From Alphaproteobacteria bacterium (lineage in GTDB: Bacteria; Pseudomonadota; Alphaproteobacteria; Rhizobiales; Hyphomicrobiaceae), in assembly GCA_019137195.1 (NCBI GenBank), contig JAGVSR010000064.1:1-64000 (forward strand): 64,000 nt of DNA. The letters are read 5' to 3'. Of the stretch, positions 1 to 64,000 are shown in pieces. A program made the translations under genes and the position numbers. The notes below the pieces were generated by a model. The model made no database searches. It was not told the DNA's origin and saw nothing but the letters and a program-made list of their open reading frames with translations. Each line of letters begins with the position of its first letter. Within the stretch, counting starts at the first letter, position 1.

Positions 1-84
1 AGGCTCACCGCCTATACGGCGGCGATGATGGCCTGGAACCTCGCGGCAAAACTCACCAACGAAAGCACCACCCATGCCGACTAG
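1..84 (+). CDS. C-terminal end of an unidentified phage-like protein (partial)
   Basis: Frame 1 is open from the window edge to the TAG at 82-84 and gives 27 residues ending in KLTNESTTHAD. The next gene starts inside it at 74, so the two overlap in the way genes of a compact phage or mobile-element operon do. Too little is visible to assign a function. The call rests on the overlap and on codon use like that of the following genes. Confidence 0.5.
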   Translation, partial: RLTAYTAAMMAWNLAAKLTNESTTHAD

Positions 85-400
85 CACCTGTCCCTACTGT
101 GATAGCGACTTCCACTGGATCTGGGACGACGCCTTCATGAAGTTCGGCTTTCGTGACGGGGCCAAGGGCCACCTGACCGAAACCGTCGCCGAGGTGCTTC
201 GGAAGGCAGGTTACACCGTCAAGGTCGAACCCTGGGGCATCCACAACGTGGTCATCGACTCCATCCGCAAGGGTGGCATCGAGCTGATACCGATGCAGCG
301 CATCAGGTTCGGCTATGATGAACCGCGCAATTATCTGCCGAAAAAGCTCATTAGGCTATTGGACAGGGAGCTACACGCGAGCTGGGAGGCGGTCGCATGA
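74..400 (+). CDS. Hypothetical phage-like protein, 108 aa
   Basis: I do not recognise a family. Near the N-terminus is a CPYC pair (TSTCPYCDSDFHW), which could be half of a metal site or a redox pair, but no second Cys pair is visible. The rest is a mixed alpha/beta sequence with several Trp and Tyr and no membrane segment or signal peptide. It overlaps the preceding reading frame and its stop overlaps the ATG of the next gene (ATGA at 397-400), so the three genes are probably translationally coupled. The methyltransferase two genes downstream suggests an accessory role in a prophage or integrated element. Confidence 0.6.
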   Translation: MPTSTCPYCDSDFHWIWDDAFMKFGFRDGAKGHLTETVAEVLRKAGYTVKVEPWGIHNVVIDSIRKGGIELIPMQRIRFGYDEPRNYLPKKLIRLLDRELHASWEAVA

Positions 401-723
401 AGAGCGCGCCCACCTTGACACCGACGGTGCTCACCGAAGAGCAATTCGACGAGCGGTTCCCACTGCTGACCAATCACCTCGATGGCAACGCGTCCTACGA
501 CGGCTGCATGTTCGAGACCTACGGACCTGAACTCGCCTTTGTGCGCCAGCAGAACCCTGACTGCATCTGGACGCTCATGACCGATGACAACGGCTTGCTC
601 TGCCTTGCGAGCGGGTACCATTTTGTCAACCGGCTGGGCTACCTGATTAGCACAGTCCCGGTCGAAGCCGGACTGGACTACTTCGTCCCCCTTGAAGAAC
701 CTGACGAGGAGGCGGACGCATGA
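397..723 (+). CDS. Hypothetical phage-like protein, 108 aa
   Basis: This is a soluble acidic protein (C-terminus EEPDEEADA) with no recognised family. The ATG overlaps the previous stop as ATGA, and the stop overlaps the next ATG at 720 in the same way, so it sits in a tightly coupled cassette. Its middle part (PDCIWTLMTDDNGLLCLASG followed by YHFVNRLGYLIS) looks like a small beta-rich fold. Small acidic proteins of this size are common in phage accessory cassettes, but no specific role can be read from the sequence. Confidence 0.6.
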   Translation: MKSAPTLTPTVLTEEQFDERFPLLTNHLDGNASYDGCMFETYGPELAFVRQQNPDCIWTLMTDDNGLLCLASGYHFVNRLGYLISTVPVEAGLDYFVPLEEPDEEADA

Positions 724-1385
724 GCGCCATCCGTCTCCTTCACCCCCGTGAAATTGCGATGCGCCGGAGCGCCAGCCCAACGGTTCGTGCGTTCCGGATG
801 GGCCCGCAAATTGCGCCGCATCGGGCGGCCTACGAGTTCTACCCGACCCCGCCGGAAGCGACCCGCGCGCTCCTTTCCGTGGAATCCTTCGACGGTCCCA
901 TCTGGGAGCCGGCTTGCGGGCAGGGGCACATTAGCAAGGTGCTCGTTGATGCTGGATATGAGGTGGTCTCGACCGACCTCGTGGCGTATGGCTACGGCGA
1001 AGCGAACCGCGACTTTCTCGCCGAAACCCGGCCTCTGGCCAAGCACATCGTCACCAACCCGCCGTATGGGCGGGGTCTGGCGGATGCGTTTGCGAAACAT
1101 GCGCTGAACCTGACCCGCGAGACCGGCGGCACGGTTGCCATGCTGATGAACCTCAGTGGGCTCTGCCATCCGCTGCGCCACGACTTCTACGTCAGCCAAC
1201 CGCCGGCCGTGATCTACGCGCTCGACGAGTGCACGTGTTGGCCCTACGGCGACCCGTCACGCGCGACGACGAGCATCGCGAAGCAGCGCTATTGCTGGAT
1301 CGTGTGGAAGCATGGGCACGATGGACCGACACTCTTTCGCTGGCTCAGCACGCGCGCGCTGCGGATGCAGACGCGACTGCAGTGA
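720..1385 (+). CDS. Phage-type DNA adenine methyltransferase
   Basis: The protein probably transfers a methyl group from S-adenosylmethionine to adenine in DNA. It has the two signatures of amino-methyltransferases: an AdoMet-binding motif I as EPACGQG at residues 63-69 and the catalytic motif NPPYG at 113-117. A PTPPEATRALL segment before motif I is typical of phage-encoded adenine methyltransferases. At 221 aa it is short and no separate target-recognition domain is seen. No restriction enzyme lies beside it, so an orphan, phage-protective enzyme fits better than a restriction-modification system. It is the last gene before the tRNA-Ala, coupled to the upstream genes by an ATGA overlap. Confidence 0.8.
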   Translation: MSAIRLLHPREIAMRRSASPTVRAFRMGPQIAPHRAAYEFYPTPPEATRALLSVESFDGPIWEPACGQGHISKVLVDAGYEVVSTDLVAYGYGEANRDFLAETRPLAKHIVTNPPYGRGLADAFAKHALNLTRETGGTVAMLMNLSGLCHPLRHDFYVSQPPAVIYALDECTCWPYGDPSRATTSIAKQRYCWIVWKHGHDGPTLFRWLSTRALRMQTRLQ

Positions 1386-1446
1386 CCGGCCGATTCCGGC
1401 GACCCATGCAGCGAGTTGGCGGAGGAGCTTTGGATTTTGTTTGGGT

Positions 1447-1466
1447 GTTTGCTAGGCGTTTGCTAG
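1447..1466. repeat. Direct repeat GTTTGCTAG x2, possible att/recombination arm
   Basis: The 9-base word GTTTGCTAG occurs at 1447-1455 and again at 1458-1466 with two bases between. It lies between the last phage-like gene and the 3' end of tRNA-Ala. Paired short direct repeats beside a tRNA can be integrase arm sites, but no integrase gene is visible, so this role is inferred. Confidence 0.35.
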
Positions 1467-1475
1467 CGGCTTCTT

Positions 1476-1491
1476 GGCGGTTTTGACCGCC
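1476..1491. terminator. Short hairpin between methyltransferase and tRNA-Ala
   Basis: GGCGGT at 1476-1481 pairs with ACCGCC at 1486-1491 around a TTTG loop. It lies downstream of both converging genes, the methyltransferase and the tRNA. No strong T-run follows on either side, so if it is a terminator it is a weak one. Confidence 0.35.
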
Positions 1492-1512
1492 GCTGTAACG
1501 CCTTGATATTAT

Positions 1513-1588
1513 TGGTGGAGCCGAGGGGAATCGAACCCCTGACCTCTGCAGTGCGATTGCAGCGCTCTCCCATCTGAGCTACGGCCCC
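1513..1588 (-). tRNA. tRNA-Ala (anticodon CGC)
   Basis: The reverse strand reads GGGGCCG, then GCTC..GAGC as the D stem, CTGCA-ATCGCAC-TGCAG as the anticodon arm (anticodon CGC after U33), AGGGG-TTCGATT-CCCCT as the T arm, and an acceptor closed by CGGCTCC, discriminator A and encoded CCA. Length is 76 nt and all arms pair. The 3' end points toward the phage-like genes, the usual side for integration of mobile elements. Confidence 0.93.
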
Positions 1589-1730
1589 GAACCGGGAAGG
1601 GCGCATTTAGGGCGTGGGGGTTCCTGTTGTCAAGGAACGCCGGGTCGTCTCGGCCGGCGGCGACGACGCGCTGGCGTCGGCTCGTATCCGCTCGCATCCG
1701 CTCGCGGCGGGACGTGCCGGCGAGGTGGCG

Positions 1731-2213
1731 TCACCCCGGTATGTCCGGCTCGACGAGGGCGGCGAGCTGGACGAGGCTCTCCTGCCAGCCCAGGTAGCAG
1801 GCTTCGACGGGAATGGCGGCGGAAATTCCCGACTGCTCGATCGAGACGTCGGTGCCGACGGAGACGGCCTTCAGGACGACCGTCACCTCCATCACGCCGG
1901 GCAGGCCGGGGTCGTCGAAGCGGTCGGTATAGCGGATGCGCTCATGGGGCACGAGCTCGAGATACTCGCCGCCGAAGGAGTGACCCGAGCCGGTTGTGAA
2001 ATTCGTGAACGACATCCGGAACGTACCGCCGACATTGGGGTCCATATGGTGGACCTTGCAGGTGAAGCCGCGGGGCGGCAGCCACTTGGCCATGGCGTCG
2101 GCGTCGAGGAAGGCGCGGTAGACCTTCTCGGGCTTGGCGGCAAGAACGCGGTGCAGGCGCACGGTACTGCCTGCCGCGGCGGAGGCAGCTTTCGGCTTCG
2201 TGGTGTTGGACAT
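1731..2213 (-). CDS. SRPBCC/AHSA1-family protein (START-like fold)
   Basis: This 160-residue protein belongs to the Aha1-C/SRPBCC group of small hydrophobic-cavity proteins, recognised from RVLAAKPEKVYRAFLDAD, the KWLPPRGF turn, FRMSF and the GWQESLVQLAALVE C-terminal helix. Members bind hydrophobic ligands and are usually of unknown substrate. The start at 2213 is chosen because AGGAGA lies just upstream and the recognisable fold begins shortly after; an upstream extension in the same frame to 2399 has unconvincing composition. Such genes often accompany an ArsR regulator, but none is present here. It looks monocistronic. Confidence 0.85.
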   Translation of the reverse strand: MSNTTKPKAASAAAGSTVRLHRVLAAKPEKVYRAFLDADAMAKWLPPRGFTCKVHHMDPNVGGTFRMSFTNFTTGSGHSFGGEYLELVPHERIRYTDRFDDPGLPGVMEVTVVLKAVSVGTDVSIEQSGISAAIPVEACYLGWQESLVQLAALVEPDIPG

Positions 2214-2547
2214 GGGCGTCTCCTGGCTGCAGCTATGGGAAGCGTTCCTTGCTCGGGCCTGCGATGTGGCACACGTCGCCTGTGTGAAACACTCGGCGCC
2301 ATCATGCGATCGAACCATCGCCCCGGAGTCAACCGCCGTGGCGAGGCGGGCGGTCGCCGACGGACGGCGCAACCGTCGGCGGACAGGGCCTGCCGGCAAC
2401 CGCCGGTCTGCCGCTCCTCCGTCCTCAATCCCTCACAATTGTTGATCATCAGCGGAGGCGTCTTGCATTCGGCCGCGATCATGAAAGGCTCGATGGCCGC
2501 AAGCATGGCAACTCGATCGCTGTCACGTGGACAATGGAGCATCCTCG
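2214..2547. other. Divergent intergenic region, no gene seen
   Basis: These 334 bases separate the divergent AHSA1-like and SET-domain genes and must hold both promoters. Frames are open by chance in this GC-rich DNA, but none has a convincing ribosome site or protein-like composition. I see no strong palindrome. Confidence 0.5.
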
Positions 2548-2976
2548 ATGCTGACGGTTAGAACTCAGGTTCAAGCCAGCCCGATTGCAGGCCTCGGACT
2601 TTTCGCTGCCGAGGCGATCGCCGCCGGGCAAGTGTGGTGGAAATTCGACCGGCGGATCGACCGGACCTACACGCAGGAGGAATTCGACGCGCTGCCGGGA
2701 CACATCCAGGACTGGCTCGGAACCTATGCCTATCTGCAGGGCGGCGTGTGGGTGCTGTGCGGCGACCACGCCAAGTTCGTCAATCACAGCGAGATGCCGA
2801 ACAGCGTGACGGTCGGCGACGAGAGCATCGCACTGCGCGATATTGCGGCCGGAGAGGAGATCGTCGAGAACTACCGCGAGTTCTGCGAGGACTGGCCGCT
2901 GATCCCTTTTCTCAATGCTGACGCAGCGGCACCGGCGGCCGCAGCCTCGTTGCCGGCCCTGCAGGCGCCGGTGTGA
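2548..2976 (+). CDS. SET-domain protein-lysine methyltransferase-like protein
   Basis: This 142-residue protein carries the core SET signatures: an N-terminal SPIAGLGLFAAEAI strand, FVNHSEMPNS with N79-H80-S81 at the AdoMet/pseudoknot position, and GEEIVENY with the conserved Tyr at 109. Bacterial SET proteins of this size are thought to methylate lysines or to be divergent relatives; the substrate is unknown. The ATG at 2548 is preferred over a GTG at 2527 because GGAG at 2536-2539 is spaced correctly for it. The C-terminus is an Ala/Pro-rich tail. It stands alone between the AHSA1-like gene and ppsA, in the same direction as ppsA. Confidence 0.85.
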   Translation: MLTVRTQVQASPIAGLGLFAAEAIAAGQVWWKFDRRIDRTYTQEEFDALPGHIQDWLGTYAYLQGGVWVLCGDHAKFVNHSEMPNSVTVGDESIALRDIAAGEEIVENYREFCEDWPLIPFLNADAAAPAAAASLPALQAPV

Positions 2977-3112
2977 CCGGCCGGCTCGCCAGCCGGGCTC
3001 GCGAGCGCTTCGATGTGGTAGGATGGCGGGGCATCGGTCCGGCACGGCCTGGTGCCGCAGCACGGCTTTGACGCCGTGACGCGATCCGCCATATCCAGCC
3101 CGCGAGGTCCCC

Positions 3113-5548
3113 ATGCCCACGCGTCCTGAAGCGACGAGCCCGCCCTACGTTCTTCGCCTCGGCGAGACCGGCCTCGGGGACGTGGGGCGTGTGGGCGGCA
3201 AGAACGCCTCGCTCGGCGAGATGATCCGGAGCCTTTCGTCAGAGGGCGTCAAGGTGCCGGACGGATTTGCCACCACGGCTACCGCATACCGGCGTTTCAT
3301 CGCCGAGACCGGCCTCGACGCCGGCATCGGCCGGCACCTCGACCGGCTGGCGAACGGTGAGGCGGCGCTCGCCGACACTGGCAGCGCCATCCGGCGGCTC
3401 ATCCTCGATGCCGAGATCCCGGGAGACGTCGCCGCCGCAATCACCGCCGCCTACCAGGATCTCTCGCGGGCGAGCGGCCAGACGGACGTCGAGGTCGCGG
3501 TCAGATCGAGCGCGACGGCGGAGGACCTGCCGGATGCCAGCTTCGCCGGTCAGCAGGAGACGTTCCTCAACGTGCGTGGCGAGCGGGCCGTGCTCGCCGC
3601 CTGCCGGCGATGCTTCGCCTCGCTCTTTACCGATCGGGCCATCAGCTACCGCGAGGCCAAGGGCTTCGGCCACCTCGATGTGGCACTCTCGGCCGGCGTG
3701 CAACGCATGGTGCGGTCCGACCTCGCCTCGTCGGGCGTCATGTTCTCGATCGATCCCGAGACCGGGTTCCCAGGCGTGGTCGTGATCGACGGAGCCTGGG
3801 GGCTCGGCGAGACGGTGGTGCAGGGCTCGGTCATTCCCGACAAGATGATGGTGTTCAAGCCGGCGCTCGAGAGCGCCGGCAGGGTGCCCATCATCGAGAA
3901 GACGCTCGGCTCAAAGGAGAAGAAGCTCGTCTACGCGACGGGCGGCAGCGGGCGGACGCAGACGATGCCGACGACGGCGCGCGAGCGGCAGTCGTTCGTG
4001 CTCACGGATGCCGAGACCGTCGAGCTCGCCCGGGCTGCGCTGGTCATCGAGCGACACTACGGCCGGCCCATGGACATGGAGTGGGCCAAGGACGGGATGA
4101 CTGGCGACCTTTGGATCGTGCAGGCGCGGCCCGAGACCGTGCAGTCGGCGACCGCCGCAACCTCGATGAAGGTCTACCGGCTCAAGGAGAAGAAGACGGC
4201 CCTCCTCACCGGGGCGGCCATCGGGCAGGCGATTACCACGGGGGCGGTGTGCCACATCAGGAGCGCGGCGGAGATCGGCCGCTTCCGGCCAGGCTCAATT
4301 CTCGTCACCGAGATCACCGACCCGGACTGGGGCCCGATCATGCGCCAGGCGTCCGGCATCATCACCGATCTCGGAGGCACGACGAGCCATGCGGCGATCG
4401 TCAGTCGCGAGCTCGGCGTGCCGGCCGTGGTCGGCACGCGGATCGGCACGGATGTGCTGAAGGACGGCGCCACCGTGACGCTCTCCTGTGCCGAAGGCGA
4501 CGAGGGACGCATCTACGACGGCGCGCTGCGCTTCGAGACGAGCGAGGTCGACTTCGCGACGCTGCCGGCGACGCGGACGGCGATGATGGTGAACCTCGCA
4601 AGCCCTGCGGCGGCGTTTCGCTGGTGGCGGCTGCCGGCCAGAGGCGTAGGCCTCGCGCGCATGGAATTCATCGTCAATAACGCCATCAAGGTGCATCCGA
4701 TGGCACTCGTCCATCCCGAGAAGGTGGACGATCGCGACGCTCGCCGGCAGATCGAGGCGCTGACCAAGGGCTACGCGTCGCCGGCCGACTACTTCGTCGA
4801 GCGGCTGGCGCGTGGGGTCGCGAGGATCGCCGCGGCATACCATCCCCATCCCGTGATCGTGCGTCTCAGCGACTTCAAGACCAACGAGTACGCGAACCTT
4901 CTCGGCGGGGCCGGTTTCGAGCCCAAGGAGGAAAATCCGATGCTCGGGTTCCGCGGCGCGTCGCGCTACTACAACCCGCGCTATCGCGAGGGCTTCGCGC
5001 TCGAGTGCCGAGCCTTGAAGATGGCCCGCGAGGACATCGGGCTCGACAACATCGTGGTCATGGTCCCGTTCTGCCGTACGCCGGCCGAGGCCGACCGCGT
5101 GCTTGCGGTGATGGCGGAGAACGGGCTTCGGCGCGGGGAACACGGGCTCGAGGTCTACATGATGTGCGAGATCCCGGCCAACGTGATCCTGGCCGAGGAG
5201 TTCGCGACGCGGTTCGACGGCTTCTCCATCGGCAGCAACGACCTGACGCAGCTCGTGCTCGGCATCGACCGCGATTCGGCCGAGCTTTCCGACCTCTTCG
5301 ACGAGCGCAACGAGGCCGTCAAATGGGCGATCCGCGAGGCGATCAGGAAGGCGCACGCGGCCGGCATCAAGGTCGGCATCTGCGGCCAGGCACCGAGCAA
5401 CTATCCCGAGTTCGCGGCGTTCCTGGTCGGGGAGGGGATCGACAGCATCTCGCTCACGCCCGACAGCTTTGCCGCCACCATCCGGCGCGTGGCCGAGGTG
5501 GAGCAGCAGCTTGCTGCCGAGCGGGGGAGACCCGCCGCGAAGACGTAA
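3113..5548 (+). CDS. ppsA: Phosphoenolpyruvate synthase
   Basis: The enzyme converts pyruvate, ATP and water to PEP, AMP and phosphate, feeding gluconeogenesis in the cytoplasm. The 811 residues are close to the usual ~790. Domain order is the ATP-grasp-like nucleotide domain (VGGKNASLGEMI near the N-terminus, AVRSSATAEDLPDASFAGQQ), the swivelling phosphohistidine domain with GGTTSHAAI (His426), and the C-terminal PEP/pyruvate TIM barrel ending in GICGQAPSNYPEF with Cys757 as the expected general acid. A GAGG ribosome site precedes the ATG. It appears monocistronic. Growth on C2/C3 compounds, also suggested by prpE at 23 kb, would need this gluconeogenic step. Confidence 0.95.
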   Translation: MPTRPEATSPPYVLRLGETGLGDVGRVGGKNASLGEMIRSLSSEGVKVPDGFATTATAYRRFIAETGLDAGIGRHLDRLANGEAALADTGSAIRRLILDAEIPGDVAAAITAAYQDLSRASGQTDVEVAVRSSATAEDLPDASFAGQQETFLNVRGERAVLAACRRCFASLFTDRAISYREAKGFGHLDVALSAGVQRMVRSDLASSGVMFSIDPETGFPGVVVIDGAWGLGETVVQGSVIPDKMMVFKPALESAGRVPIIEKTLGSKEKKLVYATGGSGRTQTMPTTARERQSFVLTDAETVELARAALVIERHYGRPMDMEWAKDGMTGDLWIVQARPETVQSATAATSMKVYRLKEKKTALLTGAAIGQAITTGAVCHIRSAAEIGRFRPGSILVTEITDPDWGPIMRQASGIITDLGGTTSHAAIVSRELGVPAVVGTRIGTDVLKDGATVTLSCAEGDEGRIYDGALRFETSEVDFATLPATRTAMMVNLASPAAAFRWWRLPARGVGLARMEFIVNNAIKVHPMALVHPEKVDDRDARRQIEALTKGYASPADYFVERLARGVARIAAAYHPHPVIVRLSDFKTNEYANLLGGAGFEPKEENPMLGFRGASRYYNPRYREGFALECRALKMAREDIGLDNIVVMVPFCRTPAEADRVLAVMAENGLRRGEHGLEVYMMCEIPANVILAEEFATRFDGFSIGSNDLTQLVLGIDRDSAELSDLFDERNEAVKWAIREAIRKAHAAGIKVGICGQAPSNYPEFAAFLVGEGIDSISLTPDSFAATIRRVAEVEQQLAAERGRPAAKT

Positions 5549-5619
5549 TCCCATTGGGTGGTTGCCAGTCTCTCGCGAGCGCCTAATATCGGATTTGCGA
5601 GCGTATCCGGGGGGAGATC

Positions 5620-6705
5620 ATGGCCGTCGACGACGAGCTGTCGCACGAGGAACTGCTGACGCGCCTGCAGGCCTTGGCCGAGCGCGCGATCCATCGCTTC
5701 GACCTGCCTTCGGGGGCGACGGCGAAGCTCATCAACCTGTCGGAGAACGCGACCTATCGCATCGACGATCTGGCGTCGGGGCAGAAGTGGGCGCTACGCG
5801 TGCATCGCGAGGGCTATCATTCGCGCCGGGGCATCGCGTCCGAACTCTTGTGGCAGCAGGCGCTCAAGGCCGATGGGGCCATCATCACCGCGTCGCCGAT
5901 CAGGGGACGCGACGGGGAGCTCATCCAGACGGTCGCGGTCGACGGCCTGCCGCGGCCACGCAACGCCGTGCTGTTCGAGTGGGAGGCGGGAGGCGAACCG
6001 GCGGCAGACGACATCCACGGCTACGAGCTTCTCGGCGAGGCCGCGGCGCGGATGCACCTGCACGTCAAGGCGTGGTCACGGCCTGCTTGGTTCGAGCGCC
6101 ATACCTGGGACTACGAGACGAGTCTCGGCGCTACGCCGCATTGGGGGCGCTGGCGTGACGGCATGGGAATGACGGCCGAGATCGAGGCCGTGCTCGGCAG
6201 GACGGTCGACCTCATCCGGCGGCGACTCGAGGCCTTCGGCAAGGGACCGGAGCGGTTCGGGCTCGTGCATGGCGACATGCGGCTCGCAAACCTGCTGATG
6301 GACGGGCGCACGGTCAAGGTGATCGACTTCGACGACTGCGGCTTCTCCTGGTTCCTCTACGATTGCGCGACCACGGTATCGTTCTTCGAGCACGAGACTA
6401 CGGTGCCGACGCTGCTCGCTGCCTGGGTCAAGGGCTACCGGCGCGTGGCACCGCTCTCTGCCGAGGACGAGGCGGAGATCGAGACCTTCGTCATGTTGCG
6501 GCGACTTCTCCTGGTCGCGTGGATCGGCTCGCATTCGGAGACGGAGCTCGCCCAGTCGATGGGGGTTGCCTACACGCAAAGCACCGTACCGCTGTGTGAG
6601 CGGTATCTCGCGAAGTTCGGCGGCCGAACGGAGGCCAGCGCGCCCGTCGCCTCCGCTGTGGCGGGGAAGGCAAGGACGGGGTTCTGGCGCCGGCTGTTCG
6701 GGTGA
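5620..6705 (+). CDS. APH/choline-kinase-like phosphotransferase of unknown substrate
   Basis: This is a kinase of the aminoglycoside phosphotransferase/homoserine-kinase-II fold, 361 aa. The catalytic loop is VHGDMRLANLL (H217, D219, N224) and the metal-binding motif is VIDFDDCG (D236). Members phosphorylate hydroxyl groups of small molecules such as choline, homoserine, hydroxylysine or amino alcohols. A GGGGGGAG ribosome site precedes the ATG. It converges on the SDR with only about 20 bases between stops. Its nearness to a permease, B12-dependent diol dehydratase and class III PLP enzyme suggests a catabolic kinase rather than antibiotic resistance; this is inference. Confidence 0.85.
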   Translation: MAVDDELSHEELLTRLQALAERAIHRFDLPSGATAKLINLSENATYRIDDLASGQKWALRVHREGYHSRRGIASELLWQQALKADGAIITASPIRGRDGELIQTVAVDGLPRPRNAVLFEWEAGGEPAADDIHGYELLGEAAARMHLHVKAWSRPAWFERHTWDYETSLGATPHWGRWRDGMGMTAEIEAVLGRTVDLIRRRLEAFGKGPERFGLVHGDMRLANLLMDGRTVKVIDFDDCGFSWFLYDCATTVSFFEHETTVPTLLAAWVKGYRRVAPLSAEDEAEIETFVMLRRLLLVAWIGSHSETELAQSMGVAYTQSTVPLCERYLAKFGGRTEASAPVASAVAGKARTGFWRRLFG

Positions 6706-6724
6706 CGCCGGACGCTGCCCGGGT

Positions 6725-7504
6725 TCACGCCTGCGCCAGCGCGTCGAGGCTCTCGGGCAGGATCTGGCCGCCATCGACGATGATGGTCTGGCCGGTGATG
6801 TAGCCCGCTTCCTTGGAGGCAAGGAAGAGCGCTGCGTAGCCGATGTCCTCGACCGTGCCGAGCTTCTTCAGAGGCACCGAGGCAGCCATCGACTTCTGGT
6901 ACTCCTCGCCGAGCGCGATCAGACCCTCGGTCAGGATATTGCCCGGGAGTACGGCGTTGACGGTGATACCGTACTTGGCGAGCTCGATGCAGGCTGTTCG
7001 CATGAAGCCGAGCTGGCCGGCCTTGGTGGCGCCGTAGTGCGTCCAGCCGGGGAAGCCCGTGACGGGGCCGGTGATGGAGGACGTGATGACGATGCGACCC
7101 TCGCCGGTCTTCTTCAGGTGCGGCAGGCAGGCCTTGATGGACAGGAACGTGCCTTTGAGGTTCGTGCCCATCACGAAGTCCCACTCCTCTGCCGAGAGGT
7201 CCTCGATCTTGGCCTGCGGGAAGATGCCGGCGTTGGCGCAGAGCACGTCGATGCCGCCGTGAGCCGTGGCGGCGGCGTCCGCCATCACCTGCATGGAGCC
7301 CATGTCGGTGACGTCGGCCGCATGGCCCTTGGCGGTGCATCCCATGCGGCGCAGCTCGTCGGCGGCGGCCTCGGCCTCGTCCAGGTGGCGGGAGACGACG
7401 AGCACCTTGGCGCCGTTCTTGGCGAAAACCCGGGCGATGCCTTTGCCGATGCCTTTGCTGGCGCCCGTGACGACGACCGACTTCCCGGCGACAGAAGTGA
7501 GCAT
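6725..7504 (-). CDS. SDR-family NAD(P)-dependent oxidoreductase (FabG-like)
   Basis: This is a classical short-chain dehydrogenase of 259 aa with cofactor motif TGASKGIG at 13-20, NAG at 91-93, and the catalytic Ser143, Tyr157 and Lys161 (YGATK). The C-terminal EDIGYAALFLAS and GQTIIVDGGQ strings are typical. It interconverts an alcohol and a carbonyl; the substrate cannot be told from sequence. It is the last gene of a run on the minus strand that begins with the diol dehydratase, about 100 bases after the permease stop, with a terminator-like hairpin between them. It could oxidise or reduce the aldehyde or ketone made by that pathway. Confidence 0.9.
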   Translation of the reverse strand: MLTSVAGKSVVVTGASKGIGKGIARVFAKNGAKVLVVSRHLDEAEAAADELRRMGCTAKGHAADVTDMGSMQVMADAAATAHGGIDVLCANAGIFPQAKIEDLSAEEWDFVMGTNLKGTFLSIKACLPHLKKTGEGRIVITSSITGPVTGFPGWTHYGATKAGQLGFMRTACIELAKYGITVNAVLPGNILTEGLIALGEEYQKSMAASVPLKKLGTVEDIGYAALFLASKEAGYITGQTIIVDGGQILPESLDALAQA

Positions 7505-7559
7505 GATGGTGGTCTCCCCGAGTCTCGATTCTCTAGTGGTGCGATGGCGAAAATGCAGC

Positions 7560-7590
7560 CGCCCCCTCCGTTGCGGGAAGGGGCGGGGTT
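7560..7590 (-). terminator. GC-rich hairpin downstream of the permease (REP-like)
   Basis: On the minus strand, CGCCCCTTCCCG pairs imperfectly with the CGGAGGGGGCG half across a short CAA loop. It lies just past the permease stop and before the SDR start, so it may attenuate transcription into the SDR. It also resembles the dispersed palindromes at 13.0, 27.5, 45.0, 56.8 and 59.2 kb. Confidence 0.5.
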
Positions 7591-7603
7591 GCGTGTCGTG
7601 CGG

Positions 7604-9157
7604 CTACTCGTTGTAGACGAGGCGGCCGATTTTGGCGTGCGTCTCGGGTGCGGCGACGCGCAGGATGACGCCCCAGGCGAAGCCCCAGACAACGATGCCA
7701 AGGGCATAGTAGGGAATGTTCGAGCCGAACGCTCCGGCGCCGCCGAAGGTGGCGAGGTTCGTGACCAGGAGATAGACGAGATAGACCTGGGCGACGAACG
7801 AGATGACCGGCGCGATCAGCCCGGGGATGATGCCGACCTCGCCCGGATGGTTCTTCTGGAAGTAGAGCAGGATCGCGATCGATACGAAGGCCTGCAGGAT
7901 CAGCAGGAGCATCGTGCCGAGAATGGCGAGCATCGTATAGACGGCGACGTAGGCCTGCGCCGTCGGGTCGTCGGTGCCGAGGAAATAGGCGAAGAGCCCG
8001 AGCCAGAGCGCCGCCAGGGCCGACTGGCCGAGCGAGGCGGTATACGGGCTCTTGTAGGTCGGATGGGTCTTGCCGAAGAACGAAAGGAACACGCCCTCCC
8101 GGCCGAGCGAGTAGGCGTAGCGGGCGGCCGTGTTGTGGAAGGCCATGCCGCAGGCGAAGGAGCTCGTCAGGATGAGGAAGCCCATGAGCTCGGAGGCCCA
8201 GGTGCCGACATTCTGCTCGAGCGGCGTCAAGAAGAAGTTCGAAGAATCCTTCGCCGCCTTGGCGAGCATGTCGGATTCGGTCGGATAGGCCGAGACGGCG
8301 CACCAGCTGGTGATCGTGTAGAAGATGCCGAGACCGATGACCGAGATGTAGAGCGAGCGCGGTACGATGTGCTTGGGATCGACCGACTCCTCGGCATAGT
8401 TCGGCGCCATCTCGAAGCCGACCCAGCTCCAGAAGGCCATGAAGATGCCGACGGCGGCGGCGCCTGCTGCTATCGCGACCTCCTCGCCTGCAAAGGTTGC
8501 CTTCTGCTCGGCGACCGGAATGAACGCGTTCAGCGGGTTCAAGGCTGAGATGTCGAACTTGGCGGTCGGCGACATGGCCACGCCGGCGTTGAATACGAGG
8601 AGGATGAAGACCTCGAGGATCAACGCTACGCCGAGAATCTTGGCCGAGAGCTGCACGTCGAAGTGGCTCAGAAGAGCCGCCAGCACGACGCAGAACAACG
8701 CGAGCCAGATCCACTCGATGTCGATGCCAAAGTGCGCCTTGACCCAGGCATTGGCGAAATAGGCGAACAGGCCGTAGAGCGAGGCCTCGAACACGCTGTA
8801 GGACGCAAACGAGGCCATGCCCGACGCCATGCCCATATCGCGCCCCAGGCCGAGGGAGATGTATGAGTAGAAGCCACCGACGGATGATACCTTGCTTGCC
8901 ATCGCGGCGTAGCCGATGGAAAAGATCGTGAGAACGATGGTGGCGAGCAGGAATGCGCCCGGCATGTACATGCCGTTGCCGGCGCTGGCGCCGAACGGCA
9001 CGTTGCCGAGCATGGCACTCTCGGGTGCTGCGCCCGTCACGGTGAGGAACAAGACGCCCATGACGCCCACGGCCTTGCCGTGGAGCATGTCGACCTTTTC
9101 TTTCTTAACGTCGAAACTTTCCTGCGCCTCGAGCGCGCTTGCTGGTATCTGGCTCAC
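7604..9157 (-). CDS. APC-family amino acid/amine permease
   Basis: This integral inner-membrane transporter of about 517 aa has roughly twelve hydrophobic segments and the APC superfamily start VGVMGVLFLTVTGAAPES, followed by GNGMYMPGAFLLATIVL and FYSYISLGLGRDMGMASG. It probably imports an amino acid or amine by cation symport. I prefer the GTG at 9157, which has GAGGGAGA at good spacing, over an ATG at 9226 that lacks a ribosome site; the latter would add 23 polar residues. It lies downstream of the dehydratase and isochorismatase genes in the same direction, so the cluster's substrate is probably amine-bearing. Confidence 0.88.
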   Translation of the reverse strand: MSQIPASALEAQESFDVKKEKVDMLHGKAVGVMGVLFLTVTGAAPESAMLGNVPFGASAGNGMYMPGAFLLATIVLTIFSIGYAAMASKVSSVGGFYSYISLGLGRDMGMASGMASFASYSVFEASLYGLFAYFANAWVKAHFGIDIEWIWLALFCVVLAALLSHFDVQLSAKILGVALILEVFILLVFNAGVAMSPTAKFDISALNPLNAFIPVAEQKATFAGEEVAIAAGAAAVGIFMAFWSWVGFEMAPNYAEESVDPKHIVPRSLYISVIGLGIFYTITSWCAVSAYPTESDMLAKAAKDSSNFFLTPLEQNVGTWASELMGFLILTSSFACGMAFHNTAARYAYSLGREGVFLSFFGKTHPTYKSPYTASLGQSALAALWLGLFAYFLGTDDPTAQAYVAVYTMLAILGTMLLLILQAFVSIAILLYFQKNHPGEVGIIPGLIAPVISFVAQVYLVYLLVTNLATFGGAGAFGSNIPYYALGIVVWGFAWGVILRVAAPETHAKIGRLVYNE

Positions 9158-9178
9158 GTTCCACTTCTCCCTCGCTGC

Positions 9179-9199
9179 CCTGCCGAACCGCTCGGCAGG
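9179..9199 (-). promoter_or_regulatory. Strong stem-loop in the permease leader
   Basis: CCTGCCGA at 9179-9186 pairs perfectly with TCGGCAGG at 9192-9199 around a five-base loop. It ends about 22 bases before the preferred GTG start at 9157, placing it in the 5' untranslated leader. It could control translation or mRNA stability. If the longer ATG start is real, it would instead lie in coding sequence. Confidence 0.4.
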
Positions 9200-9351
9200 A
9201 CCTTCCCCTGATGCTCGATCCGGCATTTTGCCGAACGTTTAATGATCGTATCCAATGTTCCGAAAGGCAAGCACAAGCAATGGGCGATCACAGCCTAGTT
9301 TCCAGACATGGTTTCACTGGACCAAGTGCGTCGTGTTATTTGCATTTTGCG

Positions 9352-10047
9352 TCACGCGAGCGTCATGAGCGCCTTCAGCTCCGCGCTCGACATGACGTGG
9401 CAGTAGATCATGTTCATGATCTCTAGCTCCTTGCGGTGCAGCTCATCCGATCCCGCAGCGCAGCAATCCTCGACGACGACCACCGCGTAGCTCTCGTCGG
9501 CGAGACTTCTGACCGTCGAGGCCACGCACTGGTCGGTGAAGATGCCGACACAGACGACGGTCTTGATGCCGAGATTATTCAGGATTAAACGCAGGTTCGT
9601 GCCGGTCAGCGCGCTGTCGGTGGTCTTGATGACCACGATCTCGTCCCCCTGCGGCTGAAGCTCCTTCACGAGCTGCGACGGTTGCTCGTCCTTGGGCAAG
9701 AGAAGGTTGTTCCAGCCGGGAAGCTTTTGCGACAGCGAACGCTCGCGGCCATCCTTGGTGTGGCAGGCGATGCGCGCGAACAGGCATTCGATGCCGGACC
9801 GGCGAAAGCAAGAAAGCAGATCCATTGTGCGCGGAATCACGATCTCGCGCATGCGGTCGTGGAAAGGTGTCCAGGCGTCGTAGCGGCGCTGCTCGTCGGG
9901 TGACAGGGAAGCGCGGTTCGGGCGCTCGAGATACGTATTCTGCACGTCGATGACGAGGAGAGCCGTCGTTTTCGGGTCGAGGTCCGGGTCGGCCGGCTCA
10001 GGGGCGCCGTCGTAGTAGATGGAGCGGAAGGACGTTTTCCAGGACAT
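9352..10047 (-). CDS. Isochorismatase-family cysteine hydrolase
   Basis: This 231-residue amidohydrolase-like protein has the Asp-Lys-Cys catalytic triad of the family: D34 in VIDVQN, K141 in VIKTTDSA and C174 in FTDQCVASTVR. Relatives hydrolyse C-N bonds in compounds such as ureidoacrylate, biuret, N-carbamoylsarcosine or nicotinamide, or the enol ether of isochorismate; the substrate here is not evident. The start at 10047 has AGGAGA immediately upstream and is preferred over an ATG eight codons earlier. It sits between the diol dehydratase and permease genes on the same strand, consistent with release of ammonia or an amine in one pathway. Confidence 0.87.
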   Translation of the reverse strand: MSWKTSFRSIYYDGAPEPADPDLDPKTTALLVIDVQNTYLERPNRASLSPDEQRRYDAWTPFHDRMREIVIPRTMDLLSCFRRSGIECLFARIACHTKDGRERSLSQKLPGWNNLLLPKDEQPSQLVKELQPQGDEIVVIKTTDSALTGTNLRLILNNLGIKTVVCVGIFTDQCVASTVRSLADESYAVVVVEDCCAAGSDELHRKELEIMNMIYCHVMSSAELKALMTLA

Positions 10048-10156
10048 CGGGTCTCCTTGGGGTTGCGACATTCGGTGAGCGTCTCGAGTCTCGCTTCAGG
10101 CATCGCCACTTGCCGTCATCAAGGCCAAAGGCGCGACGCTCGCCGATCCATGGTTC

Positions 10157-10173
10157 CCGGGGACGAGCCCCGG
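10157..10173. repeat. CCGGGG/CCCCGG palindrome between pduE-like gene and hydrolase
   Basis: CCGGGG at 10157-10162 pairs with CCCCGG at 10168-10173 around ACGAG. The surrounding GTTCCCGGGGACGAGCCCC resembles short intergenic palindromes common in alphaproteobacteria. It may act as a weak 3' stabiliser or terminator after the dehydratase genes. Confidence 0.4.
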
Positions 10174-10182
10174 CACGACATA

Positions 10183-10611
10183 TCAGAAGCGCTTCCTGAA
10201 CAAGCCGCGCCGCTCGTAGACCTCGGCCGCCTCCTCGACGAAAGCCGCCATTCTCTGGGCCCCGTGCTTGTCACGGAGGTCACGGGCGGCTGCGACGAGC
10301 TGGTCCTTGGTCTGCGCGCGCCCCGGCCGGAGCAGCTCGTAGATCTCCATGATGGTCTCGCCCGGCACCTCGACGAGCTCGGCAGCGCGCTCGAAGTTCT
10401 CGGCGAGCGTCGGGCGGCCGACGGCGCGAGCGATCTCGGCCTGCTGGGCGAGCGCCAACCCCGTAATGCGCAGGTCCTCCATCGTCACGGTGCCGTCGAG
10501 GACGGCGTCGAGGGTCAGCTCATCGACGGACTTGCCGCGCTTGCCCCTGACGAGGTCGGGCCGCTTCTCTGCGAGCGGATAGTCGGCGACGGTGAGCTTG
10601 TCGGCGCTCAT
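10183..10611 (-). CDS. pduE: B12-dependent diol/glycerol dehydratase, small (gamma) subunit
   Basis: This is the 142-residue small subunit of the adenosylcobalamin-dependent dehydratase that turns 1,2-propanediol, glycerol or a related diol into an aldehyde. The YPLAEKRPDLVRGKRGKSVDEL and TLDAVLDGTVTMEDLRI-type segments match the family core closely (quoted here in parts: DYPLAEKRPDLVRGK, LDAVLDGTVTMEDLRIT). It is about 30 residues shorter than the enteric subunit, lacking the N-terminal extension associated with microcompartment forms. Its ATG overlaps the stop of the fused large/medium subunit by one base (TGATG), implying coupled translation and fixed stoichiometry. Confidence 0.92.
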   Translation of the reverse strand: MSADKLTVADYPLAEKRPDLVRGKRGKSVDELTLDAVLDGTVTMEDLRITGLALAQQAEIARAVGRPTLAENFERAAELVEVPGETIMEIYELLRPGRAQTKDQLVAAARDLRDKHGAQRMAAFVEEAAEVYERRGLFRKRF

Positions 10612-12890
10612 CAGGTCCCCCCCAGGAACGTGATCTCGATGTCGTCGGGCTCGGCGCCTTCGGCGGTCAGCTCAGTCTCGATGGCGTAGATGAGCGATAC
10701 GCGAGCATGATAGCGGGCACCCATGGCCTCGCCGCGGGTCGGCACTACGACGGGCTCCGGCAACTTGCCGTTCGCGTAGGCGGCGGCGTTCTCGCCCATG
10801 CGCCGGTAGTGCTCGAGGCGGGTGATGGGCGAATTGGAGAACAGCTCGAGGTTGTTGTGGGGCAGGCGGTCCTTGTGATGGATGACGGCGGTGCCCTTGG
10901 CCTGGATGCCGATGCCGACGCCAGAGCCGGCGAGGCGGGCGGCGGAGAGACCGAGGAACGACGTATCGGCCGTGTGCCTCATGCGCACGACGCGGGCTCT
11001 GCAGCCGCCTGCCGCTATGCCGTCGGTCAATGCGCGCAGGATGGCGGACAAGGGGTGCCCGGCCACCGTCTGGAAAAGCTTGATGCCGAAGGCCGGGCTG
11101 ACGCCGACGACCACCTCGCGGGTGTCCTTGCCCGAGCCGGCCGGGCCGAGGGTCTTGTAGCTGATGCGCTTTGCTTCCGCCGCCTTATGCACACCCTCGG
11201 CGCGCAAGACCTCCTCGCGGGTGAGGACGTCGCGGATGGCGACCAGCTCGGCGCGGCGGGCCTCGCTTACGCGGTAGCCGGTGCCGGGGCCTAGGTAGTC
11301 GTTGGGATCGTTGACGGCCGAGAGGACGTGGCCGTTTCTCACCACGGCCGACGTCTGAAGGTAGTCGCCCGAGACTCGGAGGCGGACAACCTTCAGGAGG
11401 TTCTCGGCCTCGTCGCGGTAGCCGCGGCGTGCCAGGGCACGGATCACGTCGACGACGGTGATGCCCTTCGCCTGGATGGCCTCGCTGATGAGGGCGACAT
11501 CGCGCGGCAGGTAGCTCTCCGTCTCGTCGGAGCCGGAGGCGGCGACCACGGATGCCTTCATGGCGGCTGTGGGCTTCGCCAGATCCAGCTCCTCGAGCAC
11601 GGCCGACAGGGCCTCGACCGCGCGCTTCCTGAGCTCGAGGACGCGCGTCTCCTCGACCGGCGTCAGGCCGCCGTCGGCCTCGAAGTCGCGCTGGAGCACC
11701 AGGTAGTCCTCGAGCTCCTCGCCGTTCAGGAGCGAGGGGTTGAACGAGTTGTCGTACTTCAGGATCGAGCCGAAGCCCGAGCAGATGAGGTCCGAGCCGG
11801 AGATCAGGTAGGGCATGATCTTGGCACCGACGCGGATCTCGCTTTCCGTGGGGCGGGCATCGTTGCCCGAGGCGCATTCGAGATCGAGCCAGACGGCGAT
11901 CAGGTTCTCGGCCATCAGCTCCCGCATGCCCCCCGGTACGGTACAGGTGACCGGCGCGCCGTCGATGCCGCCGTTCTGGGTGCCCTGCACGCCCATCGCG
12001 CGCTGCAGGCAGAGGCAGCGGGCCTCGAGGTAGAGCAGCGACTTCTTCTCGTGGAACCCCATCAGCAGCTCGGAGCCCGCGCCCGAGGTGCAGCGCATCT
12101 TGATGCCGCGCGACGCGTAGGCGGCGGCGAGGAAGGCCTTCGACCAGGGCGTATCGTCGCCGTCGATGAAGCTCTTCTCGGTGCCATAGACGGATACGGT
12201 CTCGGCGTAGGAGGTGAAGCCCGCCATGCCGATTCGGAGCTCCTCGGCCTCCTCGGACGAGCACTGGAACAGCGTGCCCCAGCGGCCGACCGCGGCGCCG
12301 ACCGCGCAGGCCACGGCGTTCGACCACGAGTTGCGGGCGACCCGCATGGTGGTCTCGATCTCGTCGAAGCCGAAGGCGACGGCGGTCGCTGCGTCGGCAG
12401 CCATCTGCAGGGGATCGTCCTTGGCGTTGGTGACGTGACCCTGGTTGCCGGGCGTCTTCCTTGCTCGCATCTTGCCGTAGGCAAAGGCGATCTCGAGTGC
12501 GGAGAGGTGGGCCACCACGTCGGCCAGCTTGGCCGGCGTCAGCCCGTGGGCGAGGCGCACGAGGCGATCGCGTGGCACACTCATGTCGACCAGCATGCGG
12601 GCAAGCTCGATCGAGGGGATCGCCATCGCCTCCGGCATCACCTCGGGGTCGAGATGATAGCGGGCGATGAAGAGGTCGATCATGTCGAAGTCGGCGGCCG
12701 GCTTGCCGTCCATCATGGTGACGGTGCCGCCCGCGACCGCGCCTGAGGGCTTCGGGTCGTAGGGGCTCGCGAAGGCGGAAAAGCCGCTGGCGGCGTCCTC
12801 GACGGCGAAGCGGTCGAGCCGCAGGGGGCGCTCGTCCCAGTCGGAGAAGCGCTTCCAGCGGTTCGGCGACGGTCGCGGCGCGTCGGTCAT
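10611..12890 (-). CDS. Fused large+medium subunit of B12-dependent diol dehydratase
   Basis: The 759 residues join the alpha subunit (about 1-560, usual ~554 aa) and beta subunit (about 585-759, usual ~224 aa). From memory of Klebsiella oxytoca enzyme numbering, the substrate and potassium ligands all appear at a constant +9 offset: Q150, H152, E179, E230, Q305, D344, S371. The beta part carries VSPAFGIKLFQTVAGHP and GIGIQAKGTAVIHHKD for cobalamin contact. The enzyme should dehydrate a vicinal diol to an aldehyde by a radical path. Start 12890 is preferred over in-frame ATGs up to 12950. No reactivating factor (DdrAB/PduGH) or microcompartment shell gene is nearby, which is odd because the enzyme inactivates with glycerol. 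Confidence 0.93.
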   Translation of the reverse strand: MTDAPRPSPNRWKRFSDWDERPLRLDRFAVEDAASGFSAFASPYDPKPSGAVAGGTVTMMDGKPAADFDMIDLFIARYHLDPEVMPEAMAIPSIELARMLVDMSVPRDRLVRLAHGLTPAKLADVVAHLSALEIAFAYGKMRARKTPGNQGHVTNAKDDPLQMAADAATAVAFGFDEIETTMRVARNSWSNAVACAVGAAVGRWGTLFQCSSEEAEELRIGMAGFTSYAETVSVYGTEKSFIDGDDTPWSKAFLAAAYASRGIKMRCTSGAGSELLMGFHEKKSLLYLEARCLCLQRAMGVQGTQNGGIDGAPVTCTVPGGMRELMAENLIAVWLDLECASGNDARPTESEIRVGAKIMPYLISGSDLICSGFGSILKYDNSFNPSLLNGEELEDYLVLQRDFEADGGLTPVEETRVLELRKRAVEALSAVLEELDLAKPTAAMKASVVAASGSDETESYLPRDVALISEAIQAKGITVVDVIRALARRGYRDEAENLLKVVRLRVSGDYLQTSAVVRNGHVLSAVNDPNDYLGPGTGYRVSEARRAELVAIRDVLTREEVLRAEGVHKAAEAKRISYKTLGPAGSGKDTREVVVGVSPAFGIKLFQTVAGHPLSAILRALTDGIAAGGCRARVVRMRHTADTSFLGLSAARLAGSGVGIGIQAKGTAVIHHKDRLPHNNLELFSNSPITRLEHYRRMGENAAAYANGKLPEPVVVPTRGEAMGARYHARVSLIYAIETELTAEGAEPDDIEITFLGGT

Positions 12891-13165
12891 CCTGGTCCTC
12901 ATGGCCTCGGGCCCGCCGAAGCTAGCGCAACGATTTCGTCGCGGCCACAAGTTCGTGGTGGAGGCCGGGCGAGCTGAAGTAGTATCATTGGCGGCTCCTT
13001 CACCCTGACCCTCGCCCCAGGAGAGCGGGAACTCGGCCGGCGCTTGCCGACGAGCCGCGATTCATCAGCAAGCGCAGACCGTGGCCCTCCCCGCTGGGGA
13101 AAGGACTAGGGTGTGGGGGTTGCAGCGCTCCAATCATCGACAATCATCGACCGAACGACACGCCC
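12891..13165. promoter_or_regulatory. Divergent promoter region of dehydratase and class III PLP enzyme
   Basis: The 275 bases between the two divergent starts must carry both promoters, suggesting shared control of the dehydratase operon and the PLP enzyme. Most of it is taken up by the inverted REP-like pair at 13001-13113. I could not pick out convincing -35/-10 boxes. Confidence 0.45.
13001..13113. repeat. Inverted pair of REP-like elements
   Basis: CACCCTGACCCTCGCCCC at 13001-13018 faces GGGGAAAGGACTAGGGTG at 13096-13113, an imperfect inverted repeat with about 77 bases between. The same head-to-head design recurs at 44973-45087, and single units lie elsewhere in the window. This is the arrangement of paired REP sequences in other bacteria. 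Confidence 0.55.
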
Positions 13166-14503
13166 ATGGCCACCAAGCAGAAGATCCTCGACCTCAACGC
13201 CTTCGATATGCGCCATCCGGCCGGGCTCGATCCGGTTACGGCGGCGCTGGTGGAGCGGCGGCGCAAGACGTTCGGCCCGACGTCGATGCTGTTCTACAAG
13301 AAGCCGCTCAACCTCGTGCGCGGCGAGGGCGTCTGGCTCTACGATGCGGACGGCCGGCGCTACCTCGACACCTACAACAACGTGCCGTCGGTCGGACACT
13401 GTCATCCGCGCGTGGTGGAGGCCGTGGCGCGCCAGATGGGCGTGCTCAACACGCACACACGTTATCTCTACGACATCGTCTACACCTATGCCGAGCGCCT
13501 GCTCGCAACCTACCCGCCCGAGCTGTCCAATGTCGTTCTCACTTGCACGGGCAGCGAGGCCGTCGACCTCGCACTCCGGATCGTGCGCGCGGTGACGGGC
13601 GGCAAAGGCTTTATCGTGACCGCCAATGCCTATCACGGCAACACAACGGCCGTGACGGAGGTGTCTCCGTTCTCCGCCTCGAGCGAGCCGCCGTCGCCGA
13701 ACGTGTTCCTGGTCGATGCGCCCGACACCTATCGGCATCCGGGCGGCGCGGCCGAACGCAAGTTCGTCGCCGACGTCGCGAAGGCGCTCGAGGCGATGAA
13801 GAAGTCTGGCATCAAGCCGGCAGGCATGATGGTCGACAGCCTGATCACGAGCGATGGCGTCTATCCGGGCGAGCCGGGATTCCTCGACGAGGCGGCCGCG
13901 CTCGTGCGCAAGGCGGGCGGGCTCTACATCGCCGACGAGGTGCAGCCGGGCTTCGGGCGCACGGGCGGGCACATTTGGGGCTTCATGCGTCACGGCCTCG
14001 TGCCGGACCTCGCGGTGATGGGGAAGCCGATGGGCAACGGCTTCCCGATCGGTGGCACGGTTGTGAAGCCCGACATCTTGGAGGAGTTCGGGACCAGGAA
14101 TGGATATTTCAACACGTTCGGCGGCAGCCCGGCCGCAGCGGCGGCCGGACTCGCCGTGCTCGACATCATCAAGGACGAGAAGATCATGGAGAACGCTCGC
14201 GACACGGGCGCCTATCTCCTCACCGGCCTCAAGGGGCTGATGAAAAAGCACGAGGCGATCGGCGACGTGCGCGGCGCGGGCCTCTATCTGGGCATCGAGT
14301 TCGTGAAGAGCCGGAAATCGAAGTCGCCCGCAAAGGGCACCGCGGTCGGAGCGCTCAACACGCTTCGCGAGCGTGGCATCCTTGGTGGCAGCGCCGGGCT
14401 CCACGGGAACATCTGGAAGGTACGCCCGCCGCTCGTCTTCCGCCGCGAGCACGCGGATATGCTGGTCGAGGGGCTGGACGAGGTGCTAGCGGACTTGGCT
14501 TGA
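13166..14503 (+). CDS. Class III PLP-dependent aminotransferase/phospholyase
   Basis: This 445-residue fold-type I PLP enzyme has the class III core: YNNVPSVGHCHPRVVEA, TCTGSEAVDLALRIVRA, D257 in IADEVQPGFGRTG and the Schiff-base Lys287 in VMGKPMGNGFPIGG. It resembles the subgroup containing AGXT2-like aminotransferases and ethanolamine-phosphate/hydroxylysine-phosphate phospholyases, which cannot be separated reliably by eye. It is transcribed divergently from the B12 dehydratase operon. With an APH-type kinase 7 kb away and an amine permease between, a kinase-then-phospholyase route for an amino alcohol is possible; a plain transaminase is the simpler alternative. Confidence 0.88.
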   Translation: MATKQKILDLNAFDMRHPAGLDPVTAALVERRRKTFGPTSMLFYKKPLNLVRGEGVWLYDADGRRYLDTYNNVPSVGHCHPRVVEAVARQMGVLNTHTRYLYDIVYTYAERLLATYPPELSNVVLTCTGSEAVDLALRIVRAVTGGKGFIVTANAYHGNTTAVTEVSPFSASSEPPSPNVFLVDAPDTYRHPGGAAERKFVADVAKALEAMKKSGIKPAGMMVDSLITSDGVYPGEPGFLDEAAALVRKAGGLYIADEVQPGFGRTGGHIWGFMRHGLVPDLAVMGKPMGNGFPIGGTVVKPDILEEFGTRNGYFNTFGGSPAAAAAGLAVLDIIKDEKIMENARDTGAYLLTGLKGLMKKHEAIGDVRGAGLYLGIEFVKSRKSKSPAKGTAVGALNTLRERGILGGSAGLHGNIWKVRPPLVFRREHADMLVEGLDEVLADLA

Positions 14504-14673
14504 CGTACCGGGTTGCGGGCTGTCCAAGCCGCGTGTCTCAACGCCGTGGAGGCCGATTGCTCGGGTCTGAACGAACGGCGAGAGCCGGCGGGGGTGCTCC
14601 GCCGAGCGGGCCTTAACACTGCGAATGACCGAACATCCGCTTGGGGGATCGAGCGTGCCCGGCGCCCGGGGCC

Positions 14674-15714
14674 TCAACTCGAGCGGCGTATGACATCGTG
14701 GACAAAGGCCAGCTTGTCATAGGCGGGTCCGGGAATCACGAACGGGTAGAAGTCGCCATGGCCCATGCAGCGAGAGAGGCTGTTGAGTGCCGTCGACAGG
14801 GGGATCCAGCGGCTCATGAGCGTCGCGAACGGCTCGCCGCGATAGACGTCCGTCCTCTGGAACGGCCATAAGGCGCCAAAGCTCAGCCCCTGACTCCTCG
14901 GCTCCATGCCCTCGACGTCGGCGGTGTCCACCGCGTCGACGATGTGCAGGTAGTGTGCCCAGGTCTCGGCCCAGTCCTCCCAGGGATGGGCGCTGGCGTA
15001 GGCCGAAACGTGCCGCTCCTGCCAGTCGGGGCGCGGGCCCTCGGCGTGATGGCGGGCAAGAGCGGTGCCGTAGTCCTCGCGCTCATCGCCGAACAGCGCA
15101 CGGAAGTCGTCGAGCAGGCCCACCTCCTCGACAAGAAGAGTCCAGTAGAAGTGTCCGCTTTCGTGCCGCAGGTGGCCGAGCAGTGCGCGGTAGGGCTCAC
15201 CGAAGAGCTGCCGCTGCCGCTCGCGCTCGACCGCGTCGGCCTCGAGCAGGTCGATGGTGATCAGGCCGTCCTGGTGGCCGGTCGTGGCGTCGCGCACGAA
15301 GTCGAAGGCGAGCCAGCCCGACCCGGCGGGCCGCGACTCGAGCGGAAGCCCGAAGCGGAGCAGCGAGTAGACCAGGCGCTTCTTGGCCCGCTCGAGCTCC
15401 TGCCAAGCCGCCAGGCTCCCGGGCTCCGCGAGGTTGGGGATGGTCCGGTTGAGGTCGCAGGCGCGGCAAAGGCCGTTGCCGTCGCCGGCTGCCGCGAGCC
15501 AGTTGCAGGCCGCGTGCTTGGCGTTGGCGCAGTACCGGACACTCGCGGAGCCGCCAGCGGCGACACGGCGGAAGAGCGCCGGCTCATCGGCCGGCTCGAG
15601 CGCTACGATCGTGAGGAGTGCGTCGTCGAAGCCGAGTGCAGAGCGGCAGGCAAGGCAAGTCACGTTCTCGAAGTAGACCTTGTTGCCGCATTTGGTACAG
15701 GCGTAGTTCCTCAT
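14674..15714 (-). CDS. Putative zinc-binding metallopeptidase (DUF2248-type)
   Basis: The protein begins with a zinc ribbon (C6, C9, C20, C23) followed by a second Cys group (C62, C70, C83, C86) and carries the metallopeptidase motif HESGH at 184-188. Length is about 346 aa. No signal peptide or membrane segment is seen, so it is probably cytoplasmic. Proteins of this family are known to co-occur with transglutaminase, ATP-grasp and alpha-E genes, as they do here, divergently. The start at 15714 (MRNYACTKCG) is chosen because the zinc ribbon begins at once; in-frame ATGs upstream to 15762 cannot be ruled out. A role in cutting or maturing the peptide handled by the neighbouring genes is inferred. 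Confidence 0.82.
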   Translation of the reverse strand: MRNYACTKCGNKVYFENVTCLACRSALGFDDALLTIVALEPADEPALFRRVAAGGSASVRYCANAKHAACNWLAAAGDGNGLCRACDLNRTIPNLAEPGSLAAWQELERAKKRLVYSLLRFGLPLESRPAGSGWLAFDFVRDATTGHQDGLITIDLLEADAVERERQRQLFGEPYRALLGHLRHESGHFYWTLLVEEVGLLDDFRALFGDEREDYGTALARHHAEGPRPDWQERHVSAYASAHPWEDWAETWAHYLHIVDAVDTADVEGMEPRSQGLSFGALWPFQRTDVYRGEPFATLMSRWIPLSTALNSLSRCMGHGDFYPFVIPGPAYDKLAFVHDVIRRSS

Positions 15715-15963
15715 CGTGAGCGTGCTTTCTCCAGCGTCCCGGTGCTCGATCATCACTGCCATGGACCTCGTACGGCAATCCGGTCATGGCGCATTTTCAA
15801 GCAGCGCGCACCTCAAAAGTGAGGCGATCGCCCAGTCCTTGAGCATTGATGCCGAATTCGGCATCACGACCCTTGTCGCGTCATGTCCTCATGGGTAACG
15901 CTCCAGCAATCGCAGGAAGGCGCTTCGCGCTGGCGTCTTCGCGAAGGGGGCCCATTCCGCACG

Positions 15964-18900
15964 ATGGCACTGCACGCCGCTCTGACACACGAGACGTCAT
16001 ACCGCTACGATCGTCCGATCGGCATGGGACCGCAAATCATTCGCCTGAGGCCGGCACCCCACGCCCGCACGCCGATCCTCTCCTATGCGATCCGCGTCGA
16101 GCCCAAGCTCCACTTCATCAACTGGCAACAGGATCCGTTCGGGAACTTCCTCGCCCGCGTGGTGTTTCCCGAGCCGATCGACCACTTCAAGGTCACGGTC
16201 GACCTCGTGGCCGAGATGGCGGTCATCAACCCGTTCGACTTCTTCGTCGACGAGGCCTCGAAGGAATTCCCCTTCACGTACGACGAGCAGACGGCGAAGG
16301 AGCTCTCGCCCTATCTCGTTCCCGATCGGGCCGGCCGGCTACTTCGCGCCTATCTGTCGACCATCGACCGGAGTCCGCGCAGCACCATTGACTTCCTCTG
16401 CGACCTGAACCGCGCACTCGAGCAGCACGTGCGCTACCTCATTCGCATGGAGCCCGGGGTGCAGGCGCCGGAGGACACGCTCGCGAAACGCTCCGGCTCA
16501 TGCCGCGACAGCGCCTGGCTGATGGTCGAGATTCTGCGCCACCTCGGACTCGCCGCCCGCTTCGTCTCGGGCTACCTCATTCAGCTCAAGCCCGACGTGA
16601 AGGCGCTCGACGGTCCGACCGGCACGGACACGGATTTCACCGACCTGCACGCCTGGGCAGAGGTGTACGTTCCGGGCGCTGGATGGATCGGCCTCGACCC
16701 GACCTCGGGCCTGCTTGCGGGCGAGGGGCATATTCCGCTCGCCGCTACGCCGCATCCGGTTTCGGCCGCGCCGATCACGGGCGCGCACGAGAAGGCCGAC
16801 GTCGAATTCGGATTCCACATGAGCGTCACCAGGATCCTGGAGACGCCGCGCGTGACGAAGCCCTACACCGACGAGGCCTGGGCGGCGATCGAGAGTGCAG
16901 GACACGAAATCGACCGCCGTCTCGTCGCCGGTGACGTTCGCCTCACCATGGGCGGAGAGCCAACATTTGTCGCTGCCGGTGATCGCGACGCTCCCGAGTG
17001 GAACACGGCGGCGGTCGGTCCGACCAAGCGCCTCTTCGCCGATGACCTGGTGCGCCGCCTCAAGCAGCGCTTTGCACCGGGTGGCCTGCTGCATTACGGC
17101 CAGGGCAAATGGTATCCGGGCGAGCAGCTGCCGCGGTGGGCGTTCGCCCTCTACTGGCGTACCGACGGCGAGGCTCTATGGGAAGACACCGCGCTGATCG
17201 CTCCCGAGACCGAGGAGGCACCGGCGACCACGGCGGACGCAGATCGCTTGATGAGCGCACTCTGCGATAATCTCGGTCTCAATCGCGACAGTGCCATCCC
17301 GGCCTACGAGGACGCCGCGCACTTCATGCTCGTCGAGCAGAAGCTGCCCATCAACCTCGATCCTGCCACCAACAAGCTCGACGACCCGGCCGAGCGGCAG
17401 CGCGTCATCAACACGTTCGACCGGGGTCTCATGAAGCCGGCGGGCTATGCTCTGCCGATCCAGGTCTGGCACACCCACGACCGCGGGCGCCGATGGGTGA
17501 CGGAACGGTGGGCGCTGCGGCGCGACAAGCTCTTTCTCGTGCCGGGCGACTCGCCGATCGGCTTCCGCCTGCCGCTCGCTTCGACCTACTACATCCCGGC
17601 CGGCGACTACCCGCAGGTGCTTCCGCGCGATCCCTTCTCCGATGCGCCCGCGCTTCCCGAGCGGCGTATCCTCATGCAGCGGCGCAGGACTGTGACGCTG
17701 GAGGCATCGGCGCCGCCGCCGGCGGCTCCCTCCGACATCTCGGGCAGCGTGCGCACCGCCTTGACGGTCGAGCCGCGCGGCAACCGGGTGTGTGTGTTCA
17801 TGCCCCCGGTCGCCGATGCCGAGGACTACGCGGCCCTCGTCGCCGCCGTGGAGGAAGCGGCGCGGGCCACTCAGGTTCCCGTCCACCTTGAAGGCTATAC
17901 GCCTCCCTACGATCCGCGCATCAACGTGATCAAGGTCACGCCCGATCCCGGCGTTATCGAGGTCAATATCCAGCCGGCCAAGTCATGGGACGAGGCGGTG
18001 GCAATCACCAGCGGACTCTACGAGGACGCACATCAGGCGCGGCTCGCGACCGAGAAGTTCATGGTCGACGGGCGCCACAGCGGCACCGGCGGGGGCAACC
18101 ATATCGTCATGGGCGGGCCTACGCCGGGCGACAGCCCGTTTCTCCGCCGGCCCGATCTCCTCGCGTCGCTGGTCGCCTATTGGCAGAACCACCCGTCGCT
18201 CTCGTATCTCTTCTCTGGGCTCTTCATCGGCCCCACGAGCCAGGCTCCGCGCGTCGACGAGGGCCGGCACGAGGCGCTCTACGAGCTCGAGATCGCGCTC
18301 TCGCAGATTCCCGAGCCGGGCGCGGGCTATATTCCGCCCTGGCTCATCGACCGCGTGTTGCGGAACCTCCTGATCGACGTCACCGGCAACACGCACCGGG
18401 CAGAGATCTGCATCGACAAGCTCTACTCGCCCGATGGTCCGACGGGGCGGCTCGGCCTGGTCGAGTTCCGCTCGTTCGAGATGCCCCCGCACGCCCAGAT
18501 GAGCTTGGCGCAACAACTCCTTCTGCGCGCGCTGATCGTCATGTTCTGGGAGAGGCCCTATCGCAACCGTCTCGTTCGCTGGGGCACGGCTCTGCACGAC
18601 CGATTCATGCTGCCGCATTTCGTGTGGGCCGATTTTTCTGACGTGGTCGCCGACCTCAGGGCCTCCAGCCTGCCGGTGGAGCTCGACTGGTTCCTGCCTC
18701 ACCGCGAGTTCCGCTTCCCGTTCGTCGGCAAGGTCGACACGCACAATGTTGAGGTCGAGATCCGGCAGGCGCTCGAGCCCTGGCACGTGCTCGGCGAGGA
18801 AGGAATTGTCGGCGGTACCGCGCGCTACGTCGACAGCTCGCTCGAGCGTGTCGAGGTCAAGGTCCAGGGGCTATCGGGCGACCGCTTCGTCGTCGCTTGC

Positions 18901-19257
18901 AATGGCCGCACCCTGCCGCTGTCTCCGACCGGGACCTTCGGCGAGGGGGTGGCCGGGGTACGCTTTCGCGCGTGGTCGCCATCGTCCGCGCTGCACCCGA
19001 CGGTCGCACCCCACGTGCCGCTGACCTTCGATATCGTCGATCGCTGGACGGGGCGCTCAGTCGCGGGCTGCCGCTATCATGTCTCCCATCCCGGCGGGCG
19101 CAATTTCGAGGTCTTCCCCGTCAACGCCTACGAGGCCGAAGGCCGACGCCTCGCGCGCTTCGAGCCGTTCGGTCATACACCGGGACCGATGTCGGCCGGA
19201 TCCGCAACGCGTAATCCCGACTACCCGATGACCCTGGACCTGAGGCTCAAGACCTGA
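15964..19257 (+). CDS. Large transglutaminase-like protein (DUF2126 fusion)
   Basis: About 1097 residues. The N-terminal 300 hold a bacterial transglutaminase N domain (ALTHETSYRYDRPIGMGPQ) and a papain-like transglutaminase core with Cys180 (SGSCRDSAW), His229 (DLHAWAEVYV) and Asp245 (GLDPTSG), so a peptidase or acyl-transfer activity is likely. The rest is the DUF2126 domain, recognisable by VDGRHSGTGGGNHIVMGG and FRSFEMPPHAQMSL. Large proteins of this kind are linked with ATP-grasp/alpha-E proteins in a proposed peptide-tag synthesis and removal system. The start at 15964 opens with the conserved domain; an upstream ATG at 15883 would add an unconserved tail. Confidence 0.92.
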   Translation: MALHAALTHETSYRYDRPIGMGPQIIRLRPAPHARTPILSYAIRVEPKLHFINWQQDPFGNFLARVVFPEPIDHFKVTVDLVAEMAVINPFDFFVDEASKEFPFTYDEQTAKELSPYLVPDRAGRLLRAYLSTIDRSPRSTIDFLCDLNRALEQHVRYLIRMEPGVQAPEDTLAKRSGSCRDSAWLMVEILRHLGLAARFVSGYLIQLKPDVKALDGPTGTDTDFTDLHAWAEVYVPGAGWIGLDPTSGLLAGEGHIPLAATPHPVSAAPITGAHEKADVEFGFHMSVTRILETPRVTKPYTDEAWAAIESAGHEIDRRLVAGDVRLTMGGEPTFVAAGDRDAPEWNTAAVGPTKRLFADDLVRRLKQRFAPGGLLHYGQGKWYPGEQLPRWAFALYWRTDGEALWEDTALIAPETEEAPATTADADRLMSALCDNLGLNRDSAIPAYEDAAHFMLVEQKLPINLDPATNKLDDPAERQRVINTFDRGLMKPAGYALPIQVWHTHDRGRRWVTERWALRRDKLFLVPGDSPIGFRLPLASTYYIPAGDYPQVLPRDPFSDAPALPERRILMQRRRTVTLEASAPPPAAPSDISGSVRTALTVEPRGNRVCVFMPPVADAEDYAALVAAVEEAARATQVPVHLEGYTPPYDPRINVIKVTPDPGVIEVNIQPAKSWDEAVAITSGLYEDAHQARLATEKFMVDGRHSGTGGGNHIVMGGPTPGDSPFLRRPDLLASLVAYWQNHPSLSYLFSGLFIGPTSQAPRVDEGRHEALYELEIALSQIPEPGAGYIPPWLIDRVLRNLLIDVTGNTHRAEICIDKLYSPDGPTGRLGLVEFRSFEMPPHAQMSLAQQLLLRALIVMFWERPYRNRLVRWGTALHDRFMLPHFVWADFSDVVADLRASSLPVELDWFLPHREFRFPFVGKVDTHNVEVEIRQALEPWHVLGEEGIVGGTARYVDSSLERVEVKVQGLSGDRFVVACNGRTLPLSPTGTFGEGVAGVRFRAWSPSSALHPTVAPHVPLTFDIVDRWTGRSVAGCRYHVSHPGGRNFEVFPVNAYEAEGRRLARFEPFGHTPGPMSAGSATRNPDYPMTLDLRLKT

Positions 19258-19380
19258 TCGACCCCGTTCCGGCGTCTCGGCCCGGCTGCCAGCGCACGGG
19301 TACACGACTTGGTTAAGACGCCTGCTCGCGCAGGCCTTGCGAGGCTCCCTCGGGACTTGCGGCCGTCATCGATGTCCATG

Positions 19381-19458
19381 CTAGTGTGACGATTCTGAAG
19401 TCCGCGTCATTCTCGCGGCTGGGCTCTTGAGTGGACTTCAGAATCTGAGCCACACTAG
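19381..19458. repeat. Large inverted repeat 1 with CTAGTGTG ends
   Basis: CTAGTGTG at 19381-19388 pairs with CACACTAG at 19451-19458, and ATTCTGAAGTCC at 19392-19403 pairs with GGACTTCAGAAT at 19433-19444. The arms thus match over about 20 bases with a short internal mismatch, around a loop of about 29 bases. It could be a mobile palindromic repeat or a leader structure. Confidence 0.75.
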
Positions 19459-19470
19459 ACTAATGGCTTG

Positions 19471-19544
19471 CTAGTGTCCTTTCGACCGCGACGTTCGTTC
19501 AGAGCGTGCCGCAGAACGTGACGACCTCGCGGTCGGGACACTCG
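19471..19544. repeat. Large inverted repeat 2 with CTAGTGTCC end
   Basis: AGTGTCC at 19473-19479 pairs with GGACACT at 19536-19542, CGACCGCGA at 19483-19491 pairs with TCGCGGTCG at 19527-19535, and ACGTTC at 19491-19496 pairs with GAACGT at 19514-19519. A TTT bulge interrupts the left arm. It begins with the same CTAGTGT word as the first palindrome, 12 bases after it. Confidence 0.75.
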
Positions 19545-19614
19545 TGTACTTGCCGCGATGGGCGGGAGCACCCGTTCGCAGCAGTCGGGGGCAACGAAGC
19601 AGGGTCGCACGACA

Positions 19615-22167
19615 ATGGTCGAGAACGTGGCGCGCTCGATCGAGGCGCGGGCCTCATTGATCGGAAGCTACCGGGCAGGCAACTCGGACGGCTACGACGA
19701 GGCGCTCGACGACCGCGGCGAAATTCGTCCGCACTGGAGGACCCTGCTCGCAGCGATCGACGAACTCGGCACTGACGAGCTGGCATCGAGAAAGAGCCGC
19801 ATCGACCGGCGCGTGCGCGAGACCGGCATTGCCTATGACATCTTCTCGCATCCGAAGCGGCCGACCCAACGCTGGCAGCTCGACCTTGCACCGGTCGTGC
19901 TCTCGGTCGCGGACTGGCAGTGGCTCGAGGCTGCGCTCGTCGAGCGGGCTCAGGTCATGGATGCGCTGCTCGCCGACCTCTACGACAGCGCCGGCCTCAT
20001 GCGCCGCGGGATCGTGCCGCCCGAGCTCGTCTACTCGGACCCGTCGTACCTCAGGCCGTGCCAAGGCGTCGTTCCCATGGCGGGACCGCTGCGCTTCTAC
20101 GCGGCCGACCTTGCGCGGGACCGACAGGGGCGCTGGACGGTCATCGACAGCCACACGGAAACCTTGGCCGGCATCGGCTTCGCGGTCGCCAACCGGGTTG
20201 TCCACACCCACGTTGCGGGTGACCTCTTCAAACGCGCAAACGCGGTCCGCCTCGCACCGTTTTTCAACGAGCTACAGCAGGCGCTGGCCAGCCACGCCGG
20301 GCGAGAGAACGCGCGCATCGCCCTCCTCACTCCGGGACCACATCACGAGGACTATTTCTCGCACGCCTATCTCGCGCGCTACCTCGGCTTTCTCCTGGTC
20401 GAGGGGCCGGACCTGCGCACCCGGGGCAACAATCTCTACCTCAAGACGCTCGAGGGCCTGAAGGAGATCGACCTGCTCATCCGCTGCGTCGACGGTCGGC
20501 TCGTCGACGCCCTCGAGCTCGATCCGTCCGGCTTCGCGGGCCCGCCAGGGCTCCTGCGTGTCAACCGCGCCAACCCGCGTCTTGTCGTCAATGCCGTGGG
20601 CTCGGCGGTCGTGCAGAACCGCGGGCTCGGTCCCTACCTCAACGGTGTTGCCGAGGAGGTTCTCGGCAAACCGCTCGCGCTCAACGACGCTCCCCGGCTG
20701 TGGCTCGGAGACGACAAGGCCAGACGGCATGTGCTGGCCAACCTCGACCGGTACGTGGTGAGGAAGGCGCAGGAGGGCACCGGCCGGCCGGGCCACGCCG
20801 CCGTCGGGCGGTACGCACAATCCCTCACGGCGGCCGAGCGCGAGGCCCTGCTCGAGGAGATCTCGCTTGCCGGCGCGGGCCTCGTCGCCGAGGAGGCGAT
20901 CGGTTTCAGCGAGGCGCCGTCGTTCGAAGGCGGCCGTCTTGAGCGCAGGCCGTTTGCGGTGCGCCTCTACGTTGCGCGCACGACTTCCGGCTACGAGGTG
21001 ATGCCGGGCGGTCTTGCGCTGACGGTCGAGCCCCATGCCGCCGTCGCCCAGAGCACGCCGGAGGGTCATACCCGCGACGTGTGGGTGCTCTCGGACGACG
21101 AGCAGCGTCCGCACGTCAGCCTGTGGCGGCCCATGATCGAGACCGCGCGCGTCGAGCGTTCGCAGCGTGTCATTCAGAGCCGAGTCGCCGACGACCTGTT
21201 CTGGCTCGGGCGGTACAACGAGCGCGCCGACTGGGTGATGCGCGTGCTGCGCGGTGCCTATCGCAGGCTCGTCGAGGATAGCGGCTCCGAGGACGGTCTC
21301 GACGCCGCACGGCGCTGCCTCGAGGTTCTGCTCGTAAAGGACCGGACGGCGGCAGGCAGCGACCGAAACCGCGATCAAGACCTCGGGCGTCTGGGCAAGA
21401 GCCTGATCGCCGACCCCAACGGGGCGCGCTCGCTCGTGCGCACGTTCGAGAACATCTACCGCTGCGCAAATCTGGCTCGTGACCGGCTTTCGTTCGAGGC
21501 TTGGCAGACGCTCGCCCGCTTCCGCCCCTGCGACACCTACATCACGGCCTTGAGCGGCGCCGAACCCACCGGGGCGCTCGATCTATTGGAGGAGGGACTT
21601 GCCTCGCTGGCCGCCTTCAACGGATACATGCACGAGAACATGACCCGGAACTTCGGCTGGTCGTTTCTGGACATGGGCCGCCGCCTCGAGCGCGCCTTCA
21701 ATCTCTCCGAGGGCATCCTCGCGCTCTTTGTCCGCTCCACAGATCCGGAGGAGGAGATGCCGGCGCTGCGACTGATCCTCGAGCTCGCCGATAGCTTCAT
21801 CACCTACCGGTCACGCTACAGGCTCGATCCGTCCCTGCCGCTGGTGCTCGATCTCCTGCTGCTCGACGAGACGAATCCGCGCTCGCTCGCCTTTCAGCTG
21901 GCCGCGATCTCCCGCCATCTCGAAGGGCTTCCCGACGGTCAGCGCGGCGGCAGCCTTTCGGAGGACCGCCGGCTCATTCTCGGTCTGCTGACGTCGGCCC
22001 GGCTGACCGATGTCGAAGGGCTCGCGGCCGGTCCGTGCCGCAGCGAACTCGAGCGCGCCGTCGCCGAGCACGTGCGCGTGTTGCCCGAGCTGTCGAACGC
22101 CATCGGACGGCATTACTTCAATCTCGCTGACGAAGTTCCCCACCGCACGCAGGGAGCGGCCTCATGA
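19615..22167 (+). CDS. Circularly permuted ATP-grasp fused to alpha-E domain
   Basis: About 850 residues in two parts. The N-terminal half is a circularly permuted type 2 ATP-grasp enzyme (RFYAADLARDRQGRWTVIDS, GPHHEDYFSHAYLARYLGF, GGLALTVEP), a fold that joins amino acids or peptides with ATP. The C-terminal 350 residues form the all-helical alpha-E domain (RVADDLFWLGRYNERADWVM, NMTRNFGWSFLDMGRRLERA). In many genomes these are separate genes; here they are one. The stop overlaps the next ATG as ATGA, coupling it to the second transglutaminase. Starts at 19558 or 19615 are possible; 19615 has AGGG ten bases upstream. Confidence 0.92.
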   Translation: MVENVARSIEARASLIGSYRAGNSDGYDEALDDRGEIRPHWRTLLAAIDELGTDELASRKSRIDRRVRETGIAYDIFSHPKRPTQRWQLDLAPVVLSVADWQWLEAALVERAQVMDALLADLYDSAGLMRRGIVPPELVYSDPSYLRPCQGVVPMAGPLRFYAADLARDRQGRWTVIDSHTETLAGIGFAVANRVVHTHVAGDLFKRANAVRLAPFFNELQQALASHAGRENARIALLTPGPHHEDYFSHAYLARYLGFLLVEGPDLRTRGNNLYLKTLEGLKEIDLLIRCVDGRLVDALELDPSGFAGPPGLLRVNRANPRLVVNAVGSAVVQNRGLGPYLNGVAEEVLGKPLALNDAPRLWLGDDKARRHVLANLDRYVVRKAQEGTGRPGHAAVGRYAQSLTAAEREALLEEISLAGAGLVAEEAIGFSEAPSFEGGRLERRPFAVRLYVARTTSGYEVMPGGLALTVEPHAAVAQSTPEGHTRDVWVLSDDEQRPHVSLWRPMIETARVERSQRVIQSRVADDLFWLGRYNERADWVMRVLRGAYRRLVEDSGSEDGLDAARRCLEVLLVKDRTAAGSDRNRDQDLGRLGKSLIADPNGARSLVRTFENIYRCANLARDRLSFEAWQTLARFRPCDTYITALSGAEPTGALDLLEEGLASLAAFNGYMHENMTRNFGWSFLDMGRRLERAFNLSEGILALFVRSTDPEEEMPALRLILELADSFITYRSRYRLDPSLPLVLDLLLLDETNPRSLAFQLAAISRHLEGLPDGQRGGSLSEDRRLILGLLTSARLTDVEGLAAGPCRSELERAVAEHVRVLPELSNAIGRHYFNLADEVPHRTQGAAS

Positions 22168-23054
22168 TCTTCGAGGTCAGGCACAAGACACACTACCGCT
22201 ATTCGCAGCCGGTGGCCCAATCGCAGCACCTCATACACCTCGCGCCACGCAGCGACGTGCGCCAGAGTGTGCGGAGCCACGGCATGATCATCGAGCCGGC
22301 ACCGGCAATGCGATACGACGGCGAGGATGCATTCGGGAACCCAGTGTCGATTCTCGACATCGAGGAGCCGCACCGGGAGTTCGTACTCAAGGCCCGGAGC
22401 ACCATAGCTACGTCAACGCCGGAGGCCGTCGACTTCTCCAGGACATCTGCCTGGGACGAACTCGACGGGGCACTTTATGGAGAGGGCAAGCCCTGCGACC
22501 TCGACGTCGTCCAATACCGCTGCTCGTCGCGGCTCACACCTGCCACGCGCAACATCCGCGACTATGCCGCCGTCTCCTTCGCGCCCGGGCGACCCGTGCT
22601 CGAGGCGGCACACGAGCTCACCCAGCGGATCTTCAGGGATTTCAGGTTCGATGCTGCCGCTACCGACGTGTCGACCCCGATCGCCGACGTGTTGCGGACG
22701 CGGCGCGGCGTCTGTCAGGACTTCGCACACCTGGCGCTCGCGTTCCTGCGCGCGCATCGGGTGCCGGCGAGGTACATGTCGGGCTATATTCTGACCAAGC
22801 CGCCTGCCGGGCAGCCGAAGCTTCAGGGCTCGGATGCGTCGCACGCCTGGATCTCGGTCTGGTCGCCGGAATCGGGATGGTGCGATTTCGATCCTACCAA
22901 TGGCCTCGTCGTCGCCGAAGAGCACATCGTCCTCGCGCTCGGCCGGGACTACGGAGACGTGTGCCCCATCAGCGGCGTCATTGTCGGCGGCGGACACCAC
23001 ACGGTCAGTGTCGGCGTCGACGTCGTTAAGGTGGGACACAACGAGGCCAGATAG
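22164..23054 (+). CDS. Transglutaminase-like cysteine protease
   Basis: This 296-residue protein has the bacterial transglutaminase-like N domain (FEVRHKTHYRYSQPVAQS) and a core with the full triad Cys184 (RGVCQDFAH), His227 (SHAWISVW) and Asp243 (CDFDPTNG). There is no signal peptide. Members are thought to act as peptidases or peptide transferases on the product of the adjoining ATP-grasp enzyme. The ATG overlaps the upstream stop by four bases. It ends the island; prpE follows on the other strand only 12 bases beyond. Confidence 0.93.
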   Translation: MIFEVRHKTHYRYSQPVAQSQHLIHLAPRSDVRQSVRSHGMIIEPAPAMRYDGEDAFGNPVSILDIEEPHREFVLKARSTIATSTPEAVDFSRTSAWDELDGALYGEGKPCDLDVVQYRCSSRLTPATRNIRDYAAVSFAPGRPVLEAAHELTQRIFRDFRFDAAATDVSTPIADVLRTRRGVCQDFAHLALAFLRAHRVPARYMSGYILTKPPAGQPKLQGSDASHAWISVWSPESGWCDFDPTNGLVVAEEHIVLALGRDYGDVCPISGVIVGGGHHTVSVGVDVVKVGHNEAR

Positions 23055-23066
23055 CCGGAAGAACGG

Positions 23067-24959
23067 TCACCCGCCCCGCAACACCGCCGTGATCTCCTCG
23101 AGGATCGTGGGGTCGTCGATGGTGGCGGGCATCTTGTAGTCGACGCCGTCGGCAATCTTCTTCATGGTGCCGCGCAGGATCTTGCCGGACCGGGTCTTGG
23201 GCAGGCGCGCAACGACGTGGGCCGTCTTGAAGGCAGCGACGGGACCGATCCGGTCGCGCACGAGGTCGACGAGCTCCTTCTCGATGTCGGCGGCGGGACG
23301 GGAGACACCGGCCTTCAGGACGACGAAGCCCACCGGCAGCTCGCCCTTCAACGCGTCCGCGGCGCCGATGACCGCGCACTCGGCGACGTCTTTATGGGAC
23401 GCGAGCACCTCCTCCATGCCGCCCGTCGACAGGCGGTGGCCGGCGACGTTGATGATGTCGTCGGTCCGGCCCATGATGAAGAGGTAGCCGTCCTCGTCCA
23501 TGTAGCCGGCGTCCGCAGTCTTGTAATAGCCGTGAAACTCGTCGAGGTAGCTCGGCCCCATGCGCTCGCTGGCCTGCCATAGCGTCGGGAGGCAACCGGG
23601 CGGGAGCGGAAGGCGGACGACGATGTTGCCCAGGTGGCCGCGCGGAACCTCGTGGCCGCCGTCGTCGAGGATCTCGACGCCATAGCCCGGCATCGGGACC
23701 GCGGCCGAGCCGTATTTCACGGGGAGCTTGCCGAGGCCGACGGGATTGCCCGAAATGGCCCAGCCGGTCTCGGTCTGCCACCAGTGGTCGACGACGGGCA
23801 CGTTGAGCTTCTCCTCGGCCCACTTGACGGTATCGGGATCGGAGCGCTCGCCGGCAAGAAACAGAGTGCGGAACTTGCTGAGATCGTATTTGCCGATCAG
23901 CGCGCCGTTCGGGTCCTCCTTCTTGATGGCGCGAAACGCGGTTGGGGCGGTGAACATGGCCGCCACCGTGTGCTCGGAGATGACGCGCCAGAATGCGCCG
24001 GCGTCCGGGGTGCCGACCGGCTTGCCCTCGTAGAGGATGGTCGTGCAGCCAGCGAGGAGGGGCGCGTAGACGATGTAGGAATGGCCGACGACCCAGCCGA
24101 CGTCGGAGGCGGCCCAGAAGGTCTCGCCGGGCTCGACACCGTAAAAGTTCCTCATGGTCCAGTTGAGGGCGACCATGTGCCCACCGTTGTCGCGCACGAC
24201 GCCCTTGGGCTGGCCGGTGGAGCCGGACGTGTAGAGGATGTAGAGCGGGTCCGTGGCGCTCACGGGCACGCATTCGGCTCGCTTTCCGGTGCTGCGCGCA
24301 ACGGCAACCAGCGTCTCCCAGTCCATGTCGCGGCCGGGCGTCATCGGCGCCTGCTCCATCGGGCGCTGAAGAATGATGCAGGTCTCGGGCTTGAAGGATG
24401 CGAGGTCGATGGCAGCGTCCAAGAGCGGCTTGTACTTGACGACCCGGCCCGGCTCGATGCCGCAGGAGGCAGACACGATGACCTTCGGCTTCGCGTCGTC
24501 GAGGCGGGTCGCCAGCTCCTTCGAGGCGAAGCCGCCGAAGACTACGGAGTGGACGGCACCAATGCGGGCGCAGGCGAGCATGGCGATGACCGCTTCCGGC
24601 ACCATCGGCATGTAGATGACGACGCGGTCGCCCTTTCCTACTCCGTGCTGGGCAAGCACCGCGGCGAAGGTCGCCACCTCGTCGAGGAGGGCGGCGTAGG
24701 ACCAGGTTCGCCTGACCTTGGTGACCGGGCTGTCGTAGACGAGGGCGGTAACGCCGCCGCGGCTGCGCTCGACGTGCCGGTCGAGGCAGTTCCACGCGGT
24801 ATTGCAGAGCGCGCCGGGGAACCAGCGACCGTAGACGCCGGCGGCGGGGTCGAATACCCGGTCGGCGGGCTTGATCCAGTCGATGTCCTTGGCGGCCTCG
24901 GCCCAGAAGGCGAGCGGATCCTTCAACCAGGCGTCGTAGACTTCCCTGTAGCGGCTCAT
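23067..24959 (-). CDS. prpE: Propionyl-CoA synthetase (acyl-CoA ligase)
   Basis: The enzyme activates propionate (and more weakly acetate) to its CoA ester with ATP. It belongs to the Acs/PrpE adenylating family, with YILYTSGSTGQPKG for phosphate binding, DVGWVVGHSYIVY, WWQTETGWAISGN and YKTADAGYMDEDGYLFIMGR, and the regulatory/catalytic Lys593 in TRSGKILRG. The N-terminus MSRYREVYDAWLKDP is characteristic of PrpE rather than Acs. Length is 630 aa, as expected. No other propionate genes adjoin it. Propionaldehyde from a diol dehydratase would give propionate as substrate, but the 10 kb separation makes that link speculative. Confidence 0.92.
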   Translation of the reverse strand: MSRYREVYDAWLKDPLAFWAEAAKDIDWIKPADRVFDPAAGVYGRWFPGALCNTAWNCLDRHVERSRGGVTALVYDSPVTKVRRTWSYAALLDEVATFAAVLAQHGVGKGDRVVIYMPMVPEAVIAMLACARIGAVHSVVFGGFASKELATRLDDAKPKVIVSASCGIEPGRVVKYKPLLDAAIDLASFKPETCIILQRPMEQAPMTPGRDMDWETLVAVARSTGKRAECVPVSATDPLYILYTSGSTGQPKGVVRDNGGHMVALNWTMRNFYGVEPGETFWAASDVGWVVGHSYIVYAPLLAGCTTILYEGKPVGTPDAGAFWRVISEHTVAAMFTAPTAFRAIKKEDPNGALIGKYDLSKFRTLFLAGERSDPDTVKWAEEKLNVPVVDHWWQTETGWAISGNPVGLGKLPVKYGSAAVPMPGYGVEILDDGGHEVPRGHLGNIVVRLPLPPGCLPTLWQASERMGPSYLDEFHGYYKTADAGYMDEDGYLFIMGRTDDIINVAGHRLSTGGMEEVLASHKDVAECAVIGAADALKGELPVGFVVLKAGVSRPAADIEKELVDLVRDRIGPVAAFKTAHVVARLPKTRSGKILRGTMKKIADGVDYKMPATIDDPTILEEITAVLRGG

Positions 24960-25253
24960 GGGTGTCGCAAACCTCGTTCTGGCGTGTGCCCGGTCCCTCC
25001 CGTACCAGGGCTCATGCGTCCCTGCCACGAGCGTGCCGCCCCTCAATCGCCGGCAACGTCCCTGCGGGCTCGCGGTCGGCAAATGCGGCGCGGGACACTA
25101 GCATTGTTGTGCGCGCCGGGCCATCGGGCGGTTGGGCCCAACCGACTTGATCCGGCGCATTTGACGTCAACTCAAGTAGTACCCCCTTCCTCGGCTCGCG
25201 GGTTTCGATCTACGATCCAGGCCAAGGACTTCTGGCCACAAGGGGTATTCGAC

Positions 25254-26021
25254 ATGGCGGGCAGGCTCAACGGAAAGATCGCGCTCATCTCGGGCGGCTC
25301 GACGGGCATGGGCGGGGCGTCGTCGCGCCTCTTTGCAGCCGAGGGGGCCAAGGTCGGGGTGGTCGACAAGAACGAGGAGGCGGGCCAGGCGGTGGTGGAG
25401 GAGATCCGGCGCGCTGGCGGCACTGCCGTGTTCGCAAAGGCGGACGTTTCCAGGGCCGACGAGGTGAATGCCGCGGTCGACCTCGTCACGCGCGAGCTCG
25501 GCACCGTGAACGTTCTCTTCAATCACGCCGGCACGATCATCATCAAGGACTTCCTCGAATGCACGCTCGAGGAGTGGAACTGGCTGTTCGCGGTCAACGT
25601 GACAAGCATGTTCCACATGACCAAGGCCGTGCTGCCGGGCATGCTCAAGGCAGGCAAAGGGGCGATCGTCTGCACGTCGTCGATCTCGGCGGTCGCCGCG
25701 ACGCCGCGCGAGGTGCTCTACAATATGAGCAAGGGGGCGTGCCACATGTTCGCCCAGTCGATCGCGGTCGAGTATCGCGACAAGGGCATCCGCTGCAACA
25801 CGGTCTGCCCCGGGTTCGTCGCGACGCCGCACGGCCTCAGGGAGGTGAAGGAGCTTTCCGCGCTCGGCGTCGACATGTCGGAGCCGGCCATCGCCGCGCA
25901 GCAGGGCCGCCTGTGCGAGCCGGAGGAGGTGGCCCGTGCGGCCCTCTTTCTCGCCAGCGACGAGGCGAGCTTCATCAACGGCGCGCACCTGTTCGTCGAC
26001 AACTGCTTCACTGCGGTCTAA
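25254..26021 (+). CDS. SDR-family NAD(P)-dependent oxidoreductase
   Basis: This classical short-chain dehydrogenase of 255 aa has cofactor motif SGGSTGMG at 13-20, NHAG in place of the usual NNAG at 90-93, catalytic Ser142/143, Tyr156 and Lys160 (YNMSK), and a C-terminal INGAHLFVDNCF where VDGG is usual. The loss of GG in that last motif is mildly unusual. AAGGGG lies eight bases before the ATG. The frame runs open far upstream across the prpE region, but that stretch is antisense to prpE and is not part of the gene. It is divergent from prpE and 285 bases upstream of the polyamine ABC operon; substrate unknown. Confidence 0.9.
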   Translation: MAGRLNGKIALISGGSTGMGGASSRLFAAEGAKVGVVDKNEEAGQAVVEEIRRAGGTAVFAKADVSRADEVNAAVDLVTRELGTVNVLFNHAGTIIIKDFLECTLEEWNWLFAVNVTSMFHMTKAVLPGMLKAGKGAIVCTSSISAVAATPREVLYNMSKGACHMFAQSIAVEYRDKGIRCNTVCPGFVATPHGLREVKELSALGVDMSEPAIAAQQGRLCEPEEVARAALFLASDEASFINGAHLFVDNCFTAV

Positions 26022-26182
26022 CCGGTGCTGAGGTTGCCGCCGGCGCAGACCGTGTTGCGGCCATTGCCGGTGTGGGACGTCGCTTGCTGGCGGTTTCACG
26101 TCGCATTTGGGCCTGCACGTCCTCGGCGGCTGCCGTGGGGGCAGGCCGGCACCCGGCGCCGGGGCATTTATTTGCGCGCCGC

Positions 26183-26240
26183 TTGGCGTTCGCATCGAAC
26201 CTCGACTAACATCATTCGCGATCCATCCATCTCGGATGGA
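26183..26240 (+). promoter_or_regulatory. Candidate promoter and operator of the polyamine ABC operon
   Basis: TTGGCG at 26183-26188 and TAACAT at 26207-26212, 18 bases apart, could be -35 and -10 boxes. Immediately downstream TCCATCC at 26222-26228 mirrors GGATGGA at 26234-26240 around a five-base centre, a plausible repressor site or leader hairpin. The ATG of the binding protein is at 26306. Confidence 0.35.
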
Positions 26241-26305
26241 CGGCGGCACGTGGCGCCTGGAACACGAGCGCTCCTTTGCCGAGGCGTGTCTGGAGGAGAC
26301 ATTCG

Positions 26306-27460
26306 ATGAAGCGTACCAGCATTCTCGCCGCGCTGCCGGTGGCGGCACTCGCATGCGGAGGACTGATGCTCGCCAAGGGTCGCGTAGCTTACGCTGGCGA
26401 CGGCGAGGGTCAGGTGGATATCGTTGCCTGGCCGGGCTACATCGAGCGCGGCGAGACGGACAAGAACTACGACTGGGTGACCGGCTTCGAGAAGGAGACG
26501 GGCTGCAAGGTCAACGTCAAGACGGCGGCCACCTCGGACGAGATGGTGACGCTCATGAACCAGGGCGGGTTCGATCTCGTGACGGCGTCGGGCGACGCCT
26601 CGCTCCGTCTCATCGCCGGCAAGAAGGTGCAGCCGATCGACGTCACCCGCGTCGGGCTCTGGGACACCGTGGACGAACGGCTCCAGAACGCGCCGTGGCA
26701 CACGGTCGACGGCGTCCATTACGGCGTGCCGTTCCAGTGGGGCCCCAACGTACTCGCCTACAACACGGACGTGTTCAAGGAGGCGCCGAAGAGCTGGTCG
26801 GTGGTGTTCGAGGAGCAGAACCTGCCCGACGGCAAGAGCAACAAGGGCCGCGTGCAAGCCTACGACGGGCCGATCTACATCGCCGATGCGGCGCTCTATC
26901 TGGCAAAGAAGAAGCCGGAGCTCGGCATCAAGAACCCGTACGAGCTCAACAAGGCGCAGTACGACGCGGTCATCGATCTTCTGAAGTCGCAACGGGCGCT
27001 CGTCGGCCGCTATTGGCATGATGCCATGGTGCAGGTGGACGACTTCAAGAACGAGGGTGTCGTGGCCTCGAGCTCGTGGCCGTTCCAGGTCAACCTGCTT
27101 GCTGCCGACAAGAAACCCGTCGCGTCCGTGATCCCCGCGGAAGGGGCGACGGGCTGGGCCGATACGACGATGATGCACAGCGAGGCCAAGCACCCGACCT
27201 GCGCCTACAAGTGGCTCGAGCATTCTCTGTCGCCAAAGCTGCAGGGAGATCTCGCGTCGTGGTTCGGCTCGGTTCCATCGGTTCCGGCAGCCTGCAAGGG
27301 CAACGAGCTCCTGACGGACGGGGGCTGCGCGACCAACGGGTTCGACAACTTCGAGCAGATCTGGTTCTGGCGCACGCCGACGGCCAAGTGCGAGAAGGAA
27401 AGCGCGTGCGTGCCCTACTCGCAGTGGGCCAAGGACTACATCGCCATCCTCGGCAAGTGA
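26306..27460 (+). CDS. Polyamine-type ABC transporter periplasmic binding protein
   Basis: The 384-residue precursor begins with a Sec signal (MKRTSILAALPVAALACGG, probable cleavage after VAYA). The mature part follows the spermidine/putrescine-binding (PotD/YdcS-like) pattern: IVAWPGYIERG, GFDLVTASGDA, VPFQWGPNVLAYN and a C-terminal VPYSQWAKDYI. It has more cysteines than PotD, several near the C-terminus, which could form disulfides in the periplasm. GGAGGAG precedes the ATG. It is the first gene of the operon with the ATPase, two permeases and an aldehyde dehydrogenase, so putrescine or a similar diamine is the likely ligand. Confidence 0.88.
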   Translation: MKRTSILAALPVAALACGGLMLAKGRVAYAGDGEGQVDIVAWPGYIERGETDKNYDWVTGFEKETGCKVNVKTAATSDEMVTLMNQGGFDLVTASGDASLRLIAGKKVQPIDVTRVGLWDTVDERLQNAPWHTVDGVHYGVPFQWGPNVLAYNTDVFKEAPKSWSVVFEEQNLPDGKSNKGRVQAYDGPIYIADAALYLAKKKPELGIKNPYELNKAQYDAVIDLLKSQRALVGRYWHDAMVQVDDFKNEGVVASSSWPFQVNLLAADKKPVASVIPAEGATGWADTTMMHSEAKHPTCAYKWLEHSLSPKLQGDLASWFGSVPSVPAACKGNELLTDGGCATNGFDNFEQIWFWRTPTAKCEKESACVPYSQWAKDYIAILGK

Positions 27461-27476
27461 CGGGGTAGTGCATGAA

Positions 27477-27500
27477 GTGCCCGGCCGAGAGGCCGGGCAC
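27477..27500 (+). repeat. Perfect 10-bp stem-loop after the binding-protein gene
   Basis: GTGCCCGGCC at 27477-27486 pairs perfectly with GGCCGGGCAC at 27491-27500 around GAGA. It begins 17 bases after the binding-protein stop. Such stem-loops often protect the upstream message from 3' decay or partly stop transcription, giving more binding protein than membrane components. No long T-run follows. Confidence 0.7.
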
Positions 27501-27507
27501 CGCCTCG

Positions 27508-27550
27508 AGCCCCCTCATTTTAGCCCTCTACCCAGGAAGGGGAGGGGGCT
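27508..27550 (+). repeat. Second intercistronic inverted repeat (REP-like)
   Basis: AGCCCCCTC at 27508-27516 is the exact inverse of GAGGGGGCT at 27542-27550. The interior CCCTCTACCC resembles the dispersed REP-like units seen elsewhere. Together with the preceding stem-loop it fills most of the gap before the ATPase gene at 27588. Confidence 0.6.
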
Positions 27551-27587
27551 CTTGGTTCATACGCCGACACTAAGAAGTCTGCACCCC

Positions 27588-28604
27588 ATGACCTCGCCAG
27601 CCGTACGGTTTCAGAACGTGTCGCGCCGCTTCGGCGAGGTGAAGGCCGTCGACGGCGTGTCGCTCGACATCGCACCGGGCGAGCTCTTCGCCATGCTGGG
27701 GCCGTTGGGGTCGGGAAAGACGACCTGCCTTCGCCTCATCGCCGGCTTCGAGCAGCCGGACGAGGGACACATCGAGATCTTCGGTGCGCGCGCGGACGGG
27801 CTTCCCCCTTACAAGCGCAACGTCAACACGGTGTTCCAGGACTACGCGCTATTCCCGCACATGACGGTCGGCGAGAACGTCGCTTACGGGCTGATGATCA
27901 AGGGGATGGGGCGGGCCGAGCGGGAGAGCAAGGCGGCCGAGGCGCTCGCGATGGTGAAGCTCAAGGGCTTCGAGGCGCGGCGGGCGGCGCAGCTCTCGGG
28001 CGGGCAACGGCAGCGCGTTGCGCTCGCGCGGGCCCTCGTCAACAATCCAAAGGTGCTGCTGCTCGACGAGCCGTTGGGTGCGCTCGACCTCAAGCTCCGC
28101 GAGCAGATGCAGGAGGAGCTTCGCGCGCTGCAAAAGGGGCTCGGCATCACCTTCGTCTTCGTCACTCACGACCAGGGCGAGGCGCTGTCGATGGCCAACC
28201 GGGTGGCCATCTTCAACGAAGGTCGCATCCAGCAGGTGGGCACTCCGACCGATGTCTACGAGCGGCCGAGGACGCGGTTTGTTGCCGATTTCGTCGGCTC
28301 GGCCAATGTGCTGGCGCCCGATCTCGCCGGCCGGCTCGGCGCCGGGCCGCGGTGGGTGAGCCTCAGACCGGAAAAGATCACGCTGCTCGCCGACGGACAG
28401 GGGGCACCCGAGGGGTGGGTTTCGCTCGACGGCAGGCTCGCCAGTGCGAGCTACCAGGGCTCCGTCACGAGGCTCGCCGTCGATGCGGAAGGGGTGCGGA
28501 TAACGGCAGCGGTGCCCGCGGGGTCGGCGCCGATCGTCACCGGGAGCACTCTGCGGCTCGCCTGGCCCAAGGCCGCCATGGTCCTGCTCGAGGGCGAGCC
28601 ATGA
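27588..28604 (+). CDS. Polyamine-type ABC transporter ATP-binding protein
   Basis: This 338-residue cytoplasmic ATPase powers the transporter. Walker A is GPLGSGKT at 38-45, the signature is LSGGQRQRVALARALV, Walker B is VLLLDEPLGALD and the switch His lies in FVTHDQGEA. A TOBE-like regulatory tail of about 90 residues follows, as in PotA. The Leu in GPLGSGKT, where Ser is usual, is a small variation. The ATG at 27588 opens directly on the conserved MTSPAVRFQNVSRRFG; an upstream in-frame ATG at 27468 would run through the intercistronic hairpins. The stop overlaps the first permease start (ATGA). Confidence 0.92.
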   Translation: MTSPAVRFQNVSRRFGEVKAVDGVSLDIAPGELFAMLGPLGSGKTTCLRLIAGFEQPDEGHIEIFGARADGLPPYKRNVNTVFQDYALFPHMTVGENVAYGLMIKGMGRAERESKAAEALAMVKLKGFEARRAAQLSGGQRQRVALARALVNNPKVLLLDEPLGALDLKLREQMQEELRALQKGLGITFVFVTHDQGEALSMANRVAIFNEGRIQQVGTPTDVYERPRTRFVADFVGSANVLAPDLAGRLGAGPRWVSLRPEKITLLADGQGAPEGWVSLDGRLASASYQGSVTRLAVDAEGVRITAAVPAGSAPIVTGSTLRLAWPKAAMVLLEGEP

Positions 28605-29542
28605 GCACGCGGGCGGCGGCCGGGAGGCAGGGTGGCGTCGGAGAGGCGATCTCCGATGTATTTTTCGCGCGTCCGGGCCTCTTGACGCTTCTGCTTCTGC
28701 TGCCACCGCTCCTCTGGATCGGAGTCGTCTACATCGGGTCGCTGATCGCGCTGCTTCTGCAGAGCTTCTACTCGCTCGACGATTTCTCGGGGCTCGTCGT
28801 TCACGACTTCACCCTCTCGACCTACGGGCAGCTCCTCGAGGAGGCGAACGTAGGGATCATCGTGCGCACGGTCGCGATGTCGGCGCTGGTGACGCTCGCC
28901 TGCGCTCTGATCGCGTTCCCGATCGCCTATTATGCGGCGCGCTACGCAAAGGGCTGGAAGAAGGCCCTCTTCTATCTTGCGGTCATGATGCCCTTGTGGT
29001 CGAGCTATCTGGTCAAGGTCTATGCGTGGAAGCTGATCCTGGCCAAGGAAGGCATCCTCACCTGGATCGCGAGCGGACTCGGGATGACGTGGCTGCTCGA
29101 GGGGCTCCTCGCGCTTCCGGTGATCGGCGGGCCGTCGCTGTCGTTCAGCTATATCGGCACCTTCCTCGTGTTCGTCTACGTGTGGATCCCGTACATGATC
29201 CTGCCCATCCAGGCGGCGCTCGAGCGGGTTCCGGCGAATCTCATCGAGGCCTCGGCCGATCTCGGCGCCGAGCCGTCGCAGACGTTCTGGCACGTCATCT
29301 ATCCGCTCGCGCTGCCGGGCATCGTGGCGGGCTCCATCTTTACGTTCTCGCTGACGCTCGGCGACTACATCATCCCGCAAATCGTCGGCAACTCGCGGCT
29401 CATGATCGGGCAGGCGGTCTACACGCTGCAGGGAACTGCAGGCAACATCCCGCTCGCCGCCGCGTTCACGGTCGTGCCGATGGTGATCATGGGGTTCTAT
29501 CTCTGGATGGCGAAGCGGATGGGGGCATTCGATGTCCTCTGA
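28601..29542 (+). CDS. Polyamine-type ABC transporter permease 1 (PotB-like)
   Basis: This 313-residue inner-membrane protein has about six hydrophobic segments, beginning with [19 protein letters not shown]. The EAA loop that docks on the ATPase is visible as [20 protein letters not shown]. The ATG overlaps the ATPase stop and its own last bases overlap the second permease start, so the three genes are translationally coupled. By position and length it is the PotB-type subunit. Confidence 0.92.
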
Positions 29543-30344
29543 CCCGAAAGCGCCCCTCGGGCTCAGGATTGCGGCCACGGGCGGGCTGCTGCTGCTGCAC
29601 CTGCCGCTTCTGCTCATCGTCGTCTACGCCTTTACGACCGAGGAGAAGAGCTTTCAGTTTCCGCCGCCGGGCTTCACGACCAAGTGGTTTGGGATCGCCT
29701 GGAGCGAACGGCCCGACATCTGGCCACCACTCTTTCTGTCGCTCAAGGTGGCGGCGATCGCGACGTGCCTTGCGCTGGTGCTCGGCACGTTCGCCGCGGC
29801 GGGGCTGTCTCGCGCGCGGTTCTTCGGTCGCGAGACGGTGTCGCTTCTGTTCGTGCTGCCGATCGCGCTGCCCGGCATCATCACCGGCATCTCGCTGCGG
29901 TCGGCGTTCGACATCATGGGGCTCGACTTCTCGACCTGGACCATTGTCCTGGGGCACGCCACCTTCTGCATCGTCGTCGTCTACAACAACGCGATCGCAC
30001 GTTTTCGGCGGCTCGGCGGCAATCTCATCGAGGCCTCGATGGATCTCGGGGCGAATGGACTGCAGACGCTCTACTACGTGGTGCTGCCGCAGATCGGCAC
30101 GGCACTGCTCGCAGGCGGCATGCTCGCCTTTGCGCTGTCGTTCGACGAGGTCATCGTCACGACGTTCACGGCCGGGCAGCAATCTACCCTCCCGATCTGG
30201 ATGCTGTCCGAGCTGATCCGTCCACGGCAGCGGCCGGTGACCAACGTGGTTGCGGTGTTCGTGATCGTGACGACGATGGTGCCCATCCTGTTGGCCTACT
30301 ATCTCACGCGCGAGGGCGAGCATACAGGCGGGTCGTCGAAGTGA
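29532..30344 (+). CDS. Polyamine-type ABC transporter permease 2 (PotC-like)
   Basis: The 270-residue second permease has six predicted membrane segments, starting with [18 protein letters not shown], and the EAA loop [20 protein letters not shown]. The motif [13 protein letters not shown] near residue 200 is typical of PotC/PotI. It overlaps the first permease by eleven bases. The aldehyde dehydrogenase follows 114 bases later in the same direction. Confidence 0.92.
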
Positions 30345-30458
30345 GCCGAGGCGAGGGACTGCAGACATTCAAGGGCTGCGCGGAGCGCGCCAGCCCGACT
30401 TGCGAGAACGAGACGACACGCTGGCGGGCCGGCTCAAGGCAGTAGAGACAGGGAGCTC

Positions 30459-31895
30459 ATGATGATGATCGACACGGAGATGCTGATCGGCGGCAAGCTC
30501 GTCAAGGGGGATGGCGAAGCCCATCCGGTCTTGAACGCGCGCACTGGCGAGATCATTGCGCAGGTGAACGATGCCACGACCGTGCAAGTCGAGGCTGCGG
30601 TCGCGGCAGCCAAGAAGGCGTTCGAGACCTGGTCACGCACCACACCTGCGGAGCGTGCGGGCCTGCTCCTGAAGCTCGCCGACGCCATCGACAAGGAGGC
30701 CGAGGCGTTCGCGAAGCTCGAAGCCTTGAACACGGGCAAGCCGGTGAGCCGGATGCTGCAGGACGAGATGCCGGTCGGCTCCGACTGCTTCCGCTATTTC
30801 GCCGGCGCGGTCCGGACCATGCACGGGCTGGCGACGGGCGAGTATCTCGCCGGCTATACGTCGATGATCCGGCGCGACCCGGTCGGCGTCGTCGGCTCCA
30901 TCACGCCCTGGAACTACCCCTTGATGATGGCCATCTGGAAGCTTGCGCCGGCGCTTGCGGGCGGCAACACCATGGTCTTGAAGCCGTCCGAGCTGACGCC
31001 GCTGTCGACCTTGAAGCTTGCACGGACCATCGCCGGCATCTTCCCCGAGGGCGTGGTCAATGTCATCACGGGACGCGGGCCGACGTCCGGGCAGGCGCTG
31101 ATCTCCAACCGCGATCTCGATATGGTGTCGATCACCGGCAGCATCGCGACGGGCCAGAGGGTGATGGAGGCGGCGGCGCCGACACTCCGGCGCACGCATC
31201 TCGAGCTCGGCGGCAAGGCGCCGGTCATCGTGTTCGACGACGCCGACATCGCGTCGGTGGTCGAGGGCATCAAGACCTTCGGCTATTACAACTCCGGCCA
31301 GGACTGCACGGCGGCATGCCGGATGTACGTGGCGGGCAAGGTGTACGACAACCTCGTCGCCGACCTTTCGTCGGCGGTGAAGAGCATCAAGTACAACCTA
31401 GCCAACGACGACGACAACGAGATCGGTCCGGTGATCTCGGCCGGTCAGCGAGCGCGGGTGAAGGGCTTCGTGGAGCGCGCGGCGGCGTCCGGACACATCG
31501 CCGTCACGGCGGGCGGACGCGAGGTTCCGGGTGGCGGCTTCTACTTCGAGCCGACGGTCGTCGCCAACGCGCTGCAATCGGACGAGATCGTGCGCCGCGA
31601 GGTGTTCGGGCCGGTCGTCTCGGTGACGCGGTTCGATGATCCGGAGCAGGCGATCCAATGGGCCAACGACAGCGACTACGGCCTGTCATCATCGGTCTGG
31701 ACCAAGGACGTGGGCCGGGCGATGAACGTGGCGGCGCGGCTCCGCTACGGATGCACGTGGATCAACACGCACTTCATCTTCTTGAACGAGATGCCTCACG
31801 GCGGCCTCAAGCAGTCGGGCTACGGCAAGGATCTCTCGATGTACGCGCTCGAGGACTATACGGTGGCGCGGCACGTGATGGTGAAGTTGGGGTGA
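30459..31895 (+). CDS. Aldehyde dehydrogenase, gamma-aminobutyraldehyde type
   Basis: This NAD-dependent dehydrogenase of 478 aa has Glu249 in LELGGKAP as general base and the nucleophile Cys283 in [11 protein letters not shown], a form of the active-site string seen in gamma-aminobutyraldehyde dehydrogenases of the PatD group. [20 protein letters not shown] binds the cofactor. It would oxidise 4-aminobutanal from putrescine to GABA, which fits the polyamine transporter directly upstream. No putrescine aminotransferase is adjacent, though the class III PLP enzyme at 13 kb is a candidate. Betaine aldehyde is the main alternative substrate. AGGGAG precedes the start. Confidence 0.87.
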
Positions 31896-32138
31896 CGCGG
31901 CGGGACAAGCGCCAGGTCCGCGCGTCCCAGCCGTCTCTCCGAGGAAGGAAGCTGGCGGGCGCCTGACGCCGTGCGGGTGTGTCGCCATGCGCATCAAGCC
32001 TGGCCGTTTCCCAAAGGGAGACGGTCAGGGCGAGGTGCTGCGGTGTCCGGAGCACGCAATCGCGCTGCCACGCACGGGCCCGGGTCCGGCTACGGCGTCC
32101 GAACCCGCCGGACCGGAGGGGGCGACGTGGCGGCGGCG

Positions 32139-33215
32139 CTACGGCTTCGATTGCCGAGGCTGCGACTGCTGTGGCGCAGCGGGCTGCGCAGGCGGATCGG
32201 TGTCCTCGAGCAGGTCCGCCTCGTTCTTGAACATGCGGTCGTACTGGGCGACCGGCATCTTGAACTCCCAGCCATCGGCGAGCGCCTTGAGGTCATCGGC
32301 AGCCGCCTTGCCGTCACCCGTGCCGTCGGCGGCGAACGTCAGCCATGCGGTATCGCCGGACTTTCTGGCCTCGATGGAAAGTTTGAGACCGGAGTCGAGC
32401 TCGAGGTCGATGCGCGCGGGCTTGGTCGCGTCCTGGGCGGCCTTGTCGGGACGGCGGACATCGTCGATGTTGAACGAGCTCGCGGTGTCGACGATGTCGT
32501 CGGCTGCGTTCATGAACTTGATCTTCTTGCCGGCCGGAACCTTGGCCAGCTTGAAGCTGCGGCCATCCGTGTCGCGCTCGATAGCGTAGGCAACGTCACC
32601 GGGCATCGTGATGGTCGCGATCTTGATCTTCTCGGGGCGCGTCTCGAACAGCCGGTCGCGAGCCCAGCCCTTGATGTCGACGGACGGCGCTACCTGGCGC
32701 GAGGCAAGCCAGGCCTGCGGGTCGCCGGGGATGCGCACGTAAGTGCCGGGCCTGCCGCCGCCGAAGGCATCGACGCGCGTTTTTCCGGCGACGATCTCGG
32801 CGACCTTCTTACCGTCCTTATCGACGAGCCGCACCAGATGCGAGTTGGCATTCTCGCCCTGGGGGTCCTCGAGCTCGAGGAGCGGGTAGCGGCTCTCGAG
32901 CCTGGTCTTGGGCTCGGCGAGATCGGCCTCGGTCAATGCGAGCAGGAAGGTGCGCACCTTCTCGTTGGAGGCGAGAAAGCCGTCCTTCTCCTTGATGGCC
33001 CAGTTGTCGCCCTTGCGCTCGAGCGTCACCTTGCTCTTGCCTTGGGCGAGCTCGATCGAGGCGAGGCTCGCGGCCTTCTGCTCGAGAGCAGGGACCAGCT
33101 TGGCACCGCTCGGGGTCGCAGACGAGCGCTGTGAGAATGCCGAGTAGGCGAGGAGCGCAGCGACAAGCGACACCGCGGCGGCGACGGCGAGCGCGTTGAA
33201 CTGTTGTGGCTTCAT
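32139..33215 (-). CDS. DUF4340-domain membrane-anchored protein
   Basis: About 358 residues with an N-terminal membrane anchor (NALAVAAAVSLVAALLAYSAF) and a long periplasmic part containing two repeats of the DUF4340 type (LERKGDNWAIKEKDGFLAS, YAIERDTDGRSFKLAKVPAG). The C-terminus is a Pro/Gln-rich tail. It is the last gene of the Gld-like ABC operon, 32 bases after the gldG-like gene, and a DUF4340 protein is a common fourth member of such operons. The function is unknown; it probably works with the transporter outside the membrane. Confidence 0.88.
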   Translation of the reverse strand: MKPQQFNALAVAAAVSLVAALLAYSAFSQRSSATPSGAKLVPALEQKAASLASIELAQGKSKVTLERKGDNWAIKEKDGFLASNEKVRTFLLALTEADLAEPKTRLESRYPLLELEDPQGENANSHLVRLVDKDGKKVAEIVAGKTRVDAFGGGRPGTYVRIPGDPQAWLASRQVAPSVDIKGWARDRLFETRPEKIKIATITMPGDVAYAIERDTDGRSFKLAKVPAGKKIKFMNAADDIVDTASSFNIDDVRRPDKAAQDATKPARIDLELDSGLKLSIEARKSGDTAWLTFAADGTGDGKAAADDLKALADGWEFKMPVAQYDRMFKNEADLLEDTDPPAQPAAPQQSQPRQSKP

Positions 33216-33247
33216 GGGCGTCTTTCCCGTCTCTCGTCGTCCCGGCG

Positions 33248-35311
33248 TCAGCTCTTGGTCTTGCGGCCCTGCCAGAGAGACCAGGCGAGGCCAGCCAAGC
33301 CGAGCATGATAGGCACGAGGGCGATGTTTGCGAACTTCAGCCAGGCATCCAGATAGTCGATGTCGCGCCTTAGCTCGAGCTGCACGTTTCTCAGCTCGCG
33401 ACGCGTGTCCAGCATCTCGGACTTGAACTTCTCGATGGCCTTGCGCTCCTGACTGGAGACGACGACGCCCTTGTCCTTCTCGTCGCCGCTCTCGAGCTTG
33501 GCGAGCTCGGCCTGCACGGACTTGAGCTTGCTCGTCAGCGCCGCCTCCTTCTCGCGGAACTTGATCTCGGCCTCGCGGCGGATGCCGTCGACGAGAGAGA
33601 AGGGGCGCTCGCGCACGCCGCGTCCACGGAGCGCGATCAGCGCGTCGCTGCCGGCAAGGTTCTCGAGCGCTCCCAGCATGAACGATGCGTTGTTCGAGGA
33701 CGGCACCACGACCTCCTGCCCCATCACGGTCCGCTTCTCGGCCCAGAAGCGGTCGGCAAGGAAGTCGGTGTCGGCGATGGCGATGACGTTGATGCGGCCG
33801 GAAGCGACGTGCCCCTTGAGCTTGATCTCCTTGCGCTCGGCCTCGTCCTTGGCCTTCTCCTCGGGCGTCCGGGTGTCGGACGGATCGGGGGCGTCCGGCT
33901 TCGAGGGGTCCTTCAGCAATTCGAGGTCGTTCTCCTCCTGGAGCGGGCGTCCGTCCGGGAACGCGCTCGGCGCCTCGCCCGAAAGGCGCGCGACGAGCGT
34001 GAGATCCTTGCCGCCGCTCTGGTAGTCCCGAAGGAGCGCGCGCGGGTCGCCGCCAAGACCGACCTTGCGGGCATCGATCTCCATGGCCTCGCTGCTGGTC
34101 CTCAGGATGGGTGTGACGCTGAGCTTCGTTCCCTCGGTCTTGGTGAAATGCCCGGGGGACGCGAGCTGAAGAACCTCGATGCCGTTCGAAAGCACGTCGC
34201 TCTCATCCATGTTCGCCTTGCCGAGCGTCAACCAGGCAACGAACTCGGTGACGATTCCCTGGGCGTCGCGGCCGCCGAACTGCACGCGGCGCGCGTTCTT
34301 GATGTCGGCGGCGACCTTCGTGTAGTCGATGTCGACACCCCAGGCCTTGAGCAGCTTGGCGACCTCGGCGCGGCCATTGCCGGTCTTGGTCATGAGAGTC
34401 ATCTGCGCCGACTCGGCCACCGGATCGGCGAGGACCAGAACCTTGCCGCCTTTCAAGGCGTACTGGTCAATGGCGTATGCCGCCTGCGGGGTCAGGCCGA
34501 TCGGCTGGGCGACGAGGAGCACGTCGATCTTCTGCGGAATCTCTGTGACGTTCTGCTCGAGCTTCTCGACTTCGAAAAACTCGCGGATCTGGTCCATGAT
34601 CAGCCAAGGCGGCAGCTGACGCGCCTCCTGACCGGCCATCATGTTGGCGGGCACCTCGCCGCCGTCGATGGGGAGCGCCGTGATGAGGCCGACAACACGC
34701 TTCTTGGGATTGTTGAGCGAGTAGACGATCTTGGTGAGCTCGTACTCGAGCACCTGCTCCTTGTCGGGCGCGAAGAAGGAGACGACCTGCTGGTTGTCGG
34801 TCGAGTTGGTGGCGGTGAGACCGAAATAGCCAACCTCGCCCTCGGTGTTGAGGCGCACGCCGCGGAGACCTGCGGCAACGGCGCGATCCTCGGCGTCCGA
34901 GAACGGCTCAGGGTCGAGAATCGAGAGCTCGAGCTTGCCGCCTGACAGATCGCGGTACTGCTCGAGCATGGCGCGCACGCGGTCGAAATAGCGGGCGTAC
35001 TGGGGGCCGGCCTCGCCGAGCTTCCTCGAGAAGTAGAGGCGGACCGTGATCGGCTCCTCTATGGTGCCCAATATGCGTTTGGTGCCGGGCGAGATGGTGT
35101 AGAGGTTGTCCTCCGTCATATCGATGTTCCAGCCGCGCAGCGCCGCGTACGAGAACAGATTGACCGACAGGAGGATGACGGCGGCGAGGGCGAGGCTCGC
35201 CCAGGCGAGATTGCGGCGCGCCGTGCCGGCCGAGCTGCCAGAGCCCTGGCCGGTCAGTCCGTTCCAGGCGTCGTCGAGGATCGAGCGCAGGGTTTCGATA
35301 ACAGTGCTCAT
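33248..35311 (-). CDS. gldG: GldG-family ABC transporter auxiliary protein
   Basis: The 687-residue protein has one membrane segment near residues 28-48 (LAWASLALAAVILLSVNLF), a large periplasmic domain of the ABC_transp_aux/GldG kind (KVLVLADPVAES, GEVGYFGLTATNSTDNQ), a coiled-coil stretch around 590-650 and a C-terminal membrane anchor (IALVPIMLGLAGLAWSLW). In Bacteroidetes GldG works with GldA and GldF in gliding; in proteobacteria the same set occurs without gliding and its cargo is unknown. The ATG at 35311 is the first with the conserved N-terminus; upstream codons are out of frame with gldF and unconserved. Confidence 0.88.
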   Translation of the reverse strand: MSTVIETLRSILDDAWNGLTGQGSGSSAGTARRNLAWASLALAAVILLSVNLFSYAALRGWNIDMTEDNLYTISPGTKRILGTIEEPITVRLYFSRKLGEAGPQYARYFDRVRAMLEQYRDLSGGKLELSILDPEPFSDAEDRAVAAGLRGVRLNTEGEVGYFGLTATNSTDNQQVVSFFAPDKEQVLEYELTKIVYSLNNPKKRVVGLITALPIDGGEVPANMMAGQEARQLPPWLIMDQIREFFEVEKLEQNVTEIPQKIDVLLVAQPIGLTPQAAYAIDQYALKGGKVLVLADPVAESAQMTLMTKTGNGRAEVAKLLKAWGVDIDYTKVAADIKNARRVQFGGRDAQGIVTEFVAWLTLGKANMDESDVLSNGIEVLQLASPGHFTKTEGTKLSVTPILRTSSEAMEIDARKVGLGGDPRALLRDYQSGGKDLTLVARLSGEAPSAFPDGRPLQEENDLELLKDPSKPDAPDPSDTRTPEEKAKDEAERKEIKLKGHVASGRINVIAIADTDFLADRFWAEKRTVMGQEVVVPSSNNASFMLGALENLAGSDALIALRGRGVRERPFSLVDGIRREAEIKFREKEAALTSKLKSVQAELAKLESGDEKDKGVVVSSQERKAIEKFKSEMLDTRRELRNVQLELRRDIDYLDAWLKFANIALVPIMLGLAGLAWSLWQGRKTKS

Positions 35312-35322
35312 GGGGAATCCGC

Positions 35323-36069
35323 TCAGGCAGCCTTCTTCTGATCGACGGCGATGACGTTCGCGAACAGGGCGAAGGCGATGAGTGACAGGAAGAAGACGAT
35401 CGATTGCAGGCTCACGACGCCGCGCGATATCTGCTCGAAATGAGAAAGGAAGCTCATTGCCGACACGGCCGAGGACACGAACTCGGGCGCCCAGGCGCGC
35501 AAGGCATTCTGCACGAGCTCGAGCCCGCTCATGACGAACAGGAAGCAGATGGTGGCCGCGAGAATGAAGGCGATCACCTGATTCTTCGTCAGCGCCGAGA
35601 TGAAGGAGCCGATGGCGAGGAACGCGCCGGCCATCAGGAAGCTGCCGACGTAGCTCGTCAGGATGACACCGTTGTCGGGGTCTCCTAGGACGTTGACGGT
35701 GATCCACATCGGGAAGGTGAGCACGAGCGCTAGGCCGACGAAGGCCCAGGCGGCGGCGAACTTGCCGAGGATGGCCTCCGCGGGCGACACGGGGAGCGTC
35801 ATCAGAAGCTCGATCGTGCCGTTCTTCCGTTCCTCGGCCCAGAGGCGCATGGCGACGGCGGGCACGAGGATCAGGTACAGCCAGGGGTGGTAGGCAAAGA
35901 ACGGAAAGAGGTCCGCCTGCCCGCGCTCGAAGAAGTCGCCGATGTAGAAGGCGAAGGCGCCGGTGAGGGCGATGAAGATCGTCAGGAACACGCCGGCAAG
36001 CGGCGTGGCGAAGTAGGCCGCAAACTCGCGCTTGGCGATGATCCAGATGTTCGTCAGAGCCTCATGCAT
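35323..36069 (-). CDS. gldF: ABC-2 type permease (GldF-like)
   Basis: This 248-residue inner-membrane protein with six hydrophobic segments belongs to the ABC-2 permease family, opening with IWIIAKREFAAYFATPLAG and containing RLWAEERKNGTIELLMTLPV, the cytoplasmic coupling-helix signature. It overlaps the upstream ATPase gene by eight bases and is followed 11 bases later by gldG, so all three are cotranscribed. Confidence 0.92.
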   Translation of the reverse strand: MHEALTNIWIIAKREFAAYFATPLAGVFLTIFIALTGAFAFYIGDFFERGQADLFPFFAYHPWLYLILVPAVAMRLWAEERKNGTIELLMTLPVSPAEAILGKFAAAWAFVGLALVLTFPMWITVNVLGDPDNGVILTSYVGSFLMAGAFLAIGSFISALTKNQVIAFILAATICFLFVMSGLELVQNALRAWAPEFVSSAVSAMSFLSHFEQISRGVVSLQSIVFFLSLIAFALFANVIAVDQKKAA

Positions 36070-37033
36070 GGGTCAAGGTCTCTCCGGTCGTGATCTGGCG
36101 GAAGACGTCGTCGAGCTTGCCGCGCTCGACGAAGAGCTCGTCGGTAGCGATGCTCTTTTCGCGCAGGCGGGCGGCAACGTCGGCGGCAATCGGGGCGCCG
36201 CTCTTCGGCAGCGCGCGGAGCTGGGTCGAGCCGCTGGCCTGGGCAATCACCTCGACGCCGGCCACGCCAGCGATCGTGCCGAGTGCGGCCTTGGCAGCGT
36301 CGACCTTGGCGTCGGGGACGCGGATCGAGACGGCGCCGTGGTAGGGGACGCGGCGCATCAGGTCCTCGGCGGTGCCGTCGGCGACGATACGGCCCTTGTT
36401 GATGACCACGGCGCGGGTGCAGACCGCCTCGACCTCCTCGAGGATGTGGGTCGATACGATGATGGCTTTGTCAGATGCCATGTCGCGGATGAGATTTCTG
36501 ACATGGTGCTTCTGGTTGGGGTCGAGGCCGTCGGTCGGCTCGTCCATGATGAGAACCGGAGGGTCGTGCAGGATGGACTGGGCGATGCCGACGCGGCGCT
36601 TGTAACCTTTGGACAGCGTCTCGACGCGCTGACCCATGACGCCCTTGAGGCCCGCCTTGTCGACGGCGGTGGCGATGCGGGCCGCGCGCTCGGCGCCGGA
36701 GTAGCCCCGGATCTCGGCGATGAAGGAGAGGAACGCCTCGGCCGTCATCTCGCCATAGGCGGGGGCTCCCTCGGGCAGGTAGCCGAGCTTCGACTTGGCG
36801 AGCTTGGGCGCGTTCTCGACGCTGTGACCGCAGATCACCGATGTGCCGGCGTCCGGCTCGAGGAAGCCGGTGATCATCTTCATGGTCGTCGACTTGCCGG
36901 CGCCGTTGGGGCCGAGGAAGCCCAGGACCTCGCCCTTGCGGACGGTCAGCGAGATGCCGTTCACGGCCACGATGGGGCCGAACGTCTTGCGCAAGCCCGA
37001 TGCCTCGACCAGCACGGTCATGTTGTTCCTCAT
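36062..37033 (-). CDS. gldA: ABC transporter ATP-binding protein (GldA-like)
   Basis: The 323-residue ATPase has Walker A GPNGAGKST, a signature of LSKGYKRRVGIAQSIL and Walker B VLIMDEPTDGLDPNQ. A C-terminal extension of about 100 residues follows, as in ABC-2 exporters such as GldA/NodI/DrrA. The LSKGYKRR form of the signature, not LSGGQ, is usual in this group. It heads the operon gldA-gldF-gldG-DUF4340. The frame begins at an ATG near 37033, but GTG/ATG options a few codons in are possible. Confidence 0.92.
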   Translation of the reverse strand: MRNNMTVLVEASGLRKTFGPIVAVNGISLTVRKGEVLGFLGPNGAGKSTTMKMITGFLEPDAGTSVICGHSVENAPKLAKSKLGYLPEGAPAYGEMTAEAFLSFIAEIRGYSGAERAARIATAVDKAGLKGVMGQRVETLSKGYKRRVGIAQSILHDPPVLIMDEPTDGLDPNQKHHVRNLIRDMASDKAIIVSTHILEEVEAVCTRAVVINKGRIVADGTAEDLMRRVPYHGAVSIRVPDAKVDAAKAALGTIAGVAGVEVIAQASGSTQLRALPKSGAPIAADVAARLREKSIATDELFVERGKLDDVFRQITTGETLTHA

Positions 37034-37253
37034 CTTGCGTGTTCGCCGTGAGCCCCGGGAGCTCGACGCGGCGGAAATGCCGCGGAATTCCCTCGCGGGG
37101 CCAGCGGAATGCGGGCGGAACCTAACGCACGCAGTGCAGGATGCAAGGGGGAGATATCCCGCCGGCGCATACCTTGCGAAAGTGTAATGAAATCACGTTG
37201 CTCAGACACACGGCAGCGGCTGCCCTGTGCTGCGGCGCCTGTTGGCCAAAAGC

Positions 37254-37293
37254 AAGGCCCCCCGACTGCGCTCAAGGCAGCCGGAGGGCCCTT
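37254..37293 (-). terminator. Rho-independent terminator of the small membrane-protein gene
   Basis: AAGGCCCCCCGACTGC at 37254-37269 pairs with GCAGCCGGAGGGCCCTT at 37277-37293 with one bulge and a wobble, around a seven-base loop. On the minus strand the stem is followed by GCTTTTGG, a short T-run. It lies about 24 bases past the stop at 37317. Confidence 0.7.
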
Positions 37294-37316
37294 CCGACGT
37301 CGATTCCGAAGGCCGG

Positions 37317-37520
37317 TCAGGCCTCGCCCGTCTGGGCGGCGATCTTCTTGGCAACCGCGTAGGAGACCGGCAGCGCCACCAGGAACGCGGCGCCGCAGAT
37401 GAGCGGGATCAGGGTCATGGCCTTATCCGCAAGGCTCGGCATGGCGAGCAGGGGAACGATCGCAATGCCCGCCACGGTGACACCCATGATGATCCAGATG
37501 AGCAGTGTGAGCTTAAGCAT
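37317..37520 (-). CDS. Small two-helix membrane protein, 67 aa
   Basis: Two hydrophobic segments, about residues 3-25 (LTLLIWIIMGVTVAGIAIVP) and 38-58 (IPLICGAAFLVALPVSYAVA), end in a basic tail AKKIAAQTGEA. GGAG is nine bases before the ATG and a clear terminator follows the stop, so this is a real monocistronic gene. Similar 55-70 residue proteins with a VALPVSY-type second helix occur widely in alphaproteobacteria and are sometimes mislabelled; no function is established as far as I know. Confidence 0.75.
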   Translation of the reverse strand: MLKLTLLIWIIMGVTVAGIAIVPLLAMPSLADKAMTLIPLICGAAFLVALPVSYAVAKKIAAQTGEA

Positions 37521-37910
37521 AGCGCGTTTCTCCTCGGCGTGAGGCTCCGCGCAAGCACACTTTCCCTCGAGGCGCGTAGCCGGGTGCAGTTGACGGAACT
37601 TAGCACCGCTGCCCTGCCGAAGCTTGACGGCGATCAAAGTGAGGCAATGCGCGCAACGGCGGCTCGTCGCAGGGCCGCAAGGGTTGCTGTCAGGTCCGTT
37701 CGCACAAGGCGTGGTGCATGGCCTGGAACGGGGCCTGGGCCGGCCACCCCGAACTCGGCGCCGCGGTGCGATTTGAGTGCCGGGGCTGTGCTGGCGCGCC
37801 AAACCGGTCGGGCGAAGGGTCGTCCGTCCGAGCGGCATTCGAGAGCTGCCCTCTCGCGCCAGCGCTGTCCCTCGGGAGGGCTGGCGTGAGGCGGTCGCCG
37901 ATGTCCGGTG
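37521..37910. other. Intergenic region, no gene seen
   Basis: These 390 bases lie upstream of the small membrane-protein gene and downstream of uup, both on the minus strand. They should hold the small gene's promoter. Open frames here lack ribosome sites and protein-like composition, and I see no strong repeat. Confidence 0.5.
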
Positions 37911-39761
37911 TCAGCTTTCGAGCTCGTCCTTCAGCATCTCGAGCGCGAGCCACTGGTCCTCGGCGGCGGCAAGCTCGGCCTGAGCTGCCGTCAGCTTCCG
38001 GGTGACGTCGGCGAAGGCTTTGGGGTCGCGGGCATAGAGAGTCGGGTCGGCCGCCGTCGCACCGAGTGTGGCGATGTCGGTGTGGAGCTTGTCCATGAGG
38101 GCCGGCAGTGTCTCGAGGGCGTGCTTCTCCTTGAACGAGAGCTTGCGCTTGCGCGACGGGGTCGAAGTCTCCGGGTCGGTCGATGCTGGGCGCTGACTGG
38201 GTGCGGGGCTTGGAGTCGGACCCGACGGCTCAGACCCCTTCCGCGCAGGATCGGTCCCCTTCTGCAGGTCCTCTCCCTTTCTCTGTGCGAGCATGTCGGT
38301 ATAGCCGCCAGCGTACTCGATCCAGCGGCCGTCACCGTCGGCGGCGATGACGCTCGTCACCACGCGGTCGAGAAAGTCGCGGTCGTGGCTGACGAGGAGG
38401 ACGGTGCCGGCGTAGTCGGAGAGCAGCTCTTGCAAGAGGTCGAGCGTCTCGAGGTCGAGGTCGTTGGTCGGCTCGTCGAGCACGAGCACGTTCGAGGGCT
38501 TCGCCAGCGCGCGGGCGAGCATCAGGCGGGCGCGCTCGCCACCCGAGAGCACGCGCAAGGGCGAGCGCGTCTGCTCGGGAGTGAACAGGAAATCCTTCAT
38601 GTAGCTGGCAACGTGGCGCGGGCGGCCGTTGATGACGACCTGGTCGCCACGGCCTCCGGTCAGCGCGTCGGCGACGGTCCAGTCGTCCTTGAGCTCGTCG
38701 CGCTTCTGGTCGAGGGTGACGAGCGCGAGGCTCTCGCCCATGCGGATGGTGCCGCTGTCGGGCGCGAGCTCGCCGGTCAGCATCTTCAGAAGTGTGGTCT
38801 TGCCGGCGCCGTTGGGTCCGACGAGTCCGACGCGGTCACCGCGCTGGATGCGGGTCGAGAAACGATCGACGACGGGGCCGGCGCCGTAGCTCTTCGAAAC
38901 GTCCTTCGCCTCGACGATGAGCTTGCTCGACTGGCCGCCGTCCGTCGCCGCAAGCAGCACGCTGCCCTGAACGTTCCGCTGCTCGCGGCGCTCCTTCCGC
39001 AGGGCAGCCAGCTCGCGTACGCGGCGCATGTTGCGCTTCCGGCGCGCGGTAACACCGCCGTGCATCCACTGGTTCTCGCGCACGATCTTGCGGTCGAGCT
39101 TGTGGCGCTCGGTCTCCTCCTGCTCGAGCACCTCGTCGCGCCACGCCTCGAAGGAAGCGAAGCCCTTGTCGAGCCGGCGCGCGATCCCGCGGTCGATCCA
39201 AACCGTCGCGCGCGACAGGCTCTCCAGGAAGCGGCGGTCGTGGCTGATGAGGACGAGGGCGCCCTTCATGGATTTGAGCTCGGCCTCCAGCCACTCGATG
39301 GCGGGGAGGTCGAGATGGTTGGTCGGCTCGTCGAGCAGCAGGACGTCGGGTTTCGGCGCCAGGACACGGGCGAGCGCGACGCGTCGGGCCTCGCCGCCCG
39401 AGAGCCGCCGGGGATCCTCGTCGCCCGTGAGGCCGAGCTCCGAGAGGAGATAGCGGGCGATGTAATGATCGTCCGCGGGGCCGAGGCCGGCCTCGACGTA
39501 GGCGGCGGCCGTCGTGACGTCGCCGAAGTCGGGCTCCTGGGGCAGGTAGCGGATGGCGGCGCTGGGATGGGCGAAGCGCTCGCCCTTGTCCGGCTCGACG
39601 AGGCCGGCGGCGATCCGCAACAGCGTCGACTTGCCCGAGCCGTTGCGGCCGACGAGGCAGATTCGCTCTCCCGGCGCGACCGAAAGCTCCGCGCCTTCCA
39701 AGAGCGGCGTGCCGCCGAAGGTCAGGTGAATGTTCTTGAGGGTCAGAAGGGGCGGAGCCAT
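37911..39761 (-). CDS. uup: ABC-F family ATPase, Uup-like
   Basis: The 616-residue soluble protein has two ABC cassettes in one chain and no membrane domain: Walker A GRNGSGKS at 38-45 and GPNGAGKTT in the second, signatures LSGGEARRVALARVL and LSGGERARLMLARAL, and DEPTNHLD/DEPTNDLD Walker B ends. A linker and a C-terminal coiled coil (about 540-616, KLTAAQAELAAAEDQWLALE) mark the Uup branch over EttA. ABC-F proteins act on the ribosome or, for Uup, influence precise excision and branched DNA. A Pro/Ser-rich spacer near 490-530 is longer than usual. Confidence 0.92.
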   Translation of the reverse strand: MAPPLLTLKNIHLTFGGTPLLEGAELSVAPGERICLVGRNGSGKSTLLRIAAGLVEPDKGERFAHPSAAIRYLPQEPDFGDVTTAAAYVEAGLGPADDHYIARYLLSELGLTGDEDPRRLSGGEARRVALARVLAPKPDVLLLDEPTNHLDLPAIEWLEAELKSMKGALVLISHDRRFLESLSRATVWIDRGIARRLDKGFASFEAWRDEVLEQEETERHKLDRKIVRENQWMHGGVTARRKRNMRRVRELAALRKERREQRNVQGSVLLAATDGGQSSKLIVEAKDVSKSYGAGPVVDRFSTRIQRGDRVGLVGPNGAGKTTLLKMLTGELAPDSGTIRMGESLALVTLDQKRDELKDDWTVADALTGGRGDQVVINGRPRHVASYMKDFLFTPEQTRSPLRVLSGGERARLMLARALAKPSNVLVLDEPTNDLDLETLDLLQELLSDYAGTVLLVSHDRDFLDRVVTSVIAADGDGRWIEYAGGYTDMLAQRKGEDLQKGTDPARKGSEPSGPTPSPAPSQRPASTDPETSTPSRKRKLSFKEKHALETLPALMDKLHTDIATLGATAADPTLYARDPKAFADVTRKLTAAQAELAAAEDQWLALEMLKDELES

Positions 39762-39771
39762 CGGGGTGCGT

Positions 39772-40011
39772 TCAAAGGTGCTTCCTGGCGAAGTCTCTGC
39801 CCGAGCCGAATTTCAGACACGTCTCGACGGCGCAGGTCTTCCAGTCATCGGTGAATGCCCCGTACGTCGCGAGCTGCCGGGGCGCGACCGTCGAGGTCTG
39901 CGGTACCTTGCACGTGCCGTACCTATCAAGACGCGCGGCGACGTTCGACGAGATCTCAGTGCCGCGGCGATCAGGCCCGGGGAAGCTGCTGAGAATGTAA
40001 CCGAGCTTCAT
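39772..40011 (-). CDS. Hypothetical protein, 79 aa
   Basis: The frame lies between uup and tRNA-Ala with its stop upstream of the uup start by about ten bases. The sequence has mixed, protein-like composition with three Cys (GTCKVPQT, CAVETCLKF) and no Arg/Ala-rich bias typical of chance frames in this DNA. No good ribosome site is seen before the ATG. No family is recognised, so it may be real but is uncertain. Confidence 0.4.
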   Translation of the reverse strand: MKLGYILSSFPGPDRRGTEISSNVAARLDRYGTCKVPQTSTVAPRQLATYGAFTDDWKTCAVETCLKFGSGRDFARKHL

Positions 40012-40073
40012 GTCAGAGCCCGCTCAGGCGTGGATCAGCTCCGACAGCCTGCCTCCGCCCGTTGGGCGAAGGC

Positions 40074-40149
<76 letters not shown>

Positions 40150-40324
40150 GAACCTTTGGGAACCGGCCGACCCAGGGGCCGCCCGGCAGAGCGGCTTCCA
40201 TAGTGCCAACGCGGCGAAACTGCAAGCGGCAAACCGGCGCGCCGAACAGGATTTTTGCGCCCGGCCGCGTGGTGCAATCCGGCTTGCGCCAATTGCACCC
40301 GAGCACCTTGCCGGGACGTTCGAC

Positions 40325-40428
40325 GATCGGGTCTCCTCGCCGCCCTCGGCGATCGAGTGTTCTCGTCGCCTTCGGCGATCAAGTCTCCTCGTCGCCTTCG
40401 GCGATCAAGTCTCCTCGTCGCCTTCGGC
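40325..40428. repeat. Four tandem 26-bp repeats spanning a stop codon
   Basis: Units run 40325-40350, 40351-40376, 40377-40402 and 40403-40428. The last two are identical and the first two are diverged copies. Unit 4 contains the last codons and stop (TCA at 40405-40407 on this strand) of the TIGR02300 gene. Each unit ends in CGCCTTCGGCG-like bases that can form a small hairpin. Confidence 0.85.
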
Positions 40429-40794
40429 GACCGGCCCGCCGATGACGTTGGAGAGGTTGCCGCCCTCCTCCTCTTCCTCCTCGAGGAAGGTCTCGTCCTC
40501 CTCGGCCGCCACCTCCTCGTCGGCGACCTCGAGATCCTCGAGAGACTCCTCGACGGCCTCGGTGCCCTCGGCATCCTCGGTGCGGGCGCTCTTGTCGACG
40601 TCGTACTCGCCCTTCTTGCCCTTGGGGCGCGTCTTGTCGTCGTTGACGTCGACGAGCAGAGGTGCCGAGGCGATCTCGTAGATCTCCTCGCAGATGGGAC
40701 AGACGATGGGGGTGCGGTTCAGGTCGTAGAAGCGGGCGCCGCACTCCTCGTTCTGGCACGTGCGCTTGGTACCGCGGGCTTGCTTGGTCGCCAT
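40405..40794 (-). CDS. TIGR02300-family zinc-finger/acidic protein
   Basis: This 129-residue protein has a four-Cys zinc-finger-like head (C13, C18, C32, C35) with the family signature RFYDLNR at 21-27, followed by a long acidic tail rich in Glu and Asp ending AEGDEET. The family is confined largely to alphaproteobacteria and its function is unknown. It commonly lies next to aroA, as here, divergently. The start at 40794 (MATKQARGTK) fits the family; an ATG at 40836 would add 14 residues. The final codons belong to a 26-bp unit repeated three more times beyond the stop. Confidence 0.88.
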   Translation of the reverse strand: MATKQARGTKRTCQNEECGARFYDLNRTPIVCPICEEIYEIASAPLLVDVNDDKTRPKGKKGEYDVDKSARTEDAEGTEAVEESLEDLEVADEEVAAEEDETFLEEEEEEGGNLSNVIGGPVAEGDEET

Positions 40795-41014
40795 GATCGA
40801 ATTTTCCAGGGTGGGGATGGTCGTGCCGTCTGCCATATAGGAGAGGGTCTGTCAAAAGCAATTCGATAATCTGCGTTGCGGCACGGCGGTACGGGCGCGG
40901 GTCCAGGGACGGCCGTTGACACCGGGCGGGGGCTCGGCTCTATGCCCACAACCGATAAATAGGGCCCGGCGCACGGATTTCAGGGCGCCCGCCAGCACGC
41001 TCGAGGCTTCGCTC

Positions 41015-42346
41015 GTGACCTCCACTCCTGCCGCCCCCCAGCCCTTGTCCTCACGTGCCTCCGGGCCGCTCGAGGGCATGGTGCGGGTTCCGGGCGACAA
41101 GTCGATCTCGCACCGGGCGCTGATGCTCGGCGCCCTGGCGACCGGCGTCACGCGGATCAAGGGGCTGCTGGAGGCCGAGGATGTCCTGAACACCGCTCAT
41201 TCTGTGACGGCGCTGGGGGCTCCGGCGGTCAAGACGGGCGACGTGTGGGAGGTCACGGGCCGCGGGACGGGCGGGCTCGTCGAGCCGGCCGGCGACCTCG
41301 ATTTCGGCAACTCGGGCACCGGCACCCGGCTGATGATGGGGGTGATCGCCGGGCATTCGTTCACGGTCCGCATGGTGGGCGACGCCTCGCTGTCGCGCCG
41401 GCCCATGAGTCGTGTGCTCAAGCCCCTGAAACAAATGGGGTTGGAGGTGCTGGACGAGGGCAAGGAGACGCTGCCGCTGAGGGTGCGCGGAACGGCCGAC
41501 CTCGTACCCATCGACTACGAGCTGCCGGTGCCGTCGGCGCAGGTGAAAAGTGCGGTTCTGATCGCCGGGCTGATGGCGGCCGGCGAGACGACGGTCATCG
41601 AGCGCGAGGCAACCCGCGACCATACCGAACGGATGTTGCGGTATTTCGGTGCGGAGGTCCGCAGCGAGGTCCGGGACGGGAAAACCCGCATCACGGTCAA
41701 GGGGGACGCGGAGCTCGAGGGTCGGGACGTGACGGTACCGGGCGATCCGTCGTCGGCGGCGTTCCTCCTTTGCGCGGCTCTCATCGTGCCGGGGTCGGAG
41801 GTGACGGTCGAAGGTGTGCTCGTCAACGAGACGCGGACGGGCCTCTATACAACCCTCAGGGAGATGGGCGGAGACGTTGCCTTCCTCAACGAGCGCGAGG
41901 AAGGCGGGGAGCCGATTGCCGACATCCGCGCCCGGTTCTCGAAGCTCAGGGGAGTTCGGGTGCCGGCCGCGCGGGCGCCGTCGATGATCGACGAGTATCC
42001 GGTGCTGGCGGCCATTGCGGCTTTTGCCGAGGGCGAAACGGTGATGGAGGGGCTTGCCGAGCTCAAGGTGAAGGAAAGCGACCGGCTGGCGGCGACGGCG
42101 GCGGGGCTTCATGCCAACGGCGTCGAGGCAAGGGTCGAGGGCGATACGCTGACGGTCAGGGGCAGGGGGAAGGTCAAAGGCGGCGGGACGGTTGCAACCC
42201 ACCTCGACCACCGCATCGCCATGGCCTTTCTGACGATGGGGCTCGCGTCCGAGGAGCCGGTGACTGTCGACGACACGACGATGATCGCAACGAGCTTCCC
42301 GGCCTTCCGCGGGCTCATGGAGGGACTGGGGGCGAGGTACGCCTAA
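41015..42346 (+). CDS. aroA: 3-phosphoshikimate 1-carboxyvinyltransferase (EPSP synthase)
   Basis: The enzyme joins shikimate-3-phosphate and PEP in chorismate synthesis. About 443 residues with GDKSISHRA (K29), [28 protein letters not shown] and MIDEYPVLA. Several of these (SAQVK, RDHTE, NETR) fit the class II EPSPS pattern of alphaproteobacteria. In the PEP loop the sequence is DFGNSGTG with Gly101, where CP4-type glyphosate-tolerant enzymes have Ala, so sensitivity is more likely. GTG at 41015 is preferred: GAGG lies eight bases upstream; an ATG at 40916 would add 33 poorly conserved residues. cmk and rpsA, its usual followers, are absent. Confidence 0.93.
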
Positions 42347-42449
42347 CCGGTTGCGGCCCCTGCGAGCGCTCTAGACGTCCGCCGCGACCGCTTGCCCGGC
42401 CGGGAAGGGCCCCCTTTTGCCTCCCGGGGTGAGGTGCTACACGGCGCCC

Positions 42450-44252
<1,803 letters not shown>

Positions 44253-44405
44253 TCGGGGGTCTCATCCGTGCCGGGGCAGTCGTCGCGGGTCTCGTTCCCG
44301 CGTCCGGTGCGGCCCGGCTCGTGGCCCTCGCCGCGTGGCTCCTGGCTCTGCGGTTCGCCTGAGTGAGGTCGCCGGTGGGCAGGTCCCGGCACGACCGTTC
44401 GGCCG

Positions 44406-44909
44406 TCACTCCTCCCCCACCAGCTTCGCCAGCCCTGGATCGATGAGCGACGAATGCCTGAACGCGGCGGCGCGGGCGAAGCGGAGCGTCATTGATTTGC
44501 GCCGCGCGGCGGCCAGGCGGTGCTCGGGGGCGTCGCGCACGATCTCGCCGCCCCAGCGGTCGGCGACGATGAGGCCGGTGTCCTCCGGCAATACCTCGCG
44601 CGGGAAGTCGGGTTTGACGGCAAAATAAAGCCGGTCGCAGAAGTCGCGATACTCGGGCCACTTCTGGTCGGTTCGGAAGTCGTCGAGGCTGCTCTTGATC
44701 TCGACGATCCACAAGTCGCCCTTCAGTGACAAGGCGACGACGTCGGCGCGGCGAAAGCTCGGCAGCGACATCTCCATGAGGGACGCGAAGGCGTGGCGGG
44801 CGAGAAGGCGCACGGTGCCCCGCGCGATCTCGGCCGCGGCGAGGGACTGACGTCCGTCGCCGCGAGCGGCCAACAGCGCCTCGTCCCCATTTTCGTCGGA
44901 TTCGGTCAT
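44406..44909 (-). CDS. mmcB: MmcB-family DNA repair protein
   Basis: This 167-residue protein has the restriction-endonuclease-like core of the family: RRADVVALSLKGDLWIVEIKSS followed by DDFRTDQKWPEYRDFCDRLYF (key residues D and E-x-K of a PD-(D/E)xK site). MmcB was described in Caulobacter as part of the DNA-damage response with the ImuB/DnaE2 mutasome. The gene is convergent with lepA and divergent from the Lon-like protease. The Asp-rich N-terminus before GRQSLAAAEIARG is not conserved, so a later start is possible. Confidence 0.87.
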   Translation of the reverse strand: MTESDENGDEALLAARGDGRQSLAAAEIARGTVRLLARHAFASLMEMSLPSFRRADVVALSLKGDLWIVEIKSSLDDFRTDQKWPEYRDFCDRLYFAVKPDFPREVLPEDTGLIVADRWGGEIVRDAPEHRLAAARRKSMTLRFARAAAFRHSSLIDPGLAKLVGEE

Positions 44910-44972
44910 GGATCTGCCATCAGCGAGTGGAAGTCAGGCCCGAGGGCCGCTAAAGGGCCTTTGATGCCCCCG

Positions 44973-45087
44973 CACCCTAGCCCTCTCCCCAGGGGGAGAG
45001 GGCGTTCGGGCGGTGCCCGACGCTAGATCGAGATCTTGCAACGGGTGCTGTCGGGTTCCCTGTCCTCTTGGGCAGAGGGCCAAGGTG
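44973..45087. repeat. Inverted pair of REP-like elements
   Basis: CACCCTAGCCCTCTCCCC at 44973-44990 faces GGGCAGAGGGCCAAGGTG at 45070-45087. The left unit is itself a hairpin (GCCCTCTCCC with GGGAGAGGGC to 45003). This repeats the head-to-head design at 13001-13113, in the divergent gap before the Lon-like gene. Confidence 0.6.
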
Positions 45088-45125
45088 AGGGGGCACGACC
45101 GCACCATCGAGCGAGACCACCGTCC

Positions 45126-47669
45126 ATGTTCTTCAAACGCGCCAGCAAAGACAAGCCTCGCGAGACGGCGCCCGAGTCCGCCGCGACGCTGAAGACCGTC
45201 GCGGCCCAAGGTGGCGCGGCAACCGCAAGCGAGAGTGCTCGGCCTGAGCCGAAGGCGCTCGCCGCTGCCGAGCTCAGGCGTACCGCCGATCCGGCGGCGC
45301 TCGGCTTTGCCACCACGGCCGACCTCGAGCCGTCGCCTGGCCTCATCGGTCAGGACCGGGCGCTCAAGGCGATCGCCTTCGGGGCCGGAATGAAGGCCGG
45401 CGATTTCAATATTTTCGTGCTGGGGCCGCCGGCCTCGGGCAAGAGCACCGCGGTCAAGGAATACCTCGGGGTCAAGGCTGCCGACGCGCCGGCGCCCTCC
45501 GACTGGGTCTACGTCAACAATTTCGACGACGCGAGCCGGCCGAAGGCGATCAGGCTTCCGGCGGGTCGCGCCAGTGAGCTCGCGCGCATCATGTCGCGCG
45601 CGATCGACGAGTTGCGCCAGACGCTGCCGGCGGCGTTCGAGGGCGAGGACTACCAAGCGCGCCGGCGCGCCATCGACGAGGAGTTCCGCGCTGGACACGA
45701 GGGCGCAATCGAAGCGTTGGGGCGCAAGGCGGCACAGCAGAACGTAGCGCTCCTGCGCACGCCCATGGGTTTCGCCATGGCGCCGATGCACGAGGGCAAG
45801 GTGGTCAAGCCCGAGGTTTTCGAGCAGCTGCCCGAGCACATGAAGGCCGAGGTGAGGGTCCGCATCGAGGGCTTCGAGAAAGAGCTCGAGGCGATCCTCA
45901 CCGCGGCGCCCAAGGCCGACAAGGTGCGCCGGGAGCGGATCGATGCCTTGAACGAGGAGGTGGCGCGGTTCGTGATCGAGGACGCTCTCGACCCCGTCAA
46001 GGCGGCGTTCCAGGACATTCCGGCGGTCACGGGGCATATCGGCGCGGCCGAGGCCGATCTCGTGCGCAACGTCGGCCTCTTTCTCACCAGCGGCGAGGAG
46101 AGTGGGATCGTCAAGGAGCCGATCGGGATCACCCGCGATCCGCGCTTCCGGCGCTATATGGTCAACGTGGTCGTCGGGCAGCCGGCCGGACAGACGGGCG
46201 CGCCAGTCTACGAGGAGGACAATCCGGCGTTCGGCAACCTCTGCGGCCGGGCCGAGCATCTGGCGCAGATGGGTGCGCTGGTCACCGACTTCCTTCTGAT
46301 CAAGCCCGGTGCGCTGCACCGCGCCAACGGCGGCTATCTCATCATCGACGCCAGGAAGCTATTGCTGTCGCCCTTTGCCTACGAGGCACTGAAGCGGGCC
46401 CTGAAGGCAGGGCAGATCAAGATCGAGAGCCCGCTCGACACGGCAGGCCTCATTCCCGCGCAGACGCTCGAGCCCGAGCCCATTCCCCTCGATATCAAGG
46501 TCATTCTCACCGGCGAGCGGCTGCTCTACTACCAGCTGGTCGAGCTCGATCCCGACTTCTCGCGCCTGTTCAAGGTGCAGGCCGATTTCGACGACAGTAT
46601 CGAACGCTCGCACGAGAACGACCGCTCGTACGCGCGGCTCATCGCGTCGGTCGTGGCCAGCCACAAGCTGAAGCCGGTGGACGCGGCGGGGGTCGCGCGG
46701 CTCATCGACGAGGGCGCCCGGCTTGCAGGAGACCGCGAGAAGCTGTCGATCGAGGTCGGGCGCATCGCCGACATCGTGCGCGAGGCGGACTACTGGGCGG
46801 GCGTCGCGGGGAAGACCGTCATCGGCCGCGACGACATCGTGCGAGCCATCAACGAGCACATCCAGCGCGCCGACCGGATGCGCGACCGAACCCAGGAGGG
46901 CTTCGAGCGCGGCATCATGCTGGTCGACACCGAGGGTGAGACCACGGGGCAGATCAATGGGCTTTCGGTGCAGAGCCTCGGCGACTTCGCGTTCGGGCGG
47001 CCGTCGCGCATCACGGCGCGCGTCCATATGGGGCAGGGACGGGTGACCGACATCGAGCGTGAGGTGAAGCTCGGCGGGCCCCTGCATTCCAAGGGTGTTA
47101 TGATCTTGTGGGGGTACCTTGCCGGGCAGTTCGCGCACGAGATGCCGCTTTCGCTCGCGGCAACACTGGTGTTCGAGCAGTCGTACGGCGGCGTCGACGG
47201 CGACAGCGCCTCGCTCGCCGAGCTTTGCGCACTGCTATCGGCGCTCGCGGACGTGCCAATCCAGCAGGGACTCGCGGTGACGGGCTCGGTCAACCAGTGG
47301 GGCGAGGTGCAGGCCATCGGTGGCGTCAACGAGAAGATCGAGGGGTTCTTCGACGTGTGCAGCGGCCGCGGTCTCACGGGCGAGCAGGGGGTCGTGATCC
47401 CGGCGTCGAACGTGCAGCACCTGATGCTGCACGAGGATGTGGTCGAGGCGGTCGCCGAGGACACGTTCAAGGTCTACGGCGTCGAGACCGTCGACGAGGC
47501 GATCGAGATCCTGACCGGGAGGCCGGCGGGCTCGCGAGGGGCGGATGGGCGCTTCCCCGAGGGCAGCGTCAACCGGCTGGTGGAGGACAAGCTCAAAGCG
47601 TTCGCCGAGCGGGCGATGAAGCTCAACCAAGGTGCGGGCGGCGGCAAGGACGGGGCGGGGCTGTCGTGA
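45126..47669 (+). CDS. Lon-like AAA+ ATP-dependent protease (YcbZ/LonB-type)
   Basis: About 847 residues. The ATPase part has Walker [10 protein letters not shown] (K106) and an unusually long helical insert (about 150-300) before [20 protein letters not shown] and [14 protein letters not shown]. The C-terminal domain is a Lon protease with Ser694 ([13 protein letters not shown]) and Lys737 ([10 protein letters not shown]), 43 residues apart as in Lon. The classic Lon N domain is absent, so this is the LonB/YcbZ type, probably a cytoplasmic quality-control protease. The stop overlaps the next start (GTGA). Start at 45126 is chosen because upstream residues derive from the REP-like repeat. Confidence 0.88.
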
Positions 47670-48550
47670 TCGCGCACGTGGCAGAGGCCGGCGAAGGTCG
47701 GGGGCGGGTCTTGGTTCAACTCGGCTGCTCGGGCGAGCTTTCCTCGACGGCGATTGCAGCGGCGGTTCACGTGGCGCGCGCGTTCGGATCGGAGATAGAG
47801 GTGCTGTTCGTCGAGGACCGCCAGCTTCTCGACCTCGCCAGCTACGGCTTCATGCGCGAGATCTCGCATTCGGGGCGCGTTCAACGGGCGCTCACGGCGT
47901 CGGCCATGGCGACCGAGCTCGGCCATCTCGCGACATCGCTCGAACGGCAGATGCGGCGTGTCGTCGAAGGGGCTGGCATCGTGTTCCGCAGCGCGGTGCT
48001 TTCGGACGAGCCGGTCCGGGCGACGGCAGCGGCCTGCGCCGAAGCGGGGCCGTGGAACGTGGTCACGCTCGCCACACCTCTCAAAGGAAACGAGGCGGGG
48101 CTGATCGAGCGTCTGTTCAGCGAGGTCTCGGAGTTCACCGGGCTGGTGGTGGCAGGCGGCGCCCAGAGGTCGTTCGCGGCGCCGCGTGCGCTCACGGGGC
48201 CAGTCGTGGCCCTGATAGAGGACCTCGAGCACGTGCAGCCCATGATGCGCACCGCCGAGCGCCTTGCCGAGGCGGGCGAGCTGCCCATTCATCTCATACT
48301 GGCCGCCGAGAGCCAGGAGGCCGTCGATTGGCTCGAAGACCAGAGCCGGCTCGCGCTCGGCGGCGAGCTGCCGGCGGTGCTGGCGACCGCGGTCATCGCC
48401 CATTTCGACAGCTTCCGGGCCGCGGACGAGATCGGCCGCCACCGGGCCGGCTTCGTGTTGGCGCGCTGGGGCGGACGGCTCGCGCCCGTCGACGGCGACC
48501 TCGGTCCTCTCGCACGGCTCATCGATGCGCCGGTGCTGTTGACACGTTGA
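47666..48550 (+). CDS. UspA-like hypothetical protein, 294 aa
   Basis: The sequence looks like two alpha/beta Usp-like halves: GRVLVQLGCSGELSSTAIAA leading to FGSEIEVLFVEDRQLLDLAS, then GPVVALIEDLEHVQPMMRTA with PIHLILAAES. The Gly-rich ATP loop of typical UspA proteins is not clear, so it may not bind ATP. It starts with GTG overlapping the stop of the Lon-like protease by three bases (GTGA), a sign of close functional pairing; it may be a substrate adaptor or regulator of that protease, which is inference. No signal or membrane segment. Confidence 0.78.
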   Translation: MIAHVAEAGEGRGRVLVQLGCSGELSSTAIAAAVHVARAFGSEIEVLFVEDRQLLDLASYGFMREISHSGRVQRALTASAMATELGHLATSLERQMRRVVEGAGIVFRSAVLSDEPVRATAAACAEAGPWNVVTLATPLKGNEAGLIERLFSEVSEFTGLVVAGGAQRSFAAPRALTGPVVALIEDLEHVQPMMRTAERLAEAGELPIHLILAAESQEAVDWLEDQSRLALGGELPAVLATAVIAHFDSFRAADEIGRHRAGFVLARWGGRLAPVDGDLGPLARLIDAPVLLTR

Positions 48551-49040
48551 CGGGACGTTCGGCTCGCGCTGGCGCCTTCTGGCGCACGGGTCGGAAAGCC
48601 GACGTTCGGTCGGGGTCCTGGCGGGCGAGGAAGGGTCCTTGGTCCGGTGATCGGCCGAGCTTGTGCGGCCATGCCAGTGCCTCGACGCCGGCGCCGGGCG
48701 TTCTCGGCTCACCGGCGCCGATGGCGCGGTGATCTTGGCCCCGTGGTGCGTCTCGGGGGCCTGCAAACCGAATTGGCTTGCTGCGTTCTTGCTTCTGCCG
48801 GGGCGCCAAAATCCTTCGCGTCGATGGGTCAGCCCAACTGAGGATACGGCCCAAAGACGATCAACGGCTCGAACGGCGGCTCAGCCCGTCGCGTCGAGCG
48901 CAGCAAGCAAGTGTGACGGGCGAGATGCGGCCCGGCGGCTGTCTCGTATTGCCAGCTCGCGGCAGATTTTCAATGCCGCGCGCCGGCGGCATGACGCGTT
49001 CGCACGTCGTCACGCTGGCGGCCGTTCAGGGGCTGGCCGT
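48551..49040. other. Convergent intergenic region, no gene seen
   Basis: About 490 bases between the stops of the UspA-like and RTX genes. No frame here has a ribosome site or family resemblance. Near the right end is the 15-bp duplication listed separately. No clear terminator was identified, though several short GC-rich inverted repeats are possible. Confidence 0.5.
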
Positions 49041-49049
49041 TCAGGGGCT
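49020..49049. repeat. 15-bp tandem duplication across the RTX stop codon
   Basis: GGCCGTTCAGGGGCT occurs at 49020-49034 and 49035-49049 with no gap. The right copy contains the RTX stop (TCA at 49041-49043 on this strand) and the codons for its final Pro; the left copy repeats that stop in the same frame. Confidence 0.85.
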
Positions 49050-52000
49050 CACGAAATCATGCCATGTCAGTGCCAAGCCCGTCGCCAGCGTTGCAAACTG
49101 CACCTGGGCGGCCCCACCGACCCCGTCGGAGTCGTAATAGAGCGCACCCGTCAGGCTGTTGTAGATGATGCGGTCGTCGGCATCGTGCGCCGCGGCGGCC
49201 TTCCAGAAGAAGTTGGCGTGGCCCGTGTCGATAACGCCGAACGGCGATCCGAGTGCAATCGTGTCGTCCGCCACCGAGAAGTCGATGATGCGGTCGATGT
49301 TGCCGGAGCCGAGCGTCGAGTTGAAGGAAAACATGTCGGCGCCCGCGCCGCCGGTCAAGCTGTCGGCGGCAAGGCCGCCGTCCAGCCAGTCGTTGCCGGT
49401 GCCGCCGAGCAGCGCATCCTTGCCGCTCCCACCGTTGAGCGTGTCGTTGCCGGCGCCGCCGTTGAGCGTGTTGGCGAGGCTGTTGCCGGTCAGGTCGTCA
49501 GCCTGGGATGAGCCGAGCACGCTCTCGAAGCCGGAGAGCACGTCTCCATTGGCGTCACCGGCGCTGAGCTGTGCCGTGACAAGACTGAGGTCCACCGTCA
49601 CGCCGAGCGTCGATCCGGCATAGCTGACGGTATCAGTGCCTGCTCCGCCGTCGAGCGTATCGGCGCCCGCGCCTCCCTTGATGACGTCATTGCCGGCAAG
49701 GCCGAGGATCGTGTTCACATCGGCGCTTCCCGTCAGGGTGTCGGCATAGCCCGAGCCCATCAGCTTCTCGAACGCATCGACAAAGGTATCGACGCCAGCG
49801 CCCTTGGTGTTCTGTGCCGTGCCCGCGGCGAGGTCGAGCCTCACGGTCACCGCTGCCGTGGCACTGGCGTAGGACACGATGTCGTTGCCGCCATTGCCGG
49901 TCAGCCGGTCGTTGCCGGCACCGCCTTCGAGCATGTTGTCGCTGGCATCTCCGGTCAGGCGGTCGGCATAGCTCGAGCCGACGACGTTCTCGAAGCCGGC
50001 CAGCACGTCGCCGCCGGCGTCGCCGGCGCTCACTTGTGCGAACCCGCCGACCTGCAGGCCGAGGTCGACCGTGACGCCGGACGCCGAACCGGCATAGGAG
50101 ACGGTGTCACCCGTCACGTCATTGGCTTCGCCGTCGAGATCGTCGGCGCCGGCGCCACCCCTGATGATGTCGTCGCCGGCGCCGCCAAGGACGATATTCT
50201 CGCCTGTGGTGCCCGTCAGCGTGTCGTTGCCTGCGCCACCCGTCAGGTTCTCGAAGCCTGAGATGGTATCGGTGCCGGCGCCCAGGGTGTTCTGCGCCGT
50301 GATCTGCGTGAGATTGACCCTGACGCCGGCCACGCTGCCGGCGTAGCTCAGTGTGTCGATCCCCGACCCGCCGATCAGCGTGTCGTTGCCGAAGCCGCCC
50401 TCGACGGTGTCGTTGCGTGCGCCGGCATCGATGCGGTTGCTGCCGCCGTCACCCGAAAGCGTGTCGGCCTTGGCCGAGCCGACGAGGTTCTCGATGCCCG
50501 TGAGCGTATCGAGGCCGGCACCGACCGTGTTCTGGGCAACGCCCTGCGTCGCGAGCGTGACGGTGACGCCAGCGCCAGAGAGGGCATAAGAGGCCGTGTC
50601 GGTCCCTGTGAAGCCATTGAGGCTGTCGTCGCCGGCTCCACCATAGAGGAGGTCGTTGCCGAGCCCGCCCTCGAGCCAGGTGGCAACGGCGGACGCGGTC
50701 AGCGTGTCGTTATACCGCGAGCCGATGACATGCTCGAAGCCGGTCAGAGTATCCCTGCCGGCTCCGCCGGTGGCGATGCCTGTGGCGAGATCGACCACGA
50801 CCGCGGCCGTGGCACTGGCGTAGGTCACGGTATCTCCGGCCGCGGTGTTGCCACCGCCCGTGAGTGTATCGTTGCCGAGCCCGCCCTCGACGATGTTGTC
50901 GCCATCGTCGCCGACGAGGATGTCGGCGTATTTCGAGCCGACGAGGTTCTCGATACTAATATAGACGTCGCCAGCAGCTTCGCCAGTGTTGGTGGCGGAG
51001 TTGGAGAGGTCGGCGCGCACGCCGGCCGTCGCGCCAGAATAGGACGCGGTGTCGTTGCCGTCGCCGCCGGCCAGGGTGTCGGCTCCGGTGCCGCCGGCCA
51101 GCACGTCGTCGTCGACGCCGCCGTGGAGCTCGTCGCTGCCGGCGCCGCCGATGATCGTGTCGTCGCCGGCCAGGCCCTCGATGACATTGGCGCCGGCCGA
51201 TCCCGTCAGGCTGTCATCGTAGGCGGAGCCGATCAGGTTCTCGAACTCGGAGACGGTATCGCTGCCGGCGCCGCCGGTCGCCTGGGCTGTGGTGACCGCG
51301 AGGCTGACCTTGACGCCGTCCGTGGCGTGCTCGTAGCTCAGCGTATCGCTGCCGGAACCGCCCCGCATGACGTTGTTGCCCGACGAGCCTTCAATGGTGT
51401 CGCCACCGGTTCCGCCGATGACGTTTTCGACGCCGACGATCTCGTCGGTGCCGATGCCAGCCCCGGTCGCCGACCCGTCGTCGAGGCGAACCGCGACACC
51501 GGCGCTGTCTGCGGAGTAGGAAACCGTATCGGTGCCCGCGCCTCCGTCCAGCGAGTCGTTGCCTCCTCCGCCGATCAGCGTGTCGTTGCCGATGCCACCT
51601 TCGATGGTGTCGTTGCCGCCACGGCCGTCGAGTGTGTCGTTTCCGGCAAGGCCGTAGATGCGCTCGTCAGCGTCGCTGCCGACGAGGCTGTCGTTGCCCG
51701 CGGTGCCCGTGATGGTGATGGGCGGAGATTCGATCGTTTGATCATCGAACTGGTAGTGCTCGGCGTTGGCAACGTCGTGGACGCCGCCGGGTTGGCCGGT
51801 GCGCCGGTCCGTGATGCGGTAGCCGCCCGTGATCGACGTGAAATCGAAATCGGCGAGGTCGCCTGACAGGACGATCGTGTCCTCGCCAGCCCCGGCGTCG
51901 ATCATGTTGTAGCCCGCGCCGCCCGCGAGCGTGTCGTTCTCGCCGCCGCCATCGATGGAATCGTTGCCGTCTCCGCCCTCGATGATGTTGGCGTTGTCGT

Positions 52001-55000
52001 CGCCCTGCAGCTGGTCGTTACCATAGCCGCCGACGAGGTTCTCGAAGTTGGCGAGCGTGTCGGAGCCTATTGCGGTCCCACTCGATGCGCCCAAGCTCAG
52101 GCTGGCGCTCACTCCGGCCACGTCATCCTCGAACGAGGCCGTGTCGTTGCTGCCCCCGCCACCGTCGAGGCTATCGTTGCCGGCGCCGCCGTTGATGACG
52201 TTGTCGCCGTCGTCGCCCGTCAGCGAGTCGCCGAACGAGCTGCCGACCAGGTTCTCGATGCCGGTGAGGTCATCGCCCTCGGCATGACCGCCCGTGCCGA
52301 TGGCGGCACCGGCAACGAGCGTGATCTGAACCGCGTCGTCCGAGGAGTAATATGCCGCCGTGTCGCCGCGTGCCGAGCTTGCGCCGCCGTCGATGGTGTC
52401 GGCGCCGCCGCCGCCGATGAAGACGTTGTCGACGGCATTGCCGGTCAGCGTATCGCCTTGTGCGCTTCCAAAAATGCCCTCGATGTTCGCGAGGCTGTCG
52501 CCTTCCGCGTCTCCGCCCGTGTTGACATTGGTGGCGAGGTCGACCTGGACCGCGTCGGCCGAGTTCGAATAGTCGGCATAGTCGCCGAGCTCCTCATGGT
52601 CGCCGCCGTCGAGCGTGTCGGCACCGGCTCCACCGGACAGGATATTGTCGCCGCTGTTTCCAGTCAGAGTATCGGCGAAGGCGCTGCCGGCAAGGTTCTC
52701 GATGTTGACGAGAACGTCGCCGGCCGCGTCGCCGCCGGTGTTGGTGGCGCCGCTGACGAGACTGACCTGGACCGCCTGCGCCGACTGCCGGTAGACTGCA
52801 TAGTCGCCGAGCAAGCTGTCCGAGCCGCCGTTGATGGTATCGGCGCCGGCGCGGCCCTCGATATCGTTGTCGCTGGCGTCGCCGGTCAGGCTGTCGGCAT
52901 AAGCGGTGCCCTCGATGTCCTCAAAATTCGACAGGCTGTCGGTGCCGTGACCCGCCACGGTAGCGGTACCTGTGGCCAGGTTGACGGTCGCGCTTGCAAC
53001 CATCGTCCAGTACGAGACGAGGTCGATGCCGGCGCCGCCGTTCAGCGTGTCGTTGCCGTTGCCGCCCCACAGCACGTTGTCGTTCGCGTCGCCGGTGAGG
53101 CGATCATTGTGCGTCGAGCCGGCTACGTCCTCGATGTTGGAGAGCGTGTCGGTGCCGTGCCCGCCGGTGGCTGTACCGGTGCTCAAATTGACGGTGACGG
53201 CGCTCGACGCGTCGCGATAGTCGATCGTGTCGTCCCCGGCGCCTCCGTCGATGGTGTCGTTTCCGGCGCCGCCCCAGAACCAGTTCATGCTGGCGTCGCC
53301 TGTGAGCGTGTCGGCAAAGCTCGAGCCGATGATACCTTCGATGTCGGAGAGCACGTCGCCGTCAGCATCGCCACCACTGGCCGTGCCGGCGTCGAGATCG
53401 ATTTGCACGCCTTCTGTCGAGTACTCGTAGGAGGCGACGTCCCACGTTGCCTGACTGCCGCCATCGATGGTGTCGGCGCCCGCGCCGCCCATCAGCGTGT
53501 CGTCTCCCGAGCTGCCGGTCATGCTGTCGTCGCCGGCAAATCCGCCGAGCTCATTGCCGTCGGGATCGGCGCTCGTGATCGTATCGTCGCCCTGGAACAG
53601 GTACGTGTAGAGCTCAATGAGCTGGTCAGCGGCAACGAACTGATAGATCTGCACCAGGGAATGGCTCAGTCCCGTGCCCTGGCCGAGCAGCGTCATGCCG
53701 TCGGCGGTGCGATGCTCGATCGACGTGACGACGCCGGCGAGCGGCTCGCCGGTGGTGCTGTTGAAAGCGAACCCATGGCCGATGAAGTGGGTGGTCGTGC
53801 CGCCGAGAGGCGAAGCTGAATAGTCCACGTTGGGCCAAACGACCAACGTGTCAGTCGGATCGCCGACCGGCTCCACGCTGCTGCCGGTCATCGGCTCCCA
53901 GTCCGGGTCGCCCTCGGCTGCCGCGAGCACGTCGAAAGTCACCGGCAGCGGCGACAGCGGGTTGGTGACGAGGAAGGCATCGGCCTCACCATTGCTGTCG
54001 TTACCGACGATGTTGGTGGCATCGGTGACAATGGCGACGTAATTGCCTTCACCGGCGATGGCGGCCGCAGCGGCCGCGCCACCGGTGGGCTGCGCTCCGC
54101 TGTCTGCCATCACGCGCACGGTCTCTCCCGTCTCCCGGTCGTGGATGAAGATGTCGGCCACGCCGTTGGTGTCGCCGCTGACGAGATTGGTCGCGGTCGA
54201 GCGGAAGGTAATGAAGCGGCCGTCGGCGGAAATTGAGGCGTCACTCGACGCGCCGTTGACCTGGCCGCCGGCGCTGGTGACCGACACGCGCTCGGTCGTG
54301 CCGCTCACAATATCGCGCACGAAGATGTCGGCGACACCGTTGGTGTCGCCGGAGACCAGGTCGGTGGCCGACGAGGTGAAGACGACAAAGTTGCCGTCGG
54401 CTGAGATCTTCGCATCAACCGAAGCGGCGTTGGCATTGCCGCCGCCGCTGTCATACGAAATGCGTACGGTCGTGCCGGCCGTGCGGTCGCGCAGGTAAAT
54501 GTCGGTGACACCATTGCTGTCGCTCACGGACTGGTCGAGGTTCGTCGCTTCGGACTGAAAGACCACGTAGCGGCCGTTGCCGGAGATGCTCGCCTTCTCC
54601 GAGGCGCCGTCGGCCGTCGTCTCGCTGCTGTCGACGGAGATCAGCTCGGTCGTGCCGCCCGTTCGGTCGCGCACGAACACGTCCTTGCCCGCCGCGTATC
54701 CGCCATTGAGGTTGGTGGCCATGGAGTCAAAGGCGACGTAGGTTCCGTCGGAAGAGATGCTGGCGTTGTAGGAATCGTTGTCCGATTGAGATTCATTGTC
54801 AGCGATCGAGATGCGCTCGGTCGTGCCGGAGACAAGATCGCGCAGAAAAATGTCGTAGTATCCGTTGGAGTCGCTGTCGACGAGATTGGTGGAGTACGAC
54901 TGGAACACGACATAGCCGCCATCGGCGGAGATCGCGGCGTTTCTCGAGTCCTGATCGCCCTGCACCTCGTTGCTGTCGACCGAGACCATCTGGGTGGTGC

Positions 55001-55175
55001 CGGTCTCGAGATCGCGGACGAATACGTCCCAGTTGCTGTTCGTGTCGCTGCCGACAAGGTTGGTCGCGACCGAGGAAAAGACAACGTAGCGCCCAGTCTC
55101 GGATACGCTCGGGCTCTCGGAGTAGCCGTCGCCCTGCTGCTCACTCGAGCTGACGGAAACGAGTTCGGTAGACAT
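49041..55175 (-). CDS. Giant secreted RTX protein with N-terminal propeller repeats
   Basis: The 2044 residues hold seven N-terminal repeats of about 57 aa (pattern YVVFxSxATNLVxxDxN, DIFVRD, GTT), matching a seven-bladed PD40/TolB-like beta-propeller in about 1-400. Then come roughly 1500 residues of RTX sequence arranged as sixteen modules, each a DTVSYAGS..GVTVDL stretch, a FENxxGS strip and GGxGxDxLxG nonapeptides that should bind calcium. The C-terminus (FFWKAAAAHDADDRIIYNS, GALYYDSDGVGG, LTWHDFVSP) is the serralysin-type type I secretion tail. No signal peptide. No type I exporter genes lie in this window. It is probably a cell-surface or secreted protein; the role is unknown. GGGAG precedes the ATG. 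Confidence 0.9.
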   Translation of the reverse strand: MSTELVSVSSSEQQGDGYSESPSVSETGRYVVFSSVATNLVGSDTNSNWDVFVRDLETGTTQMVSVDSNEVQGDQDSRNAAISADGGYVVFQSYSTNLVDSDSNGYYDIFLRDLVSGTTERISIADNESQSDNDSYNASISSDGTYVAFDSMATNLNGGYAAGKDVFVRDRTGGTTELISVDSSETTADGASEKASISGNGRYVVFQSEATNLDQSVSDSNGVTDIYLRDRTAGTTVRISYDSGGGNANAASVDAKISADGNFVVFTSSATDLVSGDTNGVADIFVRDIVSGTTERVSVTSAGGQVNGASSDASISADGRFITFRSTATNLVSGDTNGVADIFIHDRETGETVRVMADSGAQPTGGAAAAAAIAGEGNYVAIVTDATNIVGNDSNGEADAFLVTNPLSPLPVTFDVLAAAEGDPDWEPMTGSSVEPVGDPTDTLVVWPNVDYSASPLGGTTTHFIGHGFAFNSTTGEPLAGVVTSIEHRTADGMTLLGQGTGLSHSLVQIYQFVAADQLIELYTYLFQGDDTITSADPDGNELGGFAGDDSMTGSSGDDTLMGGAGADTIDGGSQATWDVASYEYSTEGVQIDLDAGTASGGDADGDVLSDIEGIIGSSFADTLTGDASMNWFWGGAGNDTIDGGAGDDTIDYRDASSAVTVNLSTGTATGGHGTDTLSNIEDVAGSTHNDRLTGDANDNVLWGGNGNDTLNGGAGIDLVSYWTMVASATVNLATGTATVAGHGTDSLSNFEDIEGTAYADSLTGDASDNDIEGRAGADTINGGSDSLLGDYAVYRQSAQAVQVSLVSGATNTGGDAAGDVLVNIENLAGSAFADTLTGNSGDNILSGGAGADTLDGGDHEELGDYADYSNSADAVQVDLATNVNTGGDAEGDSLANIEGIFGSAQGDTLTGNAVDNVFIGGGGADTIDGGASSARGDTAAYYSSDDAVQITLVAGAAIGTGGHAEGDDLTGIENLVGSSFGDSLTGDDGDNVINGGAGNDSLDGGGGSNDTASFEDDVAGVSASLSLGASSGTAIGSDTLANFENLVGGYGNDQLQGDDNANIIEGGDGNDSIDGGGENDTLAGGAGYNMIDAGAGEDTIVLSGDLADFDFTSITGGYRITDRRTGQPGGVHDVANAEHYQFDDQTIESPPITITGTAGNDSLVGSDADERIYGLAGNDTLDGRGGNDTIEGGIGNDTLIGGGGNDSLDGGAGTDTVSYSADSAGVAVRLDDGSATGAGIGTDEIVGVENVIGGTGGDTIEGSSGNNVMRGGSGSDTLSYEHATDGVKVSLAVTTAQATGGAGSDTVSEFENLIGSAYDDSLTGSAGANVIEGLAGDDTIIGGAGSDELHGGVDDDVLAGGTGADTLAGGDGNDTASYSGATAGVRADLSNSATNTGEAAGDVYISIENLVGSKYADILVGDDGDNIVEGGLGNDTLTGGGNTAAGDTVTYASATAAVVVDLATGIATGGAGRDTLTGFEHVIGSRYNDTLTASAVATWLEGGLGNDLLYGGAGDDSLNGFTGTDTASYALSGAGVTVTLATQGVAQNTVGAGLDTLTGIENLVGSAKADTLSGDGGSNRIDAGARNDTVEGGFGNDTLIGGSGIDTLSYAGSVAGVRVNLTQITAQNTLGAGTDTISGFENLTGGAGNDTLTGTTGENIVLGGAGDDIIRGGAGADDLDGEANDVTGDTVSYAGSASGVTVDLGLQVGGFAQVSAGDAGGDVLAGFENVVGSSYADRLTGDASDNMLEGGAGNDRLTGNGGNDIVSYASATAAVTVRLDLAAGTAQNTKGAGVDTFVDAFEKLMGSGYADTLTGSADVNTILGLAGNDVIKGGAGADTLDGGAGTDTVSYAGSTLGVTVDLSLVTAQLSAGDANGDVLSGFESVLGSSQADDLTGNSLANTLNGGAGNDTLNGGSGKDALLGGTGNDWLDGGLAADSLTGGAGADMFSFNSTLGSGNIDRIIDFSVADDTIALGSPFGVIDTGHANFFWKAAAAHDADDRIIYNSLTGALYYDSDGVGGAAQVQFATLATGLALTWHDFVSP

Positions 55176-55911
55176 GGCTGCACTCCCAAGCGATGAAAGG
55201 TAGGATTTCGGACGTCGACGGGTACCCGGCTGCCGCGCAGCCGGTGCTCATCTCACGGGTCACGGGCCTGCTGGCGGTCGCACGCTCGCGCCAAGCTTGC
55301 TCGGTGCGCGGGCGGGACGCAGACTCGGCTGGGCGCAGGCACAGCGGTCCGGTGCCAGGGCGCACGAGCTCAGATGGCTCGAAGCATCCCCAACCAATTC
55401 GCTGGCCCGGCGTCCTTTGAGAGCCGGACGCCCGATGTCGTGTAAGCCTTGGCGCCTCTCTCCCGGACATCACCGGGGGGCCGACGGTCAGCACTCAAGC
55501 GAGCTGCTGGCTGCGGAGCTTGGGGCGCACTCTTCTGATGAAATATTCACCACAACGCGCGTGCATATGGGTTGACTGAGGTCAACCGGGTTCTCGCAAC
55601 TCACCGGGTCGGCATGCGCACTCGATAGACAGCGTGGACCGGTCTCTCTGGATTGGATCTGCAGCGTCTGGCCGAATTGGCCTTGTGACCCGCGCCGACA
55701 CGCCTTGATCACTCTGCTGCTGCGGGCCGGCGGCACTCGGCAATGTGCGGTGGCCGCGGAGTTGACCTACGCCTTGGAGGCACCGCCAGAGCGCAGACGG
55801 CAGCTCGCGTGTCAGCAACGGACGTTGGGCGAGGCGGCTTGGAGGCGGGCCATGCTCCGCGTAGTGTGGCGGCGATCGACCAGCACCTTGTGACCGCCAC
55901 GACCCTTCCCC
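55176..55911. other. Long divergent intergenic region before mutM
   Basis: These 736 bases separate the RTX start from mutM and are the largest gap in the window. Short open frames occur on both strands but none has a ribosome site plus credible composition. The right part contains a palindrome at 55570-55587 in an AT-richer patch (GATGAAATATTCACCAC nearby), the most promoter-like segment here. Confidence 0.5.
55570..55587. promoter_or_regulatory. GGTTGAC/GTCAACC palindrome, candidate operator
   Basis: GGTTGAC at 55570-55576 is the exact inverse of GTCAACC at 55581-55587 with TGAG between. It is 395 bases upstream of the RTX start and 325 bases before mutM. A dimeric regulator could bind it; it may control the RTX gene. 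This is only a sequence-shape argument. Confidence 0.35.
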
Positions 55912-56805
55912 ATGCCCGAGCTACCCGAAGTCGAGATCGTGAGGCGCGGCCTCGAGCCGGTGATGGTGGGGCACCGGATCACCAGTGTCGAGTTGAGGCG
56001 TGCCGACCTGCGCTTCCCGTTTCCCGAAGGGTTCGCGGCCCGCCTCCAGGGGCGCCGGGTGACGGCGGTCACGCGGCGGGCGAAATACATCCTCGTTCAT
56101 CTCGACAGCGGTGACGTCGTGATCCTGCACCTCGGCATGACGGGGCGTGTGACCGTCGTGGCGAAGGACACGCCACGGGGCACGCAGGCAGCACGCGCGC
56201 TCGGGGACTACGTCTACGAAGCCGGGGAGGATCCGAAGCACGACCACGTGCGTTTCCACCTGTCGAGTGGTGCGACGATCACCTACAACGACCCGCGGCG
56301 GTTCGGCTTCATGTTGCTCACGACGGACGGGGCGCTCGCGGGCCATCCGTTGATGCGCGGGCTTGGCGACGAGCCGCTCGGGAATGTCGAGCTTGTGGCC
56401 CATCTCGCCAGGAAAGCCGAGGGGCGGCGGGCGGATCTCAAGGCGTTCCTCATGGATCAGCGGGTGGTCGCAGGGCTCGGCAACATCTACGTGTGCGAGG
56501 CGCTCAATCGTGCGGGGCTTTCGCCGAAACGCATGGCAAGCTGCCTTGCGGGGCGAGGAGCCAAGGCGCGAGAGCGGGCGGCCCGGGTGGCGGAGGCGAT
56601 TCAGGGCGTGCTGACGGAGGCGATTGCGGCCGGCGGCTCCACCTTGAACGACTATCGGCAGGCGGACGGGAGCCCGGGCGCATTCCAGAAGAGCCACCGC
56701 GTGTATGGCCGCGAAGGCCAACCGTGCCCCAACTGCGGCGGCACCGTTCGGCGGATCGTGCAGGGCGGACGGTCGACGTTCTATTGCCCCAGGTGCCAGC
56801 GGTAG
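55912..56805 (+). CDS. mutM: Formamidopyrimidine-DNA glycosylase
   Basis: This base-excision repair enzyme removes 8-oxoguanine and formamidopyrimidines and nicks the strand. The essential N-terminus PELPEVE is present (Pro2 nucleophile, Glu3), with RRAKYILVHLDSG carrying the DNA-contacting Lys, GLGNIYVCEALNRAGLSP for the helix-two-turn-helix and a C-terminal zinc finger CPNCGG...YCPRCQR. At 297 aa it is slightly longer than the usual ~270 because of an insert around residues 80-100. It appears monocistronic, followed by a REP-like hairpin. Confidence 0.95.
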   Translation: MPELPEVEIVRRGLEPVMVGHRITSVELRRADLRFPFPEGFAARLQGRRVTAVTRRAKYILVHLDSGDVVILHLGMTGRVTVVAKDTPRGTQAARALGDYVYEAGEDPKHDHVRFHLSSGATITYNDPRRFGFMLLTTDGALAGHPLMRGLGDEPLGNVELVAHLARKAEGRRADLKAFLMDQRVVAGLGNIYVCEALNRAGLSPKRMASCLAGRGAKARERAARVAEAIQGVLTEAIAAGGSTLNDYRQADGSPGAFQKSHRVYGREGQPCPNCGGTVRRIVQGGRSTFYCPRCQR

Positions 56806-56810
56806 AGCGT

Positions 56811-56842
56811 TCCCCTCACCTGCGGGCGAGGGCTGGGGGCGC
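56811..56842. repeat. REP-like GC-rich hairpin after mutM
   Basis: TCCCCTCACCTGCGGGCGAGGGCTGG-type sequence folds by pairing CCCCTC/GCCC with the GGGC/GAGG half. It lies just past the mutM stop at 56805 and could serve as its terminator. It belongs to the dispersed palindrome family of this window. Confidence 0.45.
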
Positions 56843-56940
56843 CTGACCATCGGCTTCGGGCTTCACGCCGCCCAAAACTCCATTCCACGAGGGAGAGGCG
56901 AGCATCGGCACCTCCGTCCGCGTGGGGCAGGGCCACACCG

Positions 56941-57174
56941 TCAGCCTCTCCGCGGCCAGAGGAGCACGAGCGCTAGGAGCAGGGAGACCACGGTGAGGCA
57001 GCCCCAAACGTCGCCAGCCTGCTCGAGGTAGACCTGCTCGGTTGCGCTGTCCCAGCAGCGCCCCTCCTCGTTGAAGCAATCCCGCCATAGCCAATAGCGG
57101 TCATAAAAGGCGTAGGCGGCCAGCGCCGCCAGCGTGAGGCTCAGGAGGCCAGCGAGGTTGCGAAGGTAGCGCAT
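56941..57174 (-). CDS. Small two-helix membrane protein, 77 aa
   Basis: Two hydrophobic segments, about 8-24 (AGLLSLTLAALAAYAFY) and 56-71 (CLTVVSLLLALVLLWP), flank a loop with WLWRDCFNEEGRCWDS that carries two Cys able to pair in the periplasm. It ends PRRG. Composition is protein-like and lacks the bias of chance frames, but no good ribosome site precedes the ATG. No family is recognised. It lies between convergent mutM and the divergent typA start. Confidence 0.55.
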   Translation of the reverse strand: MRYLRNLAGLLSLTLAALAAYAFYDRYWLWRDCFNEEGRCWDSATEQVYLEQAGDVWGCLTVVSLLLALVLLWPRRG

Positions 57175-57375
57175 CAGGGTGCCGAAGTCCGCGACACCCC
57201 TTGGTGCCGTAGCTTTCCGGCCGAAATTTGCCTTATCTTTCCACGGCGGAGGCCCCCGCTGGCGGGAGGCCGGCCGATGTGCTACGCCGCGCGCACGTTT
57301 TGCGCCGCAGCATGGTGCCGGGCCGAGGTAGGGCCGGGCTCTTTGCGGCCGTCACCCCCGGACAAGAAGACTTCC

Positions 57376-59214
57376 ATGAATCTCCGTAACATCGCCATCA
57401 TTGCCCACGTCGATCACGGCAAGACGACTCTCGTCGACGAGCTGCTCAAACAGTCGGGCGCCTTCCGCGACAACCAGAAGGTCGCCGAGCGGGCAATGGA
57501 CAGCAACGACCTCGAGCGCGAGCGCGGCATCACCATTCTCGCCAAATGCACGAGCGTGGTGTGGAAGGATACCCGCATCAACATCGTCGACACGCCGGGC
57601 CATGCCGACTTCGGCGGCGAGGTGGAGCGCATCCTCAATATGGTCGACGGCGTCGTCGTGCTGGTCGACGCCTCCGAGGGACCGCTGCCGCAAACCAAGT
57701 TCGTGGTGTCGAAGGCTTTGAAGCGCGGCATCCGGCCGATCGTCGCCATCAACAAGATCGACCGTCCCGACGAGCGCCACCTCGACGTTCTGAACGAGGT
57801 CTTCGACCTCTTCGCGAACCTCGACGCCACCGACGAGCAGCTCGACTTTCCGGTGCTCTACGGCTCCGGGCGCAACGGCTGGATGGCGCTCGATCCTGCG
57901 GGTCCGAAGGACGACCTCGCGCCGATGTTCGACCTCATCGTCCGGCACGTGCCGCCGCCGGTTGTTGAGGAGGGGCCGGCGCGCATGCTGGCGACGACGC
58001 TCGAAGCCGACAGCTTCCTCGGGCGCATCCTCACGGGGCGCATCACGTCGGGAACCATCAAACCGAACCAGCCGTTGAAGGCACTGTCGCGTGACGGCAA
58101 GCTGATCGAGAATTTCCGCGTGACGAAAGTGCTCGCGTTCCGCGGCCTCGACCGGGTTCCGGTCGATCAGGCCGAGGCGGGGGAGATCGTGGCCATTGCC
58201 GGCATGAGCGATGCGACCGTCGCCGACACGCTGTGCGATCCCTCGGTCGAGATGCCGCTGCCGGCGCAGCCGATCGATCCGCCGACGCTCTCCATGACGT
58301 TCCGCATCAACGACGGGCCGTTCGCGGGCCAGGAGGGCGACAAGGTGCAGAGCCGCGTCATTCGCGACCGGCTCATGCGCGAAGCCGAGCGCAACATCGC
58401 CATCCGGGTGACGGACTCGGTCGACGGCGCGGAGAGCTTCGACGTGGCGGGGCGCGGAGAGTTGCAGCTTGCGATCCTGATCGAGAACATGCGCCGCGAG
58501 GGCTTCGAGCTCACGGTGTCGCGGCCGAAGGTCGTGCTCCGCACCGATCCCGATACGGGCCAGAAGCTCGAGCCGATCGAGGAGGTCATCATCGACGTCG
58601 ACGAGGGGCACACGGGCGTCGTGGTGCAGAAGCTTTCCGAACGGAAGGGCGAGCTCATGGAGATGCGCCCGTCGGGCGGCGGGCGCACGCGCATGGTGTT
58701 CCACGTGCCGACCCGGAGCCTTTTGGGCTATCAGAGCGAGCTTCTTTCGGATACGCGCGGCACGGCGGTGATGAACAAGCTGTTCCACGCCTATCAGCCC
58801 TACAAGGGCGACATCGCCGGACGGCGCACGGGCGTCTTGATCTCGAACTCGGACGGGGAGGCGGCGGCCTACGCCATCTTCAACCTGCAGGATCGCGGCC
58901 CATTCTTCATCGGCCCGCAGACGCGTGTCTACATCGGCATGATCGTCGGCGAGCACACGCGCGACAACGATCTCGAGGTCAACGTCGTCAAGGGCAAGAA
59001 GCTTACCAACGTGCGCGCGTCCGGCAAGGACGATGCGGTCCTGCTGACGCCGCCGATCAAGCTCACGCTCGAGAAGGCGATGAGCTACATCACCGACGAG
59101 GAGCTCGTTGAGGTGACGCCCGAGAACATCCGGCTCCGGAAGCGCTGGCTCGATCCCAACGAGCGCAAGAAGCAGGAGAGGAAGCGCGAGGCGGAGCGCG
59201 AGAGCGCGGCGTAG
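57376..59214 (+). CDS. typA: Ribosome-binding GTPase TypA/BipA
   Basis: This 612-residue translational GTPase binds the ribosome under stress and helps 50S assembly. G1 is AHVDHGKTT, switch [14 protein letters not shown]3 DTPGH, G4 NKID. The C-terminal part keeps RGELQLAILIENMRREGFE, and GGGRTRMVFHVPTRSLLGYQ followed by the BipA-specific end RKRWLDPNERKKQERKRE. The ATG at 57376 begins the conserved MNLRNIAIIAH; an upstream ATG at 57277 adds unconserved residues. A strong bidirectional terminator separates it from mltB. Confidence 0.95.
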   Translation: MNLRNIAIIAHVDHGKTTLVDELLKQSGAFRDNQKVAERAMDSNDLERERGITILAKCTSVVWKDTRINIVDTPGHADFGGEVERILNMVDGVVVLVDASEGPLPQTKFVVSKALKRGIRPIVAINKIDRPDERHLDVLNEVFDLFANLDATDEQLDFPVLYGSGRNGWMALDPAGPKDDLAPMFDLIVRHVPPPVVEEGPARMLATTLEADSFLGRILTGRITSGTIKPNQPLKALSRDGKLIENFRVTKVLAFRGLDRVPVDQAEAGEIVAIAGMSDATVADTLCDPSVEMPLPAQPIDPPTLSMTFRINDGPFAGQEGDKVQSRVIRDRLMREAERNIAIRVTDSVDGAESFDVAGRGELQLAILIENMRREGFELTVSRPKVVLRTDPDTGQKLEPIEEVIIDVDEGHTGVVVQKLSERKGELMEMRPSGGGRTRMVFHVPTRSLLGYQSELLSDTRGTAVMNKLFHAYQPYKGDIAGRRTGVLISNSDGEAAAYAIFNLQDRGPFFIGPQTRVYIGMIVGEHTRDNDLEVNVVKGKKLTNVRASGKDDAVLLTPPIKLTLEKAMSYITDEELVEVTPENIRLRKRWLDPNERKKQERKREAERESAA

Positions 59215-59220
59215 GGGCTG

Positions 59221-59262
59221 GTCTCTTCCCCCGCTCGCGGGAAAGGGTCGGGGTCAGGGTTA
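59221..59262. repeat. REP-like element downstream of typA
   Basis: On the minus strand the sequence reads AACCCTGACCCCGACCC, then TTTCCCGC facing GCGGGGGAA, a hairpin preceded by the ACCCTGACCC word also found at 13.0 kb. It starts seven bases after the typA stop. Confidence 0.55.
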
Positions 59263-59306
59263 GCCGCATGTGCAGCACTTGTTGCCGGCCCTCACCGCAA
59301 CACACG

Positions 59307-59337
59307 CCCCATCGCAAGTGTAGGGCGATGGGGCGAG
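59307..59337. terminator. Bidirectional terminator between typA and mltB
   Basis: CGCCCCATCGC at 59307-59317 pairs perfectly with GCGATGGGGCG at 59327-59337 around a nine-base loop. It sits between the stops of two convergent genes (typA at 59214 and mltB at 59342). T-runs are short, so termination may be partly factor-dependent. Confidence 0.65.
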
Positions 59338-59341
59338 GGGG

Positions 59342-60124
59342 CTATTGCGCCAGCCGGCCCGCAAAATACGCCAGCGCCTTCTGATATTTCTCGGCCTTGT
59401 TCCATTCCTTCAAGGCCGGCTGGCCGTAGCCGGCGCCATGCTGCCAGCCGTAGCCCTTGAGATAGTTGGCGGTCGAGGCCAGCACATCGGGCACCGAGTG
59501 GACGAGATCGCGGCGGCCGTCGCCGTCCTCGTCGACGGCAAAGCGCAGGTACTTCGAGGCGAGGAACTGGGTCTGGCCGAGCTCGCCTGCCCAGGCGCCG
59601 CGCATGGCAGACGCCGGCATCCAGCCCTTGTCGACGATTTCCATGGCGCTGAGGAGCTCGTTGCTGAAGAACGCGGAGCGGCGGCAATCGTAGGCGAGGG
59701 TCGCCAGCGAGCGGAACACGTTCATGTTGCCGCGATTGGCGCCGTAGTCCGTCTCCATGGCCCAGATGGCGACCAGGATCTCCTTCTCGACGCCGTACTT
59801 TCTCTCGATGCCGTCGAGCAGCGCCTGATGGCGCTTGAGCTTGGCGCGCGCGCTGCCAATGCGGGGCGAGACGCGCTCAGCAATGAAGCGCTCGACGCTG
59901 ACCTTGAAATGCTTCTGGTTACGGTCGAGGCGGATGACGCGGGTGTCATACGAGATGCCCGTGAGCGTCGCGGCGACGGTTTGCGGCGAGATTCCTTTTC
60001 CGGCTGCTTCGGTTCGGAAGTCTCTCAGCCAGGCATCGAAGCCTGCGCCCGAGTTGCCGCACGAGGCGGCAGTCGCCGGGGCGGCGAGGAGGCAGAGGAG
60101 GACGACGGCGACGGCAGAGCGCAT
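59342..60124 (-). CDS. Lytic murein transglycosylase, MltB family
   Basis: The 260-residue precursor has a Sec signal peptide (MRSAVAVVLLCLLAAPATAA) and so acts on peptidoglycan in the periplasm, cutting the glycan with 1,6-anhydro ends. The catalytic Glu lies in AIWAMETDYGANRG, followed by YDCRRSAFFSNELLSAM and GELGQTQFLASKYL. The Cys after the signal is in SCGNSGAGF; a lipobox is not convincing, so it is probably soluble. A good GAGAGGAA ribosome site precedes the ATG. It is short but complete for the family, with no peptidoglycan-binding domain. Confidence 0.92.
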   Translation of the reverse strand: MRSAVAVVLLCLLAAPATAASCGNSGAGFDAWLRDFRTEAAGKGISPQTVAATLTGISYDTRVIRLDRNQKHFKVSVERFIAERVSPRIGSARAKLKRHQALLDGIERKYGVEKEILVAIWAMETDYGANRGNMNVFRSLATLAYDCRRSAFFSNELLSAMEIVDKGWMPASAMRGAWAGELGQTQFLASKYLRFAVDEDGDGRRDLVHSVPDVLASTANYLKGYGWQHGAGYGQPALKEWNKAEKYQKALAYFAGRLAQ

Positions 60125-60363
60125 GGGCAGGTTCCTCTCCGTTGGTGCGGCCCGTTCGCCATGGGCCGGTCGCGGGCAGCCAAGTTCGCGGCGCTTGGCA
60201 CCGATGGCAAGTGGAAACCGCGCCGCTGGCGGCAACCGAAAGCGGCCGGTCGCGAATGCGATTGCCGCGACCGAGGGCAACTCGCGGACGCAACGCCGGG
60301 TCCGGCGCAAGACGGCTGGCGAGGAGGCGAAACGCCTCGGACCTGGGCGCGGCTGCGAGCGCC

Positions 60364-60984
60364 TCAACGACGAACGAGTCTGGCCTGGGCCATGGCCGAC
60401 AAGGCGCAGATCGAGACGATGACGAGACCACCCCACAAGAATACGACGTTGGCGACCCAGTCGGCACGTACCAGGGCGGCTTTGCCGGAGCCGACAAGAT
60501 ACGCGAGGCCGACGACGACGGCGCCGCCGTGGAGGCCCGTGAGCCAGATCGCGGGTGGCGTTGCGCCGGGCCGGGCAAGACGGGCTGCGTAGCAGGCGAG
60601 GCCCGCGGCAAGGATCGCGGCGCCGAGCCCATACTGACCGTAATGGTACCAGTCGAGGTCCGAGAGGAATTCGGTGCCGAGCAGGACTGCGCCCCCCCAC
60701 GCGTAGGCGAGCGCCGCGAGCACCGTATTGCGCCGGACCGCGTCGACCGGATCGACGGCAGCGACGAGCCTACCAGGTGCCGACCAGTAGCTGTTGTTGA
60801 TGCGCCAGCCCACAGCCATGACGGTGGCGGCGAAGACGGCCGCAGCGATCGCGGCGATGGTCCGCGCGCCCGTCATGCCGGCGGCCACGATGGTCGCTGC
60901 GGTCAATCCGAGCAAGAGCGCGAGGACGGGAGCATACGGCTTCAGCGGCATGTCGAGTCCCGTCGTGTTTCCGGCCTGATCCAC
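60364..60984 (-). CDS. Multi-pass membrane protein, paralogue of its neighbour
   Basis: A 206-residue protein with about six hydrophobic segments (APVLALLLGLTAATIVAA, IWLTGLHGGAVVVGLAYLV and others). It ends with DWVANVVFLWGGLVI, which aligns with DWAANSIFFFGALAI in the gene just upstream, so the two are probably diverged tandem copies. The start is GTG at 60984, four bases after the upstream stop; ATG at 60951 is the alternative. No family or function is recognised. Confidence 0.72.
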   Translation of the reverse strand: MDQAGNTTGLDMPLKPYAPVLALLLGLTAATIVAAGMTGARTIAAIAAAVFAATVMAVGWRINNSYWSAPGRLVAAVDPVDAVRRNTVLAALAYAWGGAVLLGTEFLSDLDWYHYGQYGLGAAILAAGLACYAARLARPGATPPAIWLTGLHGGAVVVGLAYLVGSGKAALVRADWVANVVFLWGGLVIVSICALSAMAQARLVRR

Positions 60985-60988
60985 CCGT

Positions 60989-61576
60989 TCAGGCCGCTGG
61001 CTGCCTGTCGTTCACGAGCGCATGGGCCGTGATGACGGCGATCGCGAGCGCGCCGAAAAAGAAGATGCTGTTGGCGGCCCAGTCCTCGCGGGTGGTGTCG
61101 AGGAAACGCTTGTCGGTGTCGAGGACGAGGCCGATCATGGCGATGACCATGCCCGCGAGCTGGCCCCAGGCGAGATAGCGGGCGAGGGTCAGGATCGTCT
61201 CGTCTTCCTTGCCGCTCGCGGCGTCGTTGTCGATGGTGGCGGCTAGGAAGAGGCAGAGGACGCCGGCCGCCGCCAGGCAGAGGAAGAACTGCCACCACTC
61301 GTGCCAGGAGAGAATGAAGAGGTAGGTGACGAGGAGCCCGAGGCTGCCCCAGATCCAGACCAGCCCCATGTGGCGGGCGGTCGAGGCGCTGATGGTGTTG
61401 CGGCCGGCGCCGGAGGCCCGCAGGCGCGTATTCTCGCGGATTGCGACGACCGCGAGCGAAAGGCTCATCACGGCGCAGATGCTCATGTGCAACACGGGGC
61501 TGCCGTAGGCTGCACTCAAGATGATGGCGACGACGCCGACGGTCAACGCGAGCATCCAGAAAAACACCTCGGTCAT
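60989..61576 (-). CDS. Multi-pass membrane protein, paralogue of its neighbour
   Basis: This 195-residue protein has six hydrophobic stretches, beginning FFWMLALTVGVVAIILSAA, and a Trp-rich loop SWHEWWQFFLCLAAAG. GGAGG precedes the ATG at 61576. It shares overall layout and the C-terminal DWAAN..FFFGALAI motif with the next gene and is translated just before it, four bases apart, so the pair may form a heteromeric membrane complex. The function is unknown. Confidence 0.75.
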   Translation of the reverse strand: MTEVFFWMLALTVGVVAIILSAAYGSPVLHMSICAVMSLSLAVVAIRENTRLRASGAGRNTISASTARHMGLVWIWGSLGLLVTYLFILSWHEWWQFFLCLAAAGVLCLFLAATIDNDAASGKEDETILTLARYLAWGQLAGMVIAMIGLVLDTDKRFLDTTREDWAANSIFFFGALAIAVITAHALVNDRQPAA

Positions 61577-61744
61577 CGGCTTCCGTCCTCCCTTCGCAGC
61601 GTGCTCTGGACCGGCACGGCCGTCAGCGCACGGCCCTTGCGGCTCGTCGATGCCTTTCAGAGGCAAAGCGACAAGCCCGACGTACGTAGCAGCAGGGATG
61701 CCCCATGGCCAGCACCCGCGATGCGGTGTCCACGGCCTTGGCTC

Positions 61745-62707
61745 TCATTTGAGCCCCGGAATGAGGTCCTTCGGCGCGCCGGTGATCTTGCGGTCGATCG
61801 ATCCAACCGCCTTCTGGTCCTTGCCGTCGTAGTCGATCGCGGACAGCACGACGCGGATGGCTTCGAGGCGGGCGCGGCGCTGATCGTTGGCGTGAATGAC
61901 CGTCCACGGGCTGGTCCCGTTGTGGGTGGTCTCGAACATGTCGACCTCGGCGGCCGAGTAGTCGTCCCACTTGGCGATGGCGGCGAGGTCGATCTCGGTG
62001 ATCTTCCACTTCTTGAACGGATCGTGGCGGCGCTCGTGGAAGCGCTTCAGCTGCATCTCGCGGCCGATGGTGAGGTAGAATTTGAAAAAGCGGATGCCGT
62101 CGCGGATCCAGAGCGCCTCGAGGTCGGGAGCGTCCTTCAGGAAACGCTCGGTCTCTCCAGGGGTGCAGAAGCCCATGACCCGCTCGACGCCGGCGCGGTT
62201 GTACCATGAGCGGTCGAAGAGGACGATGTCGCTCCGGGTCGGCAGGTGGGCGACGTAGCGTTGGAAGTACCACTGACCACGCTCGATCTCGGAGGGCTTC
62301 GAGAGCGCGACCGAGCGGGCGTGGCGCGGGTTGATGCGCTCGAGGAAGCGCTGGATGCAGCCACCCTTGCCGGAGGCGTCGCGGCCTTCGAAGACGATGG
62401 CAACGCGCTCACCCTTCGACTCGACGTGGCTCTGCAACTTCAAGAGCTCGAGCTGAAGGGCCAGGAGCTCGTCCTCGTAGTCCTTGCGCTTCAACTTGTC
62501 GTCGTAAGGGAATCCTCCCGAGGCCAAGGCGCGATCCTGGATGTGCTCGGGGAGCTCGGGATCGTCGAGGTCGAAGCCGGGATAGGCGCCAGGGGCGGTG
62601 CTCGCAGGGCTTGCGGCGGCGGCGGGCCGCGATCCCTTTGCGGCCTTGTCGCCCTTTGCGGACCTTTCGCCCTTCTCCGACTTTTCGCTCTTCTCTGCCT
62701 TGGCCAT
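61745..62707 (-). CDS. ppk2: Polyphosphate kinase 2
   Basis: This 320-residue enzyme uses polyphosphate to phosphorylate nucleoside diphosphates (class I PPK2), linking phosphate stores with ATP/GTP supply. Walker A is EGRDASGKGGCIQRF and the lid/Walker B region LFDRSWYNRAGVERVMGF. The first 35 residues are a low-complexity Lys/Glu/Ala/Ser stretch (AKAEKSEKSEKGERSAKGDK), absent from the core family. GGAGG precedes the ATG at 62707. It lies downstream of nothing obvious on its strand and reads toward the paired membrane proteins. Confidence 0.93.
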   Translation of the reverse strand: MAKAEKSEKSEKGERSAKGDKAAKGSRPAAAASPASTAPGAYPGFDLDDPELPEHIQDRALASGGFPYDDKLKRKDYEDELLALQLELLKLQSHVESKGERVAIVFEGRDASGKGGCIQRFLERINPRHARSVALSKPSEIERGQWYFQRYVAHLPTRSDIVLFDRSWYNRAGVERVMGFCTPGETERFLKDAPDLEALWIRDGIRFFKFYLTIGREMQLKRFHERRHDPFKKWKITEIDLAAIAKWDDYSAAEVDMFETTHNGTSPWTVIHANDQRRARLEAIRVVLSAIDYDGKDQKAVGSIDRKITGAPKDLIPGLK

Positions 62708-62992
62708 GGTGCCCGCCTCCGCTCGATCGTCCGCCGGACGGACCATACACGATCCCCGGCGCGGCCGCGAAAGGTCATCGATCCATGGTGACCGGGGAGC
62801 GCCGCAAAGGGCCACCAACCGGCCGCAACTCCGACAAAAAGCACCCTTAGGCCTCGTTTCGGATCACGGGGGTAGAGAGCCAAGCGAGAAGAGAGTTTCG
62901 CGTCGAGCGCCAAGAGCGGATCAGGGCCCAAGGGTTTCTTGCGGCCTCACAACAACAGCTCGGCGGCGCGCGCCAGATAGGCAGGCCACCCC

Positions 62993-64000
62993 ATGACGAG
63001 CCACCTTTACGGTGGAACCGCACGGCCGTTTTCACGCGCTGCGGAGCCGGAAGATCCCCTCTCTCATCCCGAGTTCGCCGGTCCGGCCCCGGTGAAGCGC
63101 GACTTGAAGAAGCTTTTTCTCGTGACGGGCCTCGGCGCGCTGTCGTGGGTCGCGACCTACGTCGGCATGCTCGAGCTCATCGAAGCCAACATGGGCGACC
63201 TGCCGCTCGTTCACAAAGCCATCATCGGCTTCTCGGTCGCCATGCTGATGACGATGATCATCTGGCTCCTCGACCAGATGTTCGCGCCGCACGGGTTGTT
63301 GACCAAGCTCACCTACGTCGCGGGCTACCTGTTCCTCACCATCATCTCGGTCGGCTTCGGATTCGGCTTCTACTGGAAGGTGCTCGAGAGCCGGTCGGAA
63401 AGCTCGCGCTCGGCGGAATCGGCGGTGACGCAGGTGCAGACCTCTCTCCACGCCGCCTCGACGCGGCTCGAGCAGCTCAACGCGACGCTGGTTCAGCTCG
63501 CGGCCGTATCAAGCGAGAAGGCGACGCTCGAGCGCGACAAGGGCACCTCGTGCCCCAACTCGAAGCCCGGTGACGGACCTCGCCGCAAGATGCGCGACGA
63601 GGACGCGGCGCGGTTCTCGTTCGCCTCGGACTTCGTCAAGGGGCGGGTCGAGGCCGTCAACGCCGACATGGCAGGCCTCAACGCCGACCTTGCAAAGATC
63701 GCATCGGCCGACGCCTCGACGTTCGACGCCAAGTCCGGTACGCGCAACGAGTTCATGAAGGCGTTGTCGCGCAAGCTCGACATGACGGTGACGGGCTTCA
63801 ACGCATTCCGCACCGATCCGCAATTGCGCCAGCTGCGCACCGACCTCGACGAGCGGGCGCTGCGTTCGACCTTCGGCGATCCGAAGTCGGGCGGCTTCGT
63901 GTGTCCGGACCCGCAGCTGCAGCAGGCTCTGAAAGGCGCCGTGCGCGCCATCGACCAGCTGCCCGAGCTCAAGAAGCCCGAGATCGCTGCCGTCGAGGGC
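62993..64000 (+). CDS. Membrane/coiled-coil protein of unknown function (truncated by window end)
   Basis: The frame is open from the ATG at 62993 to the edge, 336 residues so far. After a polar N-terminus it has three hydrophobic segments (about 41-63, 75-94, 106-128), then a coiled coil (about 130-175, SSRSAESAVTQVQTSLHAAS) and a long hydrophilic region with two isolated Cys (TSCPNSK, FVCPDPQ). This resembles bacterial membrane proteins whose coiled coil reaches into the periplasm or cytoplasm, but I recognise no family. The stop lies beyond the window. It is divergent from ppk2. Confidence 0.8.
   Translation, partial: MTSHLYGGTARPFSRAAEPEDPLSHPEFAGPAPVKRDLKKLFLVTGLGALSWVATYVGMLELIEANMGDLPLVHKAIIGFSVAMLMTMIIWLLDQMFAPHGLLTKLTYVAGYLFLTIISVGFGFGFYWKVLESRSESSRSAESAVTQVQTSLHAASTRLEQLNATLVQLAAVSSEKATLERDKGTSCPNSKPGDGPRRKMRDEDAARFSFASDFVKGRVEAVNADMAGLNADLAKIASADASTFDAKSGTRNEFMKALSRKLDMTVTGFNAFRTDPQLRQLRTDLDERALRSTFGDPKSGGFVCPDPQLQQALKGAVRAIDQLPELKKPEIAAVEG

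Follow-up and report, generated by a model that had tools for sequence, protein, structure and literature searches.

The window, by which we mean the whole stretch of 64,000 nucleotides that was analysed, encodes the large (alpha) and medium (beta) subunits of a B12-dependent diol dehydratase in one chain, followed by a separate gene for the small (gamma) subunit (Table 1). The fused gene starts with ATG, encodes 759 residues uninterrupted by stops and has a strong coding signal; a second possible start is an in-frame ATG four codons upstream. In the fused chain, Pfam recognised Dehydratase_LU at residues 11-558 (704.7 bits) and Dehydratase_MU at 598-709 (92.4 bits), while the NCBIfam models for the large and medium subunits covered residues 10-561 and 559-755, respectively. 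The medium-subunit match begins at profile position 24, so that little of this subunit beyond its N-terminal end is missing. The small subunit matched Dehydratase_SU with 163.6 bits, and its gene is joined to the fusion at GGGACCTGATGAGC, where stop and start share one base of TGATG. With all three subunit domains present (PF02286/PF02288/PF02287), the enzyme belongs by its sequence to the AdoCbl-dependent diol/glycerol dehydratases. Both the 759-residue chain of large and medium subunits and the separate small subunit with its TGATG overlap had been part of the original prediction, and both were confirmed by these domain matches and by the junction sequence.

Table 1. Features of the dehydratase locus, with positions in the window
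Feature	Position	Strand	Basis
APH-family kinase	5620..6705	+	best PDB match 6ef6, E 5e-86
Short-chain dehydrogenase (SDR)	6725..7504	-	PDB matches include 6ci8/6ci9
APC-type amino acid/amine permease	7604..9226	-	domain match
Isochorismatase-type cysteine hydrolase (putative amidase), next after small subunit	9352..10071	-	domain match
Small (gamma) subunit, 142 aa, TGATG overlap with fusion	10183..10611	-	Dehydratase_SU
Fused large (alpha) and medium (beta) subunits, B12-dependent diol dehydratase, 759 aa	10611..12890	-	Pfam/NCBIfam domains
Alpha domain of fusion, residues ~11-558	11217-12860	-	profile match
Beta domain of fusion, residues ~559-755		-	profile match
Codon of A345, equivalent to Klebsiella Q336	11856..11858	-	alignment; Q336 role PMC9850924
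Codon of D310, equivalent to Klebsiella S301, which contacts the C3 group of the substrate	11961..11963	-	alignment; S301 role PMC9850924
Class III PLP enzyme, nearest solved phospholyases 5g4i, 6tor	13166..14503	+	divergent from dehydratase

Residues 150, 152, 179, 230, 305, 344 and 371 of the fusion are Q, H, E, E, Q, D and S, and they align with Q141, H143, E170, E221, Q296, D335 and S362 of the solved Klebsiella chain, exactly at the +9 offset proposed earlier for the catalytic and potassium ligands. All seven are invariant in our alignment of 87 fused and four split homologues. A catalytically complete enzyme had been anticipated; since all seven catalytic and metal residues are present, activity is indeed predicted. 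The AlphaFold prediction for this chain (mean pLDDT 54, pTM 0.42) was too poor for reading the active site or the contacts of D310.

The fusion is widespread. Of 184 relatives in a scan of GTDB genomes, the 80 listed carry the same gene at 67-84% identity, among them Hyphomicrobium, Mesorhizobium, Dongia, Bauldia, Roseovarius, Defluviimonas and Azospirillum; adding further fetched loci, an uninterrupted alpha-beta fusion was found in about 86 other loci from many families. Plasmids of Agrobacterium and Shinella also carry the fused gene, and 9 of 385 genomes in a sample of the class gave any large-subunit match. In a maximum-likelihood tree, built by a quick method with a midpoint root and showing long branches, the alphaproteobacterial fusions with Asp at the position of Klebsiella S301 (D301-type) are separated from the split enzymes as a single group (SH-aLRT 100), with the window enzyme inside a nine-row Hyphomicrobium clade (support 98). 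Of the genera with published fusions, this tree covers Mesorhizobium and Hyphomicrobium, whose sequences group in the clade of the window enzyme. The locus L086, labelled Halieaceae, carries a copy near-identical in the tree to that of the Paracoccaceae locus L088, which is probably due to a binning error in the public assembly.

Such a distribution bears on whether the fusion might be an artefact. About 86 intact relatives with the same fused frame rule out a sequencing error or frameshift as its origin. The broader suspicion, that an error, a frameshift or a decaying gene merely resembles a fusion, can point to one genome (G163) that does hold a broken remnant of a fused-type dehydratase gene, but with the fusion intact in so many families, every catalytic residue kept and the coding signal of the window gene strong, we regard it as extremely improbable. 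The remnant in G163 lies at ~1415-2604 (-) of locus L009: its ORF corresponds to the first part of the large subunit, and the C-terminal end of a small subunit follows within ~500 bases in a different frame.

Natural fusions of this kind lacking a reactivation factor were reported for Mesorhizobium, Mycobacterium and Hyphomicrobium in PMC4777399, which, like PMC7674605, cites Liu 2010 for them. These dhaB1-dhaB2 dehydratases share with the window enzyme the single alpha-beta chain, the separate small subunit and the absence of a reactivation factor, and the window enzyme differs from them in nothing essential. Fused, reactivase-free dehydratases are thus already described and common in Alphaproteobacteria, and the window holds a further member. 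PMC4777399 credits Liu 2010 with noting a slightly different active site. Compared with Klebsiella PduCDE/DhaB, the window enzyme has the same domain families, the same seven catalytic and metal residues and the same subunit order, but it is naturally fused, carries the changes S301D and Q336A, lacks DdrAB and the PduE-type extension, and has other neighbours. Laboratory alpha-beta fusions of the Klebsiella-type dehydratase are active, and one of them was inactivated more slowly (PMC7674605); we read the fusion chains in the PDB (9vi2 and others) as such laboratory fusions of the Klebsiella enzyme rather than natural ones.

The reactivase had been noted as missing from the window, and this absence extends to the whole 4.04-Mb genome, estimated to be 100% complete: PF08841 gave no match there, and PF02288, which is expected to catch the chaperone's beta-like subunit as well, matched the fusion alone, with no second, DdrB-like copy. 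PF08841 was likewise found in 0/47 genomes carrying the fused gene, and no reactivase was found in another six fused genomes, estimated to be 99-100% complete. One of these, G148, represents a distant second fused lineage, its fused protein being 44% identical to that of the window, with S301 kept and A336 present. As a positive control, two plasmids with split enzymes were matched in the same search at E 1e-145 or better, and reactivase genes are annotated in all four split loci considered (haloarchaeal, fusobacterial and enterobacterial). A tblastn search using three DdrA queries and one DdrB query revealed no homologue in the fused neighbourhoods. A dissimilar reactivating factor may be encoded in these genomes. 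In the current model, the chaperone's beta-like subunit displaces the beta subunit of the enzyme and frees the damaged cofactor (PMC7674605); we infer that a covalent alpha-beta fusion should hinder this exchange. Cobalamin genes, for which a genome search had been suggested, were found in the form of CobN and a PduO-type adenosyltransferase, so that AdoCbl is plausibly made.

The dehydratase does not stand alone. Read in its direction, the order of genes is phospho-lyase-like enzyme (reverse), fusion, small subunit, hydrolase, permease, SDR and kinase (reverse); because the first is divergent from the dehydratase and the last convergent to it, a single operon is not established for the window. 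The kinase has 6ef6 as its sole strong PDB match (runner-up 2e-12), which we take to be the M. smegmatis microcompartment enzyme that phosphorylates (S)-1-amino-2-propanol. The structures 6ci8/6ci9, presumably the aminopropanol dehydrogenase of the RMM system, matched the SDR no better than the SDR structures 3pk0 and 3rih did. The class III PLP enzyme matched a phospholyase (E 6e-107) and an ethanolamine-phosphate phospho-lyase (1e-98) in the PDB well above transaminases. Across 89 loci and the window, a set that includes some short contigs, tblastn detected homologues of the kinase in 45, of the SDR in 63 and of the isochorismatase-type hydrolase in 58; we prefer these counts to the neighbourhood map, where antisense ORFs sometimes mask the small subunit and the hydrolase. 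The Agrobacterium and Shinella loci present a one-strand series of fusion, small subunit, ABC ATPase, SDR, kinase and class III enzyme. Conserved neighbours of this sort rule out a fully free-standing enzyme, and the original prediction of one is contradicted by the permease, SDR, APH-type kinase and class III PLP enzyme nearby.

Several other genes deserve a brief comment. Locus L015 (11298-12026) and ten others have, between the isochorismatase-type hydrolase and the ABC transporter, a gene similar to class I glutamine amidotransferases; its product could cleave a gamma-glutamyl amine. An operon resembling ydcSTUV-patD lies 13 kb away from the dehydratase, at window positions 26306-31895; it comprises ABC genes together with genes for a YdcS-like binding protein of the polyamine type and for an aminobutyraldehyde dehydrogenase (PRK13473, 768 bits, above cut-off). 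As there was no evidence of linkage, we dropped this operon as a partner of the enzyme. A 2044-aa ORF at 49041-55175 (-) opens with repeats of the type 'YVVFSSVATNLV...VFVRDLETGT'.

The set of kinase, SDR, permease and class III PLP enzyme is, by homology, that found beside the dehydratase in RMM2/Aaum loci (PMC4207490, PMC8007038). Unlike these, the window belongs to a genome in which neither PF00936 nor PF03319 was detected, so the absence of microcompartment genes, claimed earlier for the window, holds genome-wide; in addition, tblastn found within the window no homologue of the acylating aldehyde dehydrogenase of shell loci. Shell genes lie within the dehydratase neighbourhood in 20 of the loci searched by tblastn, and genome-wide PF00936 is present in 30/47 relatives and absent from 17/47, the latter including those of Mesorhizobium and every one of the eight that were searched in the Hyphomicrobium clade (L021-L028). 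At L017, the shell genes comprise a BMC-T nearest to the RMM protein MSM0275 (E 3e-84) and a BMC-H, and the aldehyde dehydrogenase is nearest to acylating enzymes. The PLP enzyme of the window is of a different subfamily from that of shell-bearing loci: at L017 (12554-15508) and similar loci, the class III enzyme is nearest to putrescine aminotransferase, whereas that of the window is phospho-lyase-like. The aldehyde dehydrogenase of L017-type shell loci has ~50 additional N-terminal residues. Whether or not a locus has shell genes, its small subunit lacks a PduE-type N-terminal extension, consistent with a cytosolic enzyme. Axen et al. described the RMM2 loci with a diol dehydratase beside amino-alcohol genes, and doubted that the shell pathway makes use of this enzyme (PMC4207490).

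The strongest clue to a different substrate, overlooked by the original prediction, is the pair D310/A345, since the window enzyme does not have the canonical PduCDE/DhaB pocket residues S301 and Q336. The position of S301 is occupied by Asp in 86/87 fused enzymes, the sole exception being G148, and that of Q336 by Ala in 83, Thr in three and Ser in one, so that all 87 are changed; the split enzymes, a comparison set of four sequences only, have Ser and Gln in 4/4. The changes C302G, I303A, L295T and S365G co-vary with D301, and the alignment around S301 is ungapped and bounded by invariant QNG and AEN motifs. In Klebsiella, S301 may bind the 3-hydroxyl of glycerol, and Ala at S301 or Q336 reduces glycerol inactivation and widens the range of diols (PMC9850924); our argument about the pocket extends from these Ala mutants to Asp. 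The Asp at position 301 suggests a fit to a positively charged group on C3 of the substrate, although D310 may pair with an internal Arg rather than with a substrate amine.

Taking these features together, we consider it rather probable that the window encodes a cytosolic, reactivase-independent dehydratase, placed beside RMM/Aaum-type amino-alcohol genes and acting on a small vicinal diol, probably one with an amine group. Two fused alpha-beta chains and two small subunits would form the enzyme; the beta domain would cap the cobalamin, and the alpha domain would hold the adenosyl group, the metal ion and the vicinal diol, which AdoCbl radical chemistry would dehydrate to an aldehyde. The enzyme would run without DdrAB, the fusion hindering any swap of the beta subunit by the chaperone, and the small residue in place of Q336 would alter the part of the pocket linked to suicide inactivation, possibly conferring tolerance. 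Its site of action would be the cytosol, alongside the permease, SDR, kinase and phospho-lyase, in a lineage without shell genes. Given Asp at 301 and an enlarged pocket, the likeliest kind of substrate would be a diol with a C3 amine, for example 3-amino-1,2-propanediol or a related compound. The earlier proposal of another diol or an amino alcohol as substrate has thus gained support from D310/A345 and the amino-alcohol neighbours, short of proof.

The main rival to this reading is an ordinary dehydratase of 1,2-propanediol (or glycerol) that supplies the propionaldehyde pool of the aminopropanol branch, with the fusion and pocket changes mainly protecting against inactivation. The metal and catalytic residues are those of the canonical enzymes, propionaldehyde would come from both branches, and Klebsiella Q336A prefers 1,2-propanediol over longer diols (PMC9850924); Asp in place of S301 is nevertheless hard to explain if the pocket faces only a methyl group. 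Paracoccus yeei TT13, an alphaproteobacterium listed as an RMM2 carrier, grows on 1,2-propanediol, but the authors of that work argue that the diol is oxidised to pyruvate, and they report no pdu operon, so we do not treat this growth as decisive for the substrate. On balance, an ordinary dehydratase seems to us unlikely, if a serious possibility. The amino-alcohol neighbours might also suggest a direct ammonia-lyase on an amino alcohol (e.g., 1-amino-2-propanol), similar to ethanolamine ammonia-lyase and serving as the main enzyme of the pathway. This we find quite improbable: the residues binding the metal and both diol hydroxyls are all kept, and the neighbours already supply a kinase/phospho-lyase route for amino alcohols.

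Returning to the amine-bearing diol that we favour, it is tempting to suppose that the D301/A336 fused family is a separate class, namely a reactivase-independent B12 dehydratase for cationic vicinal diols that would yield 3-aminopropanal-like aldehydes in an amino-alcohol pathway with shell-bearing and shell-free forms; we offer this wider idea tentatively, as a possible one. What this analysis adds is the absence of the reactivase across the fused genomes, the shared pocket change and the amino-alcohol gene setting. We did not find the family-wide D301/A336 pair, the genome-wide lack of reactivase or the amino-alcohol neighbours stated in the papers on these fusions that we consulted.

The industrial use of canonical diol dehydratases is limited by their self-inactivation and their dependence on an ATP-driven chaperone. 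Herein we describe a widespread natural family that is apparently chaperone-free and altered at the very two positions, S301 and Q336, chosen by engineers. The fused enzymes are therefore direct candidates for asking whether the fusion or the pocket change abolishes the need for reactivation. One amino-alcohol cluster occurring both with and without a shell also offers a natural comparison of the purpose for which a microcompartment is needed.
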